Shown piece by piece: positions 1 to 64,000 of a stretch of DNA of 64,000 nt. The stretch is taken from assembly GCA_014874485.1 (NCBI GenBank), contig JADBJK010000024.1, forward strand, positions 248,001 through 312,000, in the 5' to 3' direction. This DNA comes from Chloroflexota bacterium. GTDB lineage: Bacteria > Chloroflexota > Anaerolineae > DTLA01. The notes under the pieces are model-generated. The model had not been told where the DNA came from. It was given only the letters and a program-made list of their open reading frames with translations, and ran no database searches. The number at the start of each line of letters is the position of its first letter. The stretch's first letter is position 1. Both the position numbers and the translations under genes were made by a program.

Positions 1-1
1 C

Positions 2-700
2 ACCCAACGCATCATCTTTGAGACGGCGCGCGATGTCTTTGACCAGATGCAAGCCACGTGGAAAGGCAGCCGCGAGTTATTGCTGGCGCAATTGGTGCGG
101 ATCGTGGAGCAGTTCATCCGCTCCGATCGCATTCGCATCAACCCGCCGCTCTTCTATCAGGACGAGTTGCGTCGCCGCCTCATCATCACCCTCAACATGA
201 GCCGCGTCATTCAGCATGTGCTGGATGCCGTTCGTCACGAAAACACCGAGCGGCTGACACCGGTATTTGACCGCGACCACCCCGTTCGCTCCACCGGCGA
301 GATGAACGCCTGGTACACCGGCAAGCCCTGCGCCCGGACGGAGAAATCGCACATTAACGTCTGCGTGTACGACAGCACTTGGGAGGCTTCCGACGCCTAC
401 ATTCTGGATAATAGCGATGCAGTCGCCGCATGGGCGAAGAATGACCACCTGGGCTTTGAAATCCCCTACCTGTATCAAGGCATCGTGCGCAAGTACCGCC
501 CGGACTTTCTCGTGCGGCTGACAAGCGGTGATTACCTCATTCTGGAAACCAAAGGGCAAGACACCGAGCAGGATAGGGTCAAGCGGCAGTACTTGGCCGA
601 GTGGGTTCAGGCCGTCAACGAGCACGGCGGGTTCGGCCGATGGCGATGGGCCGTGGTGACAAGCCCCGGCGAGATCCGGGATGTGTTGATGCAAGCGTGA
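2..700 (+). CDS. Type III restriction enzyme-like protein, C-terminal part (5' truncated by window edge)
   Basis: The reading frame is open from base 2 to a TGA at 698-700, so the start lies outside the window. The visible 232 residues end with YRPDFLVRL followed by LILETKGQ, which is the PD-(D/E)xK nuclease core (PD...ExK) found at the C-terminus of type III restriction Res subunits and related DEAD/DEAH helicase-nucleases. These enzymes translocate on DNA and cut it away from the recognition site, working with a Mod methylase. The helicase motifs and any Mod gene would lie upstream. A free-standing nuclease or a BREX/phage-defence helicase-nuclease of the same fold is the alternative. Confidence 0.7.
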   Translation, partial: TQRIIFETARDVFDQMQATWKGSRELLLAQLVRIVEQFIRSDRIRINPPLFYQDELRRRLIITLNMSRVIQHVLDAVRHENTERLTPVFDRDHPVRSTGEMNAWYTGKPCARTEKSHINVCVYDSTWEASDAYILDNSDAVAAWAKNDHLGFEIPYLYQGIVRKYRPDFLVRLTSGDYLILETKGQDTEQDRVKRQYLAEWVQAVNEHGGFGRWRWAVVTSPGEIRDVLMQA

Positions 701-736
701 AGTCGCCCTACATCTGACCAGCATCGGAGCAATCGC

Positions 737-1015
737 ATGTCTTTCCTATTCGCCTTCTTCGCGCTGGGGCCGGGCGTGTGCGGATTCTCGCTCGCCTATC
801 TCCTGCGCCACCCAGACGAATGGCCCGCGCCGACCCTGATGCTGGCCGTCGGCCTGGCGCTGACGGTAGCCACCCAGACGTGGGGCGCGGCGAAACTCCG
901 CCGACTCCTGCCCCCGTACCGTGCGCTCCACATCACAGCCACGCGCTGGGGTGGGATCGCCCTGGGAGTCGTCCTCGCCCTGCTCGCCTACTTCGTGCTC
1001 CTCGCCCAGGCGTAG
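737..1015 (+). CDS. Small integral membrane protein of unknown function
   Basis: This 92-residue protein starts at an ATG preceded by GGAG with 7 nt spacing. It is mostly hydrophobic: three membrane segments are visible, at about residues 3-20, 31-48 and 70-90, with a short Arg-rich stretch (KLRRLLPPYR) between the second and third. I recognise no family. It lies between the nuclease gene and the phosphatase-fold gene, 16 nt from the latter, so co-transcription with it is likely. Confidence 0.6.
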   Translation: MSFLFAFFALGPGVCGFSLAYLLRHPDEWPAPTLMLAVGLALTVATQTWGAAKLRRLLPPYRALHITATRWGGIALGVVLALLAYFVLLAQA

Positions 1016-1031
1016 GAACTGGAGGCAGACC

Positions 1032-1928
1032 ATGCGTCGCCGAAAGCCGAACGCGCGCACGTGGGTGCTCCTGGGCGCGGGGCTTGCGCTCGCGGCGGTC
1101 GCGGCCTTCCTGCTCAACGTCAGCCGCCCCGGCCCGCTGACCCCCGTAGGGGCGCCTGCGGGCGGTTCGCTCCCCGCCACCCTCACCGTCGCCACGCTCA
1201 ACCTCTGGCACGATTACCCGCACTACTCCCGTCAGGCCGAGCGCCTGCAAGCCGCGATCTCGGCCCTGCGCGCCCTGTCGCCCGACCTGCTGTGCCTGCA
1301 AGAGGCGTCGCGCACGCCGATGGTCCCCCACGCGGCGGGCCAACTTGCCGACGCCCTCGGCATGGCCGGCGCCTACGCCCGCGCCAACGGCAACCGCGCC
1401 CTCATCCGGTTTGAGGAAGGCGAGGCCGTGCTGGCCCGCGCCGGGCTGAGCAGCGAGGCATGGCGCGAACTGTCGCCCCGCGCGGGCTTCTTTGAGCACC
1501 GGCTGGCCGTTTGGGGCACGGTGGACACCGAGGCGGGGCCTGTCGTCGTCTTCAGCACCCACATCACCAACAAGCCCGGCGAGGTCAACGCCGCGCAAAT
1601 CCGCGCGCTGGTGGAACTGGTGGAGCGCCAACGGCGCGGCCTGCCCGCAGTCGTCGCAGGCGACTTCAACGCCCACGAGGACGCGCCGCAGATTCGGGGC
1701 CTGCCCGCCCACTGGCGCGACGCCTTCCGCGAGGCCAAGCCCGACGCCCGCGGCGCGACCAGCCTGGACTCGGACAGGCGGATTGACTACATCTTCCTGG
1801 TGGATGGGGACAGCGTGCGCTGGCAGGTCCTGGATGCCGATACCTTCGGCGGCGAGGCCATATCCGACCATCGCGGAGTCTGGGCGCGGGCGCGGCAAAC
1901 ACCGCGCGGGGCTGAACCCCCGCGCTGA
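1032..1928 (+). CDS. Endonuclease/exonuclease/phosphatase (EEP) family protein, membrane-anchored or secreted
   Basis: The 298-residue product starts at ATG 1032, with GGAGG just upstream; the frame is open further 5' but that part has no initiation signal. An N-terminal Arg/Lys-rich stretch and a hydrophobic helix at residues 10-26 (LLGAGLALAAVAAFLL) suggest an exported or anchored protein. The rest carries the EEP metal-site motifs in order: TLNLW, LCLQEA (metal Glu), GDFNAHED (catalytic Asp-Asn), RIDYIF and SDHRGVW (catalytic His). The family includes exonuclease III, DNase I and sphingomyelinases, so the substrate (nucleic acid or phosphodiester lipid) cannot be told from the sequence. 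Confidence 0.8.
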   Translation: MRRRKPNARTWVLLGAGLALAAVAAFLLNVSRPGPLTPVGAPAGGSLPATLTVATLNLWHDYPHYSRQAERLQAAISALRALSPDLLCLQEASRTPMVPHAAGQLADALGMAGAYARANGNRALIRFEEGEAVLARAGLSSEAWRELSPRAGFFEHRLAVWGTVDTEAGPVVVFSTHITNKPGEVNAAQIRALVELVERQRRGLPAVVAGDFNAHEDAPQIRGLPAHWRDAFREAKPDARGATSLDSDRRIDYIFLVDGDSVRWQVLDADTFGGEAISDHRGVWARARQTPRGAEPPR

Positions 1929-1962
1929 ACGGGCCAAGCCCCGATGATGCTCGCACCAGCCC

Positions 1963-2004
1963 GAAGGGCTTCGCCCCTTCAGCCCGATGCCTTAGCGTCG
2001 GGCT
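1963..2004. terminator. Two tandem hairpins between convergent genes
   Basis: Positions 1963-1980 form a 6-bp stem (GAAGGG/CCCTTC), and 1981-2004 form a 7-bp stem (AGCCCGA/TCGGGCT). They lie between the EEP gene and the oppositely oriented transporter. Neither has a U-tract, so a two-way transcription block is only inferred. Confidence 0.35.
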
Positions 2005-2039
2005 CCCACGCTAAACCCCGCTCGCACCCGTGAGCGGCG

Positions 2040-2955
2040 CTACACCGTCTCGGGCGGCGAGGGCCGGCCATTGCGCCGCCACTGCGCCAGCGCCACGCCC
2101 ACGATGGCCACCACCATCCCCACGTATTGCACCCCCTGCAGCCGTTCGCCCAGCGCCAGCAGCGCGATGAGTGCCGTGGCGAAGGGCGACAGGTTCAGCA
2201 GCAGGTTCATCTCCAGCGCCGTCAGCGTCTGCAGCGCGTGGTTGTACAACAGGTACGCCAGCGCCGTGTTCACCAGCGCCAGCCACAGGACGATGCCGAT
2301 GCCGGGCGCCGCCATCCGCGGCAAGCCCTCAACGGCGAAGGCCAGCGGCAACAGCGCGATGCCGCCGAATCCCAGCGGGAAGGCCGTGAGGGCCAGCGTG
2401 CCGGCGGTCCCGTCGCGCGCCACTTCCCGCCCCAGAATCCCGAACGCGGCAAAGGCCACCAGGCCCGCGCCCGTAACCGCCAACCCCAGCGGCTCGCCCG
2501 CCTGCAACCCAGGCGCGAAGAAGACCCCGCACCCCACCAGGCAAATCGCCAACCCCATCACCTGCACGCGGGTTGGATACTCACGGAGCCAGGGGATGCT
2601 CATCGCCAGCACCAGCAGCGGCACCAGGCTCATCAGGAACGAACTCGTGGTGGACGGCAGATACTGCAGCCCCCAGAACAGGCAGCCGTTGCCGATGGTA
2701 GGCGCACAGGCCGATGAGCGCCAGCCGCACCCACACCCCGCGCGAGCGTGGGCGTGTGTTGCGGCGCAGGGCAAACGGGAGTAGAATCAGGAACGCGGCC
2801 GTGTACCGGAGGCCCGCCAGCGTCAGCGGCCCCGCGTACCGAAGCCCCGCCTTCACAAGGACGAACGACGAGCCCCAAACCACCACCACGACCAGCGACT
2901 CGGCCAGCGCGGTGGGGAGAGATGGCCTCACACGCGGCGCAGACGGTGTCGTCAC
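2040..2955 (-). pseudogene. EamA/DMT-superfamily drug-metabolite transporter, frameshifted
   Basis: The N-terminal half (from GTG 2955, 9 nt after an AAGGAG) encodes a typical EamA opening with VVVVWGSSFVLVKAGL and runs to GLCAY. The reading then continues in another frame with TIGNGCLFWGLQYLPSTTSS through the second EamA repeat to a stop at 2040. The switch lies at about 2697-2706 and needs one extra base or two missing bases. Joined, the product would be about 300 residues with ten membrane helices, the usual DMT exporter length. Promoter, ribosome site and the rest of the frame are intact, so the break is either very recent or a sequencing error. Confidence 0.75.
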
Positions 2956-2985
2956 GGGCACACTCTCCTTGCGGGTTTGGGCGCT

Positions 2986-3014
2986 ATTATCATGCCCACC
3001 GGGCCGACTGTCAA
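2986..3014 (-). promoter_or_regulatory. Sigma-70 promoter of the EamA transporter
   Basis: On the - strand TTGACA (3014-3009) and GATAAT (2991-2986) are separated by 17 bp, placing the start about 25 nt before the GTG start at 2955. Confidence 0.7.
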
Positions 3015-3049
3015 GACGCACTTCCGTCTCCTGGCGGGAAAACGGCAGG

Positions 3050-3200
3050 TGCCCTCTCTCCCTTGTGCGGGAAGAGGACCGCGCGGCTTGCAAGGCGACT
3101 GGGCGGGCGACCGGCCTCCCTCGCATAAGCGGGAAGAGACTGGAGAGACGCGACGGTCGCGTCGTTGCAAAACTCCTCTCCCCGCACGCGCGGGAGAGGG
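3050..3200. repeat. Intergenic inverted-repeat cluster
   Basis: The gap between the transporter promoter and the next gene's promoter holds no gene. It contains three related GC-rich units with the pattern CTCTCCC...GCGGGA(A)GAG, at about 3051-3077, 3118-3147 and 3175-3199; the last is a clear hairpin with an 8-bp CCTCTCCC/GGGAGAGG stem. Between them a GACGCGA/TCGCGTC hairpin is also present. This looks like a decayed dispersed repeat. Confidence 0.45.
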
Positions 3201-3238
3201 TTAGGGTAGGGGGCTACTGCATCCGTGCCAAACCGTTG

Positions 3239-3267
3239 TTGACGGTCGGGCGGGCACGGAGTATAAT
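3239..3267 (+). promoter_or_regulatory. Sigma-70 promoter for the nitrilase-fold/aldolase pair
   Basis: TTGACG (3239-3244) and a perfect TATAAT (3262-3267) are 17 bp apart. The start would be near 3274, giving a 26-nt leader with GGAGG before ATG 3301. Confidence 0.8.
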
Positions 3268-3300
3268 CGCAATAGAACATTTTTTCTATGGAGGAACGCC

Positions 3301-4113
3301 ATGAGCGAAATCACCATCGCCTGCGTCCAGATGTCGCCGCGTCTGGGCGAGGTCGGCGAAAACCTGGTGCGCATGACCGAGTTCATTGAGAAAATCCGCG
3401 GCGAGCACGACGTGGACCTCATCGTGTTCCCGGAACTCTGCACCACCGGCTACGAGTGCGGCGTCCGGTTCACCGAGTTGGCCGAGCGCATCCCCGGCCC
3501 CACCACCAACCTCATGAGCCAGCGCGCCTCCGAGTTTGAAGTGCACCTGGCGTTCGGCATGGTCATCAAGGAGAAGGTGGAGAGCATCGTGTACAACGCC
3601 GCCATCCTCATCGGCCCCGACGGCGAGATTCTCGGCGACTACCGCGCCCTGCACCCCAAAGGCGAAGAGCGGCTGGCGTTCCGTCCGGGCTACCGCCTGC
3701 CCGTCTTTGATACCGGCATCGGCCGCATCGGCCTCATGCTCGGTTGGGACCTCGCCTTCCCCGAAGTGGCCCGCTCGCTGGCGCTGGACGGCGCGGAACT
3801 CCTCGTCGCACTCGCCAACTGGGAGAAGCCGAACCAGGAGGAGTGGAAGGCCTACGCCCTGGCGCGGGCCATGGAGAACGCCTCGTTCCTGGCGGCGGCC
3901 AACCGCGTGGGCGAGGAGTACACCTACGCCTTCTTCGGCGAGAGCATGATCCTGGGGCCGCGCGGGCATGTCTTCGCCATGATGGACGAGGAGACCGAGG
4001 GATATTGCGTCGCCCGCATCAATCTGGACGACGTGCGCCGCACCCGCGAGGAACTCCAGATCATGCAGTGCCGCCAGCCCCAAGCCTACCGGAGCATCGT
4101 CAGGAGGTATTGA
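3301..4113 (+). CDS. Carbon-nitrogen hydrolase (nitrilase) fold protein, catalytic residues degenerate
   Basis: The 270-residue protein has the normal length and layout of the nitrilase/amidase superfamily: opening IACVQMSPRLG, the Glu motif FPELCTTGY (E45), GPDGEILGDYR and a C-terminal LGPRGHV. The family triad is Glu-Lys-Cys. Here the Lys motif (usually YRKxHL) reads YRALHP, so A116 stands at the Lys position. The Cys motif (usually MxCYDLRFPE) reads MLGWDLAFPE, so G148 stands at the Cys position. Only the Glu remains. A hydrolase role is therefore doubtful; ligand binding is an alternative. Its stop lies one base before the next ATG, so it is co-transcribed with the threonine aldolase, possibly in amino-acid or amide metabolism. 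Confidence 0.8.
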   Translation: MSEITIACVQMSPRLGEVGENLVRMTEFIEKIRGEHDVDLIVFPELCTTGYECGVRFTELAERIPGPTTNLMSQRASEFEVHLAFGMVIKEKVESIVYNAAILIGPDGEILGDYRALHPKGEERLAFRPGYRLPVFDTGIGRIGLMLGWDLAFPEVARSLALDGAELLVALANWEKPNQEEWKAYALARAMENASFLAAANRVGEEYTYAFFGESMILGPRGHVFAMMDEETEGYCVARINLDDVRRTREELQIMQCRQPQAYRSIVRRY

Positions 4114-4114
4114 T

Positions 4115-5167
4115 ATGCAGCGCATCATAGACCTTCGGAGCGACACCGTAACCCATCCCACCCCCGCCATGCGCGAGGCCATGTACCGCGCCGAGGTCGG
4201 CGACGACGTCATGGGCGAGGACCCCACCGTGAACCGCCTGCAGGAGATGGCCGCCGAGCGCATGGGCAAAGAGGCGGCGCTGTTCGTCGCCAGCGGCACC
4301 ATGGGCAACCTCATCTGCATCCTCGCCCAGTGCGGGCGCGGCGACGAGGTCATCATGGGCGACAAGGCCCACACGTTCCTATTTGAGGCCGGCGGCCCGT
4401 CGGTACTGGGCGGCGTCCACGTCCGCACGGTGCGCAACCGCGACGACGGCACGGTGGACCCCGCCGAGGTGGAGGCCGCCGTCCGCCCCGACAACGTGCA
4501 CTTTCCGCGCAGCCGCCTGGTGGTGCTTGAAAACACGCACAACCGCTGCGGCGGAGCGGTGCTCACTCGCGCGCAGATGGACCCCGTCGTCGCCGTCGCG
4601 CGCAAGCACAACCTGAACGCGCATCTGGACGGCGCACGCATCTTCAACGCCGCCGTCGCCCTGGGCGTGGACGCCCGCACCCTGGCCGAACCCTTTGACA
4701 CCGTCAGTTTCTGCCTCTCCAAGGGACTGTCCGCGCCGGTGGGGTCCCTGGTCTGCGGGAGCCGCGAGTTCGTGCGCGAGGCCACGCGGCTGCGCAAGGT
4801 GCTGGGCGGCGGGATGCGCCAGGCCGGCATCATCGCCGCGGCGGGCATCGTGGCCCTGGAGCAGATGGTGGACCGCCTCGCCGACGACCACGCCAACGCC
4901 CGGCGGCTGGCCGTGGGCCTCGCCGAGATGGGCGTGTTTGACATCCGGCCGGAGCGTGTGCAGAGCAACATCCTTATCTTCGGACTGGCCACCGACCGCT
5001 TCACGCCGCAACAACTCGTGGCCCGCTGCGCCCAGGACGGGCTGAAGTTCCAGGCCATTGAGGGCGGCCAGTTCCGCATGGTTACGCACTACGGCATTGA
5101 GCGCGAGGACATAGACGCGGCGCTGGGGATCGTGCGGCGGGCCGTGGGACAATTGGGCCGCGCGTAG
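4115..5167 (+). CDS. ltaE: Low-specificity L-threonine aldolase (PLP enzyme)
   Basis: The 350-residue protein matches the beta-eliminating threonine aldolase family throughout: opening IDLRSDTVTHPTPAMREAM, GDDVMGEDPTVN, the PLP-stacking region GDKAHTFLFEAG (H86), LDGARIFNAA (Asp that binds the pyridine N) and SFCLSKGLSAPVGS with the Schiff-base lysine K203. It splits L-threonine or L-allo-threonine into glycine and acetaldehyde in the cytoplasm. The ribosome site AGGAGG lies within the end of the preceding gene, and the two are translationally linked. Substrate stereochemistry cannot be read from the sequence. Confidence 0.9.
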   Translation: MQRIIDLRSDTVTHPTPAMREAMYRAEVGDDVMGEDPTVNRLQEMAAERMGKEAALFVASGTMGNLICILAQCGRGDEVIMGDKAHTFLFEAGGPSVLGGVHVRTVRNRDDGTVDPAEVEAAVRPDNVHFPRSRLVVLENTHNRCGGAVLTRAQMDPVVAVARKHNLNAHLDGARIFNAAVALGVDARTLAEPFDTVSFCLSKGLSAPVGSLVCGSREFVREATRLRKVLGGGMRQAGIIAAAGIVALEQMVDRLADDHANARRLAVGLAEMGVFDIRPERVQSNILIFGLATDRFTPQQLVARCAQDGLKFQAIEGGQFRMVTHYGIEREDIDAALGIVRRAVGQLGRA

Positions 5168-5205
5168 TGGCAGGTCTGAGACCTGCCAGGTCTGAGACCT
5201 GCCAC
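5167..5205. repeat. Palindromic short tandem repeat
   Basis: The unit AGGTCTGAGACCTGCC occurs twice in tandem after GTGGC. The outer arms GTGGCAGGTCT/AGACCTGCCAC are perfectly complementary, so the RNA could form a hairpin right after the aldolase stop. It may serve as a terminator, but no U-tract follows. Confidence 0.55.
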
Positions 5206-5238
5206 TGTTGGGCAACTCTGCGGAGACTCTTCCCACTC

Positions 5239-5390
5239 TGTCATTGCGAGCGAAGCGAAGCAATCCCAGGCTCTGCCTGTCATGCTTCGCTTCGCTCAGC
5301 ATCTCGGCTGGCGAGATTCTTCGGCGCCCCGCGCCTCAGCATAACGGTTCACCGGGATTGCTTCGGGTGCTACGCGCCCTCGCAATGACA
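5239..5390. repeat. Dispersed repeat of the TCATTGCGAG family, copy 1
   Basis: A 152-bp element is bounded by a 12-bp inverted repeat, TGTCATTGCGAG and CTCGCAATGACA. Inside are the family words GCGAAGCGAAGCAATC, GCTTCGCTTCGCTCAG, GAGATTCTTCGGCGC and GGGATTGCTTCG. Relatives lie at 56877-57145 and 60385-60535. It has no coding capacity of note and fills most of the gap between the aldolase and protease genes. Confidence 0.7.
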
Positions 5391-5424
5391 GCGCCAACAG
5401 GACTTCGCAACCGCCTCGCCCCAT

Positions 5425-5452
5425 TTGCCCCCACGCCCGTTTCTGCTATACT
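5425..5452 (+). promoter_or_regulatory. Promoter of the membrane protease/rlmN pair
   Basis: TTGCCC (5425-5430), a 16-bp spacer and TATACT (5447-5452) with an extended TGC form a plausible promoter about 90 nt before the ATG at 5545. Confidence 0.55.
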
Positions 5453-5544
5453 TTGGGCGCAAAGGACGACAAACAACGCTGGGGCCTGGGCACCATGCGG
5501 ATGTGCCCTATGGCCCCATCAGGGACATGCGGAGGTGAACAGAG

Positions 5545-6249
5545 ATGTTTTTCCCAGGTCTATACTTTGACCCAATGTACCTGATATTTGCGCTGCCTGC
5601 GCTGGTGCTGGGGCTGTACGCGCAGATGAAGATCCGAACGTCGTACTCCAAGTACCTGCGCGTGCCCAACGGCCGGGGCATCACCGGCCTCAACGCCGCC
5701 CGCTACCTGCTGGACAGCGCCGGCCTGTACGACGTGGAGATTGAGGGCACGCCGGGCGAACTCTCGGACCACTACGACCCATCCAGCAAGAAACTGCGCC
5801 TGTCGCGCGGCGTCGCCAACTCCCCGTCGGTGGCGGCGCTCGGCATCGTGGCCCACGAGGTCGGCCACGCCGTGCAGCACGCCGAGGGGTACGGCCCCCT
5901 GCGCCTGCGCTCGGCCATCGTCCCCCTCGTGAGCATCGGGACGTGGCTCGGCCCCATCCTGTTCATCATCGGCTTCCTGCTCCAGGCGTATGACCTGGCG
6001 GTGCTGGGCGTCATCGCCTTCGCAGGCGCGGCAGTCTTCTCGCTCATCACCCTGCCGGTGGAACTCAACGCCAGTTCGCGCGCCATGCAGATGCTCACCA
6101 AGACCGGCCTCGTAACCCAGCAGGAGTACAACGGCGCCAAGTCGGTGCTGTCGGCTGCGGCGCTGACCTACGTGGCCGCCGCCGCGCAGAGCATCTCCAC
6201 CCTGCTGTACTACGTCTTCCTCCTGGGTGGGCTTCGCAGGAACGATTGA
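5545..6249 (+). CDS. Zinc-dependent membrane protease, YugP family
   Basis: The 234-residue protein has an N-terminal membrane helix (about 10-27), a zinc-site motif [10 protein letters not shown] (H104, E105, H108) and two further membrane regions (about 123-165 and 205-228). The order and length match the Zn_peptidase_2/YugP family of membrane metallopeptidases, whose substrates are mostly unknown. The motif [13 protein letters not shown] near 175 is the family's second conserved block and probably gives the third metal ligand. It is followed by rlmN with a 4-base overlap. Confidence 0.85.
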
Positions 6250-7298
6250 GCGGCTCGGTGGAACTGCTCCTTGACCTGACGCTTCCGGAACTGGAGGCTC
6301 GCCTGCGAGAGTGGCAGCAGCCCGCGTACCGCGCCCGGCAGGTCTGGGACTGGGTGTACAAACAGGGGGCCACCCAATTCGCCCAGATGACCAACCTGCC
6401 GGTCGCACTCCGTGAACGCCTGGCCGCCGAGTTCACCCTCACCCCATTTGAACCCGTCGCCGAGCACCTGTCCACCGACGGCCAGACCCGCAAACTGGCC
6501 CTTCGGCTCGCCGATGGCGAAATCATAGAGTCCGTCTGGATGCGGTACGAGACCCGCGAGAGCGTGTGCGTGTCCACCCAGGCCGGGTGCGCCATGGGCT
6601 GCGCCTTCTGCGCCACGGGCCAGGGCGGCCTGCGACGCAACCTCACGGCGGGCGAAATCGTCGGCCAAGTGCTGGCGTTCGCCCGGCTCCTCGCCCCCCA
6701 ATCCCGTGTAACCAACGTCGTCTTCATGGGCATGGGCGAACCCTTCGCCAACTACGACGCCGTCTGGAAGGCAGTCTCCATCCTCATGCACCCCGCTGGG
6801 CTGGGCCTGGGTGCGCGGCACATCGTCATCTCCACCGTCGGGCTTATCCCCGGCATCCGTCGGTTCGCCCAGGAACGGTCTCAAGTGCGCCTGGCCGTAT
6901 CGCTCCACGCGCCGGACGACGCCCTGCGCGACCAACTGGTGCCCATCAACCGCGCCCATCCCATCGGCCCGCTGATGGATGCCATCCGATATTATGTCAA
7001 CTTGACCGGCCGCCGCGTTACCTTTGAGTACGCCCTCATCGCCGGCGTCAACGACAGCCCCGAGCAGGCGCAGGCACTGGCGGCGCTCCTGCGGGGATTG
7101 CCGGTGCATGTGAACCTCATCCCCCTGAACCCTGTCGCCGGTTCCCCCTGGCGGCCCAGCCCCCGCGACCGCGTGCGCCAGTTCCAGGCCACGCTGGAGG
7201 AGCGCGGCATCCCCTGCACGGTGCGCCTGGGCCGAGGCACCGACATCCAGGCGGCGTGCGGCCAGTTGCGCGCGCGGACGCTGCAGCCCGACGTTTGA
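6246..7298 (+). CDS. rlmN: 23S rRNA (adenine2503-C2)/tRNA A37 methyltransferase, radical SAM
   Basis: The start is a TTG at 6246 that overlaps the TGA of the preceding gene, which implies coupled translation. The 350-residue product has the RlmN N-terminal helical domain ([11 protein letters not shown]), [19 protein letters not shown], the radical-SAM cluster motif C-x3-C-x2-C ([12 protein letters not shown]), [13 protein letters not shown] and a C-terminal [13 protein letters not shown] carrying the conserved Cys that forms the methyl-transfer intermediate. It methylates C2 of A2503 in the ribosome and of A37 in some tRNAs. All key residues are present. Confidence 0.95.
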
Positions 7299-7307
7299 AC
7301 GTCGGGC
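7286..7307 (+). terminator. Hairpin overlapping the rlmN stop codon
   Basis: GCCCGACGT and ACGTCGGGC form a 9-bp stem with a 4-base loop that includes part of the TGA stop. No U-tract follows, so this may protect the 3' end rather than terminate. Confidence 0.4.
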
Positions 7308-7346
7308 GAGGCCGACGGGGGGCTCAAACGCGGCGCAAACGAATTC

Positions 7347-7375
7347 TTGCGTTTTCCACTGAGAACGGGTAAGAT
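7347..7375 (+). promoter_or_regulatory. Promoter of rpe, apparently giving a leaderless mRNA
   Basis: TTGCGT (7347-7352) and TAAGAT (7370-7375) are 17 bp apart. The expected start falls at about 7382, the A of the rpe ATG, and no ribosome-binding sequence lies between. Confidence 0.55.
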
Positions 7376-7381
7376 AACACC

Positions 7382-8050
7382 ATGATCCGAATCTCCGCGT
7401 CCATACTTTCGGCCGACTTCGCACGCTTGGGCGAGCAAATCGCCGAAGCCGAGCAGGGCGGCGCCGACTACATCCACGTGGACGTGATGGATGGGATGTT
7501 CGTGCCCAACATCACGGCGGGGCCCGTGCTGGTGAACGCGGCGCGCCGTAGCACGTCGTTGCCTCTGGACGTGCATCTGATGATTGAGAAGCCGGAGCGG
7601 TACGTGGAGGCGTTCCGAGAAGCGGGAGCAGACATCCTTACCGTGCACTACGAGGCGTGCCCTCACCTGCACCGGACGGTGCAGCGCATTCGGGAACTGG
7701 GCGCGTCGCCGGGCGTCTCGCTGAACCCGTCCACGCCCCTCTCGGCGCTGGAGGAGATTCTGGACTACGTGGATTTGGTGCTCATCATGACGGTCAATCC
7801 CGGATTCGGCGGGCAGAAGTACATTGACACGATGACGGCGAAGATCGCGCGCCTTCGCCGCTGGCTGGACGAGCGCGAGCGCCGCCCCGTGCTGGAGGTG
7901 GACGGCGGGCTGAATCCGGAGACAGCGCCGAAGGCGGCCAGAGCGGGAGCGGACATCATCGTGGCCGGCGCAGCCATCTTCGCCGCCGATGTGCCTGTGG
8001 GCGCCGCAATTCGCCGGCTGCGCGAAGCGATTGCCCTGAAACAGGGTTAG
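7382..8050 (+). CDS. rpe: Ribulose-phosphate 3-epimerase
   Basis: The 222-residue TIM-barrel protein is full length for Rpe. Motifs in order: [28 protein letters not shown] (metal-binding His and catalytic Asp), [12 protein letters not shown] (His ligand), [25 protein letters not shown] (catalytic Asp) and the phosphate-binding end AGAAIF. It interconverts ribulose-5-phosphate and xylulose-5-phosphate in the pentose phosphate pathway, in the cytoplasm. No Shine-Dalgarno precedes the ATG, in agreement with leaderless expression. It is convergent with rpmB. Confidence 0.95.
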
Positions 8051-8061
8051 AGGAAATAGAA

Positions 8062-8084
8062 AAGGCCAGCGGATGGCTGGCCTT
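8062..8084 (-). terminator. Intrinsic terminator of rpmB
   Basis: AAGGCCAGC/GCTGGCCTT forms a 9-bp stem with a 5-base loop. On the - strand it is followed by TTTTCTATTTCC, a usable U-tract, so it mainly serves rpmB and may also slow transcription leaving rpe. Confidence 0.75.
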
Positions 8085-8103
8085 GCGTGGAGCCGACAGG
8101 CGG

Positions 8104-8283
8104 TTACGCTTTCTGAAGCGTCTTCAGGCAGCGGGAGCAGATGCGAACCCGCTTCTTGCGGCCATCAATGACGATGGTGGCCGACTGCACGTTCACATCA
8201 AAGCGGCGGTTGGTGCGCCGATTGGAATGGCTCACATTGTGCCCGAACTGCGGCCCGCGCATGCAGATTTCACACTTTGCCAT
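8104..8283 (-). CDS. rpmB: 50S ribosomal protein L28
   Basis: This 59-residue basic protein begins MAKCEICMRGPQFGHNVSHS and ends RICSRCLKTLQKA. The pairs C-x2-C near the start and C-x2-C near the end make the zinc-binding form of L28. The ATG at 8283 is chosen over one three codons upstream because it gives the family start MAKC and suits the AAAGGGG upstream. It stands alone, divergent from the asp23-fakA group, with its own promoter and terminator. Confidence 0.95.
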   Translation of the reverse strand: MAKCEICMRGPQFGHNVSHSNRRTNRRFDVNVQSATIVIDGRKKRVRICSRCLKTLQKA

Positions 8284-8347
8284 AGAACGCAACCCCTTTC
8301 ACAACGCAGGATCAGAAATGAATGCGGCGCGAATCGCGCACCTAAAT

Positions 8348-8376
8348 ATAATAGCACGGCTTGGCGTTTTCGCCAA
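8348..8376 (-). promoter_or_regulatory. rpmB promoter with a palindrome over the -35 box
   Basis: On the - strand TTGGCG (8376-8371), a 17-bp spacer and TATTAT (8353-8348) form the promoter. The -35 box is one arm of the perfect palindrome TTGGCGTTTTCGCCAA (8361-8376), a possible operator. On the + strand TATAAT (8347-8352) occupies almost the same bases and could be the -10 of the divergent asp23 gene. Confidence 0.6.
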
Positions 8377-8436
8377 AAACGAGGCTCCGATTTTTCAGCC
8401 GTTTCGCCGCACAAGGCGCAGGAGAGAACGAACATT

Positions 8437-8793
8437 ATGACAGAACAAACGAGACTGGGCAGGATTGAAGTATCGCCGGCGGCCATTGCCAGCATTGCCA
8501 GCCATGCGGTGCTCAAATCCTACGGCGTTGTCGGCATGGCTCCCGCCAACGTCCGCGACGGCATCGTGGAGGTGCTCACGGGCGACCGCAGCAGGCGCGG
8601 CGTCCAGGTTCGGCTGGAGGACAACGAGATTCGCATTGACCTGTACGTGGTCATTGAGTACGGGACGCGCATCTCGGTCGTCGCTCACAACATCATGAGC
8701 GCCGTCAAGTTCAGCGTGGAGAAGGCCCTTGGCGTGCCCGTCAAAGAGGTCAACGTCCACGTTCAGGCACTGCGGGTCAGCAGCGCCGATTGA
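8437..8793 (+). CDS. Asp23/Gls24 family protein
   Basis: The 118-residue protein starts at ATG 8437 after GGAGAG. It has the complete DUF322 (Asp23/Gls24) domain: GRIEVSPAAIASIASHAVLKSYGVVGM, VRLEDNEIRIDLYVVIEYGTRI and VNVHVQALRV. Family members are envelope-associated stress proteins of monoderm bacteria; short forms next to fakA, like this one, are common and unexplained. The frame stays open upstream to 8083 but that part crosses rpmB and has no start signal. The stop overlaps the possible earliest start of fakA, so the two genes form an operon. Confidence 0.85.
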   Translation: MTEQTRLGRIEVSPAAIASIASHAVLKSYGVVGMAPANVRDGIVEVLTGDRSRRGVQVRLEDNEIRIDLYVVIEYGTRISVVAHNIMSAVKFSVEKALGVPVKEVNVHVQALRVSSAD

Positions 8794-8840
8794 CGCGCCG
8801 ATGGCGCCACCACCCTGCAAGGAAAGCGAGGAACCGCATC

Positions 8841-10499
8841 TTGGCATCAGAAGTCCCGAAGAGAGTCCATACATCCGACAAACGCAGAGAACCCGTGCGC
8901 ATCTGCGACGGCGAGGGCCTGTTCAAGGCCCTGCGCGTGAGCGCCGCCTGGTTTGAGCAGCACGTCCAGGCCGTCAATGCCCTGAACGTGTTCCCCGTGC
9001 CCGACGGCGACACGGGAACCAACATGATGCTGACCCTGCAATCGGCCATCAAAGAGGTGGGCGAGAACCCTGGCGACTCGGCCAGCGAGGTCATGCAGAA
9101 GATTGCCCACGGCGCACTCATGGGCGCGCGCGGGAATTCGGGCGTCATCCTGTCCCAGTTGCTCCGCGGCATGGCCCGCTACCTCCATAAGAAGGAATCG
9201 TTCACGGCGGCAGACCTGGCGGCGGCCATGCGCGAAGGCGCGGTTACCGCCTACAAGGGCGTGCTGAAGCCCGTGGAAGGCACCATCCTCACGGTGGCCC
9301 GCGAGGTGGCCGACGCCTGCGCCCGCGCCGTTGAGGATACCGACGACATCGTGGCGCTCCTGGAGACCGCGGTGGAAGAAGCCCGCCACTCCGTCAGCCG
9401 CACCCCTTCCCTGCTGGCCGTGCTGAAAGAAGCGGGCGTAGTGGACGCGGGCGGGCAAGGGCTCGCCATCATCCTGGAAGGCGTACTCCGATTCGCGCGA
9501 GGTGAATCCGTGGAAATGCTGCCAACATCCGTAACCCATGCGGAACTGACCGTGCCGCATGCCGAGGCCGAGTACGGCTACGACACCCAGTTCATCATTC
9601 ACGGCCACAACCTGGACGTGGAGGCCGTGCGACAGAAAATCTCGGAGATGGGCGACTCGGTCATGGTTGTTGGCGACAGCACCACCATCAAAGTCCATGT
9701 GCACACGCCCACGCCTGGCACTCCCATCAACTACGGCGCGAGCCTGGGCTCCATCAGCCACGTCATCGTGGAGGACATGCAGCAGCAGTACCAGGAGTTT
9801 GTCCAGGCCCAGACCAAGCCGCCCGTCTCGGCGGAGGAAATCTGCAACATCGCCACGGTCGCGGTAGCCCCTGGGGCGGGCCTGCGCCGCGTGTTTGAGA
9901 GCCTCGGTGCCAGCGCCGTCGTCTCGGGCGGCCAGACCATGAACCCCAGCACCGAGGAACTGCTGAACGCCATTGAGGGTGTCAAAGCCGACAACGTCAT
10001 CGTCCTCCCCAACAACCGCAATGTCATCCTCTCCGCCCAGCAGGCCAAGACGCTATCGCGCAAGAACGTCTTCGTGATTCCCACAAAGACCATTCCCCAG
10101 GGCATCGCCTCGCTTCTGGCGTTCAACTACCAGGCCGATGCGACCACCAACGCCCAGATCATGGAACAGGCCTTCGGCCACGTGCAGACGGTGGAAGTTA
10201 CGCGCGCGGTCCGCGCTGCGCGGGTCAACGGCGTCGCCATTAACGAGGGCGACGTCATCGGCCTGGTGAACGGCGACTTGAAGATCAGCGGCAGCGACTA
10301 CCGCCAAGTGGTGATGGGCGCGCTGGAGTCGCTGCCATTGGACGAAAGCGAGATTCTTACGATATACTACGGCGAGGATGTGAGAGAGGCCGACGCCCAA
10401 GCCCTGGCCGATCAGATCAGGGAGCGGTTCGGCCACCTGGAGGTGGAAATCGTCAACGGCGGACAGCCGCACTATCCCTACATCCTGTCTGTAGAGTAG
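8841..10499 (+). CDS. fakA: Fatty acid kinase, catalytic subunit FakA (DhaL/YloV family)
   Basis: From TTG 8841 (GAGGAA 7 nt before it) the protein is 552 residues, the usual FakA length; an in-frame TTG at 8790 is less likely. The DhaL nucleotide-binding domain carries NALNVFPVPDGDTGTNM (residues 46-62, with the metal-binding Asp residues) and ARGNSGVILSQLLRG. A middle domain and a DegV-like C-terminal domain follow (VLPNNRNVILSAQQ, IYYGEDV). FakA phosphorylates fatty acids held by FakB proteins; the acyl-phosphate feeds phospholipid synthesis. Two fakB genes follow directly, which supports this role over dihydroxyacetone kinase. Confidence 0.88.
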   Translation: MASEVPKRVHTSDKRREPVRICDGEGLFKALRVSAAWFEQHVQAVNALNVFPVPDGDTGTNMMLTLQSAIKEVGENPGDSASEVMQKIAHGALMGARGNSGVILSQLLRGMARYLHKKESFTAADLAAAMREGAVTAYKGVLKPVEGTILTVAREVADACARAVEDTDDIVALLETAVEEARHSVSRTPSLLAVLKEAGVVDAGGQGLAIILEGVLRFARGESVEMLPTSVTHAELTVPHAEAEYGYDTQFIIHGHNLDVEAVRQKISEMGDSVMVVGDSTTIKVHVHTPTPGTPINYGASLGSISHVIVEDMQQQYQEFVQAQTKPPVSAEEICNIATVAVAPGAGLRRVFESLGASAVVSGGQTMNPSTEELLNAIEGVKADNVIVLPNNRNVILSAQQAKTLSRKNVFVIPTKTIPQGIASLLAFNYQADATTNAQIMEQAFGHVQTVEVTRAVRAARVNGVAINEGDVIGLVNGDLKISGSDYRQVVMGALESLPLDESEILTIYYGEDVREADAQALADQIRERFGHLEVEIVNGGQPHYPYILSVE

Positions 10500-10544
10500 A
10501 CCGTGCACACGCTGGCCGTAGACGGCATACTGCGAGGAGGAGGA

Positions 10545-11387
10545 ATGGCACGCCCGATCATCGTTACCGACAGCACCGCGGGACTCTCACCTGCCGAATG
10601 TGAGAAATACGGCATTCAAGTGGTGCCGCTGTACATTCGGTTTGGAGACCAGGTCTTTCGGGAAGGCGTGGACATTTCCAGCGAGCAGATGTTCACCCGA
10701 ATGCGGCGCGCCTCGTTGGGCCCGGTTACGTCGCCACCGACTGTGGACGACTTCCGCCAGGTGTACCTAGCGGCCGCCCGCAGAACGGACCAGATTCTGT
10801 CCATCCACCTGTCGGCGAAACTGAGCCAGACGGTGGCATTCGCCCAGGCGGCCGCCGAATCGCTGCTGGGGCGCACGCGCATCCACGTGATAGACTCCCA
10901 GACCACCTCGGCGGGGCTTGCCGTCCTGGCCCGCGAAACCGCCAAGGCCGCGGCCGCAGGCATGACCCTGGACGAGTTGATTCCCTATGTCCGTGGCCTC
11001 ATCCCCCGCATCTACCTCGTGTTCTTCGTGGACACGCTGGAGTATCTGGAGCGCGGCGGCCGCATCGGCAAGGCCGAAGCCCTGCTGGGCAGTATGCTCA
11101 ACATCAAGCCGCTCCTCATCCTGGAGGACGGCGAGATTCAGCCGTTGGAGAAGGTGCGCACCCGCGCCAAGGCCGTTGAGAAACTGGCCGAATTCGTCGC
11201 CGAGTTCAGCCGAATCAAAGAACTCTGGATTCTACAAGAGCAGGAAAACGAGGAGACCGCCCAACTCCGCGAGATGCTCCGGGAGTACTTCCCATCCCTA
11301 CAGACACCGGTCGTGCCCTACGGCCCCGTCCTCGCCAGCCACGTGGGTCCTGGGGCCATGGGCGTTGTCGTCTTTGAGGACGTGTAG
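10545..11387 (+). CDS. DegV family fatty-acid-binding protein (FakB-like)
   Basis: The 280-residue protein starts at ATG 10545 behind a strong AGGAGGAGGA. DegV signatures are IIVTDSTAGLSP at the start, the phosphate/carboxylate-binding segment SIHLSAKLSQT, VIDSQTTSAGLAVLA and DTLEYLERGGRIGKA in the middle. FakB proteins hold a single fatty acid and present it to FakA. It is the first of two adjacent copies; such pairs usually differ in acyl-chain preference, which cannot be read here. Confidence 0.88.
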   Translation: MARPIIVTDSTAGLSPAECEKYGIQVVPLYIRFGDQVFREGVDISSEQMFTRMRRASLGPVTSPPTVDDFRQVYLAAARRTDQILSIHLSAKLSQTVAFAQAAAESLLGRTRIHVIDSQTTSAGLAVLARETAKAAAAGMTLDELIPYVRGLIPRIYLVFFVDTLEYLERGGRIGKAEALLGSMLNIKPLLILEDGEIQPLEKVRTRAKAVEKLAEFVAEFSRIKELWILQEQENEETAQLREMLREYFPSLQTPVVPYGPVLASHVGPGAMGVVVFEDV

Positions 11388-11407
11388 GCTCCGGGCAGGA
11401 GTGCAAA

Positions 11408-12241
11408 GTGGTCAAGATCGTAACGGACAGCACGGCAGACATCCCCCGAGAACTGGCCCAGCAACACGACATCCGCGTGGTCCCGGCCATCGTCAACTTT
11501 GGCCTGGAATCCTTCCGCGAGGGCGTGGACATCTCCACAAGCGAGTTCTTCTCCCGCCTTGTCGCTTCCCCGACCCTGCCCACCACCTCGCAGCCCTCCA
11601 TCGGCGAGTTCATGGAAGCCTACGCCGAAGCCGGACGGGGTGGCGAGCCTGTCCTGGGCATCCACCTCGGCTCCACGTTCAGCGGCCTGTTCAGCGCGGC
11701 ACAGGTGGCATCCCAGTCCATGCCCGAACGCAACGTTACCGTGTACGACAGCGGGATGCTATCCATGGGCCTTGGGCTCATGGTGATTGAGGCCGCGAAA
11801 GCCGCCCGCAAAGGCGCTCGGCTGGAGCAATTGCTCCACCTGCTGGACAGCATGAAGCCACGCACACGGGTGATCGCCGTGCTGGACACGCTGGAGTACT
11901 TGCGCCGAGGCGGGCGCCTGAGCCGAATCAGCGCCACGCTAGGCCGAATCCTGAGCGTCCGCCCGGTCATCCAGGTCTTTGACAATCGGCTGGAGCAGTT
12001 GGCCCGCACCCGCCATCGCGAGAACTCGCTCCGCCGATTGCTGGAAATCGCCCAATCCCACGCCCCCTTTGACCACCTCGTTGTGTTGCACGCCGCGGCG
12101 GCCGAGGTCGCCGACTGGCTCGCGACGCACCTCTCCCGCTTGAATTCCGGCGTGAAACCTGCTATCATAGAAGCGGGCTCCGTCATCGGCACGCACGCCG
12201 GCCCGGGCGCGGTTGGCTTTGCCTGCGTGGTGAAGCGCTAG
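11408..12241 (+). CDS. DegV family fatty-acid-binding protein (FakB-like), second copy
   Basis: The 277-residue protein starts with GTG 11408, with AGGAG 7 nt upstream. Signatures are VKIVTDSTADIPRELA, LGIHLGSTFSGLFSAA, VYDSGMLSMGLG and DTLEYLRRGGRLSRI. It is a diverged paralogue of the protein encoded just upstream, with the same fold and gene order, so both probably serve the FakA encoded next to them. Confidence 0.88.
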   Translation: MVKIVTDSTADIPRELAQQHDIRVVPAIVNFGLESFREGVDISTSEFFSRLVASPTLPTTSQPSIGEFMEAYAEAGRGGEPVLGIHLGSTFSGLFSAAQVASQSMPERNVTVYDSGMLSMGLGLMVIEAAKAARKGARLEQLLHLLDSMKPRTRVIAVLDTLEYLRRGGRLSRISATLGRILSVRPVIQVFDNRLEQLARTRHRENSLRRLLEIAQSHAPFDHLVVLHAAAAEVADWLATHLSRLNSGVKPAIIEAGSVIGTHAGPGAVGFACVVKR

Positions 12242-12284
12242 CGCCCCATCCCACCCACATCCAAACGACGACCCGGAGAAACGG

Positions 12285-14711
12285 ATGAATCCTGTTGCAG
12301 AGAAATTGCTGAAGATCCTTAGCCTGGAGGAACAGAGAGGCTACAGGAACGACGCCGTCATCGGGGGATTGGACAAACTGGCCGAGCACTGGCGCAAGGA
12401 AGCCATGGCGGCCTACCCCAGCCCGGACAAGCAGGCGCTGGTTGGCCAGGTCGGAGACCTGCTGACCGTTTACCCGACTCGTTCCAACACGGAGGGCCGC
12501 GAGGAGGTCGTGCGCGCCATCCGCAAGACCATCGGCCGGCTGGAGGAGCAATCGGCCGAGCCGACGGGCACGCCATCGCCTGCCCAAGCCCAGCCGGCTC
12601 CCCGTCCTGCACCCCCCGCCCCGCCCCGGGACAGACCTCGCGGCGGGCTGGGGTTGGACGCGCCGGTAACGAGGGTCGTGGGCATCAAGGAGGAGTTCGC
12701 CGAGAAACTGGAAAAACTGGGCGTTCGCACCATCCGCGACTTGCTGATGCTCTATCCGCGCCGGTACGAGGACTATAGCGCCATCCGCCCCATCGGCACC
12801 CTTCGCCCGGGCGAGCAGGTTACCGTCCTCGGCCAGATATGGGACGTGCAGGGCCGCAAGTCGCAGCGGGGCATGCACATCACCACGATAACCCTGGCCG
12901 ACGGATCCGGGACCATCCAGGCCACCTGGTTCAACCAGCCCTACCTGGAAAAGCAATTCCAGCAGGGGCGCAGCATCATCTTGAGCGGTAAGACCGATGT
13001 GTACCTGGGCCACCTGGTCATGCAGTCGCCCGAATGGGAACTCTCCAACGGGGAGGCCATCCACACCGCCCGCCTGGTCCCCATCTACCCGCTCACCGAG
13101 GGCATCAGCCCCCGCTGGCTCCGGCGCGTGCAGAAGCGAACCGTGGACTACTGGGCGCCGCGTCTCCCCGACCCCCTGCCCGAGGACGTGCGGCGGGACG
13201 CGAAACTCATGGACCTGCCCACGGCTATCGCCCAGATTCACTTCCCCGACGACAAAGACAAGTTGGAAGCGGCCCGGCGCCGCCTGTGCTTTGACGAATT
13301 CCTCGTCATCCAGTTGGGGGTTCTGCGCCAGCGCCGCAATTGGCGACAGCAGGCCGGTCGCCCGCTGCGCGTGAATCCGCAGACGGTGGACACTTTCATC
13401 CGCTCCCTCCCGTTTGAACTCACAAATGCGCAGCGGCGTGCGATTGACGAGATTCTGCACGACATCGCGCAGCCGCAACCCATGAGCCGCCTCCTGCAGG
13501 GCGATGTCGGGTCGGGCAAGACCGTCGTCGCCCTCACCGGCATGCTGGTGGCGGCGCTGGACAACGGGGCCCAGGCGGCGCTCATGGCCCCGACCGAAAT
13601 CCTCGCCGAGCAGCACTACCGCACCATCACGCGCATTCTGGAGGCATCGGGCATCGGCAACGACAGGCTCACGGTGCGCCTGCTCATCGGCAGCCTCAGC
13701 AACGGCGAGAAGGAGCGCGTCCGCCAGGAAATCCAGGAGGGCAAGGCCAACCTGGTCATCGGTACCCACGCCCTGATTCAGGGATCGGTCGCCTTCCAGA
13801 ACCTGGCCTTCGTGGTCATTGACGAGCAGCATCGTTTCGGCGTGATGCAGCGCGCCACCCTCCGCGAGAAGGGATTCAACCCCCACATGCTGGTCATGAG
13901 CGCCACGCCCATCCCGCGCAGCCTGGCGCTCACCCTGTACGGCGACCTGGACATCTCGGTGATTGACGAGATGCCGCCCGGACGCCAGCAGATCAAGACC
14001 TACTGGCTTGCCCAGCGCGAGCGCGAGCGGGCCTACACCTTCCTGCGCAAGCAGATTGAGCAAGGGCGTCAGGCGTTCATCATCTGCCCCTTGATTGAGG
14101 AGTCGGAAGCGCTGGATGTCAAGGCCGCCGTGGAGGAGCACCGCAGGCTGCAGACCGAGGTCTTCCCCGACCTGCGGCTGGGCCTCCTGCACGGCAAGAT
14201 GCGCGCCGACGAAAAGGACGAGATCATGCGCCGGTTCCGCGCAGGCGAACTCCACATCCTGGTATCCACGTCGGTGGTAGAGGTGGGAATTGACATTCCC
14301 AACGCCACAGTTATCATGGTGGAGGGTGCGGATCGGTTCGGCCTGGCCCAACTTCACCAGTTCCGAGGGCGCGTCGGCCGCGGCGAGCACCAGTCGTACT
14401 GCATTCTCATCTCCGACTCGGCGACGCCCGAAAGCCAGGAGCGGCTGCGCGCCATTGAGCAGATTCACGACGGTTTCCAGTTGGCGGAGAAGGACCTGGA
14501 ACTGCGGGGCCCGGGCGAGTTCTTCGGCACACGCCAGAGCGGCCTGCCGGACCTGCGGCTCGCCAAGTTGAGCGACACGCGCATACTGGAGGAAGCGCGC
14601 CGCCAAGCCCTGCGCATCTTTGAGCGAGATCCAGACCTGAGCAACCCGGAACACGCATTGCTCGCCGAGCAGGTACGCGAGTTCTGGCAACACAAGGGCG
14701 ACCTGAGTTAG
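12285..14711 (+). CDS. recG: ATP-dependent DNA helicase RecG
   Basis: The 808-residue protein is longer than E. coli RecG because of an N-terminal extension of about 125 residues ending in a Pro/Ala-rich linker. The RecG wedge/OB domain follows (RTIRDLLMLYPRRYEDYS, GQIWDVQGRKSQRGM). The helicase motifs are intact: LLQGDVGSGKTVVAL (Walker A, near residue 406), VIDEQHRFGVMQR (DExH, near 512), MSATPIPRSLALT, and the C-terminal TSVVEVGIDIPNATVMV-like and QFRGRVGRG motifs. It reverses stalled forks and processes Holliday junctions. It sits 26 nt before coaD. Confidence 0.96.
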   Translation: MNPVAEKLLKILSLEEQRGYRNDAVIGGLDKLAEHWRKEAMAAYPSPDKQALVGQVGDLLTVYPTRSNTEGREEVVRAIRKTIGRLEEQSAEPTGTPSPAQAQPAPRPAPPAPPRDRPRGGLGLDAPVTRVVGIKEEFAEKLEKLGVRTIRDLLMLYPRRYEDYSAIRPIGTLRPGEQVTVLGQIWDVQGRKSQRGMHITTITLADGSGTIQATWFNQPYLEKQFQQGRSIILSGKTDVYLGHLVMQSPEWELSNGEAIHTARLVPIYPLTEGISPRWLRRVQKRTVDYWAPRLPDPLPEDVRRDAKLMDLPTAIAQIHFPDDKDKLEAARRRLCFDEFLVIQLGVLRQRRNWRQQAGRPLRVNPQTVDTFIRSLPFELTNAQRRAIDEILHDIAQPQPMSRLLQGDVGSGKTVVALTGMLVAALDNGAQAALMAPTEILAEQHYRTITRILEASGIGNDRLTVRLLIGSLSNGEKERVRQEIQEGKANLVIGTHALIQGSVAFQNLAFVVIDEQHRFGVMQRATLREKGFNPHMLVMSATPIPRSLALTLYGDLDISVIDEMPPGRQQIKTYWLAQRERERAYTFLRKQIEQGRQAFIICPLIEESEALDVKAAVEEHRRLQTEVFPDLRLGLLHGKMRADEKDEIMRRFRAGELHILVSTSVVEVGIDIPNATVIMVEGADRFGLAQLHQFRGRVGRGEHQSYCILISDSATPESQERLRAIEQIHDGFQLAEKDLELRGPGEFFGTRQSGLPDLRLAKLSDTRILEEARRQALRIFERDPDLSNPEHALLAEQVREFWQHKGDLS

Positions 14712-14737
14712 CAGCGCCGCGACGAAAGGAGAATACC

Positions 14738-15265
14738 ATGACGGTAGCCGTGTACCCGGGCACGTTTGACCCCGTCCACTACGGACACATAGACATCGCC
14801 AAACGCGCAGCCAAAATCTTTGACCGTCTCATCATTGCCGTATACTCTCGCCCCCTCAAGAACTTGCTGTTCACCGCCGACGAACGCCTGAGCATGATGA
14901 GCCAGGCGCTTCACGGCTTGCCCAACGTTGAATTGGACACATACGAGGGACTTACGGTAGAATACCTGCGGCGAAGAGGAGCACAGGTCATCGTGCGGGG
15001 CCTGCGGGTTACCTACGACTTTGAGTTGGAGTACCAGATGGCCCTGACGAACAAGAAACTGGCTCCGGAAATAGAGACGGTTTGCCTGGTAACCAGCCTG
15101 GAGCATGCCTTCCTGAGTTCAAGCATCGTCAAGGAGGTCGCCATCGCCGGCGGGTGCATAGACCAGATGGTCCCGCCACACGTGGCCAAAGCCCTGCTTG
15201 AGCGGCTGAAGACGCTGGGAGCCGACGGCAGCGGGAAGATCCCGCTGGTTTCGCTCCGCGACTGA
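14738..15265 (+). CDS. coaD: Phosphopantetheine adenylyltransferase
   Basis: The 175-residue protein opens with VAVYPGTFDPVHYGHIDIAKRA, which contains the T/HxGH nucleotidyltransferase motif, and continues with VRGLRVTYDFELEYQMALTN and SSSIVKEVAIAGGCIDQMVP, all typical for CoaD. It joins ATP and 4'-phosphopantetheine to dephospho-CoA, the fourth step of CoA synthesis. Between recG and coaD one often finds rsmD in other bacteria; it is absent here. AAAGGAG lies 9 nt before the ATG. Confidence 0.95.
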   Translation: MTVAVYPGTFDPVHYGHIDIAKRAAKIFDRLIIAVYSRPLKNLLFTADERLSMMSQALHGLPNVELDTYEGLTVEYLRRRGAQVIVRGLRVTYDFELEYQMALTNKKLAPEIETVCLVTSLEHAFLSSSIVKEVAIAGGCIDQMVPPHVAKALLERLKTLGADGSGKIPLVSLRD

Positions 15266-15285
15266 ACGCAAAACGGAGGAGCGCC

Positions 15286-15780
15286 ATGGACATCCTGCAC
15301 TTGATTGACCAACTGGAAGCCGCCATCAACAACGGGTGGCACATCCCCCTCACCTCCGACGTCATCGTGAACGAGGAGGAACTGCTGCGAATCGTGGACG
15401 AAATGCGCTCGCGCATTCCCCAGGAGGTGCAGCAGGCCAAACGACTCCTCCAAGAGAAAGAGCGCGTGCTCGCCCAGGCGCGCGAAGAGCGAGAACGCAT
15501 CGTCGCGCTGGCCGGCGAGGAAGCAGCCCGCCTGACCGAGGAGAGCGAGATCACCAAATCGGCCATGGTCCGCGCGAATACCATCCTGGAACGCGCCAAG
15601 AGAGAGGCGGAAGCCATCCGCAAAGGCGCCGACGACTACGTCGTGGAAGTCCTCGGCAACCTCCAGCGCGAACTGGAGCAAATCCTGCGTACCGTCAACA
15701 ACGGCATCATGGCCATCCAGCAGGGCGTTACCCGCAGCCCGGACGACGCAGACAGCACCCCGGATTCCAAGCGTCAGTAA
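15286..15780 (+). CDS. DivIVA/SepIVA-like coiled-coil protein
   Basis: The 164-residue protein begins MDILHLIDQLEAAI, has a short loop with a GWHIPLTSD turn, and then one long coiled coil (about residues 35-140) rich in Glu, Arg and Ala, with a polar tail. It has no membrane segment. Similar proteins lie next to coaD in several Chloroflexota and Actinobacteria and are often labelled ATP synthase b-like or DivIVA-like; they may act at the division site. The link to division is from the family, not from residues seen here. A hairpin terminator follows at 15797. Confidence 0.6.
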   Translation: MDILHLIDQLEAAINNGWHIPLTSDVIVNEEELLRIVDEMRSRIPQEVQQAKRLLQEKERVLAQAREERERIVALAGEEAARLTEESEITKSAMVRANTILERAKREAEAIRKGADDYVVEVLGNLQRELEQILRTVNNGIMAIQQGVTRSPDDADSTPDSKRQ

Positions 15781-15796
15781 TTCACCCACCCCGCAC

Positions 15797-15843
15797 GGAT
15801 TCGCGCACAACGGCTTGGCCGCAAGTCGCTCGTGCGCGAATTC
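15797..15843 (+). terminator. Long hairpin after the recG-coaD gene group
   Basis: GATTCGCGCAC and GTGCGCGAATTC form a stem of at least 10 bp around a 23-base loop, followed by TCTTTC. It ends the preceding operon or, as DNA, may be a protein-binding palindrome, because the arm recurs downstream. Confidence 0.5.
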
Positions 15844-15998
15844 TTTCACGCACTTCGCTCCCCTGACACGAACGCACAGTGTACTGCCGAAACCGCGCGC
15901 TTGCCCGCGCGACAACAGCCACACAACTTGCTCGGTTTCGCGCACACTGCGTTGGATGATGCGCAATATCGCGCGTAATACTGATTGATTTTGCGCAC
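15799..15998. repeat. Cluster of TTYGCGCAC motifs upstream of the DeoR-rpoN operon
   Basis: The 10-mer ATTCGCGCAC (15799), its inverse GTGCGCGAAT (15832), TTTCGCGCAC (15936) and TTTTGCGCAC (15989) lie within 200 bp, ahead of the promoter at 16036. Their repetition in a gene-free stretch suggests operator sites, perhaps for the DeoR-type regulator encoded downstream. The rest of 15844-16035 shows no gene. Confidence 0.45.
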
Positions 15999-16035
15999 CA
16001 CAGCCAAATTCACCCAAAATTCCCGCAAAAACCCC

Positions 16036-16064
16036 TTGACTTTTGGACGAAATCGTGCTATAAT
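16036..16064 (+). promoter_or_regulatory. Strong sigma-70 promoter of the DeoR-rpoN-kinase-NtrC operon
   Basis: TTGACT (16036-16041), a 17-bp spacer and TATAAT (16059-16064) with extended TGC. The start is expected near 16071, about 244 nt before the first gene. Confidence 0.8.
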
Positions 16065-16070
16065 ATAGGC

Positions 16071-16314
16071 GATAGACACCGGTGGTTCAGGCAAATGCGC
16101 AACAACCTGCGCGACATTGAGCATAGACGCTGACAACGCTCAATGTGCGCGACGCGCAGGGAGCACGAGCGAGAACCCGCCGGACGTGCCGGGCGCGGGA
16201 CTGCTGGCTTCCCACCGCGATGGCGACTTGCCCATCGTTCCATCGGCCCGCTCGGCGTAACGAGCGAGGCAGTACCCAGTCGCGGCGATTGCACGATTCC
16301 AAAGGAGGATCGCC
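16071..16314 (+). promoter_or_regulatory. Structured 5' leader, candidate cis-regulatory RNA
   Basis: The leader has no open frame of note but several strong stems: ACATTGAGC/GCTCAATGT (about 16115-16144, extended by CGCG), a CCCG-CCGG/CCGG-CGGG stem (about 16180-16202), CGATGG/CCATCG, and CGCTCG/CGAGCG inside GCC/GGC (about 16248-16270). At the 3' end GGCGAT can pair with ATCGCC just before the ATG, closing a loop over the AGGAGG ribosome site. This arrangement would allow translation control of the DeoR-type gene. I recognise no known riboswitch; T-box landmarks are missing. Confidence 0.45.
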
Positions 16315-17106
16315 ATGACAAAAGAAGACAGGCAGGCCGCCATCCGCAAGGTCCTGGAGGAAGAACCGTTCGTTACCGTCGCGGAACTGGCAACCCGGTT
16401 CAACACCTCCGAAAGCACCATCCGCCGAGACCTGGCCGAAATGGCGCAACAGGGCGTCATCAAGCGGACGCATGGGGGAGCCGTATCGCAAATCGCCGCG
16501 CCGGAGGAACCGGCGCCGCCCGAAGAACGGAAACCGGAGATCAGCGCCGAACCGGCCAAAATCCAGGGGGAGGAACTGTCCCGAATGGCCATAGCCGCCA
16601 GCAGACTCGTGAATGAGGGCGAGACCATCATCATTGATTCCGGCCCGGGCACGCTCCTGCTGGCCCGTCGCATCAAGGCCAGCCGCCGAAACCTGACGGT
16701 GCTCACCAACAACCTGGAGGTCGCGCTGGAACTCAGCGAGTCCTTCGGCGTCAGCGCCATCCTCACCGGCGGCCTCGTGCGTGGCCTGCGGAGCGGCCTC
16801 GTCGGCTATGTGGCCGAGCAAACGCTGCGGGGGATGCAGGTGGACAAACTGTTCCTGACCGCCCCGGGCATTGACCAGGAGCGCGGCCTCACCACATCAC
16901 AACTGGAGGAGATCACCGTGAAGCAGGCCATGATCCAGGCCGCCCGCGAGGTCATCCTCCTGGCCCAGCACAATCAGTTCGGCAAAGTGGCGCTCGTATC
17001 CTTCGCCCCCCTCACCGCCGTGCACAAAGTGGTAACGGGCCGGGAACTGCCCCCCGACATGATTTCGGCCATCGCGCGCCTGGGGATAGAGACCATCCTG
17101 GCCTGA
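16315..17106 (+). CDS. DeoR/GlpR-family transcriptional regulator
   Basis: The 263-residue protein has an N-terminal winged helix (RQAAIRKVLEEEPFVTVAELATRFNTSESTIRRDL, about 6-40; THGGAVSQ) and a C-terminal sugar-phosphate-binding DeoRC domain (IIIDSGPGTLLLARRI, ILTGGLVRG, FLTAPGIDQERGLTTS). A Pro/Glu-rich linker of about 25 residues joins them. Family members repress sugar genes and respond to phosphorylated sugars. Here it is the first gene of an operon with rpoN and a two-component pair, which is unusual. AAGGAGGA precedes the ATG. Confidence 0.85.
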   Translation: MTKEDRQAAIRKVLEEEPFVTVAELATRFNTSESTIRRDLAEMAQQGVIKRTHGGAVSQIAAPEEPAPPEERKPEISAEPAKIQGEELSRMAIAASRLVNEGETIIIDSGPGTLLLARRIKASRRNLTVLTNNLEVALELSESFGVSAILTGGLVRGLRSGLVGYVAEQTLRGMQVDKLFLTAPGIDQERGLTTSQLEEITVKQAMIQAAREVILLAQHNQFGKVALVSFAPLTAVHKVVTGRELPPDMISAIARLGIETILA

Positions 17107-17125
17107 ACTTGCAGGAGGCTGCACC

Positions 17126-18532
17126 ATGTCGCTGTATCTTGAGCAAAGGCTTGAGAGTCAACTGAAGATCACGCCCCAACTCATCATCGCCAACGAGGTG
17201 CTGGCGATGTCTTCGGCTGAACTGGAGCAGGCCGTCGCTCAAGAGGTGGAGCAGAACCCAGTGCTGGAACTCATTGAGCACGAACGGTGCCCCCAGTGTG
17301 GCAACCCCCTGCGCGGGTCGCATTGCCCCTACTGCGCGGGCAGAAAGCCGCCGCGAAGCAGCGACTGGGAGCCGGAGGGGTGGAACTACCAGGACTACCG
17401 CACCCACGACTGGGATGAGGAGGACGACGACCCGATCTCCCGGGTGCCGGGCAGCACGACGCTGGCCGAGTACCTGGAATGGCAGATACGCCCTGCCCTC
17501 GCTGCGGAAGACCACCCCATCGCCCTCTACCTGATAGACAGCCTGGACGACCACGGCTACCTGACCGTCTCGGCCGGCGACGCTGCCGCCCAACTGGGCG
17601 TCCCACCGAAGCGGGTGGAGCGCGTCATCGCCGAACTGCAGAAACTGGACCCGCCCGGCATCGGCGCGAGCGGCCCCCAAGAGGCGCTCCTCATCCAACT
17701 GCGGCGGCTGCGCGAGGACGGCAAACCCCGCCCGCTCGCCGAAGCCATGATCGCCCACTGGGATCTCTTCCTCAGGCAGCAGGTTCACGCCCTGGCAAAG
17801 GCGCTGAACGTAACCGAGCGGGAAATTCGGGCCGAATACGCATTCATCCGGGCCAACCTCAACGCCAAGCCGGCGCATGCCCACTGGGCGTTGGGCGAGG
17901 CCAAGCCCGCCACCGATACCGTGTACGTCCGCCCCGACATCGCCATTCGGCGGCGGCCCGCCCCCGATACGGGTTTTGAGGTGGAGGTGCTGCCCGGCCG
18001 CTCGTTCACGTTGCGCATCTCCCCCGAATACAAACGCCTGGCCGAACAACTGGAAGGCAAGGATGACCCCTCGTGCGAACAGGCGAAAGAGCAACTCAAA
18101 GAGTACATGTCCAGGGGCAAATTGTTCATCCGTTGCGTCAACCAGCGTTGGCAAACGCTGCAGATGATAGGGGATTGGCTGGTCAACTATCAAGCCGAGT
18201 TTCTGGAAAACGGGGAGCGATCCATCAAACCGATCACGCGGGCAGAACTGGCAGAACACATCGGAGTCCACGAATCCACCGTGAGCCGGGCCATCGCCAA
18301 CAAGTACGCCCTCCTGCCGAACGGGCGCGTCATCCCCCTGGCCGACTTCTTTGACGAGTCGCTGGCGGTCAAGGACGTGCTGCTGGAAATCATACGGCAG
18401 GAGAAGCGCCCCCTGAGCGATCAGGAACTGGCGAAGCGGCTGGCCCAGCGGGGCTACCCCATCGCGCGGCGCACGGTGGCCAAGTACCGGCAGGAGTTGG
18501 GCATACTCCCTGCGCGGCTCCGGTGTCCATAG
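17126..18532 (+). CDS. rpoN: RNA polymerase sigma-54 factor with an inserted zinc ribbon
   Basis: The 468-residue protein has Region I (LEQRLESQLKITPQLIIANEVLAM, ending EQNPVLEL), the core-binding domain (ASGPQEALLIQLRRL), a helix-turn-helix (LAEHIGVHESTVSRAIANKYA) and the C-terminal RpoN box ARRTVAKYRQELGI. Between Region I and the core-binding part, where an acidic linker is normal, it carries CPQCGNPLRGSHCPYC (C55, C58, C67, C70), a zinc-ribbon pattern. Sigma-54 recognises -24/-12 promoters and needs an AAA+ activator; such an activator is encoded two genes downstream. The gene starts 20 nt after the DeoR-type gene. Confidence 0.93.
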   Translation: MSLYLEQRLESQLKITPQLIIANEVLAMSSAELEQAVAQEVEQNPVLELIEHERCPQCGNPLRGSHCPYCAGRKPPRSSDWEPEGWNYQDYRTHDWDEEDDDPISRVPGSTTLAEYLEWQIRPALAAEDHPIALYLIDSLDDHGYLTVSAGDAAAQLGVPPKRVERVIAELQKLDPPGIGASGPQEALLIQLRRLREDGKPRPLAEAMIAHWDLFLRQQVHALAKALNVTEREIRAEYAFIRANLNAKPAHAHWALGEAKPATDTVYVRPDIAIRRRPAPDTGFEVEVLPGRSFTLRISPEYKRLAEQLEGKDDPSCEQAKEQLKEYMSRGKLFIRCVNQRWQTLQMIGDWLVNYQAEFLENGERSIKPITRAELAEHIGVHESTVSRAIANKYALLPNGRVIPLADFFDESLAVKDVLLEIIRQEKRPLSDQELAKRLAQRGYPIARRTVAKYRQELGILPARLRCP

Positions 18533-18557
18533 GCGCGTCCGGGAGGGTTTACAAGAC

Positions 18558-21503
18558 ATGCGCAGATTCTGGCGGTTCGCCCTCATACTCACACTGACGC
18601 TGTTGCTCGGCGGGCTGGCCTACCAGTACGCGTGGCGGCCGATGCAGTCGCGTGCTACCCCGAGCGCCCAGGAAGCCCAGCGCGCCTGGCTCCAGCAGCA
18701 CGGGCAGATTGTCATCGCTTCCCAGCCCAACAATGCCCCCTTCTACTTCCCCTCGGAAGCGGGCATCTACGGCGGGTTTGACCAGGAACTGATCGCGGGC
18801 CTGGCGCTGACGCTGAACGCCGACATCCGCCTCATCCCGATGGCAATAGAGGATGCGCGCGCCGCCCTCTCCGTCGGCGAGATTGACGGCATCATGGGCC
18901 AGGAACCGGGGCCCGAACTCGCGCCGTTCTACGCCTTCACCCAGCCCTACCTGAGCAATGCGCAGGCCATCTTCGTAACCGCCGAGCGGCTGGACGTGCA
19001 CAGCCTGTCCGATTTGGCCGGCCGCTCCGTCGCCGTCGTCGGCAACAGCCCCGGCGCCTACCTGGTGCAGTCCAACCCCGCCATCCATGCGGTGCCGGTC
19101 CCCAGCATCCAGGACGGCCTGAGCCGACTCCTGTCGGGCGAAGTGGAAGCCTTTGTAGGCGACGAACTCTCCAGCCGCAACCTGATTCAGCGTAACAACT
19201 TGAGCGGGCTGGTCAAGGCTGTAGGCGAACCCCTCCGCCGTCGCGGGTACGCCATCGCGGTGCGCAAGAACAACACCGAACTTCTTGCCCTGCTCAACTC
19301 CGGGCTTGCAGCACTGGAGAGCAACAACGTCAAGGACAAGATCGTCCGCAAGTGGTTCGGCACGATGCCCACGCGGGCAAGCGCGATTCCCGACAACTGG
19401 GCGCTGTGGGCCGGCGGGGGCGTTCTGGCCTTTTGCCTCCTGGCTGCGGCCTCGTACTCGTGGATTCGCTCCATGAGCCGCAAGATTGACGAGCGCACCC
19501 ACAAACTGCGCGAATCCGAGCAGCGCCAGCGCGTGCTGATTGAAAACGCCAACGATGCCATCTTCTCCATCCACCCGGCCGACACGGGCATTCTGGAGGT
19601 CAACCGCAAGGCCGAGCAGTTCACCGGCTATCGGCGCGAGGCGCTCCTCCACATGCGCCTCAGCGACCTCTTCCCTGCCGATTCCCGCGAGCGCAGCGTC
19701 GGCCGCCTGCAAGAGGTCTTGCTGAACGGGTCGGGCACCTTTGACGACATGGTCTTCGTCCGCCAGGACGGCACCCGCATGGACGTGGACATCAGCGCCA
19801 GCGTCATTGAGTTTGACCGCCGCAAGGTGATCCAGATTCTGGCCCGCGACATCACCGAGCGCAAGGAGATGGAGCGCGAACTCCTGCGCCGCAACCGCAA
19901 CCTGTCCGCCCTCAACGCCGTGTCCGCCGTTGTGGGCCGCTCGCTGGAACTGGACGAGATTCTGGACGCGGCGCTGGACGTGGTGCTGGACGTCGTCGGG
20001 GCCGACATGGGCGCCATCTACCTGTTTGACGACCAGACCGGCAACCTGGTCCTGCGCGTGTACCGCGGCGAACCGCCCGTCCTCGCCGTCCAGTCGCAGG
20101 CCTTCACCGAGCAAGAGGGGTGCACCACCATCACCGCATCCAACGGCAACGTGTCCCAACTGGCGGGAGCCTGGTGGCCCCAGACGGCGCAGCCGCACCT
20201 CGGCTCCTTCGTCAGCACCCAGTTGCGGGCGAAGGACAAACTCCTGGGCGTCATGAACGTCGCAAGCCGGAAGCAGCGCTGGTTCACCCAGGAAGACGCA
20301 GACCTGCTCACAGCCGTCGCGAATCAAATCAGCGTGGCCATAGAGAACGCCATGCTCTTCACCGAACTGCGCACGGCCATCGGCGACCTGTTCGTCATCA
20401 AGCAGTTCAACGAGAACGTCCTGCAGAGCATGACCAACGGGCTCATCACGGTGGACCTGTCGGGCCGCATCACCTCCACGAACATCGCCGCCGCCAAGAT
20501 CATCGGCTACCCGCGCGAGCATCTGCTGGGGAAGCCGGTGCACCAGGTGCTTGTCTCGTCCAACGGCCTGCAGCAAATCCTGTCGGAGACCCTGCACAAG
20601 GGCACGCCGTGCTCCAACTACGAGACGGTCATCACACACCGCGACGGGCACGAGATTCCCATCGGCCTGAACACCTCCCCGCTGCGCGATAACCAGGGCG
20701 TCGTAACCGGCCTCCTCCTGGTCTTTAGCGACCTCAGCGAGATCAAGAAGATAGAGGAGGAGAAGCGCAAGTTGGATCGCCTGGCCGACCTGGGCGAGAT
20801 GGCCGCCGTCCTGGCCCACGAAATCCGCAACCCCCTGGGCTCCATCAGCGCGGGCATCCAGCACCTGGCGCGCAAGATCACCGACCCCTCGCAGCAGCGC
20901 GCCATCCAACTGATTCTGGAGGAGACCGAGCGCGTCAACCGCCTGATTGAGAATGTGCTCATGATCTCGCGCCCGCCCACGCTGGACCTGGTTCCGGCGC
21001 AGGTGTCGGACATCGTGGAGAACGTCCTGGCCCGCTGGCACGGCAAGGCCGCCGAGCGGCGCGTCCGCATCACCAAAAACTACGCGCCCGGCCTCGGCTC
21101 GTGCCTGGTGGACCCCCTGCGGCTGGATCAGGCGTTGTCCAACCTCATCAGCAACGCGCTGGACGCCATGCCCAACGGCGGCGACCTGCGCATCAGCGTC
21201 CGCAAGGTGCGCCTGATTCCCGAGCCGGCCGCAGCCATAGAAGCCGCAGGCAAGGCCCATCAGGACACGGTCATCGGGCCGGAGGAGTGGATTCGCATTG
21301 AGGTCGCCGACACGGGCGTGGGCATCCCCGCCGACAAACTGCCCAAAATCTTTGAGCCGTTCGTAACGACCAAGGCGAAAGGCACCGGTCTGGGCCTGGC
21401 CATCACACGCCGCATCGTTACCGACCACCGTGGCAACATCTCGGTGCGGAGCAAGGAAGGCGTCGGAACGGTATTCACCATTGACCTGCCGTTAGCCGCA
21501 TGA
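18558..21503 (+). CDS. Hybrid sensor histidine kinase: SBP-like sensor, PAS, GAF, PAS, HisKA, HATPase
   Basis: The 981-residue protein begins with a signal anchor (about 5-25) and an extracytoplasmic domain resembling family-3 solute-binding proteins (QIVIASQPNNAPFYF... GGFDQELIAGLA, about 48-265), the type that binds amino acids. A second membrane helix (about 277-297) leads to PAS (about 325-435), GAF (about 445-600), PAS (about 615-725), a HisKA box LAHEIRNPLG with the phospho-accepting His, and HATPase with NLISNALDA, DTGVGIP and GTGLGLAI. It has no receiver domain. It lies between rpoN and the NtrC-type gene and surely phosphorylates the latter. The ligand is unknown. Confidence 0.9.
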   Translation: MRRFWRFALILTLTLLLGGLAYQYAWRPMQSRATPSAQEAQRAWLQQHGQIVIASQPNNAPFYFPSEAGIYGGFDQELIAGLALTLNADIRLIPMAIEDARAALSVGEIDGIMGQEPGPELAPFYAFTQPYLSNAQAIFVTAERLDVHSLSDLAGRSVAVVGNSPGAYLVQSNPAIHAVPVPSIQDGLSRLLSGEVEAFVGDELSSRNLIQRNNLSGLVKAVGEPLRRRGYAIAVRKNNTELLALLNSGLAALESNNVKDKIVRKWFGTMPTRASAIPDNWALWAGGGVLAFCLLAAASYSWIRSMSRKIDERTHKLRESEQRQRVLIENANDAIFSIHPADTGILEVNRKAEQFTGYRREALLHMRLSDLFPADSRERSVGRLQEVLLNGSGTFDDMVFVRQDGTRMDVDISASVIEFDRRKVIQILARDITERKEMERELLRRNRNLSALNAVSAVVGRSLELDEILDAALDVVLDVVGADMGAIYLFDDQTGNLVLRVYRGEPPVLAVQSQAFTEQEGCTTITASNGNVSQLAGAWWPQTAQPHLGSFVSTQLRAKDKLLGVMNVASRKQRWFTQEDADLLTAVANQISVAIENAMLFTELRTAIGDLFVIKQFNENVLQSMTNGLITVDLSGRITSTNIAAAKIIGYPREHLLGKPVHQVLVSSNGLQQILSETLHKGTPCSNYETVITHRDGHEIPIGLNTSPLRDNQGVVTGLLLVFSDLSEIKKIEEEKRKLDRLADLGEMAAVLAHEIRNPLGSISAGIQHLARKITDPSQQRAIQLILEETERVNRLIENVLMISRPPTLDLVPAQVSDIVENVLARWHGKAAERRVRITKNYAPGLGSCLVDPLRLDQALSNLISNALDAMPNGGDLRISVRKVRLIPEPAAAIEAAGKAHQDTVIGPEEWIRIEVADTGVGIPADKLPKIFEPFVTTKAKGTGLGLAITRRIVTDHRGNISVRSKEGVGTVFTIDLPLAA

Positions 21504-21525
21504 AACTGACAGATGAGGGAGCAAA

Positions 21526-22917
21526 ATGGCCGCGACGGTACTGATTATTGACGACGAACAGACGCTGAACCATTTTGTCCAGGAGGACCTGCGAGAGGCC
21601 GGATACGAAAGCCTCGGCGCGCTCACAGGCCAGGAGGGCCTGGACCTCATCCGCAGCCAGGAGGTGGACCTGGTCCTTCTGGACCAGCAACTCCCCGACA
21701 TGCACGGGCTTGACGTGCTCAAGGTCATCCGCGAGGAAGAGCCCGACATCCCGGTCATCATCGTAACCGGCCACGGCGAGATAGACTGCGCCGTGCAGGC
21801 CATGAAACTGGGCGCCTACGACTACATGAAGAAGCCCTACAACCTGGACACGCTCCTGCTGGTGGCGGCCAAGGCGCTGGAGGCATCAGCCATGCGCCGG
21901 GAAATCCGCCGCCTGCGCAGGGAAGCGCGCAACCGCTACGCCCTCACGTGGATCGTGGGCGAAACCCCGCAGATGAAAGCAATCGCGCAACTGCTCATGC
22001 GCGTGGCGCCGACCAACGCCAGCGTGCTCCTGCAGGGCGAGAGCGGCACCGGCAAGGAAGTCGTCGCCAACGCCATCCACCAGCAGAGCAACCGCGCCGA
22101 GCAAGCCTTCGTTGCCCTCAACTGCGCGGCCATCCCCGACGCCCTGCTGGAAAGCGAACTCTTCGGATACGAGGCGGGGGCATTCACGGGCGCGCACAAG
22201 CAGAAGAAAGGGCTGATTGAGGCAGCGGACGGCGGAACGCTGTTCCTGGATGAGATCAGCGGCATGAAGCCGGAGATGCAGACGAAACTCCTGCGGGTTC
22301 TGGAAACGCGCACCCTGCGGCGGGTCGGCGGCACACGCGACATCAAGGTGGACATCCGCATCATCGCCGCGTCCAATCAGGACCTGGTCAAGGCCATCCG
22401 CGAGGGCACCTTCCGCGAAGACCTGTACTACCGCCTCGGCGTCGTTACGGTGAACCTGCCCCCATTGCGCGAGCGCATCGTGGACCTGCCTCTGTTCGTG
22501 GCCGCCTTCATAGACGATTTCAACCGATCCACCGGCCGCAACATCACCGGCGTCTCCGCCGAGGCACTCAGGCTCCTCAAGGCCTATTCGTGGCCGGGCA
22601 ACATCCGCGAACTGCGCAACGTCATAGAGCGGGCCATCATCCTGTGCGACGGCGAGGAAATCCGGCCCCAGCACCTGCCCGCAGAAATCGTCGCCTGTCA
22701 GCCCGGCCCGGCAGCCGCGCCCGCCGACGCAAAGGGCGACGGAACGCCGTCCAACGGCCACGGCCTCAATCTCAAAGACGCGGTGGCCCGCCTTGAGGAA
22801 GACCTGATCCGACGGGCGCTTGCCCTGGCCGACGGCAATCAGACCCGAGCCGCCAATGCGTTGGGTATCTCCCGCGACGAGTTGCGATACCGGCTGCGCA
22901 AATACCAACTGGAGTAA
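21526..22917 (+). CDS. NtrC-family sigma-54-dependent response regulator
   Basis: The 463-residue protein has a receiver domain (IIDDEQTLNHF, phospho-Asp in LVLLDQQLPDMHG), an AAA+ domain with Walker A GESGTGKE, the sigma-54 contact loop ESELFGYEAGAFTGA, Walker B GGTLFLDEI, the Arg-finger region RRVGGTRDIKVDIRIIAAS and WPGNIRELRN. A Pro/Ala linker and a Fis-type helix-turn-helix (NQTRAANALGISRDELRYRLRKY) complete it. It activates sigma-54 promoters from upstream sites when phosphorylated by the kinase encoded 22 nt upstream. The nearest -24/-12 promoter is at 23032. Confidence 0.95.
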   Translation: MAATVLIIDDEQTLNHFVQEDLREAGYESLGALTGQEGLDLIRSQEVDLVLLDQQLPDMHGLDVLKVIREEEPDIPVIIVTGHGEIDCAVQAMKLGAYDYMKKPYNLDTLLLVAAKALEASAMRREIRRLRREARNRYALTWIVGETPQMKAIAQLLMRVAPTNASVLLQGESGTGKEVVANAIHQQSNRAEQAFVALNCAAIPDALLESELFGYEAGAFTGAHKQKKGLIEAADGGTLFLDEISGMKPEMQTKLLRVLETRTLRRVGGTRDIKVDIRIIAASNQDLVKAIREGTFREDLYYRLGVVTVNLPPLRERIVDLPLFVAAFIDDFNRSTGRNITGVSAEALRLLKAYSWPGNIRELRNVIERAIILCDGEEIRPQHLPAEIVACQPGPAAAPADAKGDGTPSNGHGLNLKDAVARLEEDLIRRALALADGNQTRAANALGISRDELRYRLRKYQLE

Positions 22918-22974
22918 CAGGAGCCAGCCCCTTCCCCTGAGCATCAGGTATCGGCAACTCGCCCTCTCTACGGT

Positions 22975-23010
22975 CTGACGGGCCATCCCCCACCCCGGAT
23001 GGCCCGTCAG
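22975..23010 (+). terminator. Perfect 14-bp hairpin after the NtrC-type gene (terminator and/or activator site)
   Basis: CTGACGGGCCATCC and GGATGGCCCGTCAG pair perfectly around an 8-base loop and are followed by GTTTCTCCC. It is well placed to end the regulatory operon. Its centre lies about 40 bp before the -24 element, so as DNA it could equally be the palindromic binding site of the activator. Confidence 0.6.
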
Positions 23011-23031
23011 GTTTCTCCCAGCATCCCCCGG

Positions 23032-23047
23032 TGGCACAGAACTTGCA
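23032..23047 (+). promoter_or_regulatory. Sigma-54 (-24/-12) promoter
   Basis: TGGCAC-N5-TTGCA matches the sigma-54 consensus. The invariant GG (23033-23034) and GC (23045-23046) are 10 bp apart, as required. The transcript would start near 23058, about 84 nt before the first gene. It lies directly after the rpoN/kinase/activator genes. Confidence 0.85.
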
Positions 23048-23141
23048 ACCTTCCGGGTGAAAGACGCGCAATCGGCAGCATGCGCGAATGCACCCACGCG
23101 CATGCCCATATTAGCGGATTCTTCCAGAAGGGAGCGAGGAT

Positions 23142-23453
23142 ATGATCACAAGCCTGCAACTCGGAATGGCGATCACTCTCTTTGTCATCGGCGTCGCTGC
23201 ATGCGCCGCCGGCCTCTGGACGATTCTAGCCCGCGACTATCAGCAGACCATGCGCACGCTGTCGGCCCAATCCGCGAAAATCGGCACCCGTGCTGCCCTG
23301 GAAGACGGCATCGCGCCCATCATTGACTCGGCCGCCCGCCTCGTGGAAGCCGTAAGCCAACTGATTCGCACTGCGGTGGGCATCGGCGTCTTCCTGTGCT
23401 GCAGCGGCGTCGTCATCTGCCTTGTCGCGTTCTGGATGATCTCCAAAATCTAG
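23142..23453 (+). CDS. Small two-helix membrane protein, first gene of the sigma-54 unit
   Basis: The 103-residue protein has membrane helices at about 7-27 and 76-100, with a hydrophilic, partly helical middle (LARDYQQTMRTLSAQSAK). Both helices contain Cys (AACAAG, LCCSGVVIC). A GGGAGCGAGG precedes the ATG. I recognise no family. Its place between the -24/-12 promoter and the giant NTPase, 12 nt from the latter, suggests it anchors or senses for the downstream proteins; this is inference. Confidence 0.65.
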   Translation: MITSLQLGMAITLFVIGVAACAAGLWTILARDYQQTMRTLSAQSAKIGTRAALEDGIAPIIDSAARLVEAVSQLIRTAVGIGVFLCCSGVVICLVAFWMISKI

Positions 23454-23465
23454 AGGGGGTGAATC

Positions 23466-26400
23466 GTGGCCGTCAAACACTCCTCCAAAAGCGCCCTCGC
23501 GCAGGGCCCCGCGAGCGACTACTTGCAGAGCCTGCTGCGCGACGAGGCGCTGGCCCATGCATGGCAATCGTTTCTGCAGCCCGTGTCGGCCATCCGCGCC
23601 GCCACCCAGGGCCAGGCCGAGGACGCCGCGAGCCTCGCCGCCCTGGGGCCGCTCACACTCGTGCTCGGAGAGCCGCTGACCGGCAAGAGCACGCTCCTGG
23701 CGTACCTGGCCTACGAGACGGCCAACCGCGGCCTCCTTGCCGCTCCCGATGAGGGACCGGGCTACCCCATCCCCATCGTCGTGGACGCCGAGGCAAGCCC
23801 GGCCGACGCCTCCCTGAACGACATCGTGGCCCAGGCGCTGGAGAAGCACAGCATCAGCGCCGATGAGGCCGCCACCCGCCAGTGGCTGGACGGCGCGACG
23901 CTCCTGTTCCTGGTGGACCAGGTGGATCGCGTAGGCGGCGCGCCCGGCCCCAAGTGGGTGCGCGAGATTTGCAGCGCCGCCCAGCCCAACGGCAGGGTCA
24001 AGGCCGTCTTCGCATCCCGCACGACCGCCTGGCCGGGGCACGCCTGGGGCCTGCCCGACATCCCCACCCTCAGCCTGGGCCGCTTGTCGGACGAGGACAT
24101 CACCGCCATCCTGTCCTCCAGACTCACGAGCGAGCAGAGCCGGCGCGTCAACCGAATCCTCCGCCGCGACAGAGTCCTGTGGGACATCGTGCATCTGCCA
24201 CTGTTCCTGTCCGTCATCCTGGAACTGCTGGAGAGCCTGACGCAGGTGCCCTGGTGGAACCTGGCGCAAATCATCCTGGCGGCACTGGCGCGCATCCTGG
24301 CCGCCAAAGGCAACGCCTCGGCCAACCCAGAGCAGGCGCTCCGCGCGCTGGGTCTGGTGACCCTTGCGGAGACCATGGAGCGCCAGGCGCAGGACGCCAT
24401 CAGCGCCCACCAGGCCAATGAAATCCTCCTGCAGAGCGCGACGGGGCAGAAGACCGCCGCGCTGTCGGCCGCCACGCAGATGGGCCTCCTGGTGGGAACC
24501 CCCGACGGCAGCGTGCGGTTCCTCCACCCGGCGATGCGCCGCTACCTGTGCGCGGTGGCCCTGCGCGACCGGCTTGGGGACTCCAAGGAACTGGCCCTCG
24601 CGCGCGAGAACCCCGCGCTCTGGGAAATGTACGTCTCGGCCCACCCCGAACCGGAGCGGCCAATTCTCAACCTGCTGCGGAACGGCGACCCCTCTGTGGC
24701 GAACCTGGCGGCGAACGCCCTGCGCCAGAACCTGCTCCCCGACCGCCTGGCGAAAGCCGTGCGCAACCTGAAGGACGCCGGCATCCCCGCCGAGACGCTC
24801 CGCAACCTCGGCGCCGCGCTGATGGAGGCCGGCGAGGCGGAGTCGGGAGCGCACCTCCTGCGTGCGCTTCTGCCGCAGGAGCCGGTATCTCCCCGGGAGG
24901 CGCACGTGGCGCTCCCCGCCGCCGACCTTGACCATCCCGAGCGCCTGCTGGACGCCGCCAGGCTCACCTACTATCTGGACAAGGGCATACTCCTGCGGCT
25001 GATGGGCGAGTCCGAACGTGCCCAGGCCGAATTGCAGCGCGCCCAGGATGAAGCCTCGGCGGTCTACGCGGTCATCTGCGCCGAGCAGGGGCTGATCCAT
25101 CTGGCCGAGGGCCGCGACGAAGAGGCCCTCTCCCAGTTCCGCCTTGCCCTGGCGCGACAGCCCAATGTGCCCGAGCATCACTACTGGGCGGGCGTGGCCC
25201 TGAACCGCTTAGGCCGCCCTGGCGAGGCCATTGAGCGCCTCCAGAAGGCCAGCGCGCTCATGCCCAACAACCCGGAAATCCTGGCCGAGTTGGGACGCGC
25301 CTATCAGCACCGCGGCTGGCTGGGCGAAGCCCTGGCTGCCTACCAGCAGGCTGCCCAACTGGCCCCGCAGGACGGGCGCTATCTCCGGCTCGCCGCCCTC
25401 GTCATGGCCGAGCAGGGCCTGCGCGAAGCCGCCGTAGAGCGCATGCAGCAGGCCATCGCCCTCCGGCCCGACCGCGCCCAGTGGTACGACGAACTCGGCA
25501 CGCTCCTGGCCGACGCAGGCGACTGGCACGGCGCGCGCGCCCGTTTCCGCGAGGCCGTGGAACTGTCCGCCAGCGACGCCGAGTACCTGCGACACCTGGC
25601 TCAGGCCGAAAGCCACCTGGGCCGCCACGCCGCCGCCATTGAATTGTACCGCCGCGCCCTGGAGTCCCGCCCAGGCCAGGCGCAGTGGATCGCCGAACTC
25701 GGCGGGCTGCTGGAGAAACAGGGCGAGTACGCCCAGGCCATCAACGCTTACCGCCAGGCGTCGGTCATTGACCCCGGCGAACCCCGCTACCGCCTGGCGA
25801 CCGCCCGCCTGTTCCAGCGCCTTGGGCAGCCCGATGACGCCATGAACGAAGTGCAGGCCATCCTGCGCGAGAACCCCAACGTCGCCGAGGCGCACCGTGC
25901 CGCCGGCGCCATTCACGAGGAGAAGGGCGACCTCACCGCCGCGCTGGAAGCCTACCGCACAGCCGCCCGCCTGATCCCGACCGACGCCAACGCCCTTGTG
26001 GATGTGGCCCGCGTGGAGACTTCCCTCGGCCTGCTGGACGACGCCCAGGCGACGCTGGACAAGGCCATTGACATCAACCCGAACGCCGGCGCTGCCTACG
26101 TCCAGTTGGGCATCCTCCTGGAGAAAGGCGACCACCTCGCCCAGGCGCGCACCGTGTACGAGAAGGCGGCGCAACTCCTACCTGGGGCCACCGAGCCGCT
26201 CTTGAGGCTCGGCGCCGTTCTGCACAAACTGGGCGACACTGCCCGCGCCGCCGCCTTGCTGTCCGAAGCCGTGGCAAGCGCCCCCAGCGACCCCCGCGCT
26301 CAGTTCCAAATCGCCGAGGTCTGCGCCGACATGGGCGACCTGGAGCGCGCCCTGGGCCACTACCGCCAGGCCAGCGCCCTTGCCCCATCGGAATGGCTCT

Positions 26401-29400
26401 ACCGCCAGCGCATCGCCGCCACTGCGGCAAAACTGGGGCGGCTGAACGAAGCGCGCGAGGAAACCCTAGCCGCGCTGAAACTGGCACCCAATCAGCCCGA
26501 ACTGCACGCGCAACTCGCCGAAATCCATGCGCTGGGCAACGACATCCCGAAGGCGGTGGAGGCGTTGCAGAAGGCCGCCACGTTGGCCCCCTCCACCCTT
26601 GCCTACCGCATCCGCCTGTCGGAGATGCAGCGGCAGGCGGGCGACCTGGCAGGGGCAAAGGCCGCGCTCTTGCAGGCCCTGCAACTTGCGCCCGACCAAG
26701 CGTCCGTGCACTACGAGATGGGCATCCTGCACCAGATGGATCGCAACTGGGCTGACGCGCTGCGCGAATTCAGCCAGGCCGCCGCGCTGGATTCCATGCA
26801 GGCCCGCTACCATGCAGCCATGGGCGACGTCCTGCTCCAGACCGGCGACCTGAAAGCCGCCAAAGCCGCTTACCAGCGTGCGCTGGAACTCTCGCCCAAC
26901 CACGCCGAAGCCCTGCTGGCCCTCGCCCGCATCCTGGCCCAGGAAGGCCAGGAGAAACTGGCCATGGGCTCCTGCAGGCGGGCCGTGGAACTCCGCCCCA
27001 ACTGGGCACCGGCGCAGACGCTCTACGGCCACCTGTGCCGCATCCAGGGGATGCACGACCAGGCCCGGCAGGCCCTTTCGGCTGCGCTGTCCGCCGACCC
27101 GAACCTAGCCGACGCCCACCACGAGATGGGCCTCCTTTACCAAGACAGGGGGCAGATGGACGCCGCCATCGCCTCTCTGCGCAGGGCTGTGGAGTTGGCC
27201 CCCGACCGCTCCGAGTACCGCCGTTCGCTGGCCCTGGCCCAGAGTGAGACCGCCGACCCCGACGCCGCCATTGCCATCCTGGAGTCGGCCATCAGTCTCA
27301 TGCCGGACGATGATGCGCTCCACGCGCAACTGGGCGCGGCCTTCGCCCGCAAGGGCTGGCTCGGCGAGGCCATCAAGCAGTACCGACGCGCGCTGGACAT
27401 CGCCCCCGACAATGCCCACTACCACAGCCGCCTCGGCGCGCTCCTGGCGCAGAACGGCCAGACGGGCGAAGCCTACGAGATGCTCCGCCGCGCAGCAGCC
27501 CTGGAACCCGGCGACCCGTCCATCCTGTGCGACCTCGGCGACCTGTACGCCGCCCAGGGCCTGGCCCAGGAAGCCGAACGCGCCTACACCCGCGCCGCCG
27601 AGGTCTGCGGCAGCGACGCGCCAACCCTCCAGCGCGTGGGCCTCTCGCTCCACAAACTGGGCCGGGCCGACGAGGCGCTGCGCCTGCTGAAGCAAGCCTC
27701 GCGGTCGGGCGACGCGGCCACCAGTTACGTCCACCGCGCCGCCGGTTCCATCCTGGCCGAGCAGGGGCGGCTGGAAGAGGCCCTGGAGGAATTGCAGGAA
27801 GCCCTGCGCCTAGATCCGGGCGATTCCGTCAACTGGGGCATGTTGGCCCGCGTGCAGTGGCAACTGGGCCAGGCGCTGGATGCCGAGCGCAGCCTGAAAA
27901 CGGCCATTGACCGCGACGGCACCAACCCCGACCACTACGCACTGCTGGGCCAAATCTACGAGAGCCAGGGGCGCATGGCCGAGGCGCTGGACGCCTACCA
28001 GAACGCCGCGACCCTTGCCCCCGACAACGCCGACACGCAGCGCGGCCTTGCGGCAGCGTTGCGCAAACAGGGCCGCACGTCCGAGGCCATCCAGGCGCTG
28101 GAGCGCGTGCTACAGGCCAAGCCCGATGACGCCGCAGCCCATGCCGAAATGGCCGAGATGCACGAGTCGGCGGGCGACGTGGAGAAGGCCATCGCCGAAT
28201 GGGAGCGCGCCGCCGGACTCAATCCCGCGAATCAGGCGTATGCCCTGGCCCTGGGCCGCACCCTGCTTCGCGCCCATCGGACGGCCAAGGCGCTGCCCGT
28301 CCTGGAGAAAGCCGTGCGGGCCGACCCCGCCCAGCCGGAAGCCCACTACCTGCTGGGCCTCGCCCATGAGGCCACCGGCAACGACGGCGAAGCCACGGCC
28401 GCCCTCAAGCGCGCGCACAAACTCGCGCCGTCGGAGCCGCGCTACATCCTGGCGCTGGCGGCCCGCATCCGCCGCGACCTGTCCAGGGCGCGCCAACAGC
28501 AAGCCCTGGGCCTCAAGCCCCATGATGTGGACGCCGATGCGCTGACCGACTGTCTGAAAGCCCTGGACCAACTGGCAGAGGCCCAGCCGTCCAATCCCGA
28601 CGTGAAGGCCGAACTGGGGTTGCTGCTTGCCGAGACCGGAAAGGCCGATGAGGCCATGGCCCTGCTCCAGCGAGCAGCCTCGCTCTCGCCCACGCATGCC
28701 CCGCTCCGCTTGGCCCTGGGCATTCTCAAGCGCCGCCTCGGCCAGCCCGCAGACGCCTACCAGGAACTCCGCGCGGCAGAGAGCATGGGCCTGGCCGGCG
28801 ACGAAGTCCACTACCACCTGGGCATGGCGCTGCTGGAGCAGAACAAGGCAGACCAAGCCGTGGCGCATCTATCCCAGGCTGTACAGGAGCGCCCTCAGGA
28901 GGCCACGTACCATCACGCGCTGAGCCAGGCGCTCCGAGCCGCCGGACGCCCCGCCGAGGCCAGGGATGCCCTGCAAACCGCCCTGAGCCTCAACGCGGAT
29001 GTGGCCCCATGGCAGGCCGAACTGGGCGAGATGCTCGTGAACGAAGCGCAGTACCAATCCGCGCTGGAATGTCTGCTGAAGGCCATCAAACTCCAGCCTG
29101 GTGCCACCGACTACTACCGTCTGGCCGCCAAAGCCTACGCGGGCATGGGACGCCATTCCGCCGCCGCCGCCCTGCTGGAGAAGGCCGTGAGCCTGGAACC
29201 GAAGGCCACCGACGACCTGGCCACCCTGGGCGAGATGTACCTCAAGGCCAAGCAACCCAAGCAGGCCCGCGTCGCCCTGCAGAAGGCCATAGAGGCCGCG
29301 CCGGAGCGACCGGAATACTACCTGACCCTTGCCGCAGTCTTGCAGGATGAGGGAAGGCCCGAAGACGCCATCAACGTGCTCAAAGAGGCCATCAATCGCA

Positions 29401-30095
29401 AGGGCGACTATGCACCCGCCCACGAGGCCCTGGGCGACCTGTACGCCGCGGCGGGCCGCTGGAATGAGGCCCTCGGCCACTTCCGCCGCGCCCTGTCGCT
29501 GGAGCCCAAGAACGCCCGCTACTGCCTGCAGGTGGGTCTGGCCTTCAAGCACCTCGGCCAGTACCACGAGGCTACCCAGTGCCTGGAAGCCGCCATCAAC
29601 CTGGCCCCAGGCGACGCCGAGCCCTATGTGGCCCTGGGCGACATCTTCCGCGAGCAGGATCGCTTTGACGAGGCCCTGCAGGCATACCAGCAGGCCATCG
29701 TCCTTGAACCCAAGCACGCCGAAGCCCATCGTCGGCTTGGCCTCCTGTGCACGCAACTGGGGTACAAGGAAAAGGCCACCGCCCATTTCCAGAAACTGGT
29801 TGACATCCTGCCCTCGGACGCCGAAGCCCAGTACCTGCTCGGCACAGCCTACGAGCAGCAGGGCCGCATTGAAGAAGCCCAGCGCGCCTACCAGCGGGCC
29901 ATCCAGATCAACGGGCAGAAGGCCGAGTACTACGTGAAGGCGGGGCTCCTGTACAAGCGCACCAAGGAGTACGGCAAGGCCGCCGAGATGTTCCGCCACG
30001 CTGTACGGCTGGAGCCTGGCAACGCCGAGGCGTACAAGCAACTGGCCACGGTGAGCGCCCTGGGATTCATCAGCAAGGAACCCAGCGGTGCATAG
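23466..30095 (+). CDS. Giant NACHT-like (STAND) NTPase with about fifty TPRs
   Basis: The 2209-residue protein starts at GTG 23466 behind GAGGGGGTG. After 60 residues comes a P-loop NTPase: Walker A GEPLTGKST (68-76), Walker B LLFLVDQVD (146-154), FASR (sensor Arg, near 182-185), HLPLFLSVILELL (proline motif, 243-255) and FLHPAMRRYLCAVAL (352-366). The last is the winged-helix motif that closes NACHT domains. From about residue 430 to the end the protein is an unbroken superhelix of TPRs (roughly 34 residues each, ending GxxEEAxxAYQ-like). No signal peptide or membrane segment is present, so it acts in the cytoplasm. NACHT-TPR proteins are NLR-like switches that oligomerise on ligand binding. 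No effector domain is fused; the next gene encodes a caspase-like protease. Confidence 0.82.
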   Translation: MAVKHSSKSALAQGPASDYLQSLLRDEALAHAWQSFLQPVSAIRAATQGQAEDAASLAALGPLTLVLGEPLTGKSTLLAYLAYETANRGLLAAPDEGPGYPIPIVVDAEASPADASLNDIVAQALEKHSISADEAATRQWLDGATLLFLVDQVDRVGGAPGPKWVREICSAAQPNGRVKAVFASRTTAWPGHAWGLPDIPTLSLGRLSDEDITAILSSRLTSEQSRRVNRILRRDRVLWDIVHLPLFLSVILELLESLTQVPWWNLAQIILAALARILAAKGNASANPEQALRALGLVTLAETMERQAQDAISAHQANEILLQSATGQKTAALSAATQMGLLVGTPDGSVRFLHPAMRRYLCAVALRDRLGDSKELALARENPALWEMYVSAHPEPERPILNLLRNGDPSVANLAANALRQNLLPDRLAKAVRNLKDAGIPAETLRNLGAALMEAGEAESGAHLLRALLPQEPVSPREAHVALPAADLDHPERLLDAARLTYYLDKGILLRLMGESERAQAELQRAQDEASAVYAVICAEQGLIHLAEGRDEEALSQFRLALARQPNVPEHHYWAGVALNRLGRPGEAIERLQKASALMPNNPEILAELGRAYQHRGWLGEALAAYQQAAQLAPQDGRYLRLAALVMAEQGLREAAVERMQQAIALRPDRAQWYDELGTLLADAGDWHGARARFREAVELSASDAEYLRHLAQAESHLGRHAAAIELYRRALESRPGQAQWIAELGGLLEKQGEYAQAINAYRQASVIDPGEPRYRLATARLFQRLGQPDDAMNEVQAILRENPNVAEAHRAAGAIHEEKGDLTAALEAYRTAARLIPTDANALVDVARVETSLGLLDDAQATLDKAIDINPNAGAAYVQLGILLEKGDHLAQARTVYEKAAQLLPGATEPLLRLGAVLHKLGDTARAAALLSEAVASAPSDPRAQFQIAEVCADMGDLERALGHYRQASALAPSEWLYRQRIAATAAKLGRLNEAREETLAALKLAPNQPELHAQLAEIHALGNDIPKAVEALQKAATLAPSTLAYRIRLSEMQRQAGDLAGAKAALLQALQLAPDQASVHYEMGILHQMDRNWADALREFSQAAALDSMQARYHAAMGDVLLQTGDLKAAKAAYQRALELSPNHAEALLALARILAQEGQEKLAMGSCRRAVELRPNWAPAQTLYGHLCRIQGMHDQARQALSAALSADPNLADAHHEMGLLYQDRGQMDAAIASLRRAVELAPDRSEYRRSLALAQSETADPDAAIAILESAISLMPDDDALHAQLGAAFARKGWLGEAIKQYRRALDIAPDNAHYHSRLGALLAQNGQTGEAYEMLRRAAALEPGDPSILCDLGDLYAAQGLAQEAERAYTRAAEVCGSDAPTLQRVGLSLHKLGRADEALRLLKQASRSGDAATSYVHRAAGSILAEQGRLEEALEELQEALRLDPGDSVNWGMLARVQWQLGQALDAERSLKTAIDRDGTNPDHYALLGQIYESQGRMAEALDAYQNAATLAPDNADTQRGLAAALRKQGRTSEAIQALERVLQAKPDDAAAHAEMAEMHESAGDVEKAIAEWERAAGLNPANQAYALALGRTLLRAHRTAKALPVLEKAVRADPAQPEAHYLLGLAHEATGNDGEATAALKRAHKLAPSEPRYILALAARIRRDLSRARQQQALGLKPHDVDADALTDCLKALDQLAEAQPSNPDVKAELGLLLAETGKADEAMALLQRAASLSPTHAPLRLALGILKRRLGQPADAYQELRAAESMGLAGDEVHYHLGMALLEQNKADQAVAHLSQAVQERPQEATYHHALSQALRAAGRPAEARDALQTALSLNADVAPWQAELGEMLVNEAQYQSALECLLKAIKLQPGATDYYRLAAKAYAGMGRHSAAAALLEKAVSLEPKATDDLATLGEMYLKAKQPKQARVALQKAIEAAPERPEYYLTLAAVLQDEGRPEDAINVLKEAINRKGDYAPAHEALGDLYAAAGRWNEALGHFRRALSLEPKNARYCLQVGLAFKHLGQYHEATQCLEAAINLAPGDAEPYVALGDIFREQDRFDEALQAYQQAIVLEPKHAEAHRRLGLLCTQLGYKEKATAHFQKLVDILPSDAEAQYLLGTAYEQQGRIEEAQRAYQRAIQINGQKAEYYVKAGLLYKRTKEYGKAAEMFRHAVRLEPGNAEAYKQLATVSALGFISKEPSGA

Positions 30096-30157
30096 CCTTT
30101 GCGGTCGGGAACTGCACCATACACGACACGGACTTTCAGACGCGCGGGAGTGGAGAC

Positions 30158-32668
30158 GTGAAAGGCAAGGAGATTTGCACAGCGGCTGAATTGGATTTGA
30201 AACAAGGCCGATTCCACGAGGCGCTGGACAAGGCCCAGGCGCTGCTGCGGCAGTACCCTGGGCACCTGCGCGGGATGTTCCTGGCGGCGGTTGCCTGGAT
30301 TCGCCTGGGCGAGCCGCAGCAGGCCCGCCTGATCCTGGACGCCGCCCTGGGACTGGATCCCGAGAACGCCGAATGCCGCCTGGCGCTGGCCGAGGCGCTG
30401 CACGCCCTGGGCGAGGCCGAGCAGTCCAACCGCCAGTTCGTCCGCGCCTTCGCCCTCTGCCCCGCCGACGCAGACCAGAAACTGGCGCTGGGCAGCCGAC
30501 TGCCCGCCGTGCTCAACCTGAAATCCGCGGGCGAGGCATCGCCCCTGGGCAAGGCGGTGCGGTTCAAACTGTCGGTCAACTGGGGCGGCGCGTTGCCCGA
30601 GTTCCAGGCCATCACCCGCTCGGACCCGTTCCTGCCCGAGGCGTGGCTGGGGCTTGCCGAGACGCTGTGGCGGCTGGAGCAGCTGGATGAGGCCATGTCC
30701 ACGTTGGAGCAAATCGCCGCCGCGTGGCCCAACTTCGTCAAGGCGGCGCTGATTCGGGGCGACATCCTGATCCGCCAGGGGCAGGCCGAGGCGGGCATGG
30801 CTGCGCTGCACGCCGCCCAGGCCCTGGACCCCAGCGGCATCGTTGCCGAGCGCACCTTCGGCTCCAACGGGCAGTACCGCCTGCTCTGGGCCGACCCATC
30901 GGACCTGGCCGTCGCAGAGCCTGTCGGTTCCGCACGACACGGCGCGAAGGCCCGCGATGAGTCGCCCGCCCCAGAATTCGCCGAAGCCGCCCCGCTGCCC
31001 GAAAACCCCACCCTGCGCGACATCCAGGTGGAGATGGCGCGGCTTGCCGATCACCTGATGGGCGCTGAAGAGCCACAACCAGCCGAGCGGCCGTCTGCGG
31101 TCTCGGCCCTTGCCATCCTCACCTGCCGAGGCCCGCTGGAAGCCAAGTTCGGCGCTGACTTCATCGCGCGCCTGGGCGAGGCCGTCCATCGTCTCATCCA
31201 GGCCATCGGCCCCGCCGACAACCGCGCCATCCACTTCGTGGCCCTGGACGACCCCGAGCAGATGGCGGGGCTGGGCGGCGTCGCGGCCCAAAATCCCACC
31301 GACGCCGCGCACGTCAAGGCGGCGGTGGACTCCCTGGCCGATGGCCTGCTGACCCAGGGCCAGGACATGCGCCACGTCCTCATCCTGGGCGGCGACGACA
31401 TCGTGCCCTTCTGCCGCGTCCCCAACCCCACCGAGGATCAGGATGAGGACATCTACACCGACGCGCCCTACGCGGCCCGCAACGGCTCCACGCTGCTGCC
31501 CACGCGCTCGGTCGGCCGCATCCCCGACTGCGACGACGCCGAAGCCTTCCTGCGCCTGATTGAGCACGCCGCGAACGCCCACGAGGGGTCGGCCCGCAAT
31601 TCGGCGGCCAAAGGGCTGAAGGCATTGGCCCGCATCTGGAAGCGGGGAGAGGACGCCGCGCCGCCCGATGGCAGTTTCGGCTACACCGCCAGCGTCTGGA
31701 AGGAAGCCTCGCGGGCCGTCTTTGAGGTCATCGGCCAGGCGCGCCACCTGCGCATGTCGCCGCCCATTTCCCGCCAGGAGTTCGCCGTCCTGGCGCAGAG
31801 CAAGCCCCGCCTGGCCTACTTCAACCTGCACGGCGTGGAAGGCGAACCCGCGTGGTACGGCCAGCGCGACCCCGACTTCGCCGCCGACTACCCGCTGTTC
31901 CCCGTCGCCCTGATGCCCGACGACATCGCAAGCGCGTGGGCCGCGGGCGCGACGGTCCTCACCGAGGCGTGCTACGGCGCCGACGTGCTGGGCCGCACGC
32001 ACAAGGATTCCATCGCGCTGCGCCTGCTGTACGAGGGCGCGCGTGCCGTCGTGGGTTCCACCCGCCTGGCCTACGGCTCGCTCACGCCGCCGCTGGCGGG
32101 CGCGGACCTGCTGGGGCGGCTCTTCTGGCTTGCCGTTACCAGCGGCATGCCCATCGGCCAGGCGCTCCAGTGGGCCAAACTCTCCTTCGCCAACGACCTG
32201 CTCAACCGCCAGGGCTACCTGGACAGCGAGGACCAGAAGACGCTCCTCACCTTCAACCTGTTCGGCGACCCCACGCTAACCGTGGAAGGCCAGCGGCCCG
32301 TCTGGGACAAACTCCCGCAGGCGGCGATGGTCCGCAAGTCGCTGGCCGTCTGCTGCCAACACGGCGCGCGGCAGGTTGCCACCGACGTGCCCAACGACCT
32401 GGTCCAGCAGGTGCAATTGCAAATCAGCCACCGCCTGCCCTGGATCACGCCCAAGCAGGTGCGCGTTACGCATCAGGTGCTGTGCAACGGGCAGTGCACG
32501 GGCAGTTGCCATTCAGGCGCGGCGACCCACAGCGCGGCCACCGTCGCCAACCGCTACGTGTTCACCGTCAGCGGCGAATCCGAGGGCAACGGGCTGCGCG
32601 GGCCGTTTGTCGCAAAGATCACCGTTGACCACAAGGGCACCATCCTCAAGATGGCCGTGTCCAAGTAG
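30158..32668 (+). CDS. TPR protein with a caspase-like (C25/clan CD) protease domain
   Basis: The 836-residue protein starts at GTG 30158 after GGAG. Residues 8-225 contain TPR-like repeats and resemble those of the giant NTPase. A linker follows, then a protease domain of the gingipain type: LILGGDDIVPF (408-418), YTDAPYA, LLPTRSVGRIPD (446-457), FNLHG with catalytic H558, TEACYGAD with catalytic C605, and NLFGDPTLTV (700-709). These are the landmarks of peptidase C25. A C-terminal domain of about 125 residues with several Cys follows. C25 enzymes are normally exported; this one has no signal peptide, so it is cytoplasmic. The shared TPRs suggest docking to the NTPase. Confidence 0.82.
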   Translation: MKGKEICTAAELDLKQGRFHEALDKAQALLRQYPGHLRGMFLAAVAWIRLGEPQQARLILDAALGLDPENAECRLALAEALHALGEAEQSNRQFVRAFALCPADADQKLALGSRLPAVLNLKSAGEASPLGKAVRFKLSVNWGGALPEFQAITRSDPFLPEAWLGLAETLWRLEQLDEAMSTLEQIAAAWPNFVKAALIRGDILIRQGQAEAGMAALHAAQALDPSGIVAERTFGSNGQYRLLWADPSDLAVAEPVGSARHGAKARDESPAPEFAEAAPLPENPTLRDIQVEMARLADHLMGAEEPQPAERPSAVSALAILTCRGPLEAKFGADFIARLGEAVHRLIQAIGPADNRAIHFVALDDPEQMAGLGGVAAQNPTDAAHVKAAVDSLADGLLTQGQDMRHVLILGGDDIVPFCRVPNPTEDQDEDIYTDAPYAARNGSTLLPTRSVGRIPDCDDAEAFLRLIEHAANAHEGSARNSAAKGLKALARIWKRGEDAAPPDGSFGYTASVWKEASRAVFEVIGQARHLRMSPPISRQEFAVLAQSKPRLAYFNLHGVEGEPAWYGQRDPDFAADYPLFPVALMPDDIASAWAAGATVLTEACYGADVLGRTHKDSIALRLLYEGARAVVGSTRLAYGSLTPPLAGADLLGRLFWLAVTSGMPIGQALQWAKLSFANDLLNRQGYLDSEDQKTLLTFNLFGDPTLTVEGQRPVWDKLPQAAMVRKSLAVCCQHGARQVATDVPNDLVQQVQLQISHRLPWITPKQVRVTHQVLCNGQCTGSCHSGAATHSAATVANRYVFTVSGESEGNGLRGPFVAKITVDHKGTILKMAVSK

Positions 32669-32680
32669 CAGGAGGAACCC

Positions 32681-34072
32681 GTGGACATCAAAGCATACTG
32701 GCGACCCAAAGGGGATACTGGCATCGGCTTCCATTACTATCCGAACGTGTTCCACTACAGCAAGGCCGACCTGGACTTCTGGCTGCCCGAGTTGAAGGCG
32801 ATGGGCGCATCCTGGCTTGTGCTGCTCTCGGAGGTGGACAACCCCATCCCGTCGTTCTTCATCAAGGCCCTGGTGCAAGCGGACATTGAGCCGCTGATCC
32901 GCGTGTACACGCCGACGGTCCGCCCCATTGACCAGAAGGCCCTGCGCTCGCTGCTGGAGACCTATCGGGCGCTCGGCGTCCACTATGCGCATGTGTACAA
33001 CGAGCCGAATCTCACCAACGAATGGGACTGGGCCGAGTGGTCCAAGCCCGCCCTGGTGGATCGGTTCATGGACATGCTCATCCCGTGCCTGGAGACCATG
33101 AAGGCCGTCGGCCTGTATCCAGTCTTCACGCCCCTGAGTCCAGGCGGCAACTACTGGGACACCGTCTTTCTGAAGACGGCCCTGGACTACATCGTGCTCA
33201 AGGGCAAGGAAGACCTCTTTGACACGATGGCCGTGGGCATGCACAACTACGTGTCCAACAAGCCGCTGGACTGGGGCAAGGGCGGCCCCGCGCGCTGGCC
33301 GAATGCCCGCCCTTACTACTGCCCCGAAGGCAGCCAGGACCACGTGGGGTTCTACCTGTTTGAGTGGTACGACGCCATCATCCGCGAGCGCATCGGGCGG
33401 TCGTTGCCCCTCGTCTGCTACGAGAACGGCCCCATCGTCGGCGCGCACGACCACCCCAAGTACCCAGCGGTGGACGAAGCCGCCCACGCCCGCATCGCCG
33501 TTGACATGACCAAGATGCTCATGGACAACGTCGTGCCCGACTATGTGTTCAACAACGCCTTCTGGCTCCTCGCCAACAGCCACGGCAGCCCCTTTGAGGC
33601 CCACGCGTGGTACAAGGAGAACGGTTCGCGGCTCCGTGCCGTGCAGGCGATGAAAGACCTGCCCAAGCACCCGCGCCAGAGCGCGCAGCCGCAACCCACT
33701 CCCGACCGCGGCACCGCCCCGCAGGAGCACCCCCTCTACCACTACGTGCTCTGCCCCGTGTGGGAATGGGGCGTCTCCGAGTGGTACTGGCGGATGCTGT
33801 CCAATTACGTCAAGGCGTTCAAGCCAGCGTGTGGCTTCAGTGTGGAAGAAGCCGCCCTCGCCCGCTACGTTACCATCATCGGCAAGGCCCCTGGCGTCCC
33901 GTCCAGTGCCGAGGCTGCGCTCCGCGCTGCCGGGTGCAAGGTGGAGCGCATCGCCGGCGCGGACGCCGCCGAGACGCAGAAAATCCTGGACCAGATGGCG
34001 AGCCAGGGCCGCCGCTTCCTCAACTTTGAGGCAAGCGAGTCCTCCTCACCGCACGCGGGAGGAACACCATGA
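32681..34072 (+). CDS. Glycosidase-like TIM-barrel protein with a cell-wall-binding-2-like tail
   Basis: The 463-residue protein starts at GTG 32681 after AGGAGGA. Its barrel carries HVYNEPNL (E108, acid/base position of clan A glycosidases) and VCYENGP (E248, nucleophile position), so the catalytic pair looks complete. The tail YVTIIGKAPGVPSSAEAAL plus KVERIAGADAAET resembles one unit of the cell-wall-binding 2 repeat. There is no signal peptide. It is a paralogue of the N-terminal part of the protein at 39569, whose start MDIxxYxRPxGDTGIGFH is nearly the same. It overlaps the next gene by 4 bases. Substrate unknown; wall glycan is plausible from context. Confidence 0.6.
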   Translation: MDIKAYWRPKGDTGIGFHYYPNVFHYSKADLDFWLPELKAMGASWLVLLSEVDNPIPSFFIKALVQADIEPLIRVYTPTVRPIDQKALRSLLETYRALGVHYAHVYNEPNLTNEWDWAEWSKPALVDRFMDMLIPCLETMKAVGLYPVFTPLSPGGNYWDTVFLKTALDYIVLKGKEDLFDTMAVGMHNYVSNKPLDWGKGGPARWPNARPYYCPEGSQDHVGFYLFEWYDAIIRERIGRSLPLVCYENGPIVGAHDHPKYPAVDEAAHARIAVDMTKMLMDNVVPDYVFNNAFWLLANSHGSPFEAHAWYKENGSRLRAVQAMKDLPKHPRQSAQPQPTPDRGTAPQEHPLYHYVLCPVWEWGVSEWYWRMLSNYVKAFKPACGFSVEEAALARYVTIIGKAPGVPSSAEAALRAAGCKVERIAGADAAETQKILDQMASQGRRFLNFEASESSSPHAGGTP

Positions 34073-36603
34073 AACGCATCGCATTGCGCGTGGCCTGTGT
34101 GTTGGGAATCCTCGCCCTGGTGCTGTCCACCGCCGGGTGCGCGGTGAACACCCTGCAGGACGCCCAGCCCCAGGCCCAGAGCGCGGCAACCTGGACACAG
34201 TCCACCGTCGCCGACTTCAAGCGGGGCACCTTGCAGCGCGTGCAGATTGAGCGCCAGGGCGACGGCGAACTGACCCTCGCCCGCAACGCCCAGGGCCAGT
34301 ATGAGGCCGCGGGCGTGTACACCTCGCCCGTATTCGCGCCGAGTGGCGTCTTCTCCATGGCCGTCTGGCGCTGGGAAGCCGAGATTCCCGTCGGCACCGG
34401 CCTGACGCTCTCGGTTCGCACCAGCGACGACGGCAAGACGTGGGGCGAATGGCAGGAATTGGCCCCCGACGAAGACCTGAAGTCCGCAACCGACGACTGG
34501 CCGGGCCACATGTGGTACACCCAGGGCGCGCGATTCATCCAGTACCGGCTGCAGTTCGCGTCCGCCGACGGCCAGGCCACGCCCGTCGTTTCGGCCGTAA
34601 CCTGGACGTTCGCCAACACGCAGCCCGGCCCCACCGTGCAGGAAGCCATGCAGATGGTCATCCCCCAGGGCGAAGGCCCCGGCGTGCAGCGCCCGGCCAT
34701 CATCCCACGTCGCGGCTGGGGTGCTGACGAGAGCCTGATGACCTGGGAACCCAAGTACGAGAAGCCCGTGAAGATCATCATCCACCACACGGCGACACCC
34801 AACGACCCCAAGCAGGACCCCGCCGCCACCGTCCGCGCCGTCTACTACTACCACGCGGTAACCCGCGGCTGGGGCGACATCGGCTACAATTACCTGATTG
34901 ACCGCCTCGGCAACATCTACGAGGGGCGCAAGGGCGGCGAAGGCGTCGTTGGCGGCCACGACTACGGGTTCAACGAAGGCTCCGTCGGCATCTCGCTCAT
35001 CGGCGATTTCCAGTCCGAGCCGCCCACCGACGCGATGATGGACGCCCTAGCCCGCCTGGTGGCCTGGGTCTGCGACCGCTACGGCATTGACCCCACCGGC
35101 CGCAGCATCTTCCGCGACCTGGACTTGCCCAACATCGCCGGCCACCGCGAGACCAAGTCCACCACGTGCCCCGGCGACCAGGTGCAGAACCGACTGCCCG
35201 CCCTGCGCGAGCGGGTCGCCGAGATCATCCACCGGCAGGCTCCGTCGGTGCGCTTTGTCGCCCCCACAGCCGACCGCCCGCTGTCCGGCGCACAGACGAT
35301 CCAGGTGCAAGGCGGCGTGGCGACCTCCGACATCACGCTGTACCTGGACGGCAAGCCGGTCCACCGCAAGATCGGCACGGCGCTGGAGTACAAGTGGGAC
35401 ACGACCGCAGTCGCAGACGGCGACCACCTGCTCAAGGCCGTGGCGCACAACGCCCGCGGCGAAGAGGCCGTCCAGTCCCTGATGGTGCTCGTGGACAATA
35501 CCCCGCCCCAGGTTACGCTCCTCATCAATAACGGCGCTCGCTATGCGACCCAGCAGACCATCACGCTGACCGTTGAGGCGCTGGACGTGGGCAGCGGCGT
35601 GGACGCGATGCAGATGAGTCCGGGCGAGGACCCCACCGGCGCGCCAAGCCAACCGTATACCCACGAATTGACCCTGGAACTGGGCGAACAGCCCGGCCCA
35701 CGCACGTATTCGGTCCGGGTGATGGACAAGGCGGGCCTGGCGTCCGGCGTGTCGGTGGCGCAGGTCTTCTACGACCCCAACCCGCCTGGCGGGTGGACGG
35801 ACGCGGCGCTGTCCAGCACCGGCGAGGTGGCCGTACGCGTGCGCGACGACGAGAGCGGGCTGGAACCCGCCAGCGCCTTCGCGGCCTGGTCCGCGGACGG
35901 CGGCGTTACGTGGAGCGTCTGGCAGGATGCCATCGTTACGCCCGACGGGGCTGAGGCCACCCTCTACGCGCGCATCCCCGCCGAGGCGACGCTGGTGCGC
36001 TTCCGCATCTCCGACGTCGCCGGCAACCTGGCCGAAAGCCCGGTGTACCCCCTGCCCTGCGAGGCGTGCCCACCGAAGCCCACGCCCGAACCACAGCCGG
36101 AGCCCACACCCGAGCCGGCCCCGACCGCGCCGGACGTGATCGTCGCGGGGATGGACATCTTCCCGCCGCAGCCCGACGCAGGCGAACCTGTCCTGTTCCG
36201 CGTGCGCGTGCGTAACCAGGGCGACGGCCCGGCACCCGGCTTCTGGGTACAACTGTACATAGACCCGAAGACAGTACCTTATGTCAACTCCATCGCCAGC
36301 CTGCTGGGCACGGGCATCCTGTGGTACGTCCCCGACCTGGCCCCCGGCGAGGAAGTTACCCTGCTCTCTTCAAATCCGTACCCGGAATATGGCAACTTCG
36401 CGGGCAGTCTGGCAAGCGGTATGCACAGCATCTATGTGCTGGCCGACGCCTACCACACCGAAGGCCAGACGGGGCTGGTGACCGAATCGGACGAGCAGAA
36501 CAACCTGTTCGGCCCGGTGCAGTTGGAGGTGAAAGGCTCCAAGCCGTTCAACTGGTCTAGCCTGGAAGAGTGGCTGAGTCGCTGGCTCAACTGGAAACCT
36601 TAG
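34069..36603 (+). CDS. Lipoprotein N-acetylmuramoyl-L-alanine amidase (PGRP fold) with CARDB domain
   Basis: The 844-residue protein has a lipoprotein signal peptide (lipobox STAGC, C24). A beta-rich N-terminal domain is followed by the amidase_2/PGRP domain (about 205-390): RRGWGADESL, IIIHHTAT, GWGDIGYNYLIDRLGNIYEGR, AGHRETKSTTCPGD. The zinc ligands His, His and Cys are all present. Two Ig-like modules follow, then a Pro-rich linker and a CARDB domain (about 690-825, FRVRVRNQGDGPAPGFWVQ). It removes stem peptides from peptidoglycan at the cell surface. The ATGA overlap with the preceding gene ties it to the sigma-54 unit. Confidence 0.85.
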   Translation: MKRIALRVACVLGILALVLSTAGCAVNTLQDAQPQAQSAATWTQSTVADFKRGTLQRVQIERQGDGELTLARNAQGQYEAAGVYTSPVFAPSGVFSMAVWRWEAEIPVGTGLTLSVRTSDDGKTWGEWQELAPDEDLKSATDDWPGHMWYTQGARFIQYRLQFASADGQATPVVSAVTWTFANTQPGPTVQEAMQMVIPQGEGPGVQRPAIIPRRGWGADESLMTWEPKYEKPVKIIIHHTATPNDPKQDPAATVRAVYYYHAVTRGWGDIGYNYLIDRLGNIYEGRKGGEGVVGGHDYGFNEGSVGISLIGDFQSEPPTDAMMDALARLVAWVCDRYGIDPTGRSIFRDLDLPNIAGHRETKSTTCPGDQVQNRLPALRERVAEIIHRQAPSVRFVAPTADRPLSGAQTIQVQGGVATSDITLYLDGKPVHRKIGTALEYKWDTTAVADGDHLLKAVAHNARGEEAVQSLMVLVDNTPPQVTLLINNGARYATQQTITLTVEALDVGSGVDAMQMSPGEDPTGAPSQPYTHELTLELGEQPGPRTYSVRVMDKAGLASGVSVAQVFYDPNPPGGWTDAALSSTGEVAVRVRDDESGLEPASAFAAWSADGGVTWSVWQDAIVTPDGAEATLYARIPAEATLVRFRISDVAGNLAESPVYPLPCEACPPKPTPEPQPEPTPEPAPTAPDVIVAGMDIFPPQPDAGEPVLFRVRVRNQGDGPAPGFWVQLYIDPKTVPYVNSIASLLGTGILWYVPDLAPGEEVTLLSSNPYPEYGNFAGSLASGMHSIYVLADAYHTEGQTGLVTESDEQNNLFGPVQLEVKGSKPFNWSSLEEWLSRWLNWKP

Positions 36604-36620
36604 CGCACATGGAGGCGGCA

Positions 36621-37844
36621 ATGGCAGACAAACCGACCTATCCCATCCGCATCAAAGTCATCGGCGTCGGAGGCGCGGGCGTCAACGCGATCAGCCGCAT
36701 GATCCAAATCGGCATCCCCGGCGTGGAGTTCATCGCCGCCAACACCGATGCCCAGTCGCTGGCCTCGTCCGAGCCTTGCACCCGCATCCAACTGGGCAAG
36801 AGCCTCACGCGCGGCCTCGGCGCGGGCGGCAATCCGGACATCGGCTTCCAGGCCGCGCTGGAGTCGCAAAACGAACTGCGCCAGCACCTGGCCGGCGCGC
36901 ACATGATCTTCATCGCCGCAGGCATGGGCGGCGGCACGGGCACCGGCGCAGCGCCCATCGTCGCCCGCATCGCGCGCGAGACCCAGGCGCTCACCGTCGC
37001 CATCGTAACCCGCCCGTTCTCGTTTGAGGGGGCGCGCCGACAACGGGCCGCCGAACGAGGCATCGCCAGCCTGCGCGAGCACGTGGACACGCTCATCGTC
37101 GTGCCCAACGACCGCCTCCTGCAACTGGTCTCGCAGCACATGACGCTGGACGTGGCCTTCCGCGTGGCCGACGACGTGCTGCGCCAGGCCGTCCAGGGCA
37201 TCGCGGAACTCGTTACCCAGCCCGGACTCATCAACCTGGACTTCGCCGACGTGCGCGCCATCATGACCATCGGCGGCCAGGCCCTCATGTCCATCGGCCA
37301 GGGACGCGGCCCCAAGCGCGTGGCCGACGCGGTGAACGCCGCGCTAAAGTGCCCCCTGGTCAATCTGGACTCCATCCAGGGCTGCACGGGCGTGCTGGTC
37401 AACATCACCGGCGGCGACGACCTGTCGCTGGCCGAGATAGGCGAGGCTGCCGAAATCATCGCGGCGAACGCCAGCCCGGACGCCAACATCAAGATCGGCA
37501 CGACGATAGATTCCACCATGAAGGGCCGCGTGCAGGTTACGCTGGTGGCAACGGGCATCGGCGTCGCCGAACGGCAGGTCATCCAGGTGGCCGGCGCGGA
37601 AATCCCCGTCCAGTCGGTGCCCGGCCGCCTGCCCGAGCCTAGAATCACCGCACCGGCCGGGAGTCCGACGCAAGCCGAGGAAAGCCCTCGCCCGCAGCCG
37701 GAGCCATCGCCCGCCCCCGCCGAGGCCCCATCCCAGGAATGGCCGTCCTACTCCCCGCGGTGGGATGCGAGCAACCTGGACGTGCCTGCGTTCCTGCGGC
37801 GGCGCATCCAATCGGCGCGGCTGGGCGATGTCGCGCACACGTGA
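36621..37844 (+). CDS. ftsZ: Cell division protein FtsZ
   Basis: The 407-residue protein starts at ATG 36621, 5 nt after GGAGG. It has all FtsZ features: IKVIGVGGAGVNAISRM, AANTDAQSL, the tubulin signature GMGGGTGTGAAP, the T7 loop NLDFADVRAIM, and after a Pro/Glu-rich linker the C-terminal peptide LDVPAFLRRR that binds partner proteins. It polymerises with GTP into the division ring. It is not in a dcw cluster but 17 nt after the amidase lipoprotein gene, at the end of the presumed sigma-54 unit; it may be a second FtsZ. Confidence 0.95.
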   Translation: MADKPTYPIRIKVIGVGGAGVNAISRMIQIGIPGVEFIAANTDAQSLASSEPCTRIQLGKSLTRGLGAGGNPDIGFQAALESQNELRQHLAGAHMIFIAAGMGGGTGTGAAPIVARIARETQALTVAIVTRPFSFEGARRQRAAERGIASLREHVDTLIVVPNDRLLQLVSQHMTLDVAFRVADDVLRQAVQGIAELVTQPGLINLDFADVRAIMTIGGQALMSIGQGRGPKRVADAVNAALKCPLVNLDSIQGCTGVLVNITGGDDLSLAEIGEAAEIIAANASPDANIKIGTTIDSTMKGRVQVTLVATGIGVAERQVIQVAGAEIPVQSVPGRLPEPRITAPAGSPTQAEESPRPQPEPSPAPAEAPSQEWPSYSPRWDASNLDVPAFLRRRIQSARLGDVAHT

Positions 37845-37845
37845 A

Positions 37846-37875
37846 TTGACAGGGTAGCAAAATAGCAGGTATGAT
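37846..37875 (+). promoter_or_regulatory. Sigma-70 promoter of the LysM/pseudo-glycosidase gene
   Basis: TTGACA (37846-37851) begins right after the ftsZ stop; TATGAT (37870-37875) follows after 18 bp. Start near 37882. Confidence 0.75.
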
Positions 37876-37889
37876 GTGTGGGTGAGATT

Positions 37890-39407
37890 ATGTTGACCCG
37901 CAGGGGACAGGGCAGAACCGAGATGCGACAGTTCGGGCAGCGGCTACTCCTGGTGGCGCTTCTCATCGCGGGCGCATGCCTGGCCGTGCGGCTCGGCGTT
38001 GTCCGCGCTCAGGGCCGCGTCCCGTGGAGCGTGTACACCGCCGGTTGGGGCGACACGCTGGACACCATCGCCCAGACCTATGGCACCAGCGCCGCGTCCA
38101 TCGCCCAGGCCAACGGCCTTGCCCCGGACGCGCCTCTCGCCGTGGGCCAGCGGCTTATGGTTCCCGGCCCGTCCCTGCGGGCTGCTGCGCCAAGCCACTG
38201 GGCCACCCATGTGGTTCGCGCCGGCGAGACGGTCATCACCATCGCGTGCAAGTATCGCGTCTCGCCCTGGCAAATCCTCGTGGCGAACCATCTGAAGGCA
38301 ACCGGCTCGCTCGCCACCGGCGCCAAACTGCTCATCCCCACCAAGCCCTACCGTCCGGTGCCTGCCCTCCCCGCGCCCACACCCAGGCCCGGCCAGCAGG
38401 TCTTCCGCTACGCCGCCAGCGTGCAACTCCTGGGGCAGGAACATCGCGCGGTGCTTCAGGGCATCCGGGGCATCGGGTTTGACTGGCTGCGCCAGGAAGT
38501 CCGCTGGGCGGCGGTGGAGTGGCCGCAGGGCCAGTACCGCTGGGACGAACTGGATCGCCTGGTGGCCGACGCATCCGAGGCGGGTGTCAAGGTTCTGCTC
38601 CAGGTCGGTGGATTCCCGCCTGAGGACCCGCCGCGCCAGCGCGATGTGTTGACGCTGACCCCCGAGGAGATGCAGCGCTACGCCGACCTCCTGGGACGCA
38701 TGGCCGCCCGCTACAGGGGCCAGGTGCAGGCGTATGAAATCTGGGACCCGCCGAACGCAGCCCCCATCTGGGGCGGCAACGGCGTCATGCCCGCCTCCGA
38801 CTACGTGCAACTTCTCACGCTGGCCCATGCGGCCATCAAGGCCGCCGACTCGCGCGCCATCGTCGTAACCGCCGCGCTGATCCCCACCGGCAGCCACAAC
38901 CCGCGCGAGGCCATTGAACCCGAGGCATACCTGGCGCAGATGTACCAGGCCGGAGCCAAAGGGCACTTTGACGCCGTGGGCGCGCAATCCTGGGGGTACA
39001 ACAACCCGCCCGCCGATGACCCCACGCGCAGCACCGCCGACAGCACGACGTTCAAAGGCGACTGGCATCTGTACTTCCGCAGTTTTGAACTGCTGTACCC
39101 TGTTATGCAGAAGTACGGCGACGGTGCGAAGCAAATCTGGCTGGTCAAGTTCGGCTGGGCCAGCAGCAACGCAGCGGTGGCGGGTTTGGAGTACGCCGCG
39201 GACAACACCGAGCAAGAACAGGCCCTCTACCTCGTGGAAGCCTACGCCATCGGGCGCGCGCGGCCCTACGTGGGACTTATGGCCTTCTGGAACTTCAACT
39301 TCGCGCCGCAGGTGGCCGCCAACGACATCCGCGCGGCCTACAGCATCATCAACCGCGACAACAGCGCGCGCCTCGCCATGGAGACCCTGGCGATGATGCC
39401 CAAATGA
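37890..39407 (+). CDS. Secreted protein with two LysM domains and a degenerate GH39/GH5-like barrel
   Basis: From ATG 37890 (after the promoter; ATG 37923 is also possible) the protein is 505 residues. It has a signal peptide (LLLVALLIAGACLAV), two LysM modules (SVYTAGWGDTLDTIAQTYG and HVVRAGETVITIACKYR) and a TIM barrel. In clan A glycosidases the barrel would read IWNEPN and TEFGW; here it reads IWDPPN (P287 at the acid/base position) and VKFGW (K420 at the nucleophile position). Both catalytic Glu are thus replaced, which suggests a glycan-binding pseudo-enzyme held at the wall by LysM. Confidence 0.75.
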   Translation: MLTRRGQGRTEMRQFGQRLLLVALLIAGACLAVRLGVVRAQGRVPWSVYTAGWGDTLDTIAQTYGTSAASIAQANGLAPDAPLAVGQRLMVPGPSLRAAAPSHWATHVVRAGETVITIACKYRVSPWQILVANHLKATGSLATGAKLLIPTKPYRPVPALPAPTPRPGQQVFRYAASVQLLGQEHRAVLQGIRGIGFDWLRQEVRWAAVEWPQGQYRWDELDRLVADASEAGVKVLLQVGGFPPEDPPRQRDVLTLTPEEMQRYADLLGRMAARYRGQVQAYEIWDPPNAAPIWGGNGVMPASDYVQLLTLAHAAIKAADSRAIVVTAALIPTGSHNPREAIEPEAYLAQMYQAGAKGHFDAVGAQSWGYNNPPADDPTRSTADSTTFKGDWHLYFRSFELLYPVMQKYGDGAKQIWLVKFGWASSNAAVAGLEYAADNTEQEQALYLVEAYAIGRARPYVGLMAFWNFNFAPQVAANDIRAAYSIINRDNSARLAMETLAMMPK

Positions 39408-39425
39408 CGACTGGGAGAACGACCT

Positions 39426-39542
39426 ATGCCTGGAACGTACAAGTGCCCGAAAGGCGGCAAACACGAATGGGTTGTACAGGTGAGCAAAGAAGGGGTGCGG
39501 TACAAAAAATGCAAGAAGTGCGGACAGAAGCGCCCCTTCTGA
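39426..39542 (+). CDS. 38-residue zinc-ribbon protein
   Basis: The very short frame starts ATG 39426 after GGGAGA and reads MPGTYKCPKGGKHEWVVQ, then VSKEGVRYKKCKKCGQKRPF. One Cys plus His near the start (C7, H13) and a C-x2-C pair near the end (C29, C32) form a one-zinc ribbon. Basic residues are many (11 Lys/Arg). It sits 18 nt after the LysM gene and 26 nt before the SpoIID fusion. Nucleic-acid binding is possible; no family is recognised. Confidence 0.6.
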   Translation: MPGTYKCPKGGKHEWVVQVSKEGVRYKKCKKCGQKRPF

Positions 39543-39568
39543 CGACATCGTTCGGACGGTGATGGGAC

Positions 39569-41134
39569 ATGGACATCGCGTCGTACCCGCGACCGGCGGG
39601 CGATACGGGAATCGGGTTCCACTGGTTCCCCGATGCGCAGCACTACGACCGGGCCTGGCTCAAGCGGTTCGGCCCCGTGCTGAAGGCGCTGGGAGCCAGT
39701 TGGCTCACCGTGATGAGCGGCATCAGCGACCCTGTCCCCGAGCACTTCCTTGAAGGGCTCCGAGACCGGGCCATTGAGCCTGTCGTGCACCTCTGGACGC
39801 CGTTCATCGCTTCGGTGCCCGAAGCCGACATCAGCAAAACCGCGCGCTACTTGGCCCAGGCAGGCGTCCGCTACGTGTTCATCTACGACCGGCCCAACCA
39901 GATGGGACAGTGGGCCAAGTGGCCCGGCGACAGCGCCGCCGACACGTTCATGGACATCGCACTCCCCGCGCTGGAGATTCTCGCGCGGGAGGAGGCGCTT
40001 GTGCCGCTGTTCTCGCCGCTGGAGCCTGGCGGCGATTACCACGACCTGCGGTTCCTGGACCGCTGCCTGGAGATTCTTGCAGCCAAGGCCAGCCCGAACC
40101 TGAAGGACAAACTCGGCGTCGCCATCCACAACTTCACCGGCAACGCCCCGCTCACGTGGGGCCACGGCGGGAGCCAGGCATGGCCGGCGACGCGCCCAGG
40201 CCGCTGTCCAGAGGGGAGCGAAGACCACCGCGGCTACCGCCTGCACGAGTGGTACCAGGAGATCGCGCTGCGGCGGCTCGGTCGCGCGGCGCTGATGCTG
40301 GCTTCGGCCAATGGCCCCCGCGTCGGCGACCGCACCCATGCGGCCTATCCGCCGATGGATGCGGCCCGCCACGCGGCGCATGCAGCCGAAATGGCGCGCG
40401 GCATCATGGCGGGCGACGCGCCCTCGTACCTGGCCAACACCGCATTCTGGCTCCTCGCAGCGGAAGATGGCGATCCGTTCGCGGCGCACCGATGGTACAA
40501 ACCCGACGGCACGCCCGTCCTGCGCGAGACCATCCGGGCGCTCACCGACCTGCCCAAGCGGGCCCGGACCGTGCTGCAAGTGCCCGCCACCGTGTCGGTG
40601 CTTCTGGAAGACGGGAGCACCGTAACGATGGAACTTGAGGATTATGTCAAGGGCTGTGTGCCGCGGGAAATCCCCGCCAGCAGTCCCATGGAGGCGCTGA
40701 AGGCGCAGGCCATCGCCGCCCGCACCTTCGCCGCCCGCGCCGTCCGGCAGCCGCGCCACGGCTCCGCCGCCGTCTGCACCACATCCCACTGCCAGAACTG
40801 GTCGGCCAAGCACAGCGGCCGCTCGGACAAAGCGGTGGACGAGACGCGCGGCGTCGTCCTGGCCTTCCGCGACGAACTCATCGGCGCGTACTACTTCGCC
40901 CATTGCGACGGCCACACCCGCAACAGCGAAGACGTATGGCGCGCCGCTCTCCCCTACTGCAGGAGCGTCCCCTGCATCTGCGGCAACGTCAAGATGTACG
41001 GCCACGGTGTGGGCATGTGCCAGGAGGGAGCCATTCGCATGGCCCAACAAGGCGCTCTGGCCCACGAAATACTGACCCACTATTACACAGGCGTGCGCGT
41101 TCAGCGGGCAGACGGCACCCCGTTCACGGAGTAG
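39569..41134 (+). CDS. Degenerate glycosidase-like barrel fused to a SpoIID domain
   Basis: Residues 1-345 are a paralogue of the barrel protein at 32681, but the acid/base motif YNEPN has become YDRPN (R108) and the nucleophile motif YENGP has become SANGP (A247). Residues from about 355 form a SpoIID/LytB domain: VSVLLEDGSTVTMELEDYVK, GCVPREIPASSPMEALKAQA, IAARTFA and GHGVGMCQEGAIRMAQQG. In Bacillus, SpoIID is a lytic transglycosylase that acts on stem-peptide-free glycan made by an amidase. The SpoIID Glu (PREIP) is present. No signal peptide is seen, which is odd for a wall enzyme. Confidence 0.78.
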   Translation: MDIASYPRPAGDTGIGFHWFPDAQHYDRAWLKRFGPVLKALGASWLTVMSGISDPVPEHFLEGLRDRAIEPVVHLWTPFIASVPEADISKTARYLAQAGVRYVFIYDRPNQMGQWAKWPGDSAADTFMDIALPALEILAREEALVPLFSPLEPGGDYHDLRFLDRCLEILAAKASPNLKDKLGVAIHNFTGNAPLTWGHGGSQAWPATRPGRCPEGSEDHRGYRLHEWYQEIALRRLGRAALMLASANGPRVGDRTHAAYPPMDAARHAAHAAEMARGIMAGDAPSYLANTAFWLLAAEDGDPFAAHRWYKPDGTPVLRETIRALTDLPKRARTVLQVPATVSVLLEDGSTVTMELEDYVKGCVPREIPASSPMEALKAQAIAARTFAARAVRQPRHGSAAVCTTSHCQNWSAKHSGRSDKAVDETRGVVLAFRDELIGAYYFAHCDGHTRNSEDVWRAALPYCRSVPCICGNVKMYGHGVGMCQEGAIRMAQQGALAHEILTHYYTGVRVQRADGTPFTE

Positions 41135-41138
41135 GACC

Positions 41139-41576
41139 ATGAGACCACAGTTCACCAACCCGTTCAGAAACCGCAAATTCGCCGTCGCCACCCTGGCCCT
41201 CGTGGGCCTGCTGGCGATCGGACTGCTCGCTGTCGCCGGCGTCGCGCTGCTCAACAAGATGCAGGCCACGCCCGCGCCTACAGCGGTGGCCACGCCCACG
41301 TTCACGGCAGCGCCCACGCAGACCCGACTCCCAACGGCCACGCGAGAACCGACCGCGCGCCCGACGGCCACGCTGGTGCCGGTGATATCGCCCACACCGA
41401 CGGGCGCGGCGCTGCCCACCGTCGCTCCCACCGTCCCGGCAAAGCCCACCGAGGGGCCGTCCGGCGGCGCGGAAGTGCCCGACACGGGCGGGTCGTTCTT
41501 GCCGCTCATCGGCGCGAGCGCGGCATTTGCCGTGCTCCTGCTGGCTGCGCGCAAGGGCCGGCACCAGGAAGATTGA
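41139..41576 (+). CDS. Thr/Pro-rich surface protein with an LPXTG-like C-terminal signal
   Basis: The 145-residue protein has an N-terminal membrane helix (about 14-37), a middle of about 70 residues almost only Thr, Pro and Ala, and the end VPDTGGSFLPLIGASAAF, LLLAARKGRHQED. That is the order of a sortase signal: xPxTG, hydrophobic helix, positive tail. It starts 4 nt after the SpoIID fusion gene. No sortase gene lies in the window. A simple bitopic spacer protein is the alternative. Confidence 0.6.
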   Translation: MRPQFTNPFRNRKFAVATLALVGLLAIGLLAVAGVALLNKMQATPAPTAVATPTFTAAPTQTRLPTATREPTARPTATLVPVISPTPTGAALPTVAPTVPAKPTEGPSGGAEVPDTGGSFLPLIGASAAFAVLLLAARKGRHQED

Positions 41577-41593
41577 ACGACGCGCCGGCATTC

Positions 41594-41624
41594 TTGAGAC
41601 AAAACCGCCCATCTGTGCTATAAT
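41594..41624 (+). promoter_or_regulatory. Promoter of the triple-LysM lipoprotein
   Basis: TATAAT (41619-41624) with extended TGC; TTGAGA (41594-41599) lies 19 bp upstream, a long spacer that the extended -10 can offset. AGGAGG precedes the ATG at 41661. Confidence 0.65.
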
Positions 41625-41660
41625 AGGCCAACTACCTCACCTACTCATAGGAGGCACGAA

Positions 41661-42440
41661 ATGAATGCGCGAACCAGGGCCATCCTTGTGGCGGCCGTGT
41701 GCGTGCTTGCCGTCGCGCTGATGCTCGCCGGCTGCACCAGGCCCAAGCCAACCCCGTCGGCCGCGCCGCAGACGACGCCGACCCCGACGCCGACGCCTGC
41801 CGCGGCCACGGCACCCGGCATGTCTACCCTTACCCCGACGCCGATGGCGTCCCCGGCCGCTGCCCAGGCGACAGCGACCCCGACCCCAGAGCCGTTCACG
41901 CCGCCGGAACCGACGGCCACGCCTGTGCCCCAGGAGCCGCAGCCGACGCCTGCGCCTGGCACGTCCACCTACACCGTCCAGCCCGGCGACACGCTCTACG
42001 GCATCGCGGCGCGGTTCGGCACCACCGTGAACGAACTGGCGGCGCTGAACAACCTCTCGCCCGACGCGATGCTCATGGCGGGGCAAGTTCTCACCATCCC
42101 TGCGGGCGCTGCCAATCCGCCCAACGTCCACATCGTCCAGGCGGGCGAGAACCTGTACCGCATCGCCCTGCGTTACGGCATCACGTGGCAGGAACTGGCC
42201 CAACTCAACGGCATCACCGATCCGACGACCCTGCGCGTGGGCCAGCGGCTCATCCTGCCCAGCGGCGCGACCGGCACCCAGCCGCCGTCGTCCGGGACGC
42301 GCACCCACGTGGTCCAGCCCGGCGACACGCTCTACGGCATTGCCGCGCGCTACGGCGTATCTGTCCAGGCCCTGGCCCAGGCCAACGGCCTGACGCTGTA
42401 CAGCATCATCTACGTCGGGCAAACGCTCATCATCCCATAG
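41661..42440 (+). CDS. Lipoprotein with three LysM domains
   Basis: The 259-residue protein has a lipoprotein signal (lipobox MLAGC, C25), a Thr-Pro linker (about 27-95) and three LysM modules, starting at about residues 98, 152 and 213 (YTVQPGDTLYGIAARFG, HIVQAGENLYRIALRYG, HVVQPGDTLYGIAARYG). LysM binds N-acetylglucosamine glycan such as peptidoglycan. No enzyme domain is present, so it is probably a structural link between membrane and wall. It has its own promoter and terminator. Confidence 0.88.
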   Translation: MNARTRAILVAAVCVLAVALMLAGCTRPKPTPSAAPQTTPTPTPTPAAATAPGMSTLTPTPMASPAAAQATATPTPEPFTPPEPTATPVPQEPQPTPAPGTSTYTVQPGDTLYGIAARFGTTVNELAALNNLSPDAMLMAGQVLTIPAGAANPPNVHIVQAGENLYRIALRYGITWQELAQLNGITDPTTLRVGQRLILPSGATGTQPPSSGTRTHVVQPGDTLYGIAARYGVSVQALAQANGLTLYSIIYVGQTLIIP

Positions 42441-42464
42441 CCCTGTCGGACTAGACAACTGCTG

Positions 42465-42494
42465 AGCGGCCCTCTCGCCGAGGGGGCCGCTTTT
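42465..42494 (+). terminator. Intrinsic terminator after the LysM lipoprotein gene
   Basis: AGCGGCCCTC and GAGGGGGCCGCT form a GC-rich stem with a short loop, followed by TTTT. Confidence 0.8.
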
Positions 42495-42578
42495 GCCGTT
42501 TGCACGCGCTGACCGGACGTGCGACCGCCAGTGCGCCTACCAGAAGGAGAGCAGGCGCGTGCTCCCAACCCGCTCGTG

Positions 42579-42607
42579 TTGGCCTCTCGCCGAACCTGTG
42601 CTATACT
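42579..42607 (+). promoter_or_regulatory. Promoter of the phosphohexomutase gene
   Basis: TTGGCC (42579-42584), 17 bp, TATACT (42602-42607) with extended TGTGC. Leader about 75 nt, AGGAGA before ATG 42689. Confidence 0.65.
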
Positions 42608-42688
42608 ACCGCCGCCTTTCCCTGGGCGCCCGCGCATCGGCGCGCAGGGCTCATCCCAACGTCAACTTCGGCCAACTGCGAGGAGAGC

Positions 42689-44149
42689 ATGCCCATCAAG
42701 TTCGGAACGGACGGTTGGCGAGCCGTCATCAGCGATGAGTTCACCTTCGCCAACGTGCGCCACGTATCCCAAGCGATTGCTGACCACATCCTCAAAGATC
42801 CAGTCAACGGCGGGCCGCATTCGCACCCCCTTGTCGTCGTCGGGTTTGACACCCGCTTTCTCTCGGACCGGTACGCCGCGGAGGTCGCCCGCGTCCTGGC
42901 GGGCAACAACATCCGCGTGTACCTCAGCAAGTCGGACTGTCCCACGCCCGCCGTGTCCCACGCCATCCGCAAGTTGGGCGCGACAGGCGGCGTCATGGTA
43001 ACGGCCAGCCACAACCCGCCGCGCTACAATGGCATCAAATACAAGGCCGCGTTCGGCGGGTCGGCCATGCCCACCGAGACCGCCCAGATTGAGGCCCACC
43101 TTCAGGCCAACCTCACCTCGGGGCGGCAGCCCTTGCTGGCCGACTGGGCCATTGAGCGCGGCTCCCTTCCGCCCCAGCCTGGCGGCGCCGAAATCACCCG
43201 CTTTGACCCCATGCCCGACTACCTGGCGCATGTGCGCTCGCTCATCAACCTGGACGTCATCGCCCGTTCGGGCCTGCGCGTCCTCATTGACCCCATGTAC
43301 GGCGCAGGCAGGGGCTACATGCGCGCGCTCCTCTCCGAAGTGGGCCTTGTCGCCGACGAAATCCACGGCGAGATGAATCCGGGCTTCGGCGGCATCCACC
43401 CCGAACCCATCAGCCGCAACCTGGGCGACCTCATGCGCGCCGTGCGCAACGGCTACGACATCGGCCTGGCTACCGACGGCGACGCCGACCGCATCGGCGC
43501 GGTGGACCACCTCGGCAACTTCGTGGACCCCCACGCCATCATCGCGCTGGCCCTGCGCCACCTCGTGGAAAATCGCGGCATGCGCGGGTGCGTGGTCAAG
43601 ACCGTCTCCACCAGCGAGATGGTGGCCCGCCTGGCCCGCCGCTACGGCCTGCCCCTCTACGAGACGCCCGTGGGCTTCAATTACATCTGCGACCACATGC
43701 TGGATAAGGACGTGCTCATCGGCGGCGAGGAAAGCGGCGGCATCAGCATCAAAGGCCACCTGCCCGTCGGCGACGGCATCCTCATGGGCCTCCTGCTCCT
43801 GGAAATCGTCGCGTCCAGCGGCAAGTCGCTGCGCGAACTGGTGGACGACCTCCAGCGCACCGTCGGCCCGTTCCAGTACGCCCGCAACGACCTGCGCACC
43901 AAGCCCTTCGTCAAGGCCGAACTGGTGCGCGCGCTCAAGGCCAGTGCCCCCGTGCGGCTGGCGGGCGTCCCCGTCCGCGAGGTGGACGACAGCGACGGCA
44001 TCAAGTATCGCCTGCAGGACGACTCATGGCTGCTCATCCGTCCGTCGGGCACGGAGCCGGTGCTGCGCATCTACGCCGAAGCGCCCACCGCCGACATGGT
44101 GCAAGCATTGCTGGCCGAAGGCGGGCGCATGGCCCAGGCGAACCTGTAG
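42689..44149 (+). CDS. Phosphoglucomutase/phosphomannomutase family protein
   Basis: From ATG 42689 (AGGAGA just before) the protein is 486 residues; the frame is open upstream but crosses the terminator. Alpha-D-phosphohexomutase motifs are complete: opening IKFGTDGWRA, active-site Ser loop VMVTASHNPPRYNGIK, metal loop DGDADRIG, sugar loop GGEESGG and phosphate loop RPSGTEPVLRIYAEA. It shifts phosphate between C1 and C6 of a hexose, supplying sugar-1-phosphate for glycan or surface polysaccharide. Choice among glucose, mannose and glucosamine cannot be made; GlmM proper is usually shorter. Confidence 0.9.
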   Translation: MPIKFGTDGWRAVISDEFTFANVRHVSQAIADHILKDPVNGGPHSHPLVVVGFDTRFLSDRYAAEVARVLAGNNIRVYLSKSDCPTPAVSHAIRKLGATGGVMVTASHNPPRYNGIKYKAAFGGSAMPTETAQIEAHLQANLTSGRQPLLADWAIERGSLPPQPGGAEITRFDPMPDYLAHVRSLINLDVIARSGLRVLIDPMYGAGRGYMRALLSEVGLVADEIHGEMNPGFGGIHPEPISRNLGDLMRAVRNGYDIGLATDGDADRIGAVDHLGNFVDPHAIIALALRHLVENRGMRGCVVKTVSTSEMVARLARRYGLPLYETPVGFNYICDHMLDKDVLIGGEESGGISIKGHLPVGDGILMGLLLLEIVASSGKSLRELVDDLQRTVGPFQYARNDLRTKPFVKAELVRALKASAPVRLAGVPVREVDDSDGIKYRLQDDSWLLIRPSGTEPVLRIYAEAPTADMVQALLAEGGRMAQANL

Positions 44150-44328
44150 CTGCAGCCCGCCTGCCCATGCGTAGGGCCAGACCGCTGCGTCTGCCCAGAT
44201 TCGCGCGCCTTGCGGTCGTGCGCACTTGCCCCAACGCCCCGCACCGCCCGCGCCCCTTCGTGCGTTCTACACATGGAGGGAGGCCGTGCGTCCCTGATAT
44301 GGGCACGCCCGCGCATGCGAGACCCTGT

Positions 44329-44357
44329 TTGCCAAACGACGGCTCCGCGCATACAAT
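44329..44357 (+). promoter_or_regulatory. Promoter of the giant secreted protein
   Basis: TTGCCA (44329-44334), 17 bp, TACAAT (44352-44357). The rest of the gap 44150-44328 shows no gene. AGGAG lies 7 nt before ATG 44391. Confidence 0.6.
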
Positions 44358-44390
44358 GACTAAGAACGACACGACGCCAGGAGACCATGG

Positions 44391-47300
44391 ATGACCGCAC
44401 ACCCGGTACCCACCGCCGGCAAAGACCGCCGCCCGATCCTCAAAATCGCAGCCATACTCATCGTGCTTGTCGCCATCGCCCTTTTGGCACGCACGCAGGA
44501 CTCCTGGGCCGGCCCGCCCGCCGCGCCGCTGAGCCAGACCATCCCTGCGCGGGTGCGGTTCAACGGCCCCCCGTTTGAGTGGTCGGTGCAGGTGGGGTCG
44601 GTGCTCACGCTGGAGTTCTGGGTAGATGCCGCTGGCCCTGGCGCATACACGCAGCGCGTGCAGTTCACGCTGAGTTTTGACCCCCGGTACCTCACGGTTG
44701 TGGACGCGGCAGGCAACCCCATCAGTCAAATCACGCCGAACACTGCCATCCTGAACAAGGTCAACCTCAACACTGTGAACAATAGCACGGGCCGGATTCA
44801 GTACGACGCCGAAGACACAACGCCCTGCAACAACGAAAACAAGGTGGCCATCAAGATTGCGACTGTGCGTTTCAAGGGGAAGGCCGCCACCTCGGGCACC
44901 GCCCTGACGTTCACCGACGCCAGCGTGAGCGGGCCCGGATTCACCTGTCCGGCGCCCATCATCGTGTACGGCGTGGAGACACGCAGCGGGAACGTCATCG
45001 TTACGTCTGCCGCTGCCACGTCCACGCCCACGCGCACGCGCACACCAACGCCCACGCCTACCCGGACGCCGACACCTACCATCACCAATACGCCGACGGC
45101 AACGCCGACCCCCACATCCACGCCGACGCCAATCCCAACGCCCATGCCCGGGCGGGGGCAAATCGTCGGCTTCGCCTACTGGGACGTAAACCGCAATGAC
45201 TCGCGCGAGCCTTACGAGCCGCCGCTTGCAGGCGTGGGCGTTTCCCTGCGCGACGCCCAGGGTGCAGAATTGGCCACCACAACCTCGCGCGCGGACGGGT
45301 ACTACGAGTTCCCGGCGCTGTACCCGGGCGTGTACCAGGTGGTGCAAAGCGGGGCGCCGTTAGGTTGGCAGGGCATCTCGGCTCCCTGGTTCGGCGCGGT
45401 AACCGCCGACGAGACCTACCTCGTCAACTTCGCCAACGCCCTGTTGAGCCAGAGCAACATTTACCTGCCCTTCGTCATGCGCAATGCGACCGGCGCGCGC
45501 ATCGCCCCCAACCTGGCCGCGCGCGATGCCCGCATCGCCGACGTAAACCGGCCGCCGGCGGCCCGCCCTGCCGTCTCCCGCGGCGAGGCTGTCCTGTCCC
45601 AGGGCGGCCCCTCGCCGTCCTACGGTGAGCCGTCCGCCGCCGCGACCGTCGTCGCCACCGTGCCCGTGCTGGACAAGGCCTACGACGTAGAGGTCGCGAG
45701 CAACTATGCCTACGTCGCCGACGGCCTGGCCCACCTCACGGTGCTCAACGTCTCCAACCCGCTCAGCCCCACCATTGCCGGGCGCGCGGGCGAGGGTTCC
45801 GGCGAGGCCCACGACGTGGCCCTGCTGGGCAACAAACTCTTCATGGCCGAGAAGTATGGCTGGCTCCACATCTACGACATCACAAACCCCGCCGGCCCGT
45901 ACCAACTGGACATCATGGAGACGAATGCGTTCGTGAAGGGCGCGGATGCCATTGGCTCTTACGCCTACATCGCCGACGAATGGCACGGCATGCATGTCGT
46001 CCGGGCCACTTCGCCCTACACCATCGTCGGCACGGCCAGCGGCGGGTGCGACTTCGCCGAACGCGTCTGGTCCGATGGCACCTACGCCTACGTCGCGGGT
46101 GGTTCTTGCGGCCTGCGCATCGTCAACGTATCCAACCCCACCAACCCGCAGGTTCTGTCCACCCTGGCCTTTGACCCCGTCGGCTACCAGTGGGACGTCT
46201 GGGTCAACGGCGACTACGCCTACCTGGCGGGAGACGCCGCCGGGCTGCGCATCGTGAACATCTCCAACCGCAGCGCCCCCGTGCACGTTGCTACGGTGGA
46301 CACCGACGGCGTGGCCCAGGCCGTGTACGCCGAAGGCAACTACGTGTACGTGGGCGACGGGCCTGCGGGCGTCAAGGTGTACGACGTAACGAACCCGGCC
46401 GCGCCCGTGCTCGTGGCTTCGGTGAGCACGCCCGGCAACGTCTGGGGCATCTTCTACAAGGACGGGTACGTGTACGCCGCGGCCGAATCGGCGGGTGTCG
46501 TCGTCATCCAACTGACCTCGCCCACGCCAACGCCCACCCCGACGCCCACGCGCACGCCTACCAACACCGGCTCGCCGACGCCCACCCACACCCGGGGCTC
46601 GGCCACGCCCACCAAGACCCACACCGCCACCCGCACGCCCACGCCCACCTTCACGCCGACGCCCAACCCGCGCTTCCGCTTCGGCTTCGGCATTGACACG
46701 TCCATCGGGCAAATCGGCGACTACGACGTAACCCAACTGGGCGCGGGGTGGTACTCGGACTGGGGGTTCCGTGTATCCCCGCCTCGGCCCGGCGGCCTGG
46801 AGTACTTCCAACTCATCAACGTTCGCGCCGACTCGGTGCAGGTGTACACCCCGACCAAAACCATCACCTACACAGGCTGGGCGAACCTGGAATCGGCCAT
46901 CGCCGCCAACCCGGGCTCGGTCTGGCTCATCGGCAACGAACCCGACTGCAAGTGGCCCGACTGCAACAATCGGTATCCGGACGAGTACGCCGTCATCTAT
47001 CACGAGTTCTACAACTTCATCAAGAGTCGCGACGCCACGGCGCTGGTGGCCAACGGCGCTATCGTGCAGGGCACGCCGCTGCGCTTGCAGTACCTGGACA
47101 TGGTGTGGAATACGTACCGGCAGTACTACGGCGCGGACATGCCCGTGGACGTGTGGAACATGCACAACCAGATCGCCCGCGAAAAAGAAGGGGACTGGGG
47201 CGCGGGCATCCCGCCCGGATTTCCGCCGGGAACCGTCGGCATGCTCTACGAAGCCGAGCAGAACGACAGCCTGGCCCTGTTCATCCAGCACGTGCGGGCC

Positions 47301-50300
47301 ATGCGCACCTGGATGCGCGACCACGGCCAGCGCAACAAGCCGCTCATCATCTCCGAGTACGGTGTCCTATTCACTGAGGACCGCGGCTTCACCGTGGACC
47401 GCGTGAACGACTACATGACCAACACGTTCCGCTACCTGCTCTACGCCACCGACCCGGACATCGGCTACCCTGCCGATGGCAACCGCCTCGTCCAGCGATG
47501 GCTCTGGTTCAGCCTCAACTCGCCGCCGTGGAAGTGGAACGGTTCGCTGTTTGATTACACGGTCGTCCAGTATCCGGGCGTCATCACGCGCTACGGTATC
47601 AACTACCGCGACTTCACGGCGGACCCCTGGCGCGCCACGCCGACCCCTCAGGGCACGCCCGGCCCCAAGACCATCTACCGTGAGGCCGAGGGCGGCTCCC
47701 TGTCGGGCGACTTCCGCATCGTCTCCGGCCAGACCGCCGCGTCCAACTGCGCCTACGTGGACTCGCCTCCGGCCAGCGGGGGTGGCAGCGTCAAGGTCTC
47801 GGTCAACATCCCGTCGGCTTCGGGATACTACGTCTGGCTCCGGGTCTATGGCCCCAACACCAACAGCAACTCGTTCTGGGTCTCGGTGGACGAGGGGCTG
47901 GAGTACAGCATGGAATTCACACCCGGCGCATGGCAGTGGGAACGGCTGGGCGGCTCCAACCCGGTGCGCTTCAACCTCACCGCCGGCTGGCACCGCATCA
48001 TGGTGCGCCAAAAAGAAGTCGGCGCGCGGGTGGACGCCATCGTCGTCTCGGACAACGGGAGCCTCTCGCCCACCATCCCGAACCCGTGCTACACGCCCAC
48101 GCCGACGCCCACCAACACGCCAGCGTACACGCCCACGCCGACCCGCACGCCTACGCCCAGCCGCACGCCCATGCCCACGGGCGACGCCCACATCCTGGGC
48201 CACGTGGACCTGCAGGGCCGCCCCACCCCGCCCGACCCGCGCTGGGCCGTGCCCGTCCACGTTACCGTGCACAGGCCGGGCGACCCGATCCCGGCGTACC
48301 AGGCCCACCTGGACACAGACCAGAGCGGCAACTTCCTCATGGAGAACCTGCAGCCCGGCACCTACGACGTGGCCGTGCGCAACTGGCACACGTTATGGAA
48401 CCGCATCAGCAACGTAACCCTCGCCTCGGGCATCAACGCCGTGAACCTAGGCACGCTGAAGGAAGGCGACGTCACGCAGGACAACGTCGTGGACGTTACC
48501 GATTTCGCGAGGCTCAAGGCATCGTTCTTCAAGTCCGAGGGCGAGGCGGGCTACGACAACCTTGCCGATTTCAACGAGGACGGCACGGTAGACGTTACCG
48601 ACTTCGCGCTGCTGAGAAGCAGTTTCTGGCAGTCGGGCGGCGATGTCAACGTAGAACGGACCCGGCCCGAAGCCGAGCCGGAATCGCCGAGTGTAATGGC
48701 GGCCGTAACCGTGCGCCTGTCGCCCTCGTCCCGCACTCAGTACGTCAACCAGAACTTTGACTGGCAGGTGTGGGTGGATCCGAACGGGCAAGAAGTCGTC
48801 GGAGCGCAGTTCCAACTGAACTTTGACGCCACCTATCTGGAAACCGTGCAGATCACCGGCGGGACGGCCCTGCCCGACTTCCTGGGTCAGGTGATCGCCA
48901 GCAACTACGTGCGCTATAGCGCCGGCAAACTGGTGGGCACCGGCCCAAGTTCCAGTTTCCTCCTCGCAACGATTCGCTTCCGCCCCAAGGCCGCGACGCC
49001 GGGGACAACGGCTCTGACCTTTTCCCCTTACAGCACCACGAAGGTTACAGGGCCGGGCGGCGACTACACGCCTGTGAACCTGGGCAACGGCACCCTCACC
49101 ATTCAGGCTGCCACGCCGACGCCCGTCGCCACCGCCAAGCCGAGCTACACCCCCACGCCGACCCTGCCCCCGGGCGAGTCCGAGATCGTCCTGCAGTATG
49201 GCAAGGACGGCTACACGCAGATGTGGGACACCTACATCTCGGGCTGGGAGGAGACCACCAACTACGGGCAGAACGGGTTGATGAGAATCCGCACCGGCGA
49301 CGTGCGCCAGCCCCTGCTCAAGTTTGACCTTTCGCCCTTGCCCGCGGGGGCCAGCGTAACCAGCGCCCACCTGGACCTGTACGTAACCGAAGGCACCGTT
49401 CACGTGCTGGACGTGGGCGCGTACAAGGTCCTGCGGCCGTGGAACGAGAACGAGGCGACGTGGATTCTCGCCCGCACGGGCGACGCGTGGAACGTCCCGG
49501 GTTGCGGGGGTGTCGGCACCGACCGCGCGGCCACGAGTGTTTACACTCAGACGGTGCACGGCGCCATCGGCTACTGGTACTCGTGGGACGTAACGTCGCT
49601 GGTGCGCGACTGGCTGGCCGCGCCGAGCGATAATCACGGCCTCATCCTGCGCGGCGCGTCCGGGGCCAACACCGAGTACACCATCGCCGCCGCCCAGCAC
49701 CCCACGCAGGATTGGCATCCCAAACTGGTGATCCGCTACACCCTGTCCACGCCGACGCCCACGCCGACGGCGACGTTCACCCCCACGGCGACCCGCACGC
49801 CCACGCCGGAGCACACGCCCACGCCCACCCGCACGCCGACGGCGACGCCCACGCCGACGGCGACGTTCACCCCCACGGCGACCCGCACGCCCACGCCGGA
49901 GCACACGCCCACGCCCACCCGCACGCCGACGGCGACGCCCACCCCGACGGCCACGCCGCCCTGGGGCGGGATTGAGGGCATCGTATTCCACGACCTGAAC
50001 GCGGACGGCCTGTATCAGTGGGGCGAGCCACCGCTGGCCGGGGCACTCGTTACCCTGCGCACCGAGGGCGGCACGCAAATCGCCTCGCGCCTCACCCAGT
50101 CCAGCGGACGGTATTCGTTCCTGTACCTGGACCCGGGCACGTACTACGTAACCGAGACCGACCCGCCCGGTTACACGTCCACGGCCAACTCGTTCCGCGT
50201 TACCGTGATACCCAACTGGACGTTCGTGATCAACTTTGCGGACTACCCGAGCAGTGCGGCTTCGCCGACGCCCACGCCAACGGCTACGGTAACGCCGACG

Positions 50301-50417
50301 CCTACCGCCACGCCCACGCCAACGGCAACACCGTCGCCGGGGCCTACACCCACGGCAACGCCGCGTAACACACCGAGCGCGAGGCTATGGCTGCCATGCA
50401 TCGCGCGCGGCAACTGA
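44391..50417 (+). CDS. Giant secreted mosaic protein: cohesin, SdrD-like, LVIVD, glycosidase, CBM, dockerin, DNRLRE
   Basis: The 2008-residue protein has a signal peptide ([15 protein letters not shown]) and modules joined by Thr-Pro linkers. In order: cohesin-like (about 57-200); SdrD-like beta domain (254-337); LVIVD propeller repeats (424-707); TIM-barrel glycosidase (761-1070) with intact IGNEPD and ISEYGV Glu motifs; carbohydrate-binding-like domain (1094-1224); type I dockerin with two DxNxDxxVDxxD-like calcium loops (1357-1424); second cohesin (1434-1573); DNRLRE domain (1598-1783); SdrD-like domain (1860-1950); tail [10 protein letters not shown]. An internal IYLPFVMR follows the first SdrD-like domain. 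It is likely a surface glycan-degrading or adhesive protein. Confidence 0.8.
49761..49940. repeat. Perfect 90-bp in-frame tandem duplication
   Basis: Two identical 90-bp units (49761-49850, 49851-49940) encode the same 30-residue Thr-Pro linker block ([20 protein letters not shown] and so on). The length keeps the frame. Confidence 0.9.
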
Positions 50418-53400
50418 GCGTATCATCCGAGTGGCATTCTGATGGAGCAAATACGACTTTGAGTTCGCATTCTCGTTCACAAAGCGGTCCCTGGGTTCAC
50501 GATCCTGAGTGCAGCTCCTCCGCTGCGGATCTACCGCAGATCGCGCAGAGACCCGCCTCATCTCCTCTTCGCGTTCTCCGCACGCTCTGGGGTGAAAAGC
50601 GTGTTTTCGGCGCCATCCTCGTCTTGCTGCTCCTGCTCGCGCTCTTGGCGGGCGCAGTTGTTGCCGCACCGCGGGTCGCCGAGGGAGGCAAGTGGCGGCT
50701 GTCGTACCAACTGGACTACGGTCGTGTCCCCAACTGGGTAACCCACCGCGACATCACGCTCCGCATCCGTGTTGGCGGGAGCGTAACGGCCCTCTCCGCG
50801 GAGACCGCCGAGGGCACCGTCTCCCACGTGTACGAACCCATCGCGGGCGTGGTGCTGGTAACCACCGACGCCCCCACCCTCACCGTGCGCCTGGCCGCCG
50901 ACGCCGTGCCCGCCAACTTCGGCGCCGTGTCCACCGCGCCGCTCCTGCACGACAAACTGTGGGCCTACAGCATCACCGCCGACGACGGCTACGCCTCGGC
51001 CTACGAGCACCTCGTCGCCATCTTGGGCCGTTACGGCTACCGCGGCTCTGTTGGGGTCATCGGCACAAACTTGGGCAAGCCTGGGTACCTGACCCCCGAG
51101 CAATTGCGGGCACTCGTCGCCGCGGGCTGGGGCGTAACGAATCACACCTTCAGCCACATGCATTTTGCCGACTACCCCAACGCGGCGGCCCTCGTCGCCG
51201 ACGTGCAGCAGAACAACCGAGTCATCAGCGACACGCTGGGCGGATTCCAGGTGCGGATCTTCACCTCGCCGTTCACCGAGCCGCAGTTCGCACCCGTGAT
51301 CCAGGCCAACCGCGCCACGCTCGGCCTGTACCTGGTACAACACCTCGGCTGGCGCATCAACTACGTGAACCCGCCGACGTTCCTCACGCCGGACTATTTC
51401 TGGACCACCGGCCGCGACCGCATTGAGGAGTGGCACTACGACGACGCCCACCAGCGCGCCCTCGCCGGTGGCGGCACGCCCCTGTGGCTCACCCACCACG
51501 TCCACGACGAGGCCGGCATAGACCCCGTGTGCAACGCCGTGGAAATCGGCACCGATTACCTGTACTACCACTACGGCGCGGGCGGCACCGATGAAGTTTG
51601 GGTCGCTCCCGCCCAGGAAGTGTACGAGTACCTGGTAACCCGCGCCGCGCTCGCCGTGTCCCTCGTGGCTGTTGAGCCGGACGACTCCACAGCCGCATTG
51701 CCCGCGCCCAACATCACACCCACGCCAACGCCGCTCCCCACCGTGTACACGCGCACGTTCTACCCCATCGCCGACACCACCCTCAGTTCCGACGAGTGGT
51801 ACACCAACTTCGGCGATGCCCAAACGCTGCGCGTGCGTACCAAGAGAGGCGCGCCCGATGTGAAAGCCTCGCCCATCCGTTTTGACCTGTCGTCCATCCC
51901 CACCTACGCCACCGTGATCACCGCCGAACTGGGACTCTACAGCACGGAGCAGACCAACACGGCCTGGCTTTGCCTGGACCTGTACCGCCTGAACCAGGCA
52001 TGGGACGAGCATGCCGCCACGTGGGACCGCGCCACCGCCGACACCCTGTGGGCCGTCCCAGGAGCCAACGGCGTCCCCCACGACCGCGAGGGAACTCTTG
52101 CCACGGTGCGGTGCTGGGTGCAGGCGACGAATCGCTGGTACACCATGAACGGCAAGTCGCTGGCCCAGTACTGGGTGCAGAACCCCGACAAGAACGCGGG
52201 CGTGCTCGTAAAGGGCAGCGGCGGGTCATCGGTGGAGTACCAGTTCGCGTCGCGCGAAGGGGAGTCTGACAAGCGGCCACGGTTGGTCGTCTCCTACGCC
52301 CTCCCCGAGAACGCCCCAACCCCCACGCCGCCCGCGGCCACGCCCGAATACCCATGGCCGTTGAAGATGCACGTGCTGTCCACGGTGGGCACCCAGGGGT
52401 TCGCGTACAACGTGCGCGCACGGGATGGCTACGCGTTCATCGCCAACGGGTCGCTGGGCAACCTGCGCGTCGTAGACGCCCGCATGCCAACCGCTCCCGT
52501 GCTCCTGCCCAAAGCCCCGAATACGACCGCAGGCGGCATCGCCCACAGCGTTTTCCTCCACGGCAACCTCGCCCTCACCGGCGAGCGCACCGGCGGCATG
52601 CGTATCTATGACATCACGAACCCCGCCAACGCCGCCTTCGTAACCCGATTCCTGACCAGCGGGTCGGCCAAGGGCGTGGCAGCCTACGGCAACACCGCCT
52701 ACGTCGCCGATGAGTACAGCGGCCTGCAAATCGTCAACATCACCAACCCACGCAGCCCGACGCTCATCAAGACGTTCAACATGAGCAACTTCTTCACCGA
52801 AGCCGTGGACACCGACGGCTCCTATGCCTACGTGGCGGCGCGGCAGGGTCTGTTCGTCATCAACGTCAAGAATGCGTACTCGCCTCGGTACGAAGGCCAC
52901 GTGCCGCTCCCCGGCTACCCCTACGCCGTGCAGAAGGTGGGCAATCTGGCCTACGTCGCGTGCGGCGGCAGCGGTGAAATCCCGTCCAAAGAGGGCGGCC
53001 TGCAAATCGTGGACGTGTCCGTTCCCAATTCGCCCCGCGTCGTCGGCTCGTACCGGCCGAACACGCCTGTGCTGGGGGTTCGCGTCGTGGACAATCGCGC
53101 CTACCTTGCAGCCTACGACGGGGGCATCGTCGTCCTGGACGTAACCGATCCCGCACTACCGGTGCTCCTGGGCGAAGGAGATACTCCGGGCGAAGCCTGG
53201 GGCGTTGACGTAGAAGGGGACCTGGCCTACATCGCCGACGGTCCGGCGGGCCTCACCATCGTGGATGTGGGGTCTGTCCCCACCGCCACGCCCACTGCGA
53301 CCTCCACCCCGACGCCCACCGCGACCCCCACCGCCACGCCGACGTTCACGCCCACGCCGACCGACACGCCTACCCCCACGCCAACAGCCACGGAGACGCC

Positions 53401-55009
53401 GACGCCCACCCCGACGCCTGCGCCTACGGCAACGCCTAGCCCGACGTACCGCCTGATCCTGCCCCTCGTGTGGCGCGACGGCGCACTGCGGGCGCAGTCG
53501 CAGGCCAAAGCGCAGTCAACGCCCGCAGTGCTGGGCGCGCAGTCCCTGTACGGCTCCGATGCCGACCGCTTCGGTGTGGGCGTTAGCCCCGTGTACGGCC
53601 GCATCACCGACTACGACGTGGCACGGCTCCACGTGGGCTGGTACTCGGACTGGTGGTACAACGTCAACCCACCCCACCCCGCCAATCTGGATTACGTGCA
53701 GGTGGTCTCGGTGCACCATGGCGCGTACCCGCCGGACTGGAACCGCCTGGCCCAGGCCATCGCCACCAACCCGGGCGCGCTCTGGATCATCGGCAACGAG
53801 CCCGAAGGCGTCTGGCAGGGCAATCGCACGCCCGCCGAATACGCGCTCATCTATGGCACGCTGTACCGCTTCATCAAGTCCCGCGACCACACCGCCCAGA
53901 TCGCCATCGGCGGCGTCATTGAGCCGACACCCCTGCGCCTCCAGTGGCTAGATATGGTGATGTCCGAGTATCAGAAGGTGTACGGCGAGAAGATGCCCGT
54001 GGACGTGTGGAACATCCATGTGCAGATCCTGCGCGAGAAGGGGCCATTCCCCGGCTGCAACGACTGCTGGGGTGCGGGTGTCCCAGCGGGCCTCACCGGA
54101 GTAACCCAGGGGCGGCTGTACACCATTGAGGACAACGCCGACCCGGCCATCTTCCGCCAGTTGGTGCGCGAGTTCCGCGCGTGGATGAACGCCCGCGGCG
54201 AGCGCAACAAGCCGCTCATCATCTCCGAGTACGGCGTCCTGATGCCCTCGGACTACCTGGCCCCCACGGTGGAAGAAGGCGACCAGGTAGTGAAGCAGTT
54301 CATGACCCAGACGTTTGACTTCCTGCGCACGGCCGTGGATGCCAGCATCGGCTACCCCGCCGATGGCAACCGCCTGGTGCAGCGCTGGCTGTGGTACAGC
54401 CTCAACGACTCGCCCGACAACTTCAACGGAGGGCTGTTCCGCCACGACGACCCGTCGCAGATCACGGGGTTCGGCGAGCACTTCGCCCAGTACACCGCAC
54501 CGCTGCAGGCACCGTTCGCCGACCTGACCGTGCGCGCCGTTACGCTCACGCCCAACGTATTGCCGTCGTCGGCGATCACGCTCACCGCACGAGCCGAAAT
54601 CCTCAACCTGGGGACACAGGCCACAGGCCCGTTCGTCGTGGCATTCTACGAGGGCAATCCGCAGAGCGGCGGCGTGCTGAAGGCCCAGGTTCCGGTGGCA
54701 GGTGCGGCCGCCCGCTACGACGCCGCGCGCATCGTTGTGGAAGCGTCGTGGCTGACCGCGCCGGGCGTCCCCGGCCAGGCCCGCCAGGTGTACGTCGTGG
54801 CTGACCGCGCCGGGCGTCCCCGGCCAGGCCCGCCAGGTGTACGTCGTGGCCGACAGCGCGGGCGCGGTCGCCGAGTCCAACGAGGGCAACAACACCGGCA
54901 CCCGCGCCGTTACCGCCCACGCGCGCTTCGTCCGCTACCTGCCTATCTCCCTGCGCCGGTATTGAGCGGGCCGCGCATGCATCCGCCATCTCGCCCGACC
55001 CGTTCTTGA
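50387..55009 (+). CDS. Second giant secreted mosaic protein (deacetylase, DNRLRE, LVIVD, glycosidase, CARDB), C-terminus frameshifted
   Basis: The start is uncertain: ATG 50387 overlaps the preceding gene, and no better in-frame ATG occurs before the membrane segment [20 protein letters not shown] at about 68-87. Modules: polysaccharide-deacetylase-like ([16 protein letters not shown]; about 190-372); DNRLRE (455-640); LVIVD propeller (655-965); Thr-Pro linker with LILPLVWR; glycosidase barrel with intact IGNEPEG and ISEYGVL (1062-1365); CARDB. After residue 1468 the frame is lost through a 49-bp tandem duplication. The natural end is a TGA at 54963-54965 in the next frame, giving [15 protein letters not shown] and the tail [12 protein letters not shown]. 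Confidence 0.78.
54744..54841. repeat. Perfect 49-bp tandem duplication causing a frameshift
   Basis: Units 54744-54792 and 54793-54841 are identical, and the first 9 bases recur once more at 54842. Since 49 is not a multiple of three, the duplication shifts the frame of the giant gene it lies in. Confidence 0.92.
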
Positions 55010-55034
55010 CCGTCTCGCGCTGCCGACCTATACT
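55006..55034 (+). promoter_or_regulatory. Promoter of trmI
   Basis: TTGACC (55006-55011), 17 bp, TATACT (55029-55034). It overlaps the shifted end of the preceding giant frame, supporting 54965 as that gene's original end. Confidence 0.75.
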
Positions 55035-55097
55035 CCTATCCGGTGAACTGCGCCGCACGTGTATCCTTGTGGCGCATCTTGCCCAGGAGGATTATCC

Positions 55098-55949
55098 ATG
55101 TCCCAAGCCCGCGAAGGCGATGTGGTGCTCTTCATCTCCAAAGACCGCAAGCGCTACCTGGTGCGCCTGACCCAAGACGGGGCGCTCCATACCAAGCACG
55201 GCGTCATCCCGCACGCCGACATCATCGGGCAGCCGTTGGGGCGCAAGGTGCTGACCCACCTCGGCGTTCCCTTCCTGGTGCTGGAGCCGTCCACGGAGGA
55301 CCTCGTCCTGGAACTGAAGCGCGCGACGCAGATCATGTTCCCGAAGGACATCGGCTACACCCTCATGAAATTGGGCGTGCAGTCGGGAAGTCGGGTCGTG
55401 GAGGCGGGCACGGGCAGCGGCGGGCTGACACTGGCCCTTGCGCGGGTCGTTGGGCCCCAGGGGCGCGTCTATTCCTACGAGTCCAACCCCCAGGCGCTGG
55501 CCCTGGCCCGCAAGAACCTGGAATCGCTGGGCCTGCTGGACCGCGTGGAACTGAAAGAGCGCGACATCGCAGCGGGCTTTGACGAAACCGACGTGGACGC
55601 GCTGTTCCTGGACGTCCGCCACCCCTGGGAGTACCTGGCCCAGGCGCGGGCCGCGCTGAAGCAGGGGGGCTTCTTCGGCGCCATCGTCCCCACAACCAAC
55701 CAGGTGTCGCAATTGCTGGAAGGGCTGGCGGAGTTCGCTTTCGCCTACGTGCAGGTGGAGGAACTGTTCGTGCGGGACTACAAGACCGTTCCGGGCCGCC
55801 TCCGCCCCATGGACAGGATGGTTGCCCACACGGGGTACCTCATCTTCGCCCGCAAGGTGGAGTCCCCGTTCGGGCAAATCGTCGGCCACGGCGCGGGCAA
55901 AATCGTCTGGCCCCCCGAGCCCGAAACCCCAGACAGCGAGGAGGAATGA
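55098..55949 (+). CDS. trmI: tRNA (adenine-N1)-58 methyltransferase
   Basis: The 283-residue protein starts at ATG 55098 with AGGAGG upstream. The N-terminal small beta domain (VVLFISKDRKRYLVRL) and the Rossmann methyltransferase domain (KDIGYTLMKLGVQSGSRVVE, AGTGSGGLTLALA, YSYESNPQALALA, DALFLDVRHPWEYLAQA) are those of TrmI. It methylates A58 in the T-loop of tRNAs, usually as a tetramer. Only one base of its stop is shared beyond the next start, so it is coupled to the DUF2007 gene. Confidence 0.9.
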   Translation: MSQAREGDVVLFISKDRKRYLVRLTQDGALHTKHGVIPHADIIGQPLGRKVLTHLGVPFLVLEPSTEDLVLELKRATQIMFPKDIGYTLMKLGVQSGSRVVEAGTGSGGLTLALARVVGPQGRVYSYESNPQALALARKNLESLGLLDRVELKERDIAAGFDETDVDALFLDVRHPWEYLAQARAALKQGGFFGAIVPTTNQVSQLLEGLAEFAFAYVQVEELFVRDYKTVPGRLRPMDRMVAHTGYLIFARKVESPFGQIVGHGAGKIVWPPEPETPDSEEE

Positions 55950-56221
55950 TGTTCCGGCCAACACACCCCAGAAGGCCCGGCCTGACGCTCGTGTACACGT
56001 CCCAGGGAATGCTGCCCGCCCAGGTCATCAAGACCAAACTGGAGGCGGCGGGCATCCCTGTGCTTCTGGACTACGAGAGCGCAGGCCAGGCTATCGGTCT
56101 GACCGTGGACGGCTTGGGCGAGGTGCATGTCTTCGTCCCCGACGAGTTCGCGGAAGACGCGCTCCGGGTCATGGAAATCCAGGGCCCACCCGACGAGGAC
56201 GAGATCGGCACCCAGGACTAA
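55946..56221 (+). CDS. DUF2007-type small protein
   Basis: The 91-residue protein begins at ATG 55946, overlapping the trmI stop (a second ATG follows at 55949). LVYTSQGMLPAQVIKTKLEA, AGIPVLLDYES and VHVFVPDEFAEDALRVME match the DUF2007 fold, described as putative signal-transducing. There are no catalytic residues known. It is convergent with the next gene, 12 nt away. Confidence 0.75.
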   Translation: MMFRPTHPRRPGLTLVYTSQGMLPAQVIKTKLEAAGIPVLLDYESAGQAIGLTVDGLGEVHVFVPDEFAEDALRVMEIQGPPDEDEIGTQD

Positions 56222-56233
56222 GGGTCAGGCCGG

Positions 56234-56755
56234 CTATCCGACCTTCGTCCCGCAGTCCGGGCAGAACCTCGCGCCCTCGCCCAGTCTCGCGCCGCAATTC
56301 GGGCAGAACCGCGCGGGGGCAGCGGCTGGCGGCACCACATCGGGGGCGGGTGCGGGCGTAGCGGCGGGCGGCGCCTCGGGGGCGGGTGCAGTCGCCTCGG
56401 CGGTGGGAGCCACCGGCTCGGCAGGCGGCGCAGGTTCGGCAGCGGGCGCAGGCGCAGCCCCGCCCTCAAACTGCATCGCCTTCACCGCTGCCAGTTCCTG
56501 CTCCTTGGCGGCCACCTGAGCCTCCAGGTCGGCGATGGGCGCGATGAGCGGCTCCAGTTCGGGGAAGGACCCGCCCGCGGCCCTCAAGTCCAGCACCTTG
56601 TCGGCGATGGCGACCTTCGCCTCCAGTACCTGCGCCTTCAGTTTCGCGATCTCGGAGTTCAGCGCCGACGTTCTGCGCACTTTCTCGGCCTCAAACTTGG
56701 CCTGTTCGGCGGCCTTGCTGACGCCTTTCGCCAGTTTGTCAAACAGCGGGGGCAT
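56234..56755 (-). CDS. Coiled-coil protein with a C-terminal zinc ribbon
   Basis: The 173-residue protein starts at 56755 behind AGGAGGTGA. An N-terminal helix (LFDKLAKGVSKAAEQAKFEA) leads into a coiled coil (about 28-92), a linker of Ala-Pro-Glu (93-145), and the zinc ribbon FCPNCGARLGEGARFCPDCG. It has no membrane segment. Such proteins often act as scaffolds; no exact role can be given. Confidence 0.75.
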   Translation of the reverse strand: MPPLFDKLAKGVSKAAEQAKFEAEKVRRTSALNSEIAKLKAQVLEAKVAIADKVLDLRAAGGSFPELEPLIAPIADLEAQVAAKEQELAAVKAMQFEGGAAPAPAAEPAPPAEPVAPTAEATAPAPEAPPAATPAPAPDVVPPAAAPARFCPNCGARLGEGARFCPDCGTKVG

Positions 56756-56793
56756 CTCTCACCTCCTGAGTGAGCGGGATTTCGTACAAGTCC

Positions 56794-56799
56794 ATTGTA
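56794..56799 (-). promoter_or_regulatory. Extended -10 promoter of the zinc-ribbon gene
   Basis: On the - strand TGTGC is followed by TACAAT (56799-56794). No good -35 is visible. The ATG lies about 39 nt downstream. Confidence 0.5.
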
Positions 56800-56876
56800 G
56801 CACAAAGGGCAAGTCCCGGCGAATGCCCAACCAGCCGTAGGGCGTCCCGCGTCCTCCCCCAGCCGCCGCTCCCCCG

Positions 56877-57145
56877 TCATTCCGAGCGCCGAAGAATCTC
56901 GCCAACCGAGATGCTCCGCCTTGCTCGCAATGACAACCTTTACCTGTCATTGCGAGGGCGCGAAGCCCCCGAAGCAATCCCGACAGGCTGTCATTCTGAG
57001 GCGCAGAGCGCCGAAGAATCTCGCCAAACGAAATGCTTCGCTCCGCTCAGAATGACGTGAGAAGGCACGTGCGACGCACCTCGGAGGTGCGTCGCACGTG
57101 GGGATTGCTTCGCTTCGCTCGCAATGACAGCCTTGCCCCGTCATC
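56877..57145. repeat. Dispersed repeat of the TCATTGCGAG family, copy 2 (composite)
   Basis: Several partial units lie in tandem with inverted ends: TCATTCCGAG (56877), CTCGCAATGACA (near 56930), TGTCATTGCGAG (near 56947), TGTCATTCTGAG (56990), CTCAGAATGACG (57047), CTCGCAATGACA (57119) and GTCATCCCGAG (57140). Shared inner words include GCCGAAGAATCTCGCCAA. No gene is present; this fills the gap between the zinc-ribbon and hydrolase genes. Confidence 0.7.
57066..57100. repeat. 35-bp perfect palindrome nested in the repeat
   Basis: CACGTGCGACGCACCTC and its exact complement flank a single central G. It interrupts a TCATTGCGAG-type unit and looks like a second, inserted repeat. Confidence 0.85.
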
Positions 57146-57192
57146 CCGAGCGGCGAAATCGGCCAGACCGCGGATTCTCCGCCGAACCCAAA

Positions 57193-57222
57193 TTGACACC
57201 CCACCGCCCGCAGTGCTATAGT
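57193..57222 (+). promoter_or_regulatory. Promoter of the metal-dependent hydrolase gene
   Basis: TTGACA (57193-57198), 18 bp, TATAGT (57217-57222) with extended TGC. Leader about 87 nt. Confidence 0.7.
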
Positions 57223-57315
57223 GCAAGCAGTCATCTGCACGGAGCGAGCGGTCGCGGATACGAACCCGGCCCCTCGCCATGCCGCCGAGCGGCATCAACA
57301 GGGAGGTGAAGCGCG

Positions 57316-57927
57316 ATGATGGAACACATCCACTGGCTGGGCCACGCCACCGTGCGCCTGGACTTTGACAAGGTCATCTACGTGGACCCGTGGAAACTCC
57401 GCGGCGGAGCGCCCAAAGCGGACCTCATCCTCATCACCCACGACCACTACGACCACTTCTCCAAGCCCGACATTGACAAAATCCGCAAGGATTCCACGGC
57501 GTTCGTTACCATCGCGAGCGTCGCCACTGGCCTCAAGGGCGACGTCCACGTGGTCAAGCCCGGCGACACCATCACCGTGCAGGGCGTCGGCATCCAGGCC
57601 GTCCCCGCGTACAACATCGGCAAGCAGTTCCACCCCAAGAGCGCCGGACACGTGGGCTTCGTCATCCAGACCGGCGGGCACACCATCTACATCGCCGGCG
57701 ATAGCGACCTGACGCCCGAGATGCAATCCGTTCGGGCCGACGTCGCGCTGCTGCCGGTGGGCGGGAAATACACCATGACCGCCGAAGAGGCCGCCCAGGC
57801 CGCCAACGCCATCCAGCCCAAACTCGCCATCCCCTTGCACTACGGCGACATCGTCGGCTCCAAAGCCGACGCGGAGCGATTCCGCTCCCTGTGCAAGGTG
57901 CCGGCGCAAATCCTACAGCCCGAATAG
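57316..57927 (+). CDS. Metallo-beta-lactamase-fold hydrolase (UlaG/UPF0173-like)
   Basis: The 203-residue protein has GGGAGGTGAA before its start (a second ATG directly follows). Motifs: WLGHATVRLDFDKVIYVDPW, the metal site THDHYDHF, GHVGFVIQ, the Asp ligand in YIAGDSDLTPEM and the His ligand in IPLHYGD. This is the short form of the fold seen in lactonase-like and UPF0173 proteins; all metal ligands are present. The substrate is unknown. A lipoprotein gene follows 17 nt later. Confidence 0.85.
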   Translation: MMEHIHWLGHATVRLDFDKVIYVDPWKLRGGAPKADLILITHDHYDHFSKPDIDKIRKDSTAFVTIASVATGLKGDVHVVKPGDTITVQGVGIQAVPAYNIGKQFHPKSAGHVGFVIQTGGHTIYIAGDSDLTPEMQSVRADVALLPVGGKYTMTAEEAAQAANAIQPKLAIPLHYGDIVGSKADAERFRSLCKVPAQILQPE

Positions 57928-57944
57928 GACGGACAGGAGACCCA

Positions 57945-58613
57945 ATGCCGCAGACATCCAGCCCAACGTCTCGCTCGTCGTACTGCGTTCCTATCGCGGC
58001 GGCCGTTCTCGCGTGCGCGGTGATCGCCGCCGGATGCAGCGCCCCCGCGGCGACGCCCCCCGCGCCGGCCCCGACCGCCCGGCCGACCTTGCCCGTGGCC
58101 ACGCCCTCCTTCGGCCTCACGCTGCCCTTCCCCAAGGAAGCCAACACCGGCCGGACGCCGGCCTTCGTTACGATAGAGGACATCCCCATCATGGGATTTT
58201 ATGTCAACAAAGGCGGGCTGGTGCTGGCCCCGCACGAGGCCACGCTGGTGGAGGTCATGCTGGTAACGCACCCTACCGCCCTGCTCAAGGAGGGCGGGCT
58301 GGTGCTGAACTTCATCCATCCTGCGGGGGTCGCCAGCCAAATCTACCTGTGGCAGGGCCAGGCCGTGCAGCAGGACAAATCGGGCAACCTCAGGCCGCTC
58401 ACCCTGACCCCCGCCCAGCCCTCGGTCAGTTACGGCCCGGCGTATCGGGGGCAGGTCGTGGCGCTGGCGGGCGATCCCTTCCCGCAGCCCCAGTTCAAGG
58501 GCGCGAACCTGCTGCTCACACTGGCGCGCGCGGACGGCTCCTACGTCCCGCCCGACACCCTGTGGCTTCACGGCAAGCCGCAGTACATCGCCACGCCGAC
58601 GCCCGCGAAATGA
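57945..58613 (+). CDS. Lipoprotein of unknown function
   Basis: From ATG 57945 (AGGAG upstream) the protein has 222 residues, with a signal peptide and lipobox VIAAGC, then a Pro/Ala/Thr spacer of about 25 residues. The folded part (about 60-215) contains PAFVTIEDIPIMGFYVNKGG and repeated GGLVL motifs. I recognise no family. Its stop abuts that of the convergent peptidase gene with no base between. Confidence 0.7.
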   Translation: MPQTSSPTSRSSYCVPIAAAVLACAVIAAGCSAPAATPPAPAPTARPTLPVATPSFGLTLPFPKEANTGRTPAFVTIEDIPIMGFYVNKGGLVLAPHEATLVEVMLVTHPTALLKEGGLVLNFIHPAGVASQIYLWQGQAVQQDKSGNLRPLTLTPAQPSVSYGPAYRGQVVALAGDPFPQPQFKGANLLLTLARADGSYVPPDTLWLHGKPQYIATPTPAK

Positions 58614-60263
58614 TCACTCGCTGAAGAACCACCGGCGGTAGAAGTCGTCCAGATCGCGGCCCGCTTCCTGCTCCAGCAGGGCCAGCAAATCCTGTCCCCG
58701 CGCCACCTTGAACCGCGACTGCTCATAGTGGCGGCGCAGCGCCCGGAAAAAGGCGTCGTCCCCGATGTCCGTGCGCAGCGTCTGGAGGGCAATCGCCCCC
58801 TTATAATATACGGTGGTAACGTAGTCCCAACTCGTGCGGAATCGCCCCACAGGCCACGTAACCGCGCCCACCGTCCCGTTCCGTTGCCCGGTCTCGTAGC
58901 GCGCGACCCACTGGTCGTACTGCGACCGGAACGCCTCCGAGCCCATGATATCCTGCACGTACACGCCCGATGAGAACGTGGCCAATGCCTCGTCCAGCCA
59001 CGGCTCGCGCAGGATGTCGTTGCCCACCACCCCGTACCACCACTGGTGCGCGACCTCGTGAGCGGTGGTGATGTCCAGCCGCCACTTCTCGGCGGGTGTG
59101 TACAGCGCATCGGACACCAGCACCACGCCAGGGTATTCCATCCCCAGCAGGCCGATGAGCGGCGCTTCCACGATGTCCAACTCACGGTACGGGTAGGGCC
59201 CGAAACGATTGCCGTACACGGTTACCGCATCCCGCCCGGCAGCCAACGCCTCCGCGCCCGACGCACCATGCCCGGGATGCGCATACGAGCGCACCGTAAC
59301 GTCGCCGATGCGCGCAGTAGCCGTGCTCAGGCTGGTTCCCAGCGCCACGAAGAAATCGCGGGCCGGCCCCGACCGGAAGGCATGGGTAACGCTGCCCCCC
59401 ACGTGCGCCGACGCAACCTCGCCCCCCGTCGCCACAATTGTGTACGCTTCCGGCGCGGTGAACCACACCTCGTAGAACGCGATCTCGCTGTACACCGGAT
59501 CGCCCCACTCGGGCACCGCATCAAGCCGCCAGCCCCCGTCCTCATACACCGCCAGCAGGGGGAACCACTCGGCCAGGACAATCAGCCCCTCCGCCTGGCG
59601 GAAGATGCCGTAGCCCTGCTCGCGCGTCCATGGGCGGTCGCCCTCCACCGGGATGGTGGCCTGCCACTCCAGGGTCAGCACCTGCGCATCGCCGGCCTCC
59701 CATCGCACCGGCAGGGCCACCCGCACCACAGACGCATCGGCCCCTGCCGACCAACTCAGCGCGTGGCCCGCGTCGTCGGCCACCTGGGTCAGTTCCAGGT
59801 GCGCAGGGCCATACAGCCTGCCCGAGTTGGGGTACAGGCGGAAGTAGAGTTCATCCAGCGCCACGCCCGCACGATTGACCACGCGCACGCGCTCTTTGCC
59901 GCGCAGGGTCATCGTCGCCGGGTCAAATGACGCCGCAATCTGATAGCGGGGAGCATCCCCCAGGCCATCCAGATAGGAAATCGCCGACGGGATCATCACG
60001 CTGGCGTGGCCGCGCGGTTCCAGCGGGGGCGCGGCGAAGGGCACCGCCGGGTCGGGCGTCGCGGTCGGGGGGAGGGGCGTCGGCGTTGCAGTCGGCGGGA
60101 TCGGCGTGAGACTCGGCGCGGGCGACGCAATGACCGTAGGCGTGGGCGCACCCGCTCGCGGAACGCAGCCCCCCAGGGCCAGCGCAGCCAGCATCACGCC
60201 CCAGACAAGCCACCGCGCCACCCGCGCCCCCATGGGCGTCGGAGCATCCTCTGCTTTCACCAA
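58614..60263 (-). CDS. M1-family (aminopeptidase N-like) lipoprotein metallopeptidase
   Basis: The start is taken as TTG 60263, 8 nt after AAGGAG; GTG 60260 and a GTG at 60281 are alternatives. A lipoprotein signal ends LALGGC, followed by a Thr-Pro spacer. The M1 features are the N-terminal beta domain (FDPATMTLRGKERVRVVNRA), a LLGMEYPG segment at the GAMEN position, and the zinc site TAHEVAHQWWYGVVGND followed by PWLDEALA (HExxH-x18-E; HEVAH about 402-406). It probably trims peptides outside the membrane. The usual C-terminal HEAT-like domain is missing, giving about 549 residues. Confidence 0.88.
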   Translation of the reverse strand: MVKAEDAPTPMGARVARWLVWGVMLAALALGGCVPRAGAPTPTVIASPAPSLTPIPPTATPTPLPPTATPDPAVPFAAPPLEPRGHASVMIPSAISYLDGLGDAPRYQIAASFDPATMTLRGKERVRVVNRAGVALDELYFRLYPNSGRLYGPAHLELTQVADDAGHALSWSAGADASVVRVALPVRWEAGDAQVLTLEWQATIPVEGDRPWTREQGYGIFRQAEGLIVLAEWFPLLAVYEDGGWRLDAVPEWGDPVYSEIAFYEVWFTAPEAYTIVATGGEVASAHVGGSVTHAFRSGPARDFFVALGTSLSTATARIGDVTVRSYAHPGHGASGAEALAAGRDAVTVYGNRFGPYPYRELDIVEAPLIGLLGMEYPGVVLVSDALYTPAEKWRLDITTAHEVAHQWWYGVVGNDILREPWLDEALATFSSGVYVQDIMGSEAFRSQYDQWVARYETGQRNGTVGAVTWPVGRFRTSWDYVTTVYYKGAIALQTLRTDIGDDAFFRALRRHYEQSRFKVARGQDLLALLEQEAGRDLDDFYRRWFFSE

Positions 60264-60301
60264 GTGTCTCACTCCTTGCACATCCCCGCGCAGTTCCTAA
60301 C

Positions 60302-60337
60302 AAAAAGGGATGAAGGGCTTATCCCCTTCACCCCTTT
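60302..60337 (-). terminator. Terminator of the tig-clpP-clpX operon
   Basis: AAAGGGATGAAGGG and CCCTTCACCCCTTT pair with one mismatch around a 6-base loop. On the - strand it is followed by TTTTTG. It lies beyond the MITE as seen from clpX. Confidence 0.75.
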
Positions 60338-60360
60338 CGGCAAGCACCTACGGAGCGGGC

Positions 60361-60567
60361 TAATACTGGACCATAGGGATTTTTGTCATTGCGAGGGCGC
60401 ACAACGCCCGTAGGGACAATTCATGAATTGTCCCTACGGAGGCGCGAAGCGCCGAAGAATCTCGCCAAACGAGATACTTCGCTTCGCTCAGCATGACAAA
60501 TGGAGCGTGAGATTGCTTCGCTTCGCTCGCAATGACAACAGGCAATTTTCTCTGTGGTCCAGTACTA
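60361..60567. mobile_element. 207-bp MITE with terminal inverted repeats at the clpX stop
   Basis: The ends TAATACTGGACCATAGGGA and, on the other strand, TAGTACTGGACCACAGAGA agree at 17 of 19 positions, followed on both sides by TTGTCATTGCGAG. Inside are TCATTGCGAG-family words and a 28-bp palindrome, but no frame for a transposase. The outermost TA on each side suits insertion at a TA target, as for IS630/mariner-type elements (inference). The last TA supplies part of the clpX TAG stop. Confidence 0.8.
60410..60437. repeat. 28-bp perfect palindrome inside the MITE
   Basis: GTAGGGACAATTCA is followed directly by its exact complement. It can form a cruciform or hairpin and is nested in the TCATTGCGAG-type sequence. 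Confidence 0.9.
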
Positions 60568-61851
60568 GGCGGTCTCTTCCAGACCCACGATGCCCCTATC
60601 CGACTGGGTTACGAGAATCGGCTTGGAACGCTGGCAAATGGTGTCCTCGTTCACGACGACCTTGCGCACGTCGCGCCGCGAAGGAATCTCGTACATCACA
60701 TCCAGCAGGGCTTCCTCAATAATCGTGCGCAGGCCGCGCGCCCCGGTCTTGTGCTTCATCGCCTCACGCGCCGCCGCTCGCAGGGCCCCGTCGGTGAACG
60801 TCAGTTCCACCTTGTCCATTGCGAACAGCCGCTGGTACTGCTTGACGATGGCGTTCTTGGGACGGGTCAGCACTTCCACCAGCGCGTCCTCGTCCAGCGG
60901 GTCCACGCTCACCGTAACGGGCATGCGCCCCACGAACTCCGGAATCATGCCGTAGGCCAGCAGGTCGTCCGGCGTAACCTGGCGGAGCAACTCGGCGGCG
61001 GTCCATTCGGTCCTGCGGCGCGCCTCCGAGCCTTTCGGGAACCCCACCTGGCCCTTGACGCCGATGCGCTCGGCGATGATGCGGTCCAGGTCGTCAAAGG
61101 CCCCGCCGCAGATGAACAGGATGTTGCGCGTGTCCAGTTGGATGAACTCCTGGTGGGGGTGCTTTCGCCCGCCCTGGGGCGGCACGTTGGCCACCGTCCC
61201 CTCAATGATCTTCAGCAGCGCCTGCTGCACCCCTTCGCCCGACACGTCGCGGGTGATGGAGGGATTGTCGCCGCTCTTTCGGGCGATCTTGTCAATCTCG
61301 TCAATGTACACGATGCCCTTGGACGCCTTGGCGAGGTCAAAGTCCGCCGCCTGGATGAGGCGCAACAGGATGTTCTCCACGTCCTCGCCCACATAGCCGG
61401 CCTCGGTCAGGGCCGTGGCGTCGGCGATGCAGAACGGCACGTCCAAGATCTTCGCCAGCGTCTGCGCCAGGAGAGTCTTGCCGCAGCCCGTGGGGCCGAT
61501 GAGTAGGATGTTGCTCTTCTGCAGTTCCACATCGTCGCACTTGTCGCCGGACACGATGCGCTTGTAATGATTGTACACGGCGACGGAGAGGACCTTCTTG
61601 GCGCGCTCCTGGCCCACCACGTACTCGTCCAGGCGCTGGTAAATCTCCTGCGGGCTTGGGATGCGCTGGGGCACGAACTCGGCCGCCTCGCCCTTGGACG
61701 GGAGCATCTCGGCCTCAAGGATTTCGCGGCACAGGTTCACGCAGTGGTTGCAGATATAGACCCCATCCGGCCCGGCGATAAGCCGATCCACCTCGTGCTG
61801 GCTGCGCCGGCAGAACGAACAGACCTCTTCCGCGCGGCTGAGTCTAGGCAT
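60565..61851 (-). CDS. clpX: ATP-dependent Clp protease, unfoldase subunit ClpX
   Basis: From ATG 61851 the protein is 428 residues. The N-terminal zinc domain (C11, C14, C33, C36: CSFC...CNHC) is followed by the AAA+ domain: [19 protein letters not shown], pore loop [47 protein letters not shown]. The ClpP-binding IGF-type loop region (FICGGAF is nearby) is in place. It unfolds tagged proteins and feeds ClpP. It overlaps clpP by 8 bases. The stop TAG lies in the end of the MITE, so the last residues (VGLEETA) may have been set by the insertion. Confidence 0.96.
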
Positions 61852-62476
61852 CTTTGGACTCCTCGGCTTGCGCGAACTCTTCCACCTTCTGAGACGGTGG
61901 CACCAAAACCTCGTCCACGATCCCGTATTCTTTTGCCATGTGCGCATCCATGAAGAAGTCGCGGTCAAAGTCCCGCTTGATGCGCTCCAGCGGCTGGCCC
62001 GTGTGCCGGGCCAAGATGCGGTGCAACAGGTCCTGCGTTCGCAGCAATTCCTTGGCGGCGATCTCCACATCGGGCGCGTAGCCCTGCATCCCACCGCCGG
62101 CGGGGTGCATGTGAATCGTCGCATTGGGCAGCGCGTAGCGGCGGCCCTTCGTGCCCGCGGCCAGCAACACCGTCCCCATGCTCGCAGTCCACCCCACCGC
62201 GATGGTGGAGATGGGCGCGCGCACCTGCTGCATCGTGTCGTAGATGGCAAGGCCTGCGTAAACCGCACCGCCCGGGCAGTTGATGTACAGCGAAATCTCC
62301 TTGTCCGGGTCCTCCCGGTCCAGGTACAGCAACTGCGCCACCACGAGGTTGGCCACCTGGTCGGTGATGGGCGTGCCCAGGAAGATGACGCGCTCCTTCA
62401 ACAGCAACGAGTAGATGTCGTAGGCACGCTCGCCACGCCCCGTGTTCTCAATGATCATGGGAATCAGGTTTTCCAT
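61844..62476 (-). CDS. clpP: ATP-dependent Clp protease, proteolytic subunit ClpP
   Basis: The 210-residue serine protease starts at ATG 62476 with GGAGG 5 nt before. Active-site motifs: [14 protein letters not shown] (Ser99), [12 protein letters not shown] (His122 or His124) and the Asp near 172 (DRDFFM). The usual IHQP near the His reads IHMHP, a mild variant. It forms the barrel protease with ClpX. Gene order tig-clpP-clpX is the common one. Confidence 0.95.
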
Positions 62477-62489
62477 GGCGGCCTCCGAA

Positions 62490-63818
62490 TCAGTCCTCGT
62501 CCGAGTCCTGAATGTCCTCATCGTCTGCCGGAATTTCGGGAGCCTGGCCCATTGCGATTTGCCGAACGCGCTCCAGAACCTTCTCGGTCAGCATGTGCGC
62601 GTAAAAACGCTCCTCAAGGTTAGTCTCTTCCAAGGCCTGGGCCGGAACGCCCGCACGCAAGTAGTAGTCGCGCACCTGCTCGTAGGCCTCCGCAAACTCG
62701 TCCGGGTCCACCTCAATCTTCTCGACAGCGCGAATCTTTGCCAGCACCAGCGAGCGGTGCAAGTTCCGTTCCGCGCGCGGCTTCAGGCTCTCCCGAAATT
62801 GCTCGCGGGTCTGCCCGGCCAGGTTCAGGTAGGAGTCCAGGTCGCGATCCTGCTGCTCCAACTGCGACTCAATGTCTTCCATGATCTCATCCAGTTCCTC
62901 CTCAAGGGCCACGGGAGGGTACTGAATGCGGCTCTGAGCCACAATCATGTCCAGCACATCGGCCTCAAACTGGTCTTCGGCCTGACGCTTGCGCTCCTCC
63001 AGCAGGGCCTCGCGCACCCGCGCCCGGAGCGCGTCCAGGGTGTCGTAGTCGCCCACCATCTTGGCCAGGTCGTCGTCCAGTGGCGGGATGTCCAGCGTCC
63101 GGACCGACACCACGTGCACCCGAAACTCGCACGTCTTGCCGGCCAGTTCCTCCTTCGGATGGTCGTTCGGGGCAGTCAGAGTGAACTCCAGGTCGTCGCC
63201 GGGCTTGGCCCCCGCCAATCGCCCGCTGAAGCCTGGGAGCGGTTCCCCATACGACTCGCCGACGATGAGCGGAAAATCCTCCGGCTCCTCAAAGACCGTC
63301 TCGCCGTCCACGGTGCCGGTGAACGTTACGAAGACCATGTCGCCCTCTTCCGCCGGCCTGTCCACGGGCACCCATGACCCCTGATCGCGGCGGATGCGCT
63401 CTAGGGCCTCGTTCACCTCTTCGTCCGAAACGGTAACTTCGGGGAACTCCTTGCGAATCTCGCGGTAGTTGCCGAGGTCCACCTCCGGAGGCAGCGGGAC
63501 GGTGAGTTTCAACGTGAGGGGGTCTTGCGTGATCTCGTTCAAGATGGCGGGCGCGTAGGGTTGAATCCCCGTCTCCTTCAGCGCCTCGCGCAGCGCGTGA
63601 TCCATGAAACCGTCCAGCATCTCCTCAAAGATCGCCTCCTCGCCGTAGTGACGGGCAACGGCAGCGTAGGGGGCCTTGCCCTTGCGATACCCGGGGATAC
63701 GCCCCCGACCCGCGAGCCGCCGCGCAGCCTTCTGCATCTCCGACTGCACGCGCTCCGGCTCCACCTCTATCGTGAGCGAAACCTGGCGGTTCTCCAGGGG
63801 TTCTGTGGTGAATTTCAA
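62490..63818 (-). CDS. tig: Trigger factor
   Basis: The 442-residue protein has the ribosome-binding N-terminal domain ([20 protein letters not shown], and [14 protein letters not shown] containing the GFRxGxxP-type signature), the FKBP-type isomerase domain ([33 protein letters not shown]) and a helical C-terminal domain with an acidic tail. It binds nascent chains at the ribosome exit. A 13-nt gap separates it from clpP. Confidence 0.95.
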
Positions 63819-63865
63819 AGCCTCTTCTCCTTCTGTCTTGTTGCGTCCCTACCTGAAACGCGCAA

Positions 63866-63894
63866 ATTGTAGCACCGGCCGCCCGCTACGCCAA
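63866..63894 (-). promoter_or_regulatory. Promoter of the tig-clpP-clpX operon
   Basis: On the - strand TTGGCG (63894-63889), 17 bp, TACAAT (63871-63866) with extended TGC. AGAAGGAGAAG precedes the tig ATG. Confidence 0.75.
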
Positions 63895-63929
63895 AGCCCT
63901 GACGCTCTGGCAGGCGAACCTGACGAGGA

Positions 63930-64000
63930 GCGGAAGACGGGATTTGAACCCGCGACCCTCTCCTTGGCAAGGAGATGCTCTACCGCTGAGCCACTTCCGC
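63930..64000 (-). tRNA. tRNA-Gly (anticodon GCC)
   Basis: The 71-base sequence on the - strand folds as a tRNA: acceptor GCGGAAG/CTTCCGC, D-arm with AGCGGTAGA, anticodon stem CTCCT/AGGAG with loop TTGCCAA, and T-loop TTCAAAT on a GCGGG/CCCGT stem. CCA is not encoded. It is complete up to the window edge. Confidence 0.95.

Follow-up and report, generated by a model that had tools for sequence, protein, structure and literature searches.

The sigma-54 factor (RpoN) encoded in the stretch of 64,000 nt of Chloroflexota DNA analysed here (the window) carries four cysteines in the arrangement of a zinc ribbon directly behind Region I, in place of the acidic segment (~25 residues) with which Region II otherwise opens. 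That such a ribbon-bearing sigma-54 lineage exists, and that its Cys4 site is real, is beyond reasonable doubt, and the ribbon very probably binds a metal (probably zinc) in a structural capacity. Our main reading, to which as a whole we assign a probability of about 0.45, is that a deep, separate lineage of sigma-54 has a structural Zn(Cys)4 ribbon instead of the acidic start of Region II, and that this ribbon would cap the pull exerted by the activator.

The rpoN Gene of the Window

The features of the rpoN gene and its surroundings are collected in Table 1. The gene is the sole copy detected in its own genome, where a second copy was not found. Its product exceeds the cut-off of the NCBIfam equivalog TIGR02395 (300.5 bits; cut-off, 277.35), and the activator-interacting (AID), core-binding (CBD) and DNA-binding (DBD) domains follow in the expected order, each above its Pfam cut-off, with the DBD match covering residues 323-465. 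Positions A447 to R455 of the DBD are mostly near-invariant, and the sequence matches of the protein in the PDB are all sigma-54 (best, 3e-40).

The ribbon begins six residues past the motif that ends Region I. The codons for C55, C58, C67 and C70 begin at positions 17288, 17297, 17324 and 17333, by which the span of 17288-17335 given in the original prediction is exact. Immediately ahead of the CBD, an acidic stretch is conserved (D102 in 93% and P103 in 87% of 123 de-replicated relatives); we infer that it is the positional equivalent of the Region II finger of E. coli, the position of which was taken from PMC10786286 (available in part).

Table 1. Features of the window discussed in the text, with coordinates counted from its first nucleotide.
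Feature	Position	Strand	Basis
rpoN, sigma-54, 468 aa, ribbon-bearing lineage	17126..18532	+	ORF, Pfam, TIGR02395
Region I / activator-interacting domain (AID), residues 5-49	17138..17272	+	PF00309, 45.8 bits (cut-off 23.8)
Cys4 ribbon C55-P-Q-C58-x8-C67-P-Y-C70	17288..17335	+	Codons, conservation
Variable Region II segment with predicted disorder, residues 71-97	17336..17416	+	Low conservation, low pLDDT
Acidic DEEDDDP stretch ahead of CBD, residues 98-108	17417..17449	+	Conservation
Core-binding domain (CBD), residues 109-302	17450..18031	+	PF04963, 128.2 bits (above cut-off)
DNA-binding domain (DBD) with ARRTVAKYR stretch	18092..18520	+	PF04552, 116.2 bits
Sensor histidine kinase (SBP_bac_3, PAS, GAF, HisKA, HATPase_c)	18558..21503	+	Pfam
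NtrC-type activator (receiver, Sigma54_activat with GAFTGA, Fis-type HTH)	21526..22917	+	Pfam
15-bp hairpin with short T-run, probable terminator past activator gene	22974..23011	+	-30.6 kcal/mol
Predicted -24/-12 promoter, TGGCACAGAACTTGCA	23032..23047	+	Exact match, conserved
Small membrane-like protein, first gene past promoter, no Pfam match	23142..23453	+	
TPR-repeat protein, 2209 aa, second gene past promoter	23466..30095	+	

Conservation of the Four Cysteines

Sigma-54 loci were drawn from the class of the window, where 35 of 249 genomes matched the protein, and from its phylum, where 131 of 400 genomes matched PF04552. The 140 loci read from these searches are a part of the matches, picked for spread over families and genera with their N-termini unseen. 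Region I could be located by profile in 133 of them (the other seven being without a located Region I), and behind it four Cys were present in 126 loci, three in one and none in six; the presence of the ribbon is thus nearly all-or-none in the phylum. For the conservation count, two canonical proteins (L030 and L031; see below) and the loci in which Region I was not located were left out, and the removal of near-copies then brought 131 proteins down to 123.

Over these 123 de-replicated relatives, C55 and C58 are kept in 97% each, C67 in 95% and C70 in 94%. The four Cys are also the top four of the 468 columns by information, a measure that favours rare residues such as Cys, while the plain percentages are independent of that bias. 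Mean information amounts to 2.41 over residues 55-70, 0.97 over residues 71-108 and 2.50 over the DBD. When the window is compared with the two relatives nearest to it, codons 58 and 67 show silent changes only. The Cys4 site predicted between Region I and the CBD therefore stands, and the check on its conservation in close relatives, with the counts given above, did not refute it.

The inner spacing of the ribbon is x8 in 218 of 266 ribbons, and 110 of these 266 stem from the pattern scan described below and are x8 by construction; other spacings, from x5 to x11, occur in 36 and other knuckles (e.g., CxC) in 12. This tolerance fits a metal site, for which four ligands are needed and not one particular sequence. 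The loci from the pattern scan likewise carry four Cys by construction, and the invariance of Cys amongst them, being circular, was not used as evidence. In one sigma-54 (L026), the ribbon motif is duplicated in tandem, giving eight Cys.

The Cys pattern of the window RpoN is far beyond chance. It is hardly credible that these residues have come together fortuitously, or persist as a relic devoid of metal: ribbonless members of the family do exist, and the site is known from sequence and models, but each Cys is kept in 94-97% of the relatives next to a variable linker, the Cys codons change silently and loss is near all-or-none.

A Replacement for the Acidic Start of Region II

From Region I to the CBD, the linker measures 63.1 ± 8.0 aa in ribbon-bearing Chloroflexota, as compared to 57.9 ± 11.4 aa in Bacillota, 76.4 ± 16.9 aa in Acidobacteriota and 67 aa in E. 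coli. Its length is unchanged between ribbon-bearing and canonical sigma-54s, which implies a replacement; the original prediction, by which the ribbon was inserted, was wrong in this respect and the insertion was rejected. Over the 25 residues past Region I, the charge is -0.6 in ribbon-bearing Chloroflexota, as against -8 for E. coli, -7.6 for Bacillota, -7.1 for Acidobacteriota and -6.7 for Planctomycetota. Where the ribbon stands, canonical RpoN is acidic and variable, in agreement with the original prediction. The first ~25 residues of Region II in the window RpoN are neutral and the acidic start is missing, while the rest of the linker behind the ribbon stays acidic (-7.1 on average in ribbon-bearing proteins). 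An acidic start of Region II is a usual and not a defining trait of sigma-54, Region II being variable (PMC12316311, in part).

Region II is poorly conserved in general. It begins at residue 57 in E. coli, where RII.1, the first part of it, sits in the downstream DNA channel of the holoenzyme, the place taken by region 1.1 in the case of sigma-70 (PMC7057263, in part). A ribbon that replaces the first part of Region II could be a folded counterpart of RII.1, that is, a plug of the downstream channel ejected when DNA is loaded, like sigma-70 region 1.1. We consider this unlikely, since an acidic DNA mimic would be expected to differ in charge from the ribbon itself, which is neutral or slightly basic (mean of +0.4 for Chloroflexota; +1.8 for the four proteins of Actinomycetota), and the density of Region II is weak or absent in later complexes (PMC7057263 and PMC10786286, both in part). 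About the first 110 residues of sigma-54 are not resolved in the open and initial transcribing complexes (PMC10786286, in part).

A Separate Lineage with Occasional Losses

Trees were built on the core-binding and DNA-binding parts only. On a quick tree of 109 rows, the ribbon label changes 8 times, compared to 32.5 times in shuffles. A careful tree was made with 54 of these 109 rows, long or truncated rows (L028, L106, L112, L113, L129, L133, L274, L282, L309 and L341) being left out. In the careful tree, 19 canonical proteins, including two from the phylum of the window, constitute one side of a branch with a support of 100/99, present in 200 of 200 bootstrap trees, and all the ribbon-bearing rows lie on the opposite side. 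The tree is unrooted, and it fits a ribbon gained in one lineage as well as a ribbon lost in the canonical line.

Two genomes of the phylum of the window (L030 and L031) carry a canonical sigma-54 that groups with the E. coli protein, either by transfer or by contamination. On the ribbon side of the tree, L027, L127, L135, L137 and several proteins of Armatimonadota are ribbonless, most simply as a result of losses. Their nesting within the ribbon side counts against our main reading, as it implies that a sigma-54 can lose the site and presumably remain functional; GAFTGA activators are encoded on the contigs of L027, L135 and L137. Within its lineage, the ribbon is rarely lost.

Distribution across Bacteria

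Other phyla were entered via named loci, and for each search the best 30 matches to the DNA-binding domain were examined together with the centre locus. Four Cys after Region I were found in 22 of 31 loci in the phylum of an Abditibacteriaceae genome, which we take to be Armatimonadota in the GTDB sense, and in all three loci of another phylum (three genomes). They were found in none of the loci examined from Bacillota (0/32), Acidobacteriota (0/31) and Planctomycetota (0/31; 0/94 together), nor in one Verrucomicrobiota and two Bacteroidota genomes (0/3) or in E. coli (0/1).

A pattern scan over 84,980 species genomes returned at least 119 matches; among the matches listed, 110 are sigma-54 with the ribbon directly after Region I, while the other nine of the 119 have no sigma-54 ORF and were taken as chance. 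By NCBI names, the 110 among the matches listed comprise 77 Chloroflexota, 14 Thermomicrobiota, four Actinomycetota, three Armatimonadota, three Abditibacteriota, five without a phylum and four labelled Proteobacteria. For three of the latter four contigs, the label looks wrong, and the phylum of the window looks to be the right one (G419, G251). Cultured bacteria with the ribbon include Thermosporothrix hazakensis (L240) and Ktedonosporobacter rubrisoli (L208).

In Actinomycetota, four of 12 loci have four Cys after Region I, all four reached via the ribbon pattern: Arthrobacter Leaf137 (L165), Arthrobacter P2b (L211), Nocardioides zg-1308 (L194) and Rhizocola hellebori (L253). An even draw of 296 genomes of this phylum included 10 with any PF04552 match (one too weak for an ORF), and the ribbon is absent from all eight non-centre sigma-54 loci of that draw. 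With a whole-genome search, a strong activator match was found 8-10 kb from the ribbon sigma-54, on the same contig, in all four ribbon-bearing Actinomycetota. The GAFTGA motif was seen in the activators of three of them, the sequence of the Rhizocola activator lying outside that reading. The 20 ORFs beside these Actinomycetota genes gave three Pfam matches only (aminotransferase, aldehyde dehydrogenase and glutamine synthetase). The ribbon-type sigma-54s and their same-contig activators contrast with the view of a 2025 survey that Actinomycetota are effectively without functional RpoN (PMC12316311, in part).

Two further observations concern sigma-54 in the loci surveyed. Three sigma-54-like ORFs of ~370 aa (L129, L132 and L133), in genomes of 1.3-1.6 Mb from the phylum of the window, have no standard Region I that could be located. 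In two other genomes (G134 and G168), sigma-54 is encoded two or three times, and every copy has an activator gene no more than ~5 kb away, as if they formed dedicated pairs.

Structure Models

An AlphaFold2 model of the full protein (58 sequences) has a mean pLDDT of 87.9, with means of 82 over residues 51-60 and 83 over residues 61-70, while residues 74-109 lie below 50; residues 51-70 are modelled between confident helices and the disordered linker. In a model of residues 10-76, pLDDT is ~86 over the ribbon, the mean pLDDT of the five models ranging between 63.8 and 84.3. Among solved structures, sigma-54 chains give the best alignments to the full model (Z up to 23.0, with an rmsd of 11.4 over 380 residues). 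For the small ribbon model, Foldseek returned nothing better than E 0.9 and a second fold comparison nothing at Z >= 2; the rows for rubredoxin, Nop10 and the ZRANB2 finger were weak and all non-significant, and the assignment of a known solved fold to the ribbon piece was rejected.

The window RpoN has the two-knuckle, four-Cys arrangement of a zinc ribbon, and the ribbon piece reaches the cut-off of no curated zinc-ribbon profile in Pfam. The nearest profile is the double zinc ribbon DZR (20.7 bits; cut-off, 27.3); Zn_ribbon_TFIIB gave 9.8 bits (E 0.68; cut-off, 22) with a piece that is very short.

The full-length model shows a strand at residues 47-51, adjoining the ribbon. This is compatible with a module for docking or stability, in which the ribbon would bind the core enzyme, the activator or the long helix of sigma-54, or would block proteolysis, as a counterpart in cis of the Helicobacter pylori protein FlgZ, the zinc ribbon of which is required to protect RpoN from turnover (PMC3372290, in part). 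We think such a module improbable. The strand is missing from the N-terminal model, and amongst the 400 genomes of the phylum, PF02591 (the FlgZ family) is neither avoided nor favoured with sigma-54 (68/127 genomes with sigma-54 vs. 152/273 others; p = 0.75), where sigma-54 genomes were those exceeding the PF04552 cut-off (127, from 131 that had a match of any strength) and PF02591 was counted at E 0.001 (220 of 400 genomes, 195 of them over cut-off). On account of this independence, the ribbon as a substitute in cis for FlgZ was rejected; moreover, the genome of the window has one PF02591 gene itself.

Activator, Promoter and Neighbouring Genes

The NtrC-type activator encoded downstream of rpoN accounts for the single strong match to PF00158 that the genome contains. 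The hairpin past its gene (z -4.8) was equalled in none of 200 shuffles. The site that follows, TGGCACAGAACTTGCA, is the only exact -24/-12 match in the 64 kb (expected number, 0.12; as many were obtained in 12 of 100 shuffles), while at two mismatches the -24/-12 matches in the window show no excess (27 vs. 34.8). It is identical in the two nearest relatives, inside a block of conserved bases, and similar sites occur in five of seven neighbourhoods of 8-13 kb, both nearest relatives included (0.33 expected per 8 kb). Judged from its sequence, the sigma-54 system of the window looks functional: a GAFTGA activator is encoded close by, and behind it stands a predicted -24/-12 promoter, exact and shared with two relatives. 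The span 23466-32668 encodes the large TPR protein and, behind it, a TPR protein with a match to Peptidase_C25 (caspase-like).

The neighbouring genes also bear on the proposal in the original prediction that the ribbon senses redox or metal state, in which case loss or oxidation of the site would alter the grip of Region I and transcription would answer to zinc or oxidants. The sole point in its favour is the all-Cys site at a regulatory junction. The one target operon predicted in the window, which encodes the small membrane-like protein and the large TPR protein, has no evident link to metal or redox; furthermore, the same site is kept across very diverse genomes and changes in spacing are tolerated, as for a structural site. 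The claim of sensing is not supported by these data, and we regard it as very unlikely.

A Possible Role of the Ribbon

The ring of the activator encloses the N-terminus of sigma-54, pulls and unfolds helix 1 of Region I, while the number of residues pulled and the end of the reaction are unsettled in the literature (PMC9770992 and PMC12054792, both in part). From its position alone, it is plausible that the ribbon affects how Region I keeps the polymerase closed. In the mechanism that we propose, the Zn(Cys)4 site would staple the junction of Regions I and II, which would be the point up to which an AAA+ activator could pull. A metal-stapled knot directly behind Region I would form a rigid cap that keeps the pull within Region I and transmits its force to the remaining sigma-54, whereas in the canonical proteins a floppy acidic chain follows. 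This stop in particular is put forward tentatively, as possible rather than probable. Against it, the unfolding of ~26 residues is considered sufficient in E. coli (PMC12054792, in part), which may make a stop at residue 55 superfluous, and canonical sigma-54s work without a ribbon.

In a more far-reaching version, which we judge unlikely, there would be two deep mechanical designs of sigma-54, the zinc-locked knot being an end-stop that sets the extent of AAA+ unfolding. If that were true, removal or oxidation of the metal would switch the stop off, and the succession of ribbon, linker and cleft-entering finger would resemble the layout of TFIIB.

The lineage described here offers a natural probe of the sigma-54 mechanism. 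The canonical sigma-54s behind the known mechanism have a floppy and poorly resolved start of Region II, and proteins with a fixed Cys4 knot should be easier to see at that point. Cys variants would directly probe whether the junction of Regions I and II limits the pull of the activator. Moreover, CPxCG...CPxC after NPALE provides a marker, recognisable at one glance, of a deep split in the sigma-54 family.

Comparison with Known Systems

Among the papers listed in searches of the open-licence PMC literature, none appears to describe a ribbon or other zinc site within RpoN. The word "zinc" is absent from a comparative paper of 2011 (PMC3162934) and occurs twice in the 2025 regulon survey (PMC12316311), in one passage for a response regulator. 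The nearest published link found is FlgZ, a zinc-ribbon protein acting in trans (PMC3372290, in part). The conserved knot points to a metal-stapled variant of sigma-54 of which we found no description in that literature.

Amongst zinc ribbons, the nearest profiles (DZR, PF12773, and Zn_ribbon_3, PF13248) have CPxCG...CPxC knuckles as in the sigma-54 ribbon, which differs from both in that it scores below every curated cut-off and is housed in a sigma factor. In TFIIB, the N-terminal zinc ribbon precedes a finger that runs into the polymerase cleft; the likeness to ribbon-bearing sigma-54 is in the order of parts only, the match to the Zn_ribbon_TFIIB profile being negligible. FlgZ, of the DUF164 family (PF02591), shares with our proteins a zinc ribbon tied to RpoN function, but it is a separate protein with CXXC-x18-26-CXXC (PMC3372290, in part), whereas the sigma-54 ribbon has x8 and is located inside RpoN. 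The canonical sigma-54s of E. coli and Klebsiella have the same Region I, CBD and DBD, the same GAFTGA activator and the same -24/-12 promoter; they differ in that their Region II starts acidic and lacks the four Cys, and they stand on the opposite side of the branch that divides the tree.

Follow-up and report, generated by a model that had tools for sequence, protein, structure and literature searches.

The window, by which we mean the whole 64,000-nucleotide stretch of Chloroflexota DNA that was analysed, encodes a C25 caspase-like protease belonging to a conserved Chloroflexota module, as is well supported by sequence comparisons, and the carriers of this module are a group of soil and water bacteria. 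Judging from gene content in different lineages, the core of the module is a small membrane protein, a giant TPR protein and the C25 protease, and a second FtsZ (FtsZ2) was acquired within Anaerolineae. The explanation that we favour, with a probability of roughly 40%, is that the module is a sigma-54-induced, membrane-tethered protease switch, which acts on FtsZ2 or is scaffolded by it, with the remodelling of the cell envelope. The basis of this explanation is what was observed in the sequences: the parts of the module, their order and co-occurrence, the sigma-54 sites, the fold, the conservation of the catalytic dyad and the sharing of a domain. No description of this gene cluster was found in the open-access papers searched. 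The features of the locus are listed in Table 1.

Table 1. Features of the module and of its surroundings in the window.
Feature	Position	Strand	Basis and remarks
rpoN, sigma-54 factor	17126..18532	+	Pfam Sigma54 AID/CBD/DBD
Sensor histidine kinase (SBP_bac_3-GAF-PAS-HisKA-HATPase)	18558..21503	+	Pfam; many related loci also have a kinase gene upstream
Sigma-54-activator response regulator (NtrC type)	21526..22917	+	Pfam Sigma54_activat, 242 bits
Sigma-54 promoter TGGCACAGAACTTGC, operon start	23032..23046	+	Predicted; sole perfect match in the window
Small protein of 103 aa with two hydrophobic helices; conserved opening gene of the module	23142..23453	+	Alignment, hydropathy, co-occurrence
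Giant NACHT-TPR protein, 2209 aa	23466..30095	+	NLR-like NTPase and long TPR array; Pfam, AF2, Foldseek
Walker A motif GEPLTGKS of the NACHT domain	23667..23690	+	Alignment, motif scan; residue 68
TPR - C25 caspase-like protease - C-terminal domain	30158..32668	+	836 aa, without export signal; ORF, Pfam, alignment, AF2, Foldseek
TPR superhelix of the protease (residues 2-234)	30161..30859	+	AF2 model; missing in 10/29 orthologs
C25 protease domain (residues 315-710)	31100..32287	+	AF2; Foldseek gingipain K
Catalytic His558 codon	31829..31831	+	Ortholog alignment
Catalytic Cys605 codon	31970..31972	+	Ortholog alignment
C-terminal domain of the protease (~residues 745-836)	32390..32665	+	Homologous to a free ~75-aa protein beside FtsZ2 elsewhere
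Glycoside-hydrolase-like protein, conserved neighbour	32681..34072	+	NEPN and ENG motifs by eye; homologs elsewhere
Exported N-acetylmuramoyl-L-alanine amidase (Amidase_2)	34069..36603	+	Pfam; N-terminal hydrophobic segment
FtsZ2, second FtsZ of the genome	36570..37844	+	TIGR00065; tree
Sigma-70-like site just 3' of FtsZ2	37846..37875	+	Consensus scan 11/12; predicted from sequence

A C25 Protease without an Export Signal

The open reading frame of the protease starts with GTG and has the GC pattern of a coding sequence. Pfam recognised in its product TPRs and Peptidase_C25 (PF01364; 37.2 bits versus the gathering cut-off of 23, with the best stretch at residues 599-708), and the Peptidase_C25 profile matched 20 of 29 protease orthologs with E<=0.01, each E-value of the profile comparisons in this work being that of a single comparison. 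In the AF2 model (mean pLDDT 79, 29 sequences in the alignment), the TPR helices are followed by a low-confidence linker, the protease domain and an alpha/beta domain at about residues 745-835. The top Foldseek match of this model was gingipain K (4rbm, E 3.9e-9; 6i9a, E 1.5e-8); TPR proteins ranked after it, and the TPR-CHAT protein Csx29 (8eey, 7y9x) was among the best. As phmmer found no match of the protease domain in the PDB, a sequence search alone would have missed the relation to gingipains. The original prediction, which placed in this reading frame a C25 caspase-like protease with H558 in FNLHG and C605 in TEACYGAD, was thus borne out by the Pfam score and the fold, and the dyad was kept in 28 of the 29 orthologs.

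Known gingipains are exported. The window protease was proposed to lack an export signal and to begin with TPRs, and this proved right: no ATG, GTG or TTG precedes position 30158 in the open frame, the hydropathy profile revealed no hydrophobic N-terminus, and the orthologs also start straight with TPRs. A secreted gingipain with a missed upstream start is ruled out by the same first start codon, the TPRs from residue 2 and the non-hydrophobic N-terminus. The proposal would have fallen, by its own account, had there been no protease fold at residues 310-710, where the AF2 model places the domain that matches gingipain K. The protein resembles gingipains in fold, His-Cys dyad and Pfam score, with gingipain K as the best match of solved structure, but differs from them in the lack of secretion features and in carrying TPRs and a new C-terminal domain.

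Three more C25 genes of the same genome code for proteases of the secreted gingipain type and have far higher Pfam scores (up to 319 bits). They are unrelated to the operon (L001-L003, at G000:C103:29138-30223, C95:43597-44733 and C71:2420-3526), and at least two of them have apparent N-terminal export segments. In family f5, additional stretches distantly similar to C25, whose matched frame is interrupted by stop codons, lie away from the operon (G006:C1:66590-67465, G099:C18:412421-416868, G172:C71 and C93).

The Giant Neighbour Has an NLR-like N-terminus

The giant protein encoded next to the protease gene consists of an N-terminal part with Walker A and conserved Asp and Arg residues, as found by alignment and motif scan, and of a TPR array of about 45 repeats, as reckoned by length (Pfam finds TPRs there). 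The Pfam NACHT profile scored below its cut-off in the window protein (21.6 bits) and above it in two orthologs (52.6 in L021 and 45 in L024), and several orthologs possess the winged-helix hallmark FxHPxxQEYxAA. NLRC4, NLRP3, NOD2 and related NLRs made up nearly all of the best 50 Foldseek matches of the AF2 model of residues 1-500 (pLDDT 84). The protein has what characterises the NLR/NACHT-STAND class, namely a NACHT domain with Walker A/B and C-terminal superstructure repeats. The likeness to NLR/caspase assemblies suggested in the original prediction, with this neighbour as the NTPase, therefore has a structural basis. The match to the NLRs extends over Walker A, the NACHT-winged-helix hallmark, the fold and the C-terminal repeat array, but here the TPR array is very long, the protease effector is a separate polypeptide, the nucleotide-binding domain has been lost in some lineages, and FtsZ2 and wall enzymes are encoded in the operon.

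TPR-TPR docking, by which the two proteins were proposed to bring proteases together, did not hold as a general mechanism. Protease TPRs are absent in 10 of the 29 orthologs, in five families (f25, f26, f37, f50 and f54), which rules out docking as a conserved principle of the module, and the NTPase domain of the giant protein has been lost in several families. In f53, f55 and f59, the gene pair with the protease persists without this domain, and the remaining N-terminus of the giant protein aligns to residues 207-463 of the NACHT protein (hhalign 97.2%, E 4.7e-11), ruling out the NTPase as an essential part of the module there. No Walker A was seen in the f25 giant protein, in which the domain is apparently also lost, and in one locus (L081) the giant gene itself was absent in the stretch read. 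In lineages that retain the NACHT domain, the protease could plausibly be activated by an NLR-type assembly.

When found in bacteria, NLR-type switches and caspase-fold proteases are commonly interpreted as serving defence or cell death. The module could thus be an anti-phage or abortive-infection system, in which the caspase-like protease kills or arrests the cell once the NACHT-TPR giant has detected an invader or damage and activated it. The NLRC4/NLRP3/NOD2-like fold and the presence of a caspase-fold protease in the same operon would fit this, as would the known role of bacterial NACHT proteins as anti-phage sensors (PMC12169576) and the occurrence of caspase-bearing NTPase conflict systems in multicellular Chloroflexi (PMC7159879). 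However, the rest of the module persists where the nucleotide-binding domain has been lost, the module occurs in a single copy per genome with a fixed gene order over many families, it is under two-component/sigma-54 control, and its neighbours are not those of a defence island but rpoN, a kinase, envelope enzymes and FtsZ2. PADLOC did not match the protease or the small protein, and gave one weak mad8 match (16.8 bits) to the NACHT N-terminus. We consider a defence function unlikely. The NTP-dependent conflict systems of Kaur et al. 2020 (PMC7159879) share with the module NTPases, caspase-superfamily proteases, TPRs, occasional FtsZ superfamily members and their occurrence in Chloroflexi, but C25 or gingipain proteases are not mentioned in that paper, and no vWA, MoxR or VMAP, the components of the vWA-MoxR-VMAP type, was found among the window neighbours run through Pfam.

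Operon Layout and Sigma-54 Control

The genes between 23142 and 37844 are spaced mostly by -34 to +12 nt, with two overlapping pairs and one gap of 62 nt as the maximum. As the sigma-70-like site directly follows FtsZ2, the operon probably ends with this gene; a terminator scan gave fewer matches in the real sequence than in shuffles. The small protein had no match in Pfam, NCBIfam or PADLOC. Its gene accompanies that of the protease: in the Anaerolineae sample of 60, it was present in 30 of 32 protease-bearing genomes versus 1 of 28 others. A distant homolog (L153, G007:C169:6177-6473, E 2e-11) is encoded in a genome without the protease, with no module genes found nearby. The glycoside-hydrolase-like (GH-like) protein had no Pfam or NCBIfam match, and its homologs adjoin the protease or FtsZ2 in many families; amidase homologs occur in the f5, f40, f44 and f78 loci.

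A sigma-54 activator adjoins the module in the f1, f5, f25, f37, f44, f53 and f55 loci. A sigma-54 site with 0 or 1 mismatch precedes the small-protein gene in f1, f37 (1/2 loci), f53 (5/6 loci) and f55, in each case with the activator adjoining. None was found in the loci scored as lacking the activator, and several activator-bearing loci (f5, f25) had no clear site. The small-protein gene is directly preceded in f5, f40 and f44 by a gene for a short receiver-like protein of 133-146 aa, similar to the N-terminus of the sigma-54 activator (L023:1899-2297, L024:1318-1740, L063:1064-1495, L067:19173-19595, L069:1364-1801).

The adjoining transcription genes (rpoN and the NtrC-type regulator) are also what would be expected if the protease were a Craspase-like regulatory enzyme that cuts an anti-sigma factor or another regulator once its partner is triggered, with FtsZ2 as a member of the regulon. 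Csx29, which is among the structural matches of the protease, cleaves Csx30, a sigma-factor inhibitor (PMC10028731). In Craspase (gRAMP/Cas7-11 with Csx29), as here, TPRs are fused to a cytoplasmic caspase-fold protease (PMC10028731). However, the protease domain of Csx29 is CHAT and not C25, and Csx29 belongs to a CRISPR effector with an RNA-guided partner and without NACHT, FtsZ or a small membrane protein. No cas gene was present among the annotated window neighbours and no anti-sigma factor among the conserved neighbours seen, and the protease lacks TPRs in five families. Taken together, these differences make a regulatory protease of this kind quite unlikely.

Distribution and Core of the Module

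Of 396 genomes of the class, 42 had protease orthologs, and so did 18 genomes from other classes of the phylum, among 400 drawn; many of the genomes are metagenome assemblies with contig breaks. The window genome is of the Anaerolineae type, and a near-identical relative, Anaerolineae bacterium A05DMB-I-30, was the sole match in a contig search. In the about 50 neighbourhoods that we read, the core genes are arranged as histidine kinase, sigma-54 activator, two-helix protein of about 103 aa, giant TPR protein and protease, followed in many families by the GH-like protein, the exported amidase and the second FtsZ. Outside Anaerolineae, the module lacks a linked FtsZ and most such genomes have a single FtsZ, suggesting that FtsZ2 is an added partner and not part of the core. 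A phylum-wide module containing FtsZ2 is thereby ruled out.

The catalytic dyad is dead in two families, and these have also lost the partners of the protease. In the G027 protease, both His and Cys are lost (FSLRG, SQAGFGG), and the genome has neither FtsZ2 nor the small protein. In f96, Cys is lost in 4 of 4 sequences and His also in one of them, and neither the giant nor the small-protein gene was nearby in the stretches read.

A Second FtsZ Accompanies the Protease in Anaerolineae

The window genome encodes two FtsZ proteins, the canonical one elsewhere. FtsZ2 scored 404 bits with the TIGR00065 equivalog (cut-off 295), has intact GGGTGTG and C-terminal peptide, and is separate in the tree from the canonical FtsZ clade of the class (UFBoot 100). 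Among 60 genomes of the class, in which FtsZ2 was identified by the tree or by having the protease gene or the free C-terminal-domain gene (described below) as a neighbour, it was present in 30 of 32 protease-bearing Anaerolineae genomes and in 0 of 28 without the protease, although these genomes are related and not phylogenetically independent. Ten of the 28 were placed in the FtsZ tree and the remainder have a single FtsZ. Counted by family, the numbers are 12 of 14 protease-bearing versus 0 of 26 others, with family f3 being mixed (one protease-bearing genome, the other genomes without the protease). The two protease bearers that lack FtsZ2 are G027, with its dead dyad, and G322, with an intact protease. 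Extra FtsZ copies in G036 and G037 were ruled out as FtsZ2 by the tree.

The distribution of FtsZ2 bears on another reading, according to which the protease would act as a scaffold or in maturation, with cytoplasmic cleavage as a secondary matter, and FtsZ2 co-occurs with it as a result of the shared ancestry of related families. The model for such a role is PorU, a C25-type sortase of type IX secretion. The loss of catalytic residues in some orthologs (G027, f96) and the secreted gingipain type of the other three C25 genes of the genome are in line with it, but the dyad is retained in 45 of 50 orthologs of a larger aligned set, the dead ones lack partners, and the 12 FtsZ2 families are scattered among the 26 without. 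We therefore regard this reading as highly improbable.

Only in f37 does FtsZ2 lack GGGTGTG or a close form of it, and only in f37 and f50 does it lack the C-terminal FtsZ peptide. The second T7-loop aspartate, which is present in 28 of 28 canonical FtsZ copies, has been lost from FtsZ2 in 7 of 12 families (f5, f24, f40, f44, f53, f55 and f59; the T7 loops of f37 are too divergent for scoring). The FtsZ2 of the window has both T7-loop aspartates. As the equivalent D212A substitution leaves E. coli FtsZ with 7% of GTPase activity (PMC8142252), we infer that FtsZ2 filaments would turn over slowly in the families without this aspartate. Two FtsZ types also co-exist in plant chloroplasts (FtsZ1/FtsZ2), but the FtsZ2 described here belongs with a protease/NACHT operon, and its second T7-loop aspartate is often missing.

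The C-terminal Domain of the Protease Has a Free Homolog

In many families, a free protein of about 75 aa is encoded just 3' of FtsZ2, and the C-terminal domain of the protease is homologous to it (hhalign 98.8%, E 6.6e-17); the profile of the free protein matched protease C-termini with E down to 5e-7. In f53, FtsZ2 lies far from the protease, yet beside the GH-like gene and the free C-terminal-domain gene. The free protein was not found in the window's own genus or in the 28 genomes without the protease. The domain common to the protease and the FtsZ2-adjacent protein is the best clue to a physical link, though no more than a clue. A split version of the window protein occurs in f71, where the gene of a shorter C25 protein is followed directly by a separate gene for the C-terminal domain (L172:9344-9643 and L173:9357-9785).

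A Possible FtsZ2-Linked Protease Switch

This domain, the membrane protein, FtsZ2 and the sigma-54 promoter, all of them absent, with the remaining operon, from the original prediction, are what most constrains the function of the module. In the switch that we favour, the histidine kinase and the sigma-54 activator would turn the operon on in a particular state. The giant TPR protein and the small protein would then form an assembly at the membrane and, if NACHT is kept, nucleotide-driven NLR-type oligomerisation would cluster and activate the protease. A scaffold could be provided by FtsZ2 filaments, of which many are predicted to be slow in turnover, and the C-terminal domain, common with the free FtsZ2-adjacent protein, could take the protease to the same site. 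There, the protease would cut a substrate related to division or to the envelope, either FtsZ2 or a partner, and the co-expressed wall enzymes would remodel the envelope. Everything after the induction of the operon, including the substrate and the biological event, is what we infer.

The switch is supported by the gene order kept over many families, by the way in which FtsZ2 and the small protein track the protease, and by the persistence of FtsZ2 beside the free C-terminal-domain gene even when it is unlinked from the protease, as in f53. In further support of that, four activator-adjoining families have sigma-54 sites, the T7-loop aspartate is often lost, the giant protein has the NLR fold, the operon is tightly spaced, and the dead-dyad orthologs lack partners. 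Against it stand the module without linked FtsZ2 outside Anaerolineae, the loss of NACHT in f53, f55, f59 and apparently f25, the intact protease without FtsZ2 in G322, and the lack of the free C-terminal-domain protein in the window's genus. A more specific version, a 'divisome-linked inflammasome', in which the small membrane protein would tether an NLR-fold scaffold and a caspase-fold protease and the shared C-terminal domain would recruit them to the filaments of a dedicated FtsZ, where they would execute sigma-54-programmed, proteolysis-driven division or differentiation in Chloroflexota, is possible but rather doubtful.

Under sigma-54 control and accompanied by a membrane protein, the NLR/caspase-like pair has long been kept across Chloroflexota with an unchanging gene order, and FtsZ2 is almost obligatory in Anaerolineae. 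If the link to FtsZ2 is functional, NLR/caspase-like machinery would be used for cell division or envelope development, and the module offers a concrete test of the role of a second FtsZ in a little-studied phylum.

Other Genes of the Window

A second GH-like protein, with NEPN/ENG-like motifs and a C-terminal SpoIID domain, is encoded at 39569-41134, with homologs that again adjoin the protease or FtsZ2. LVIVD repeats and CBM96 are present in two very large proteins encoded at 44391-50417 and 50387-55009, which are candidate surface proteins; the first of them additionally contains cohesin, dockerin and SdrD B-like domains.
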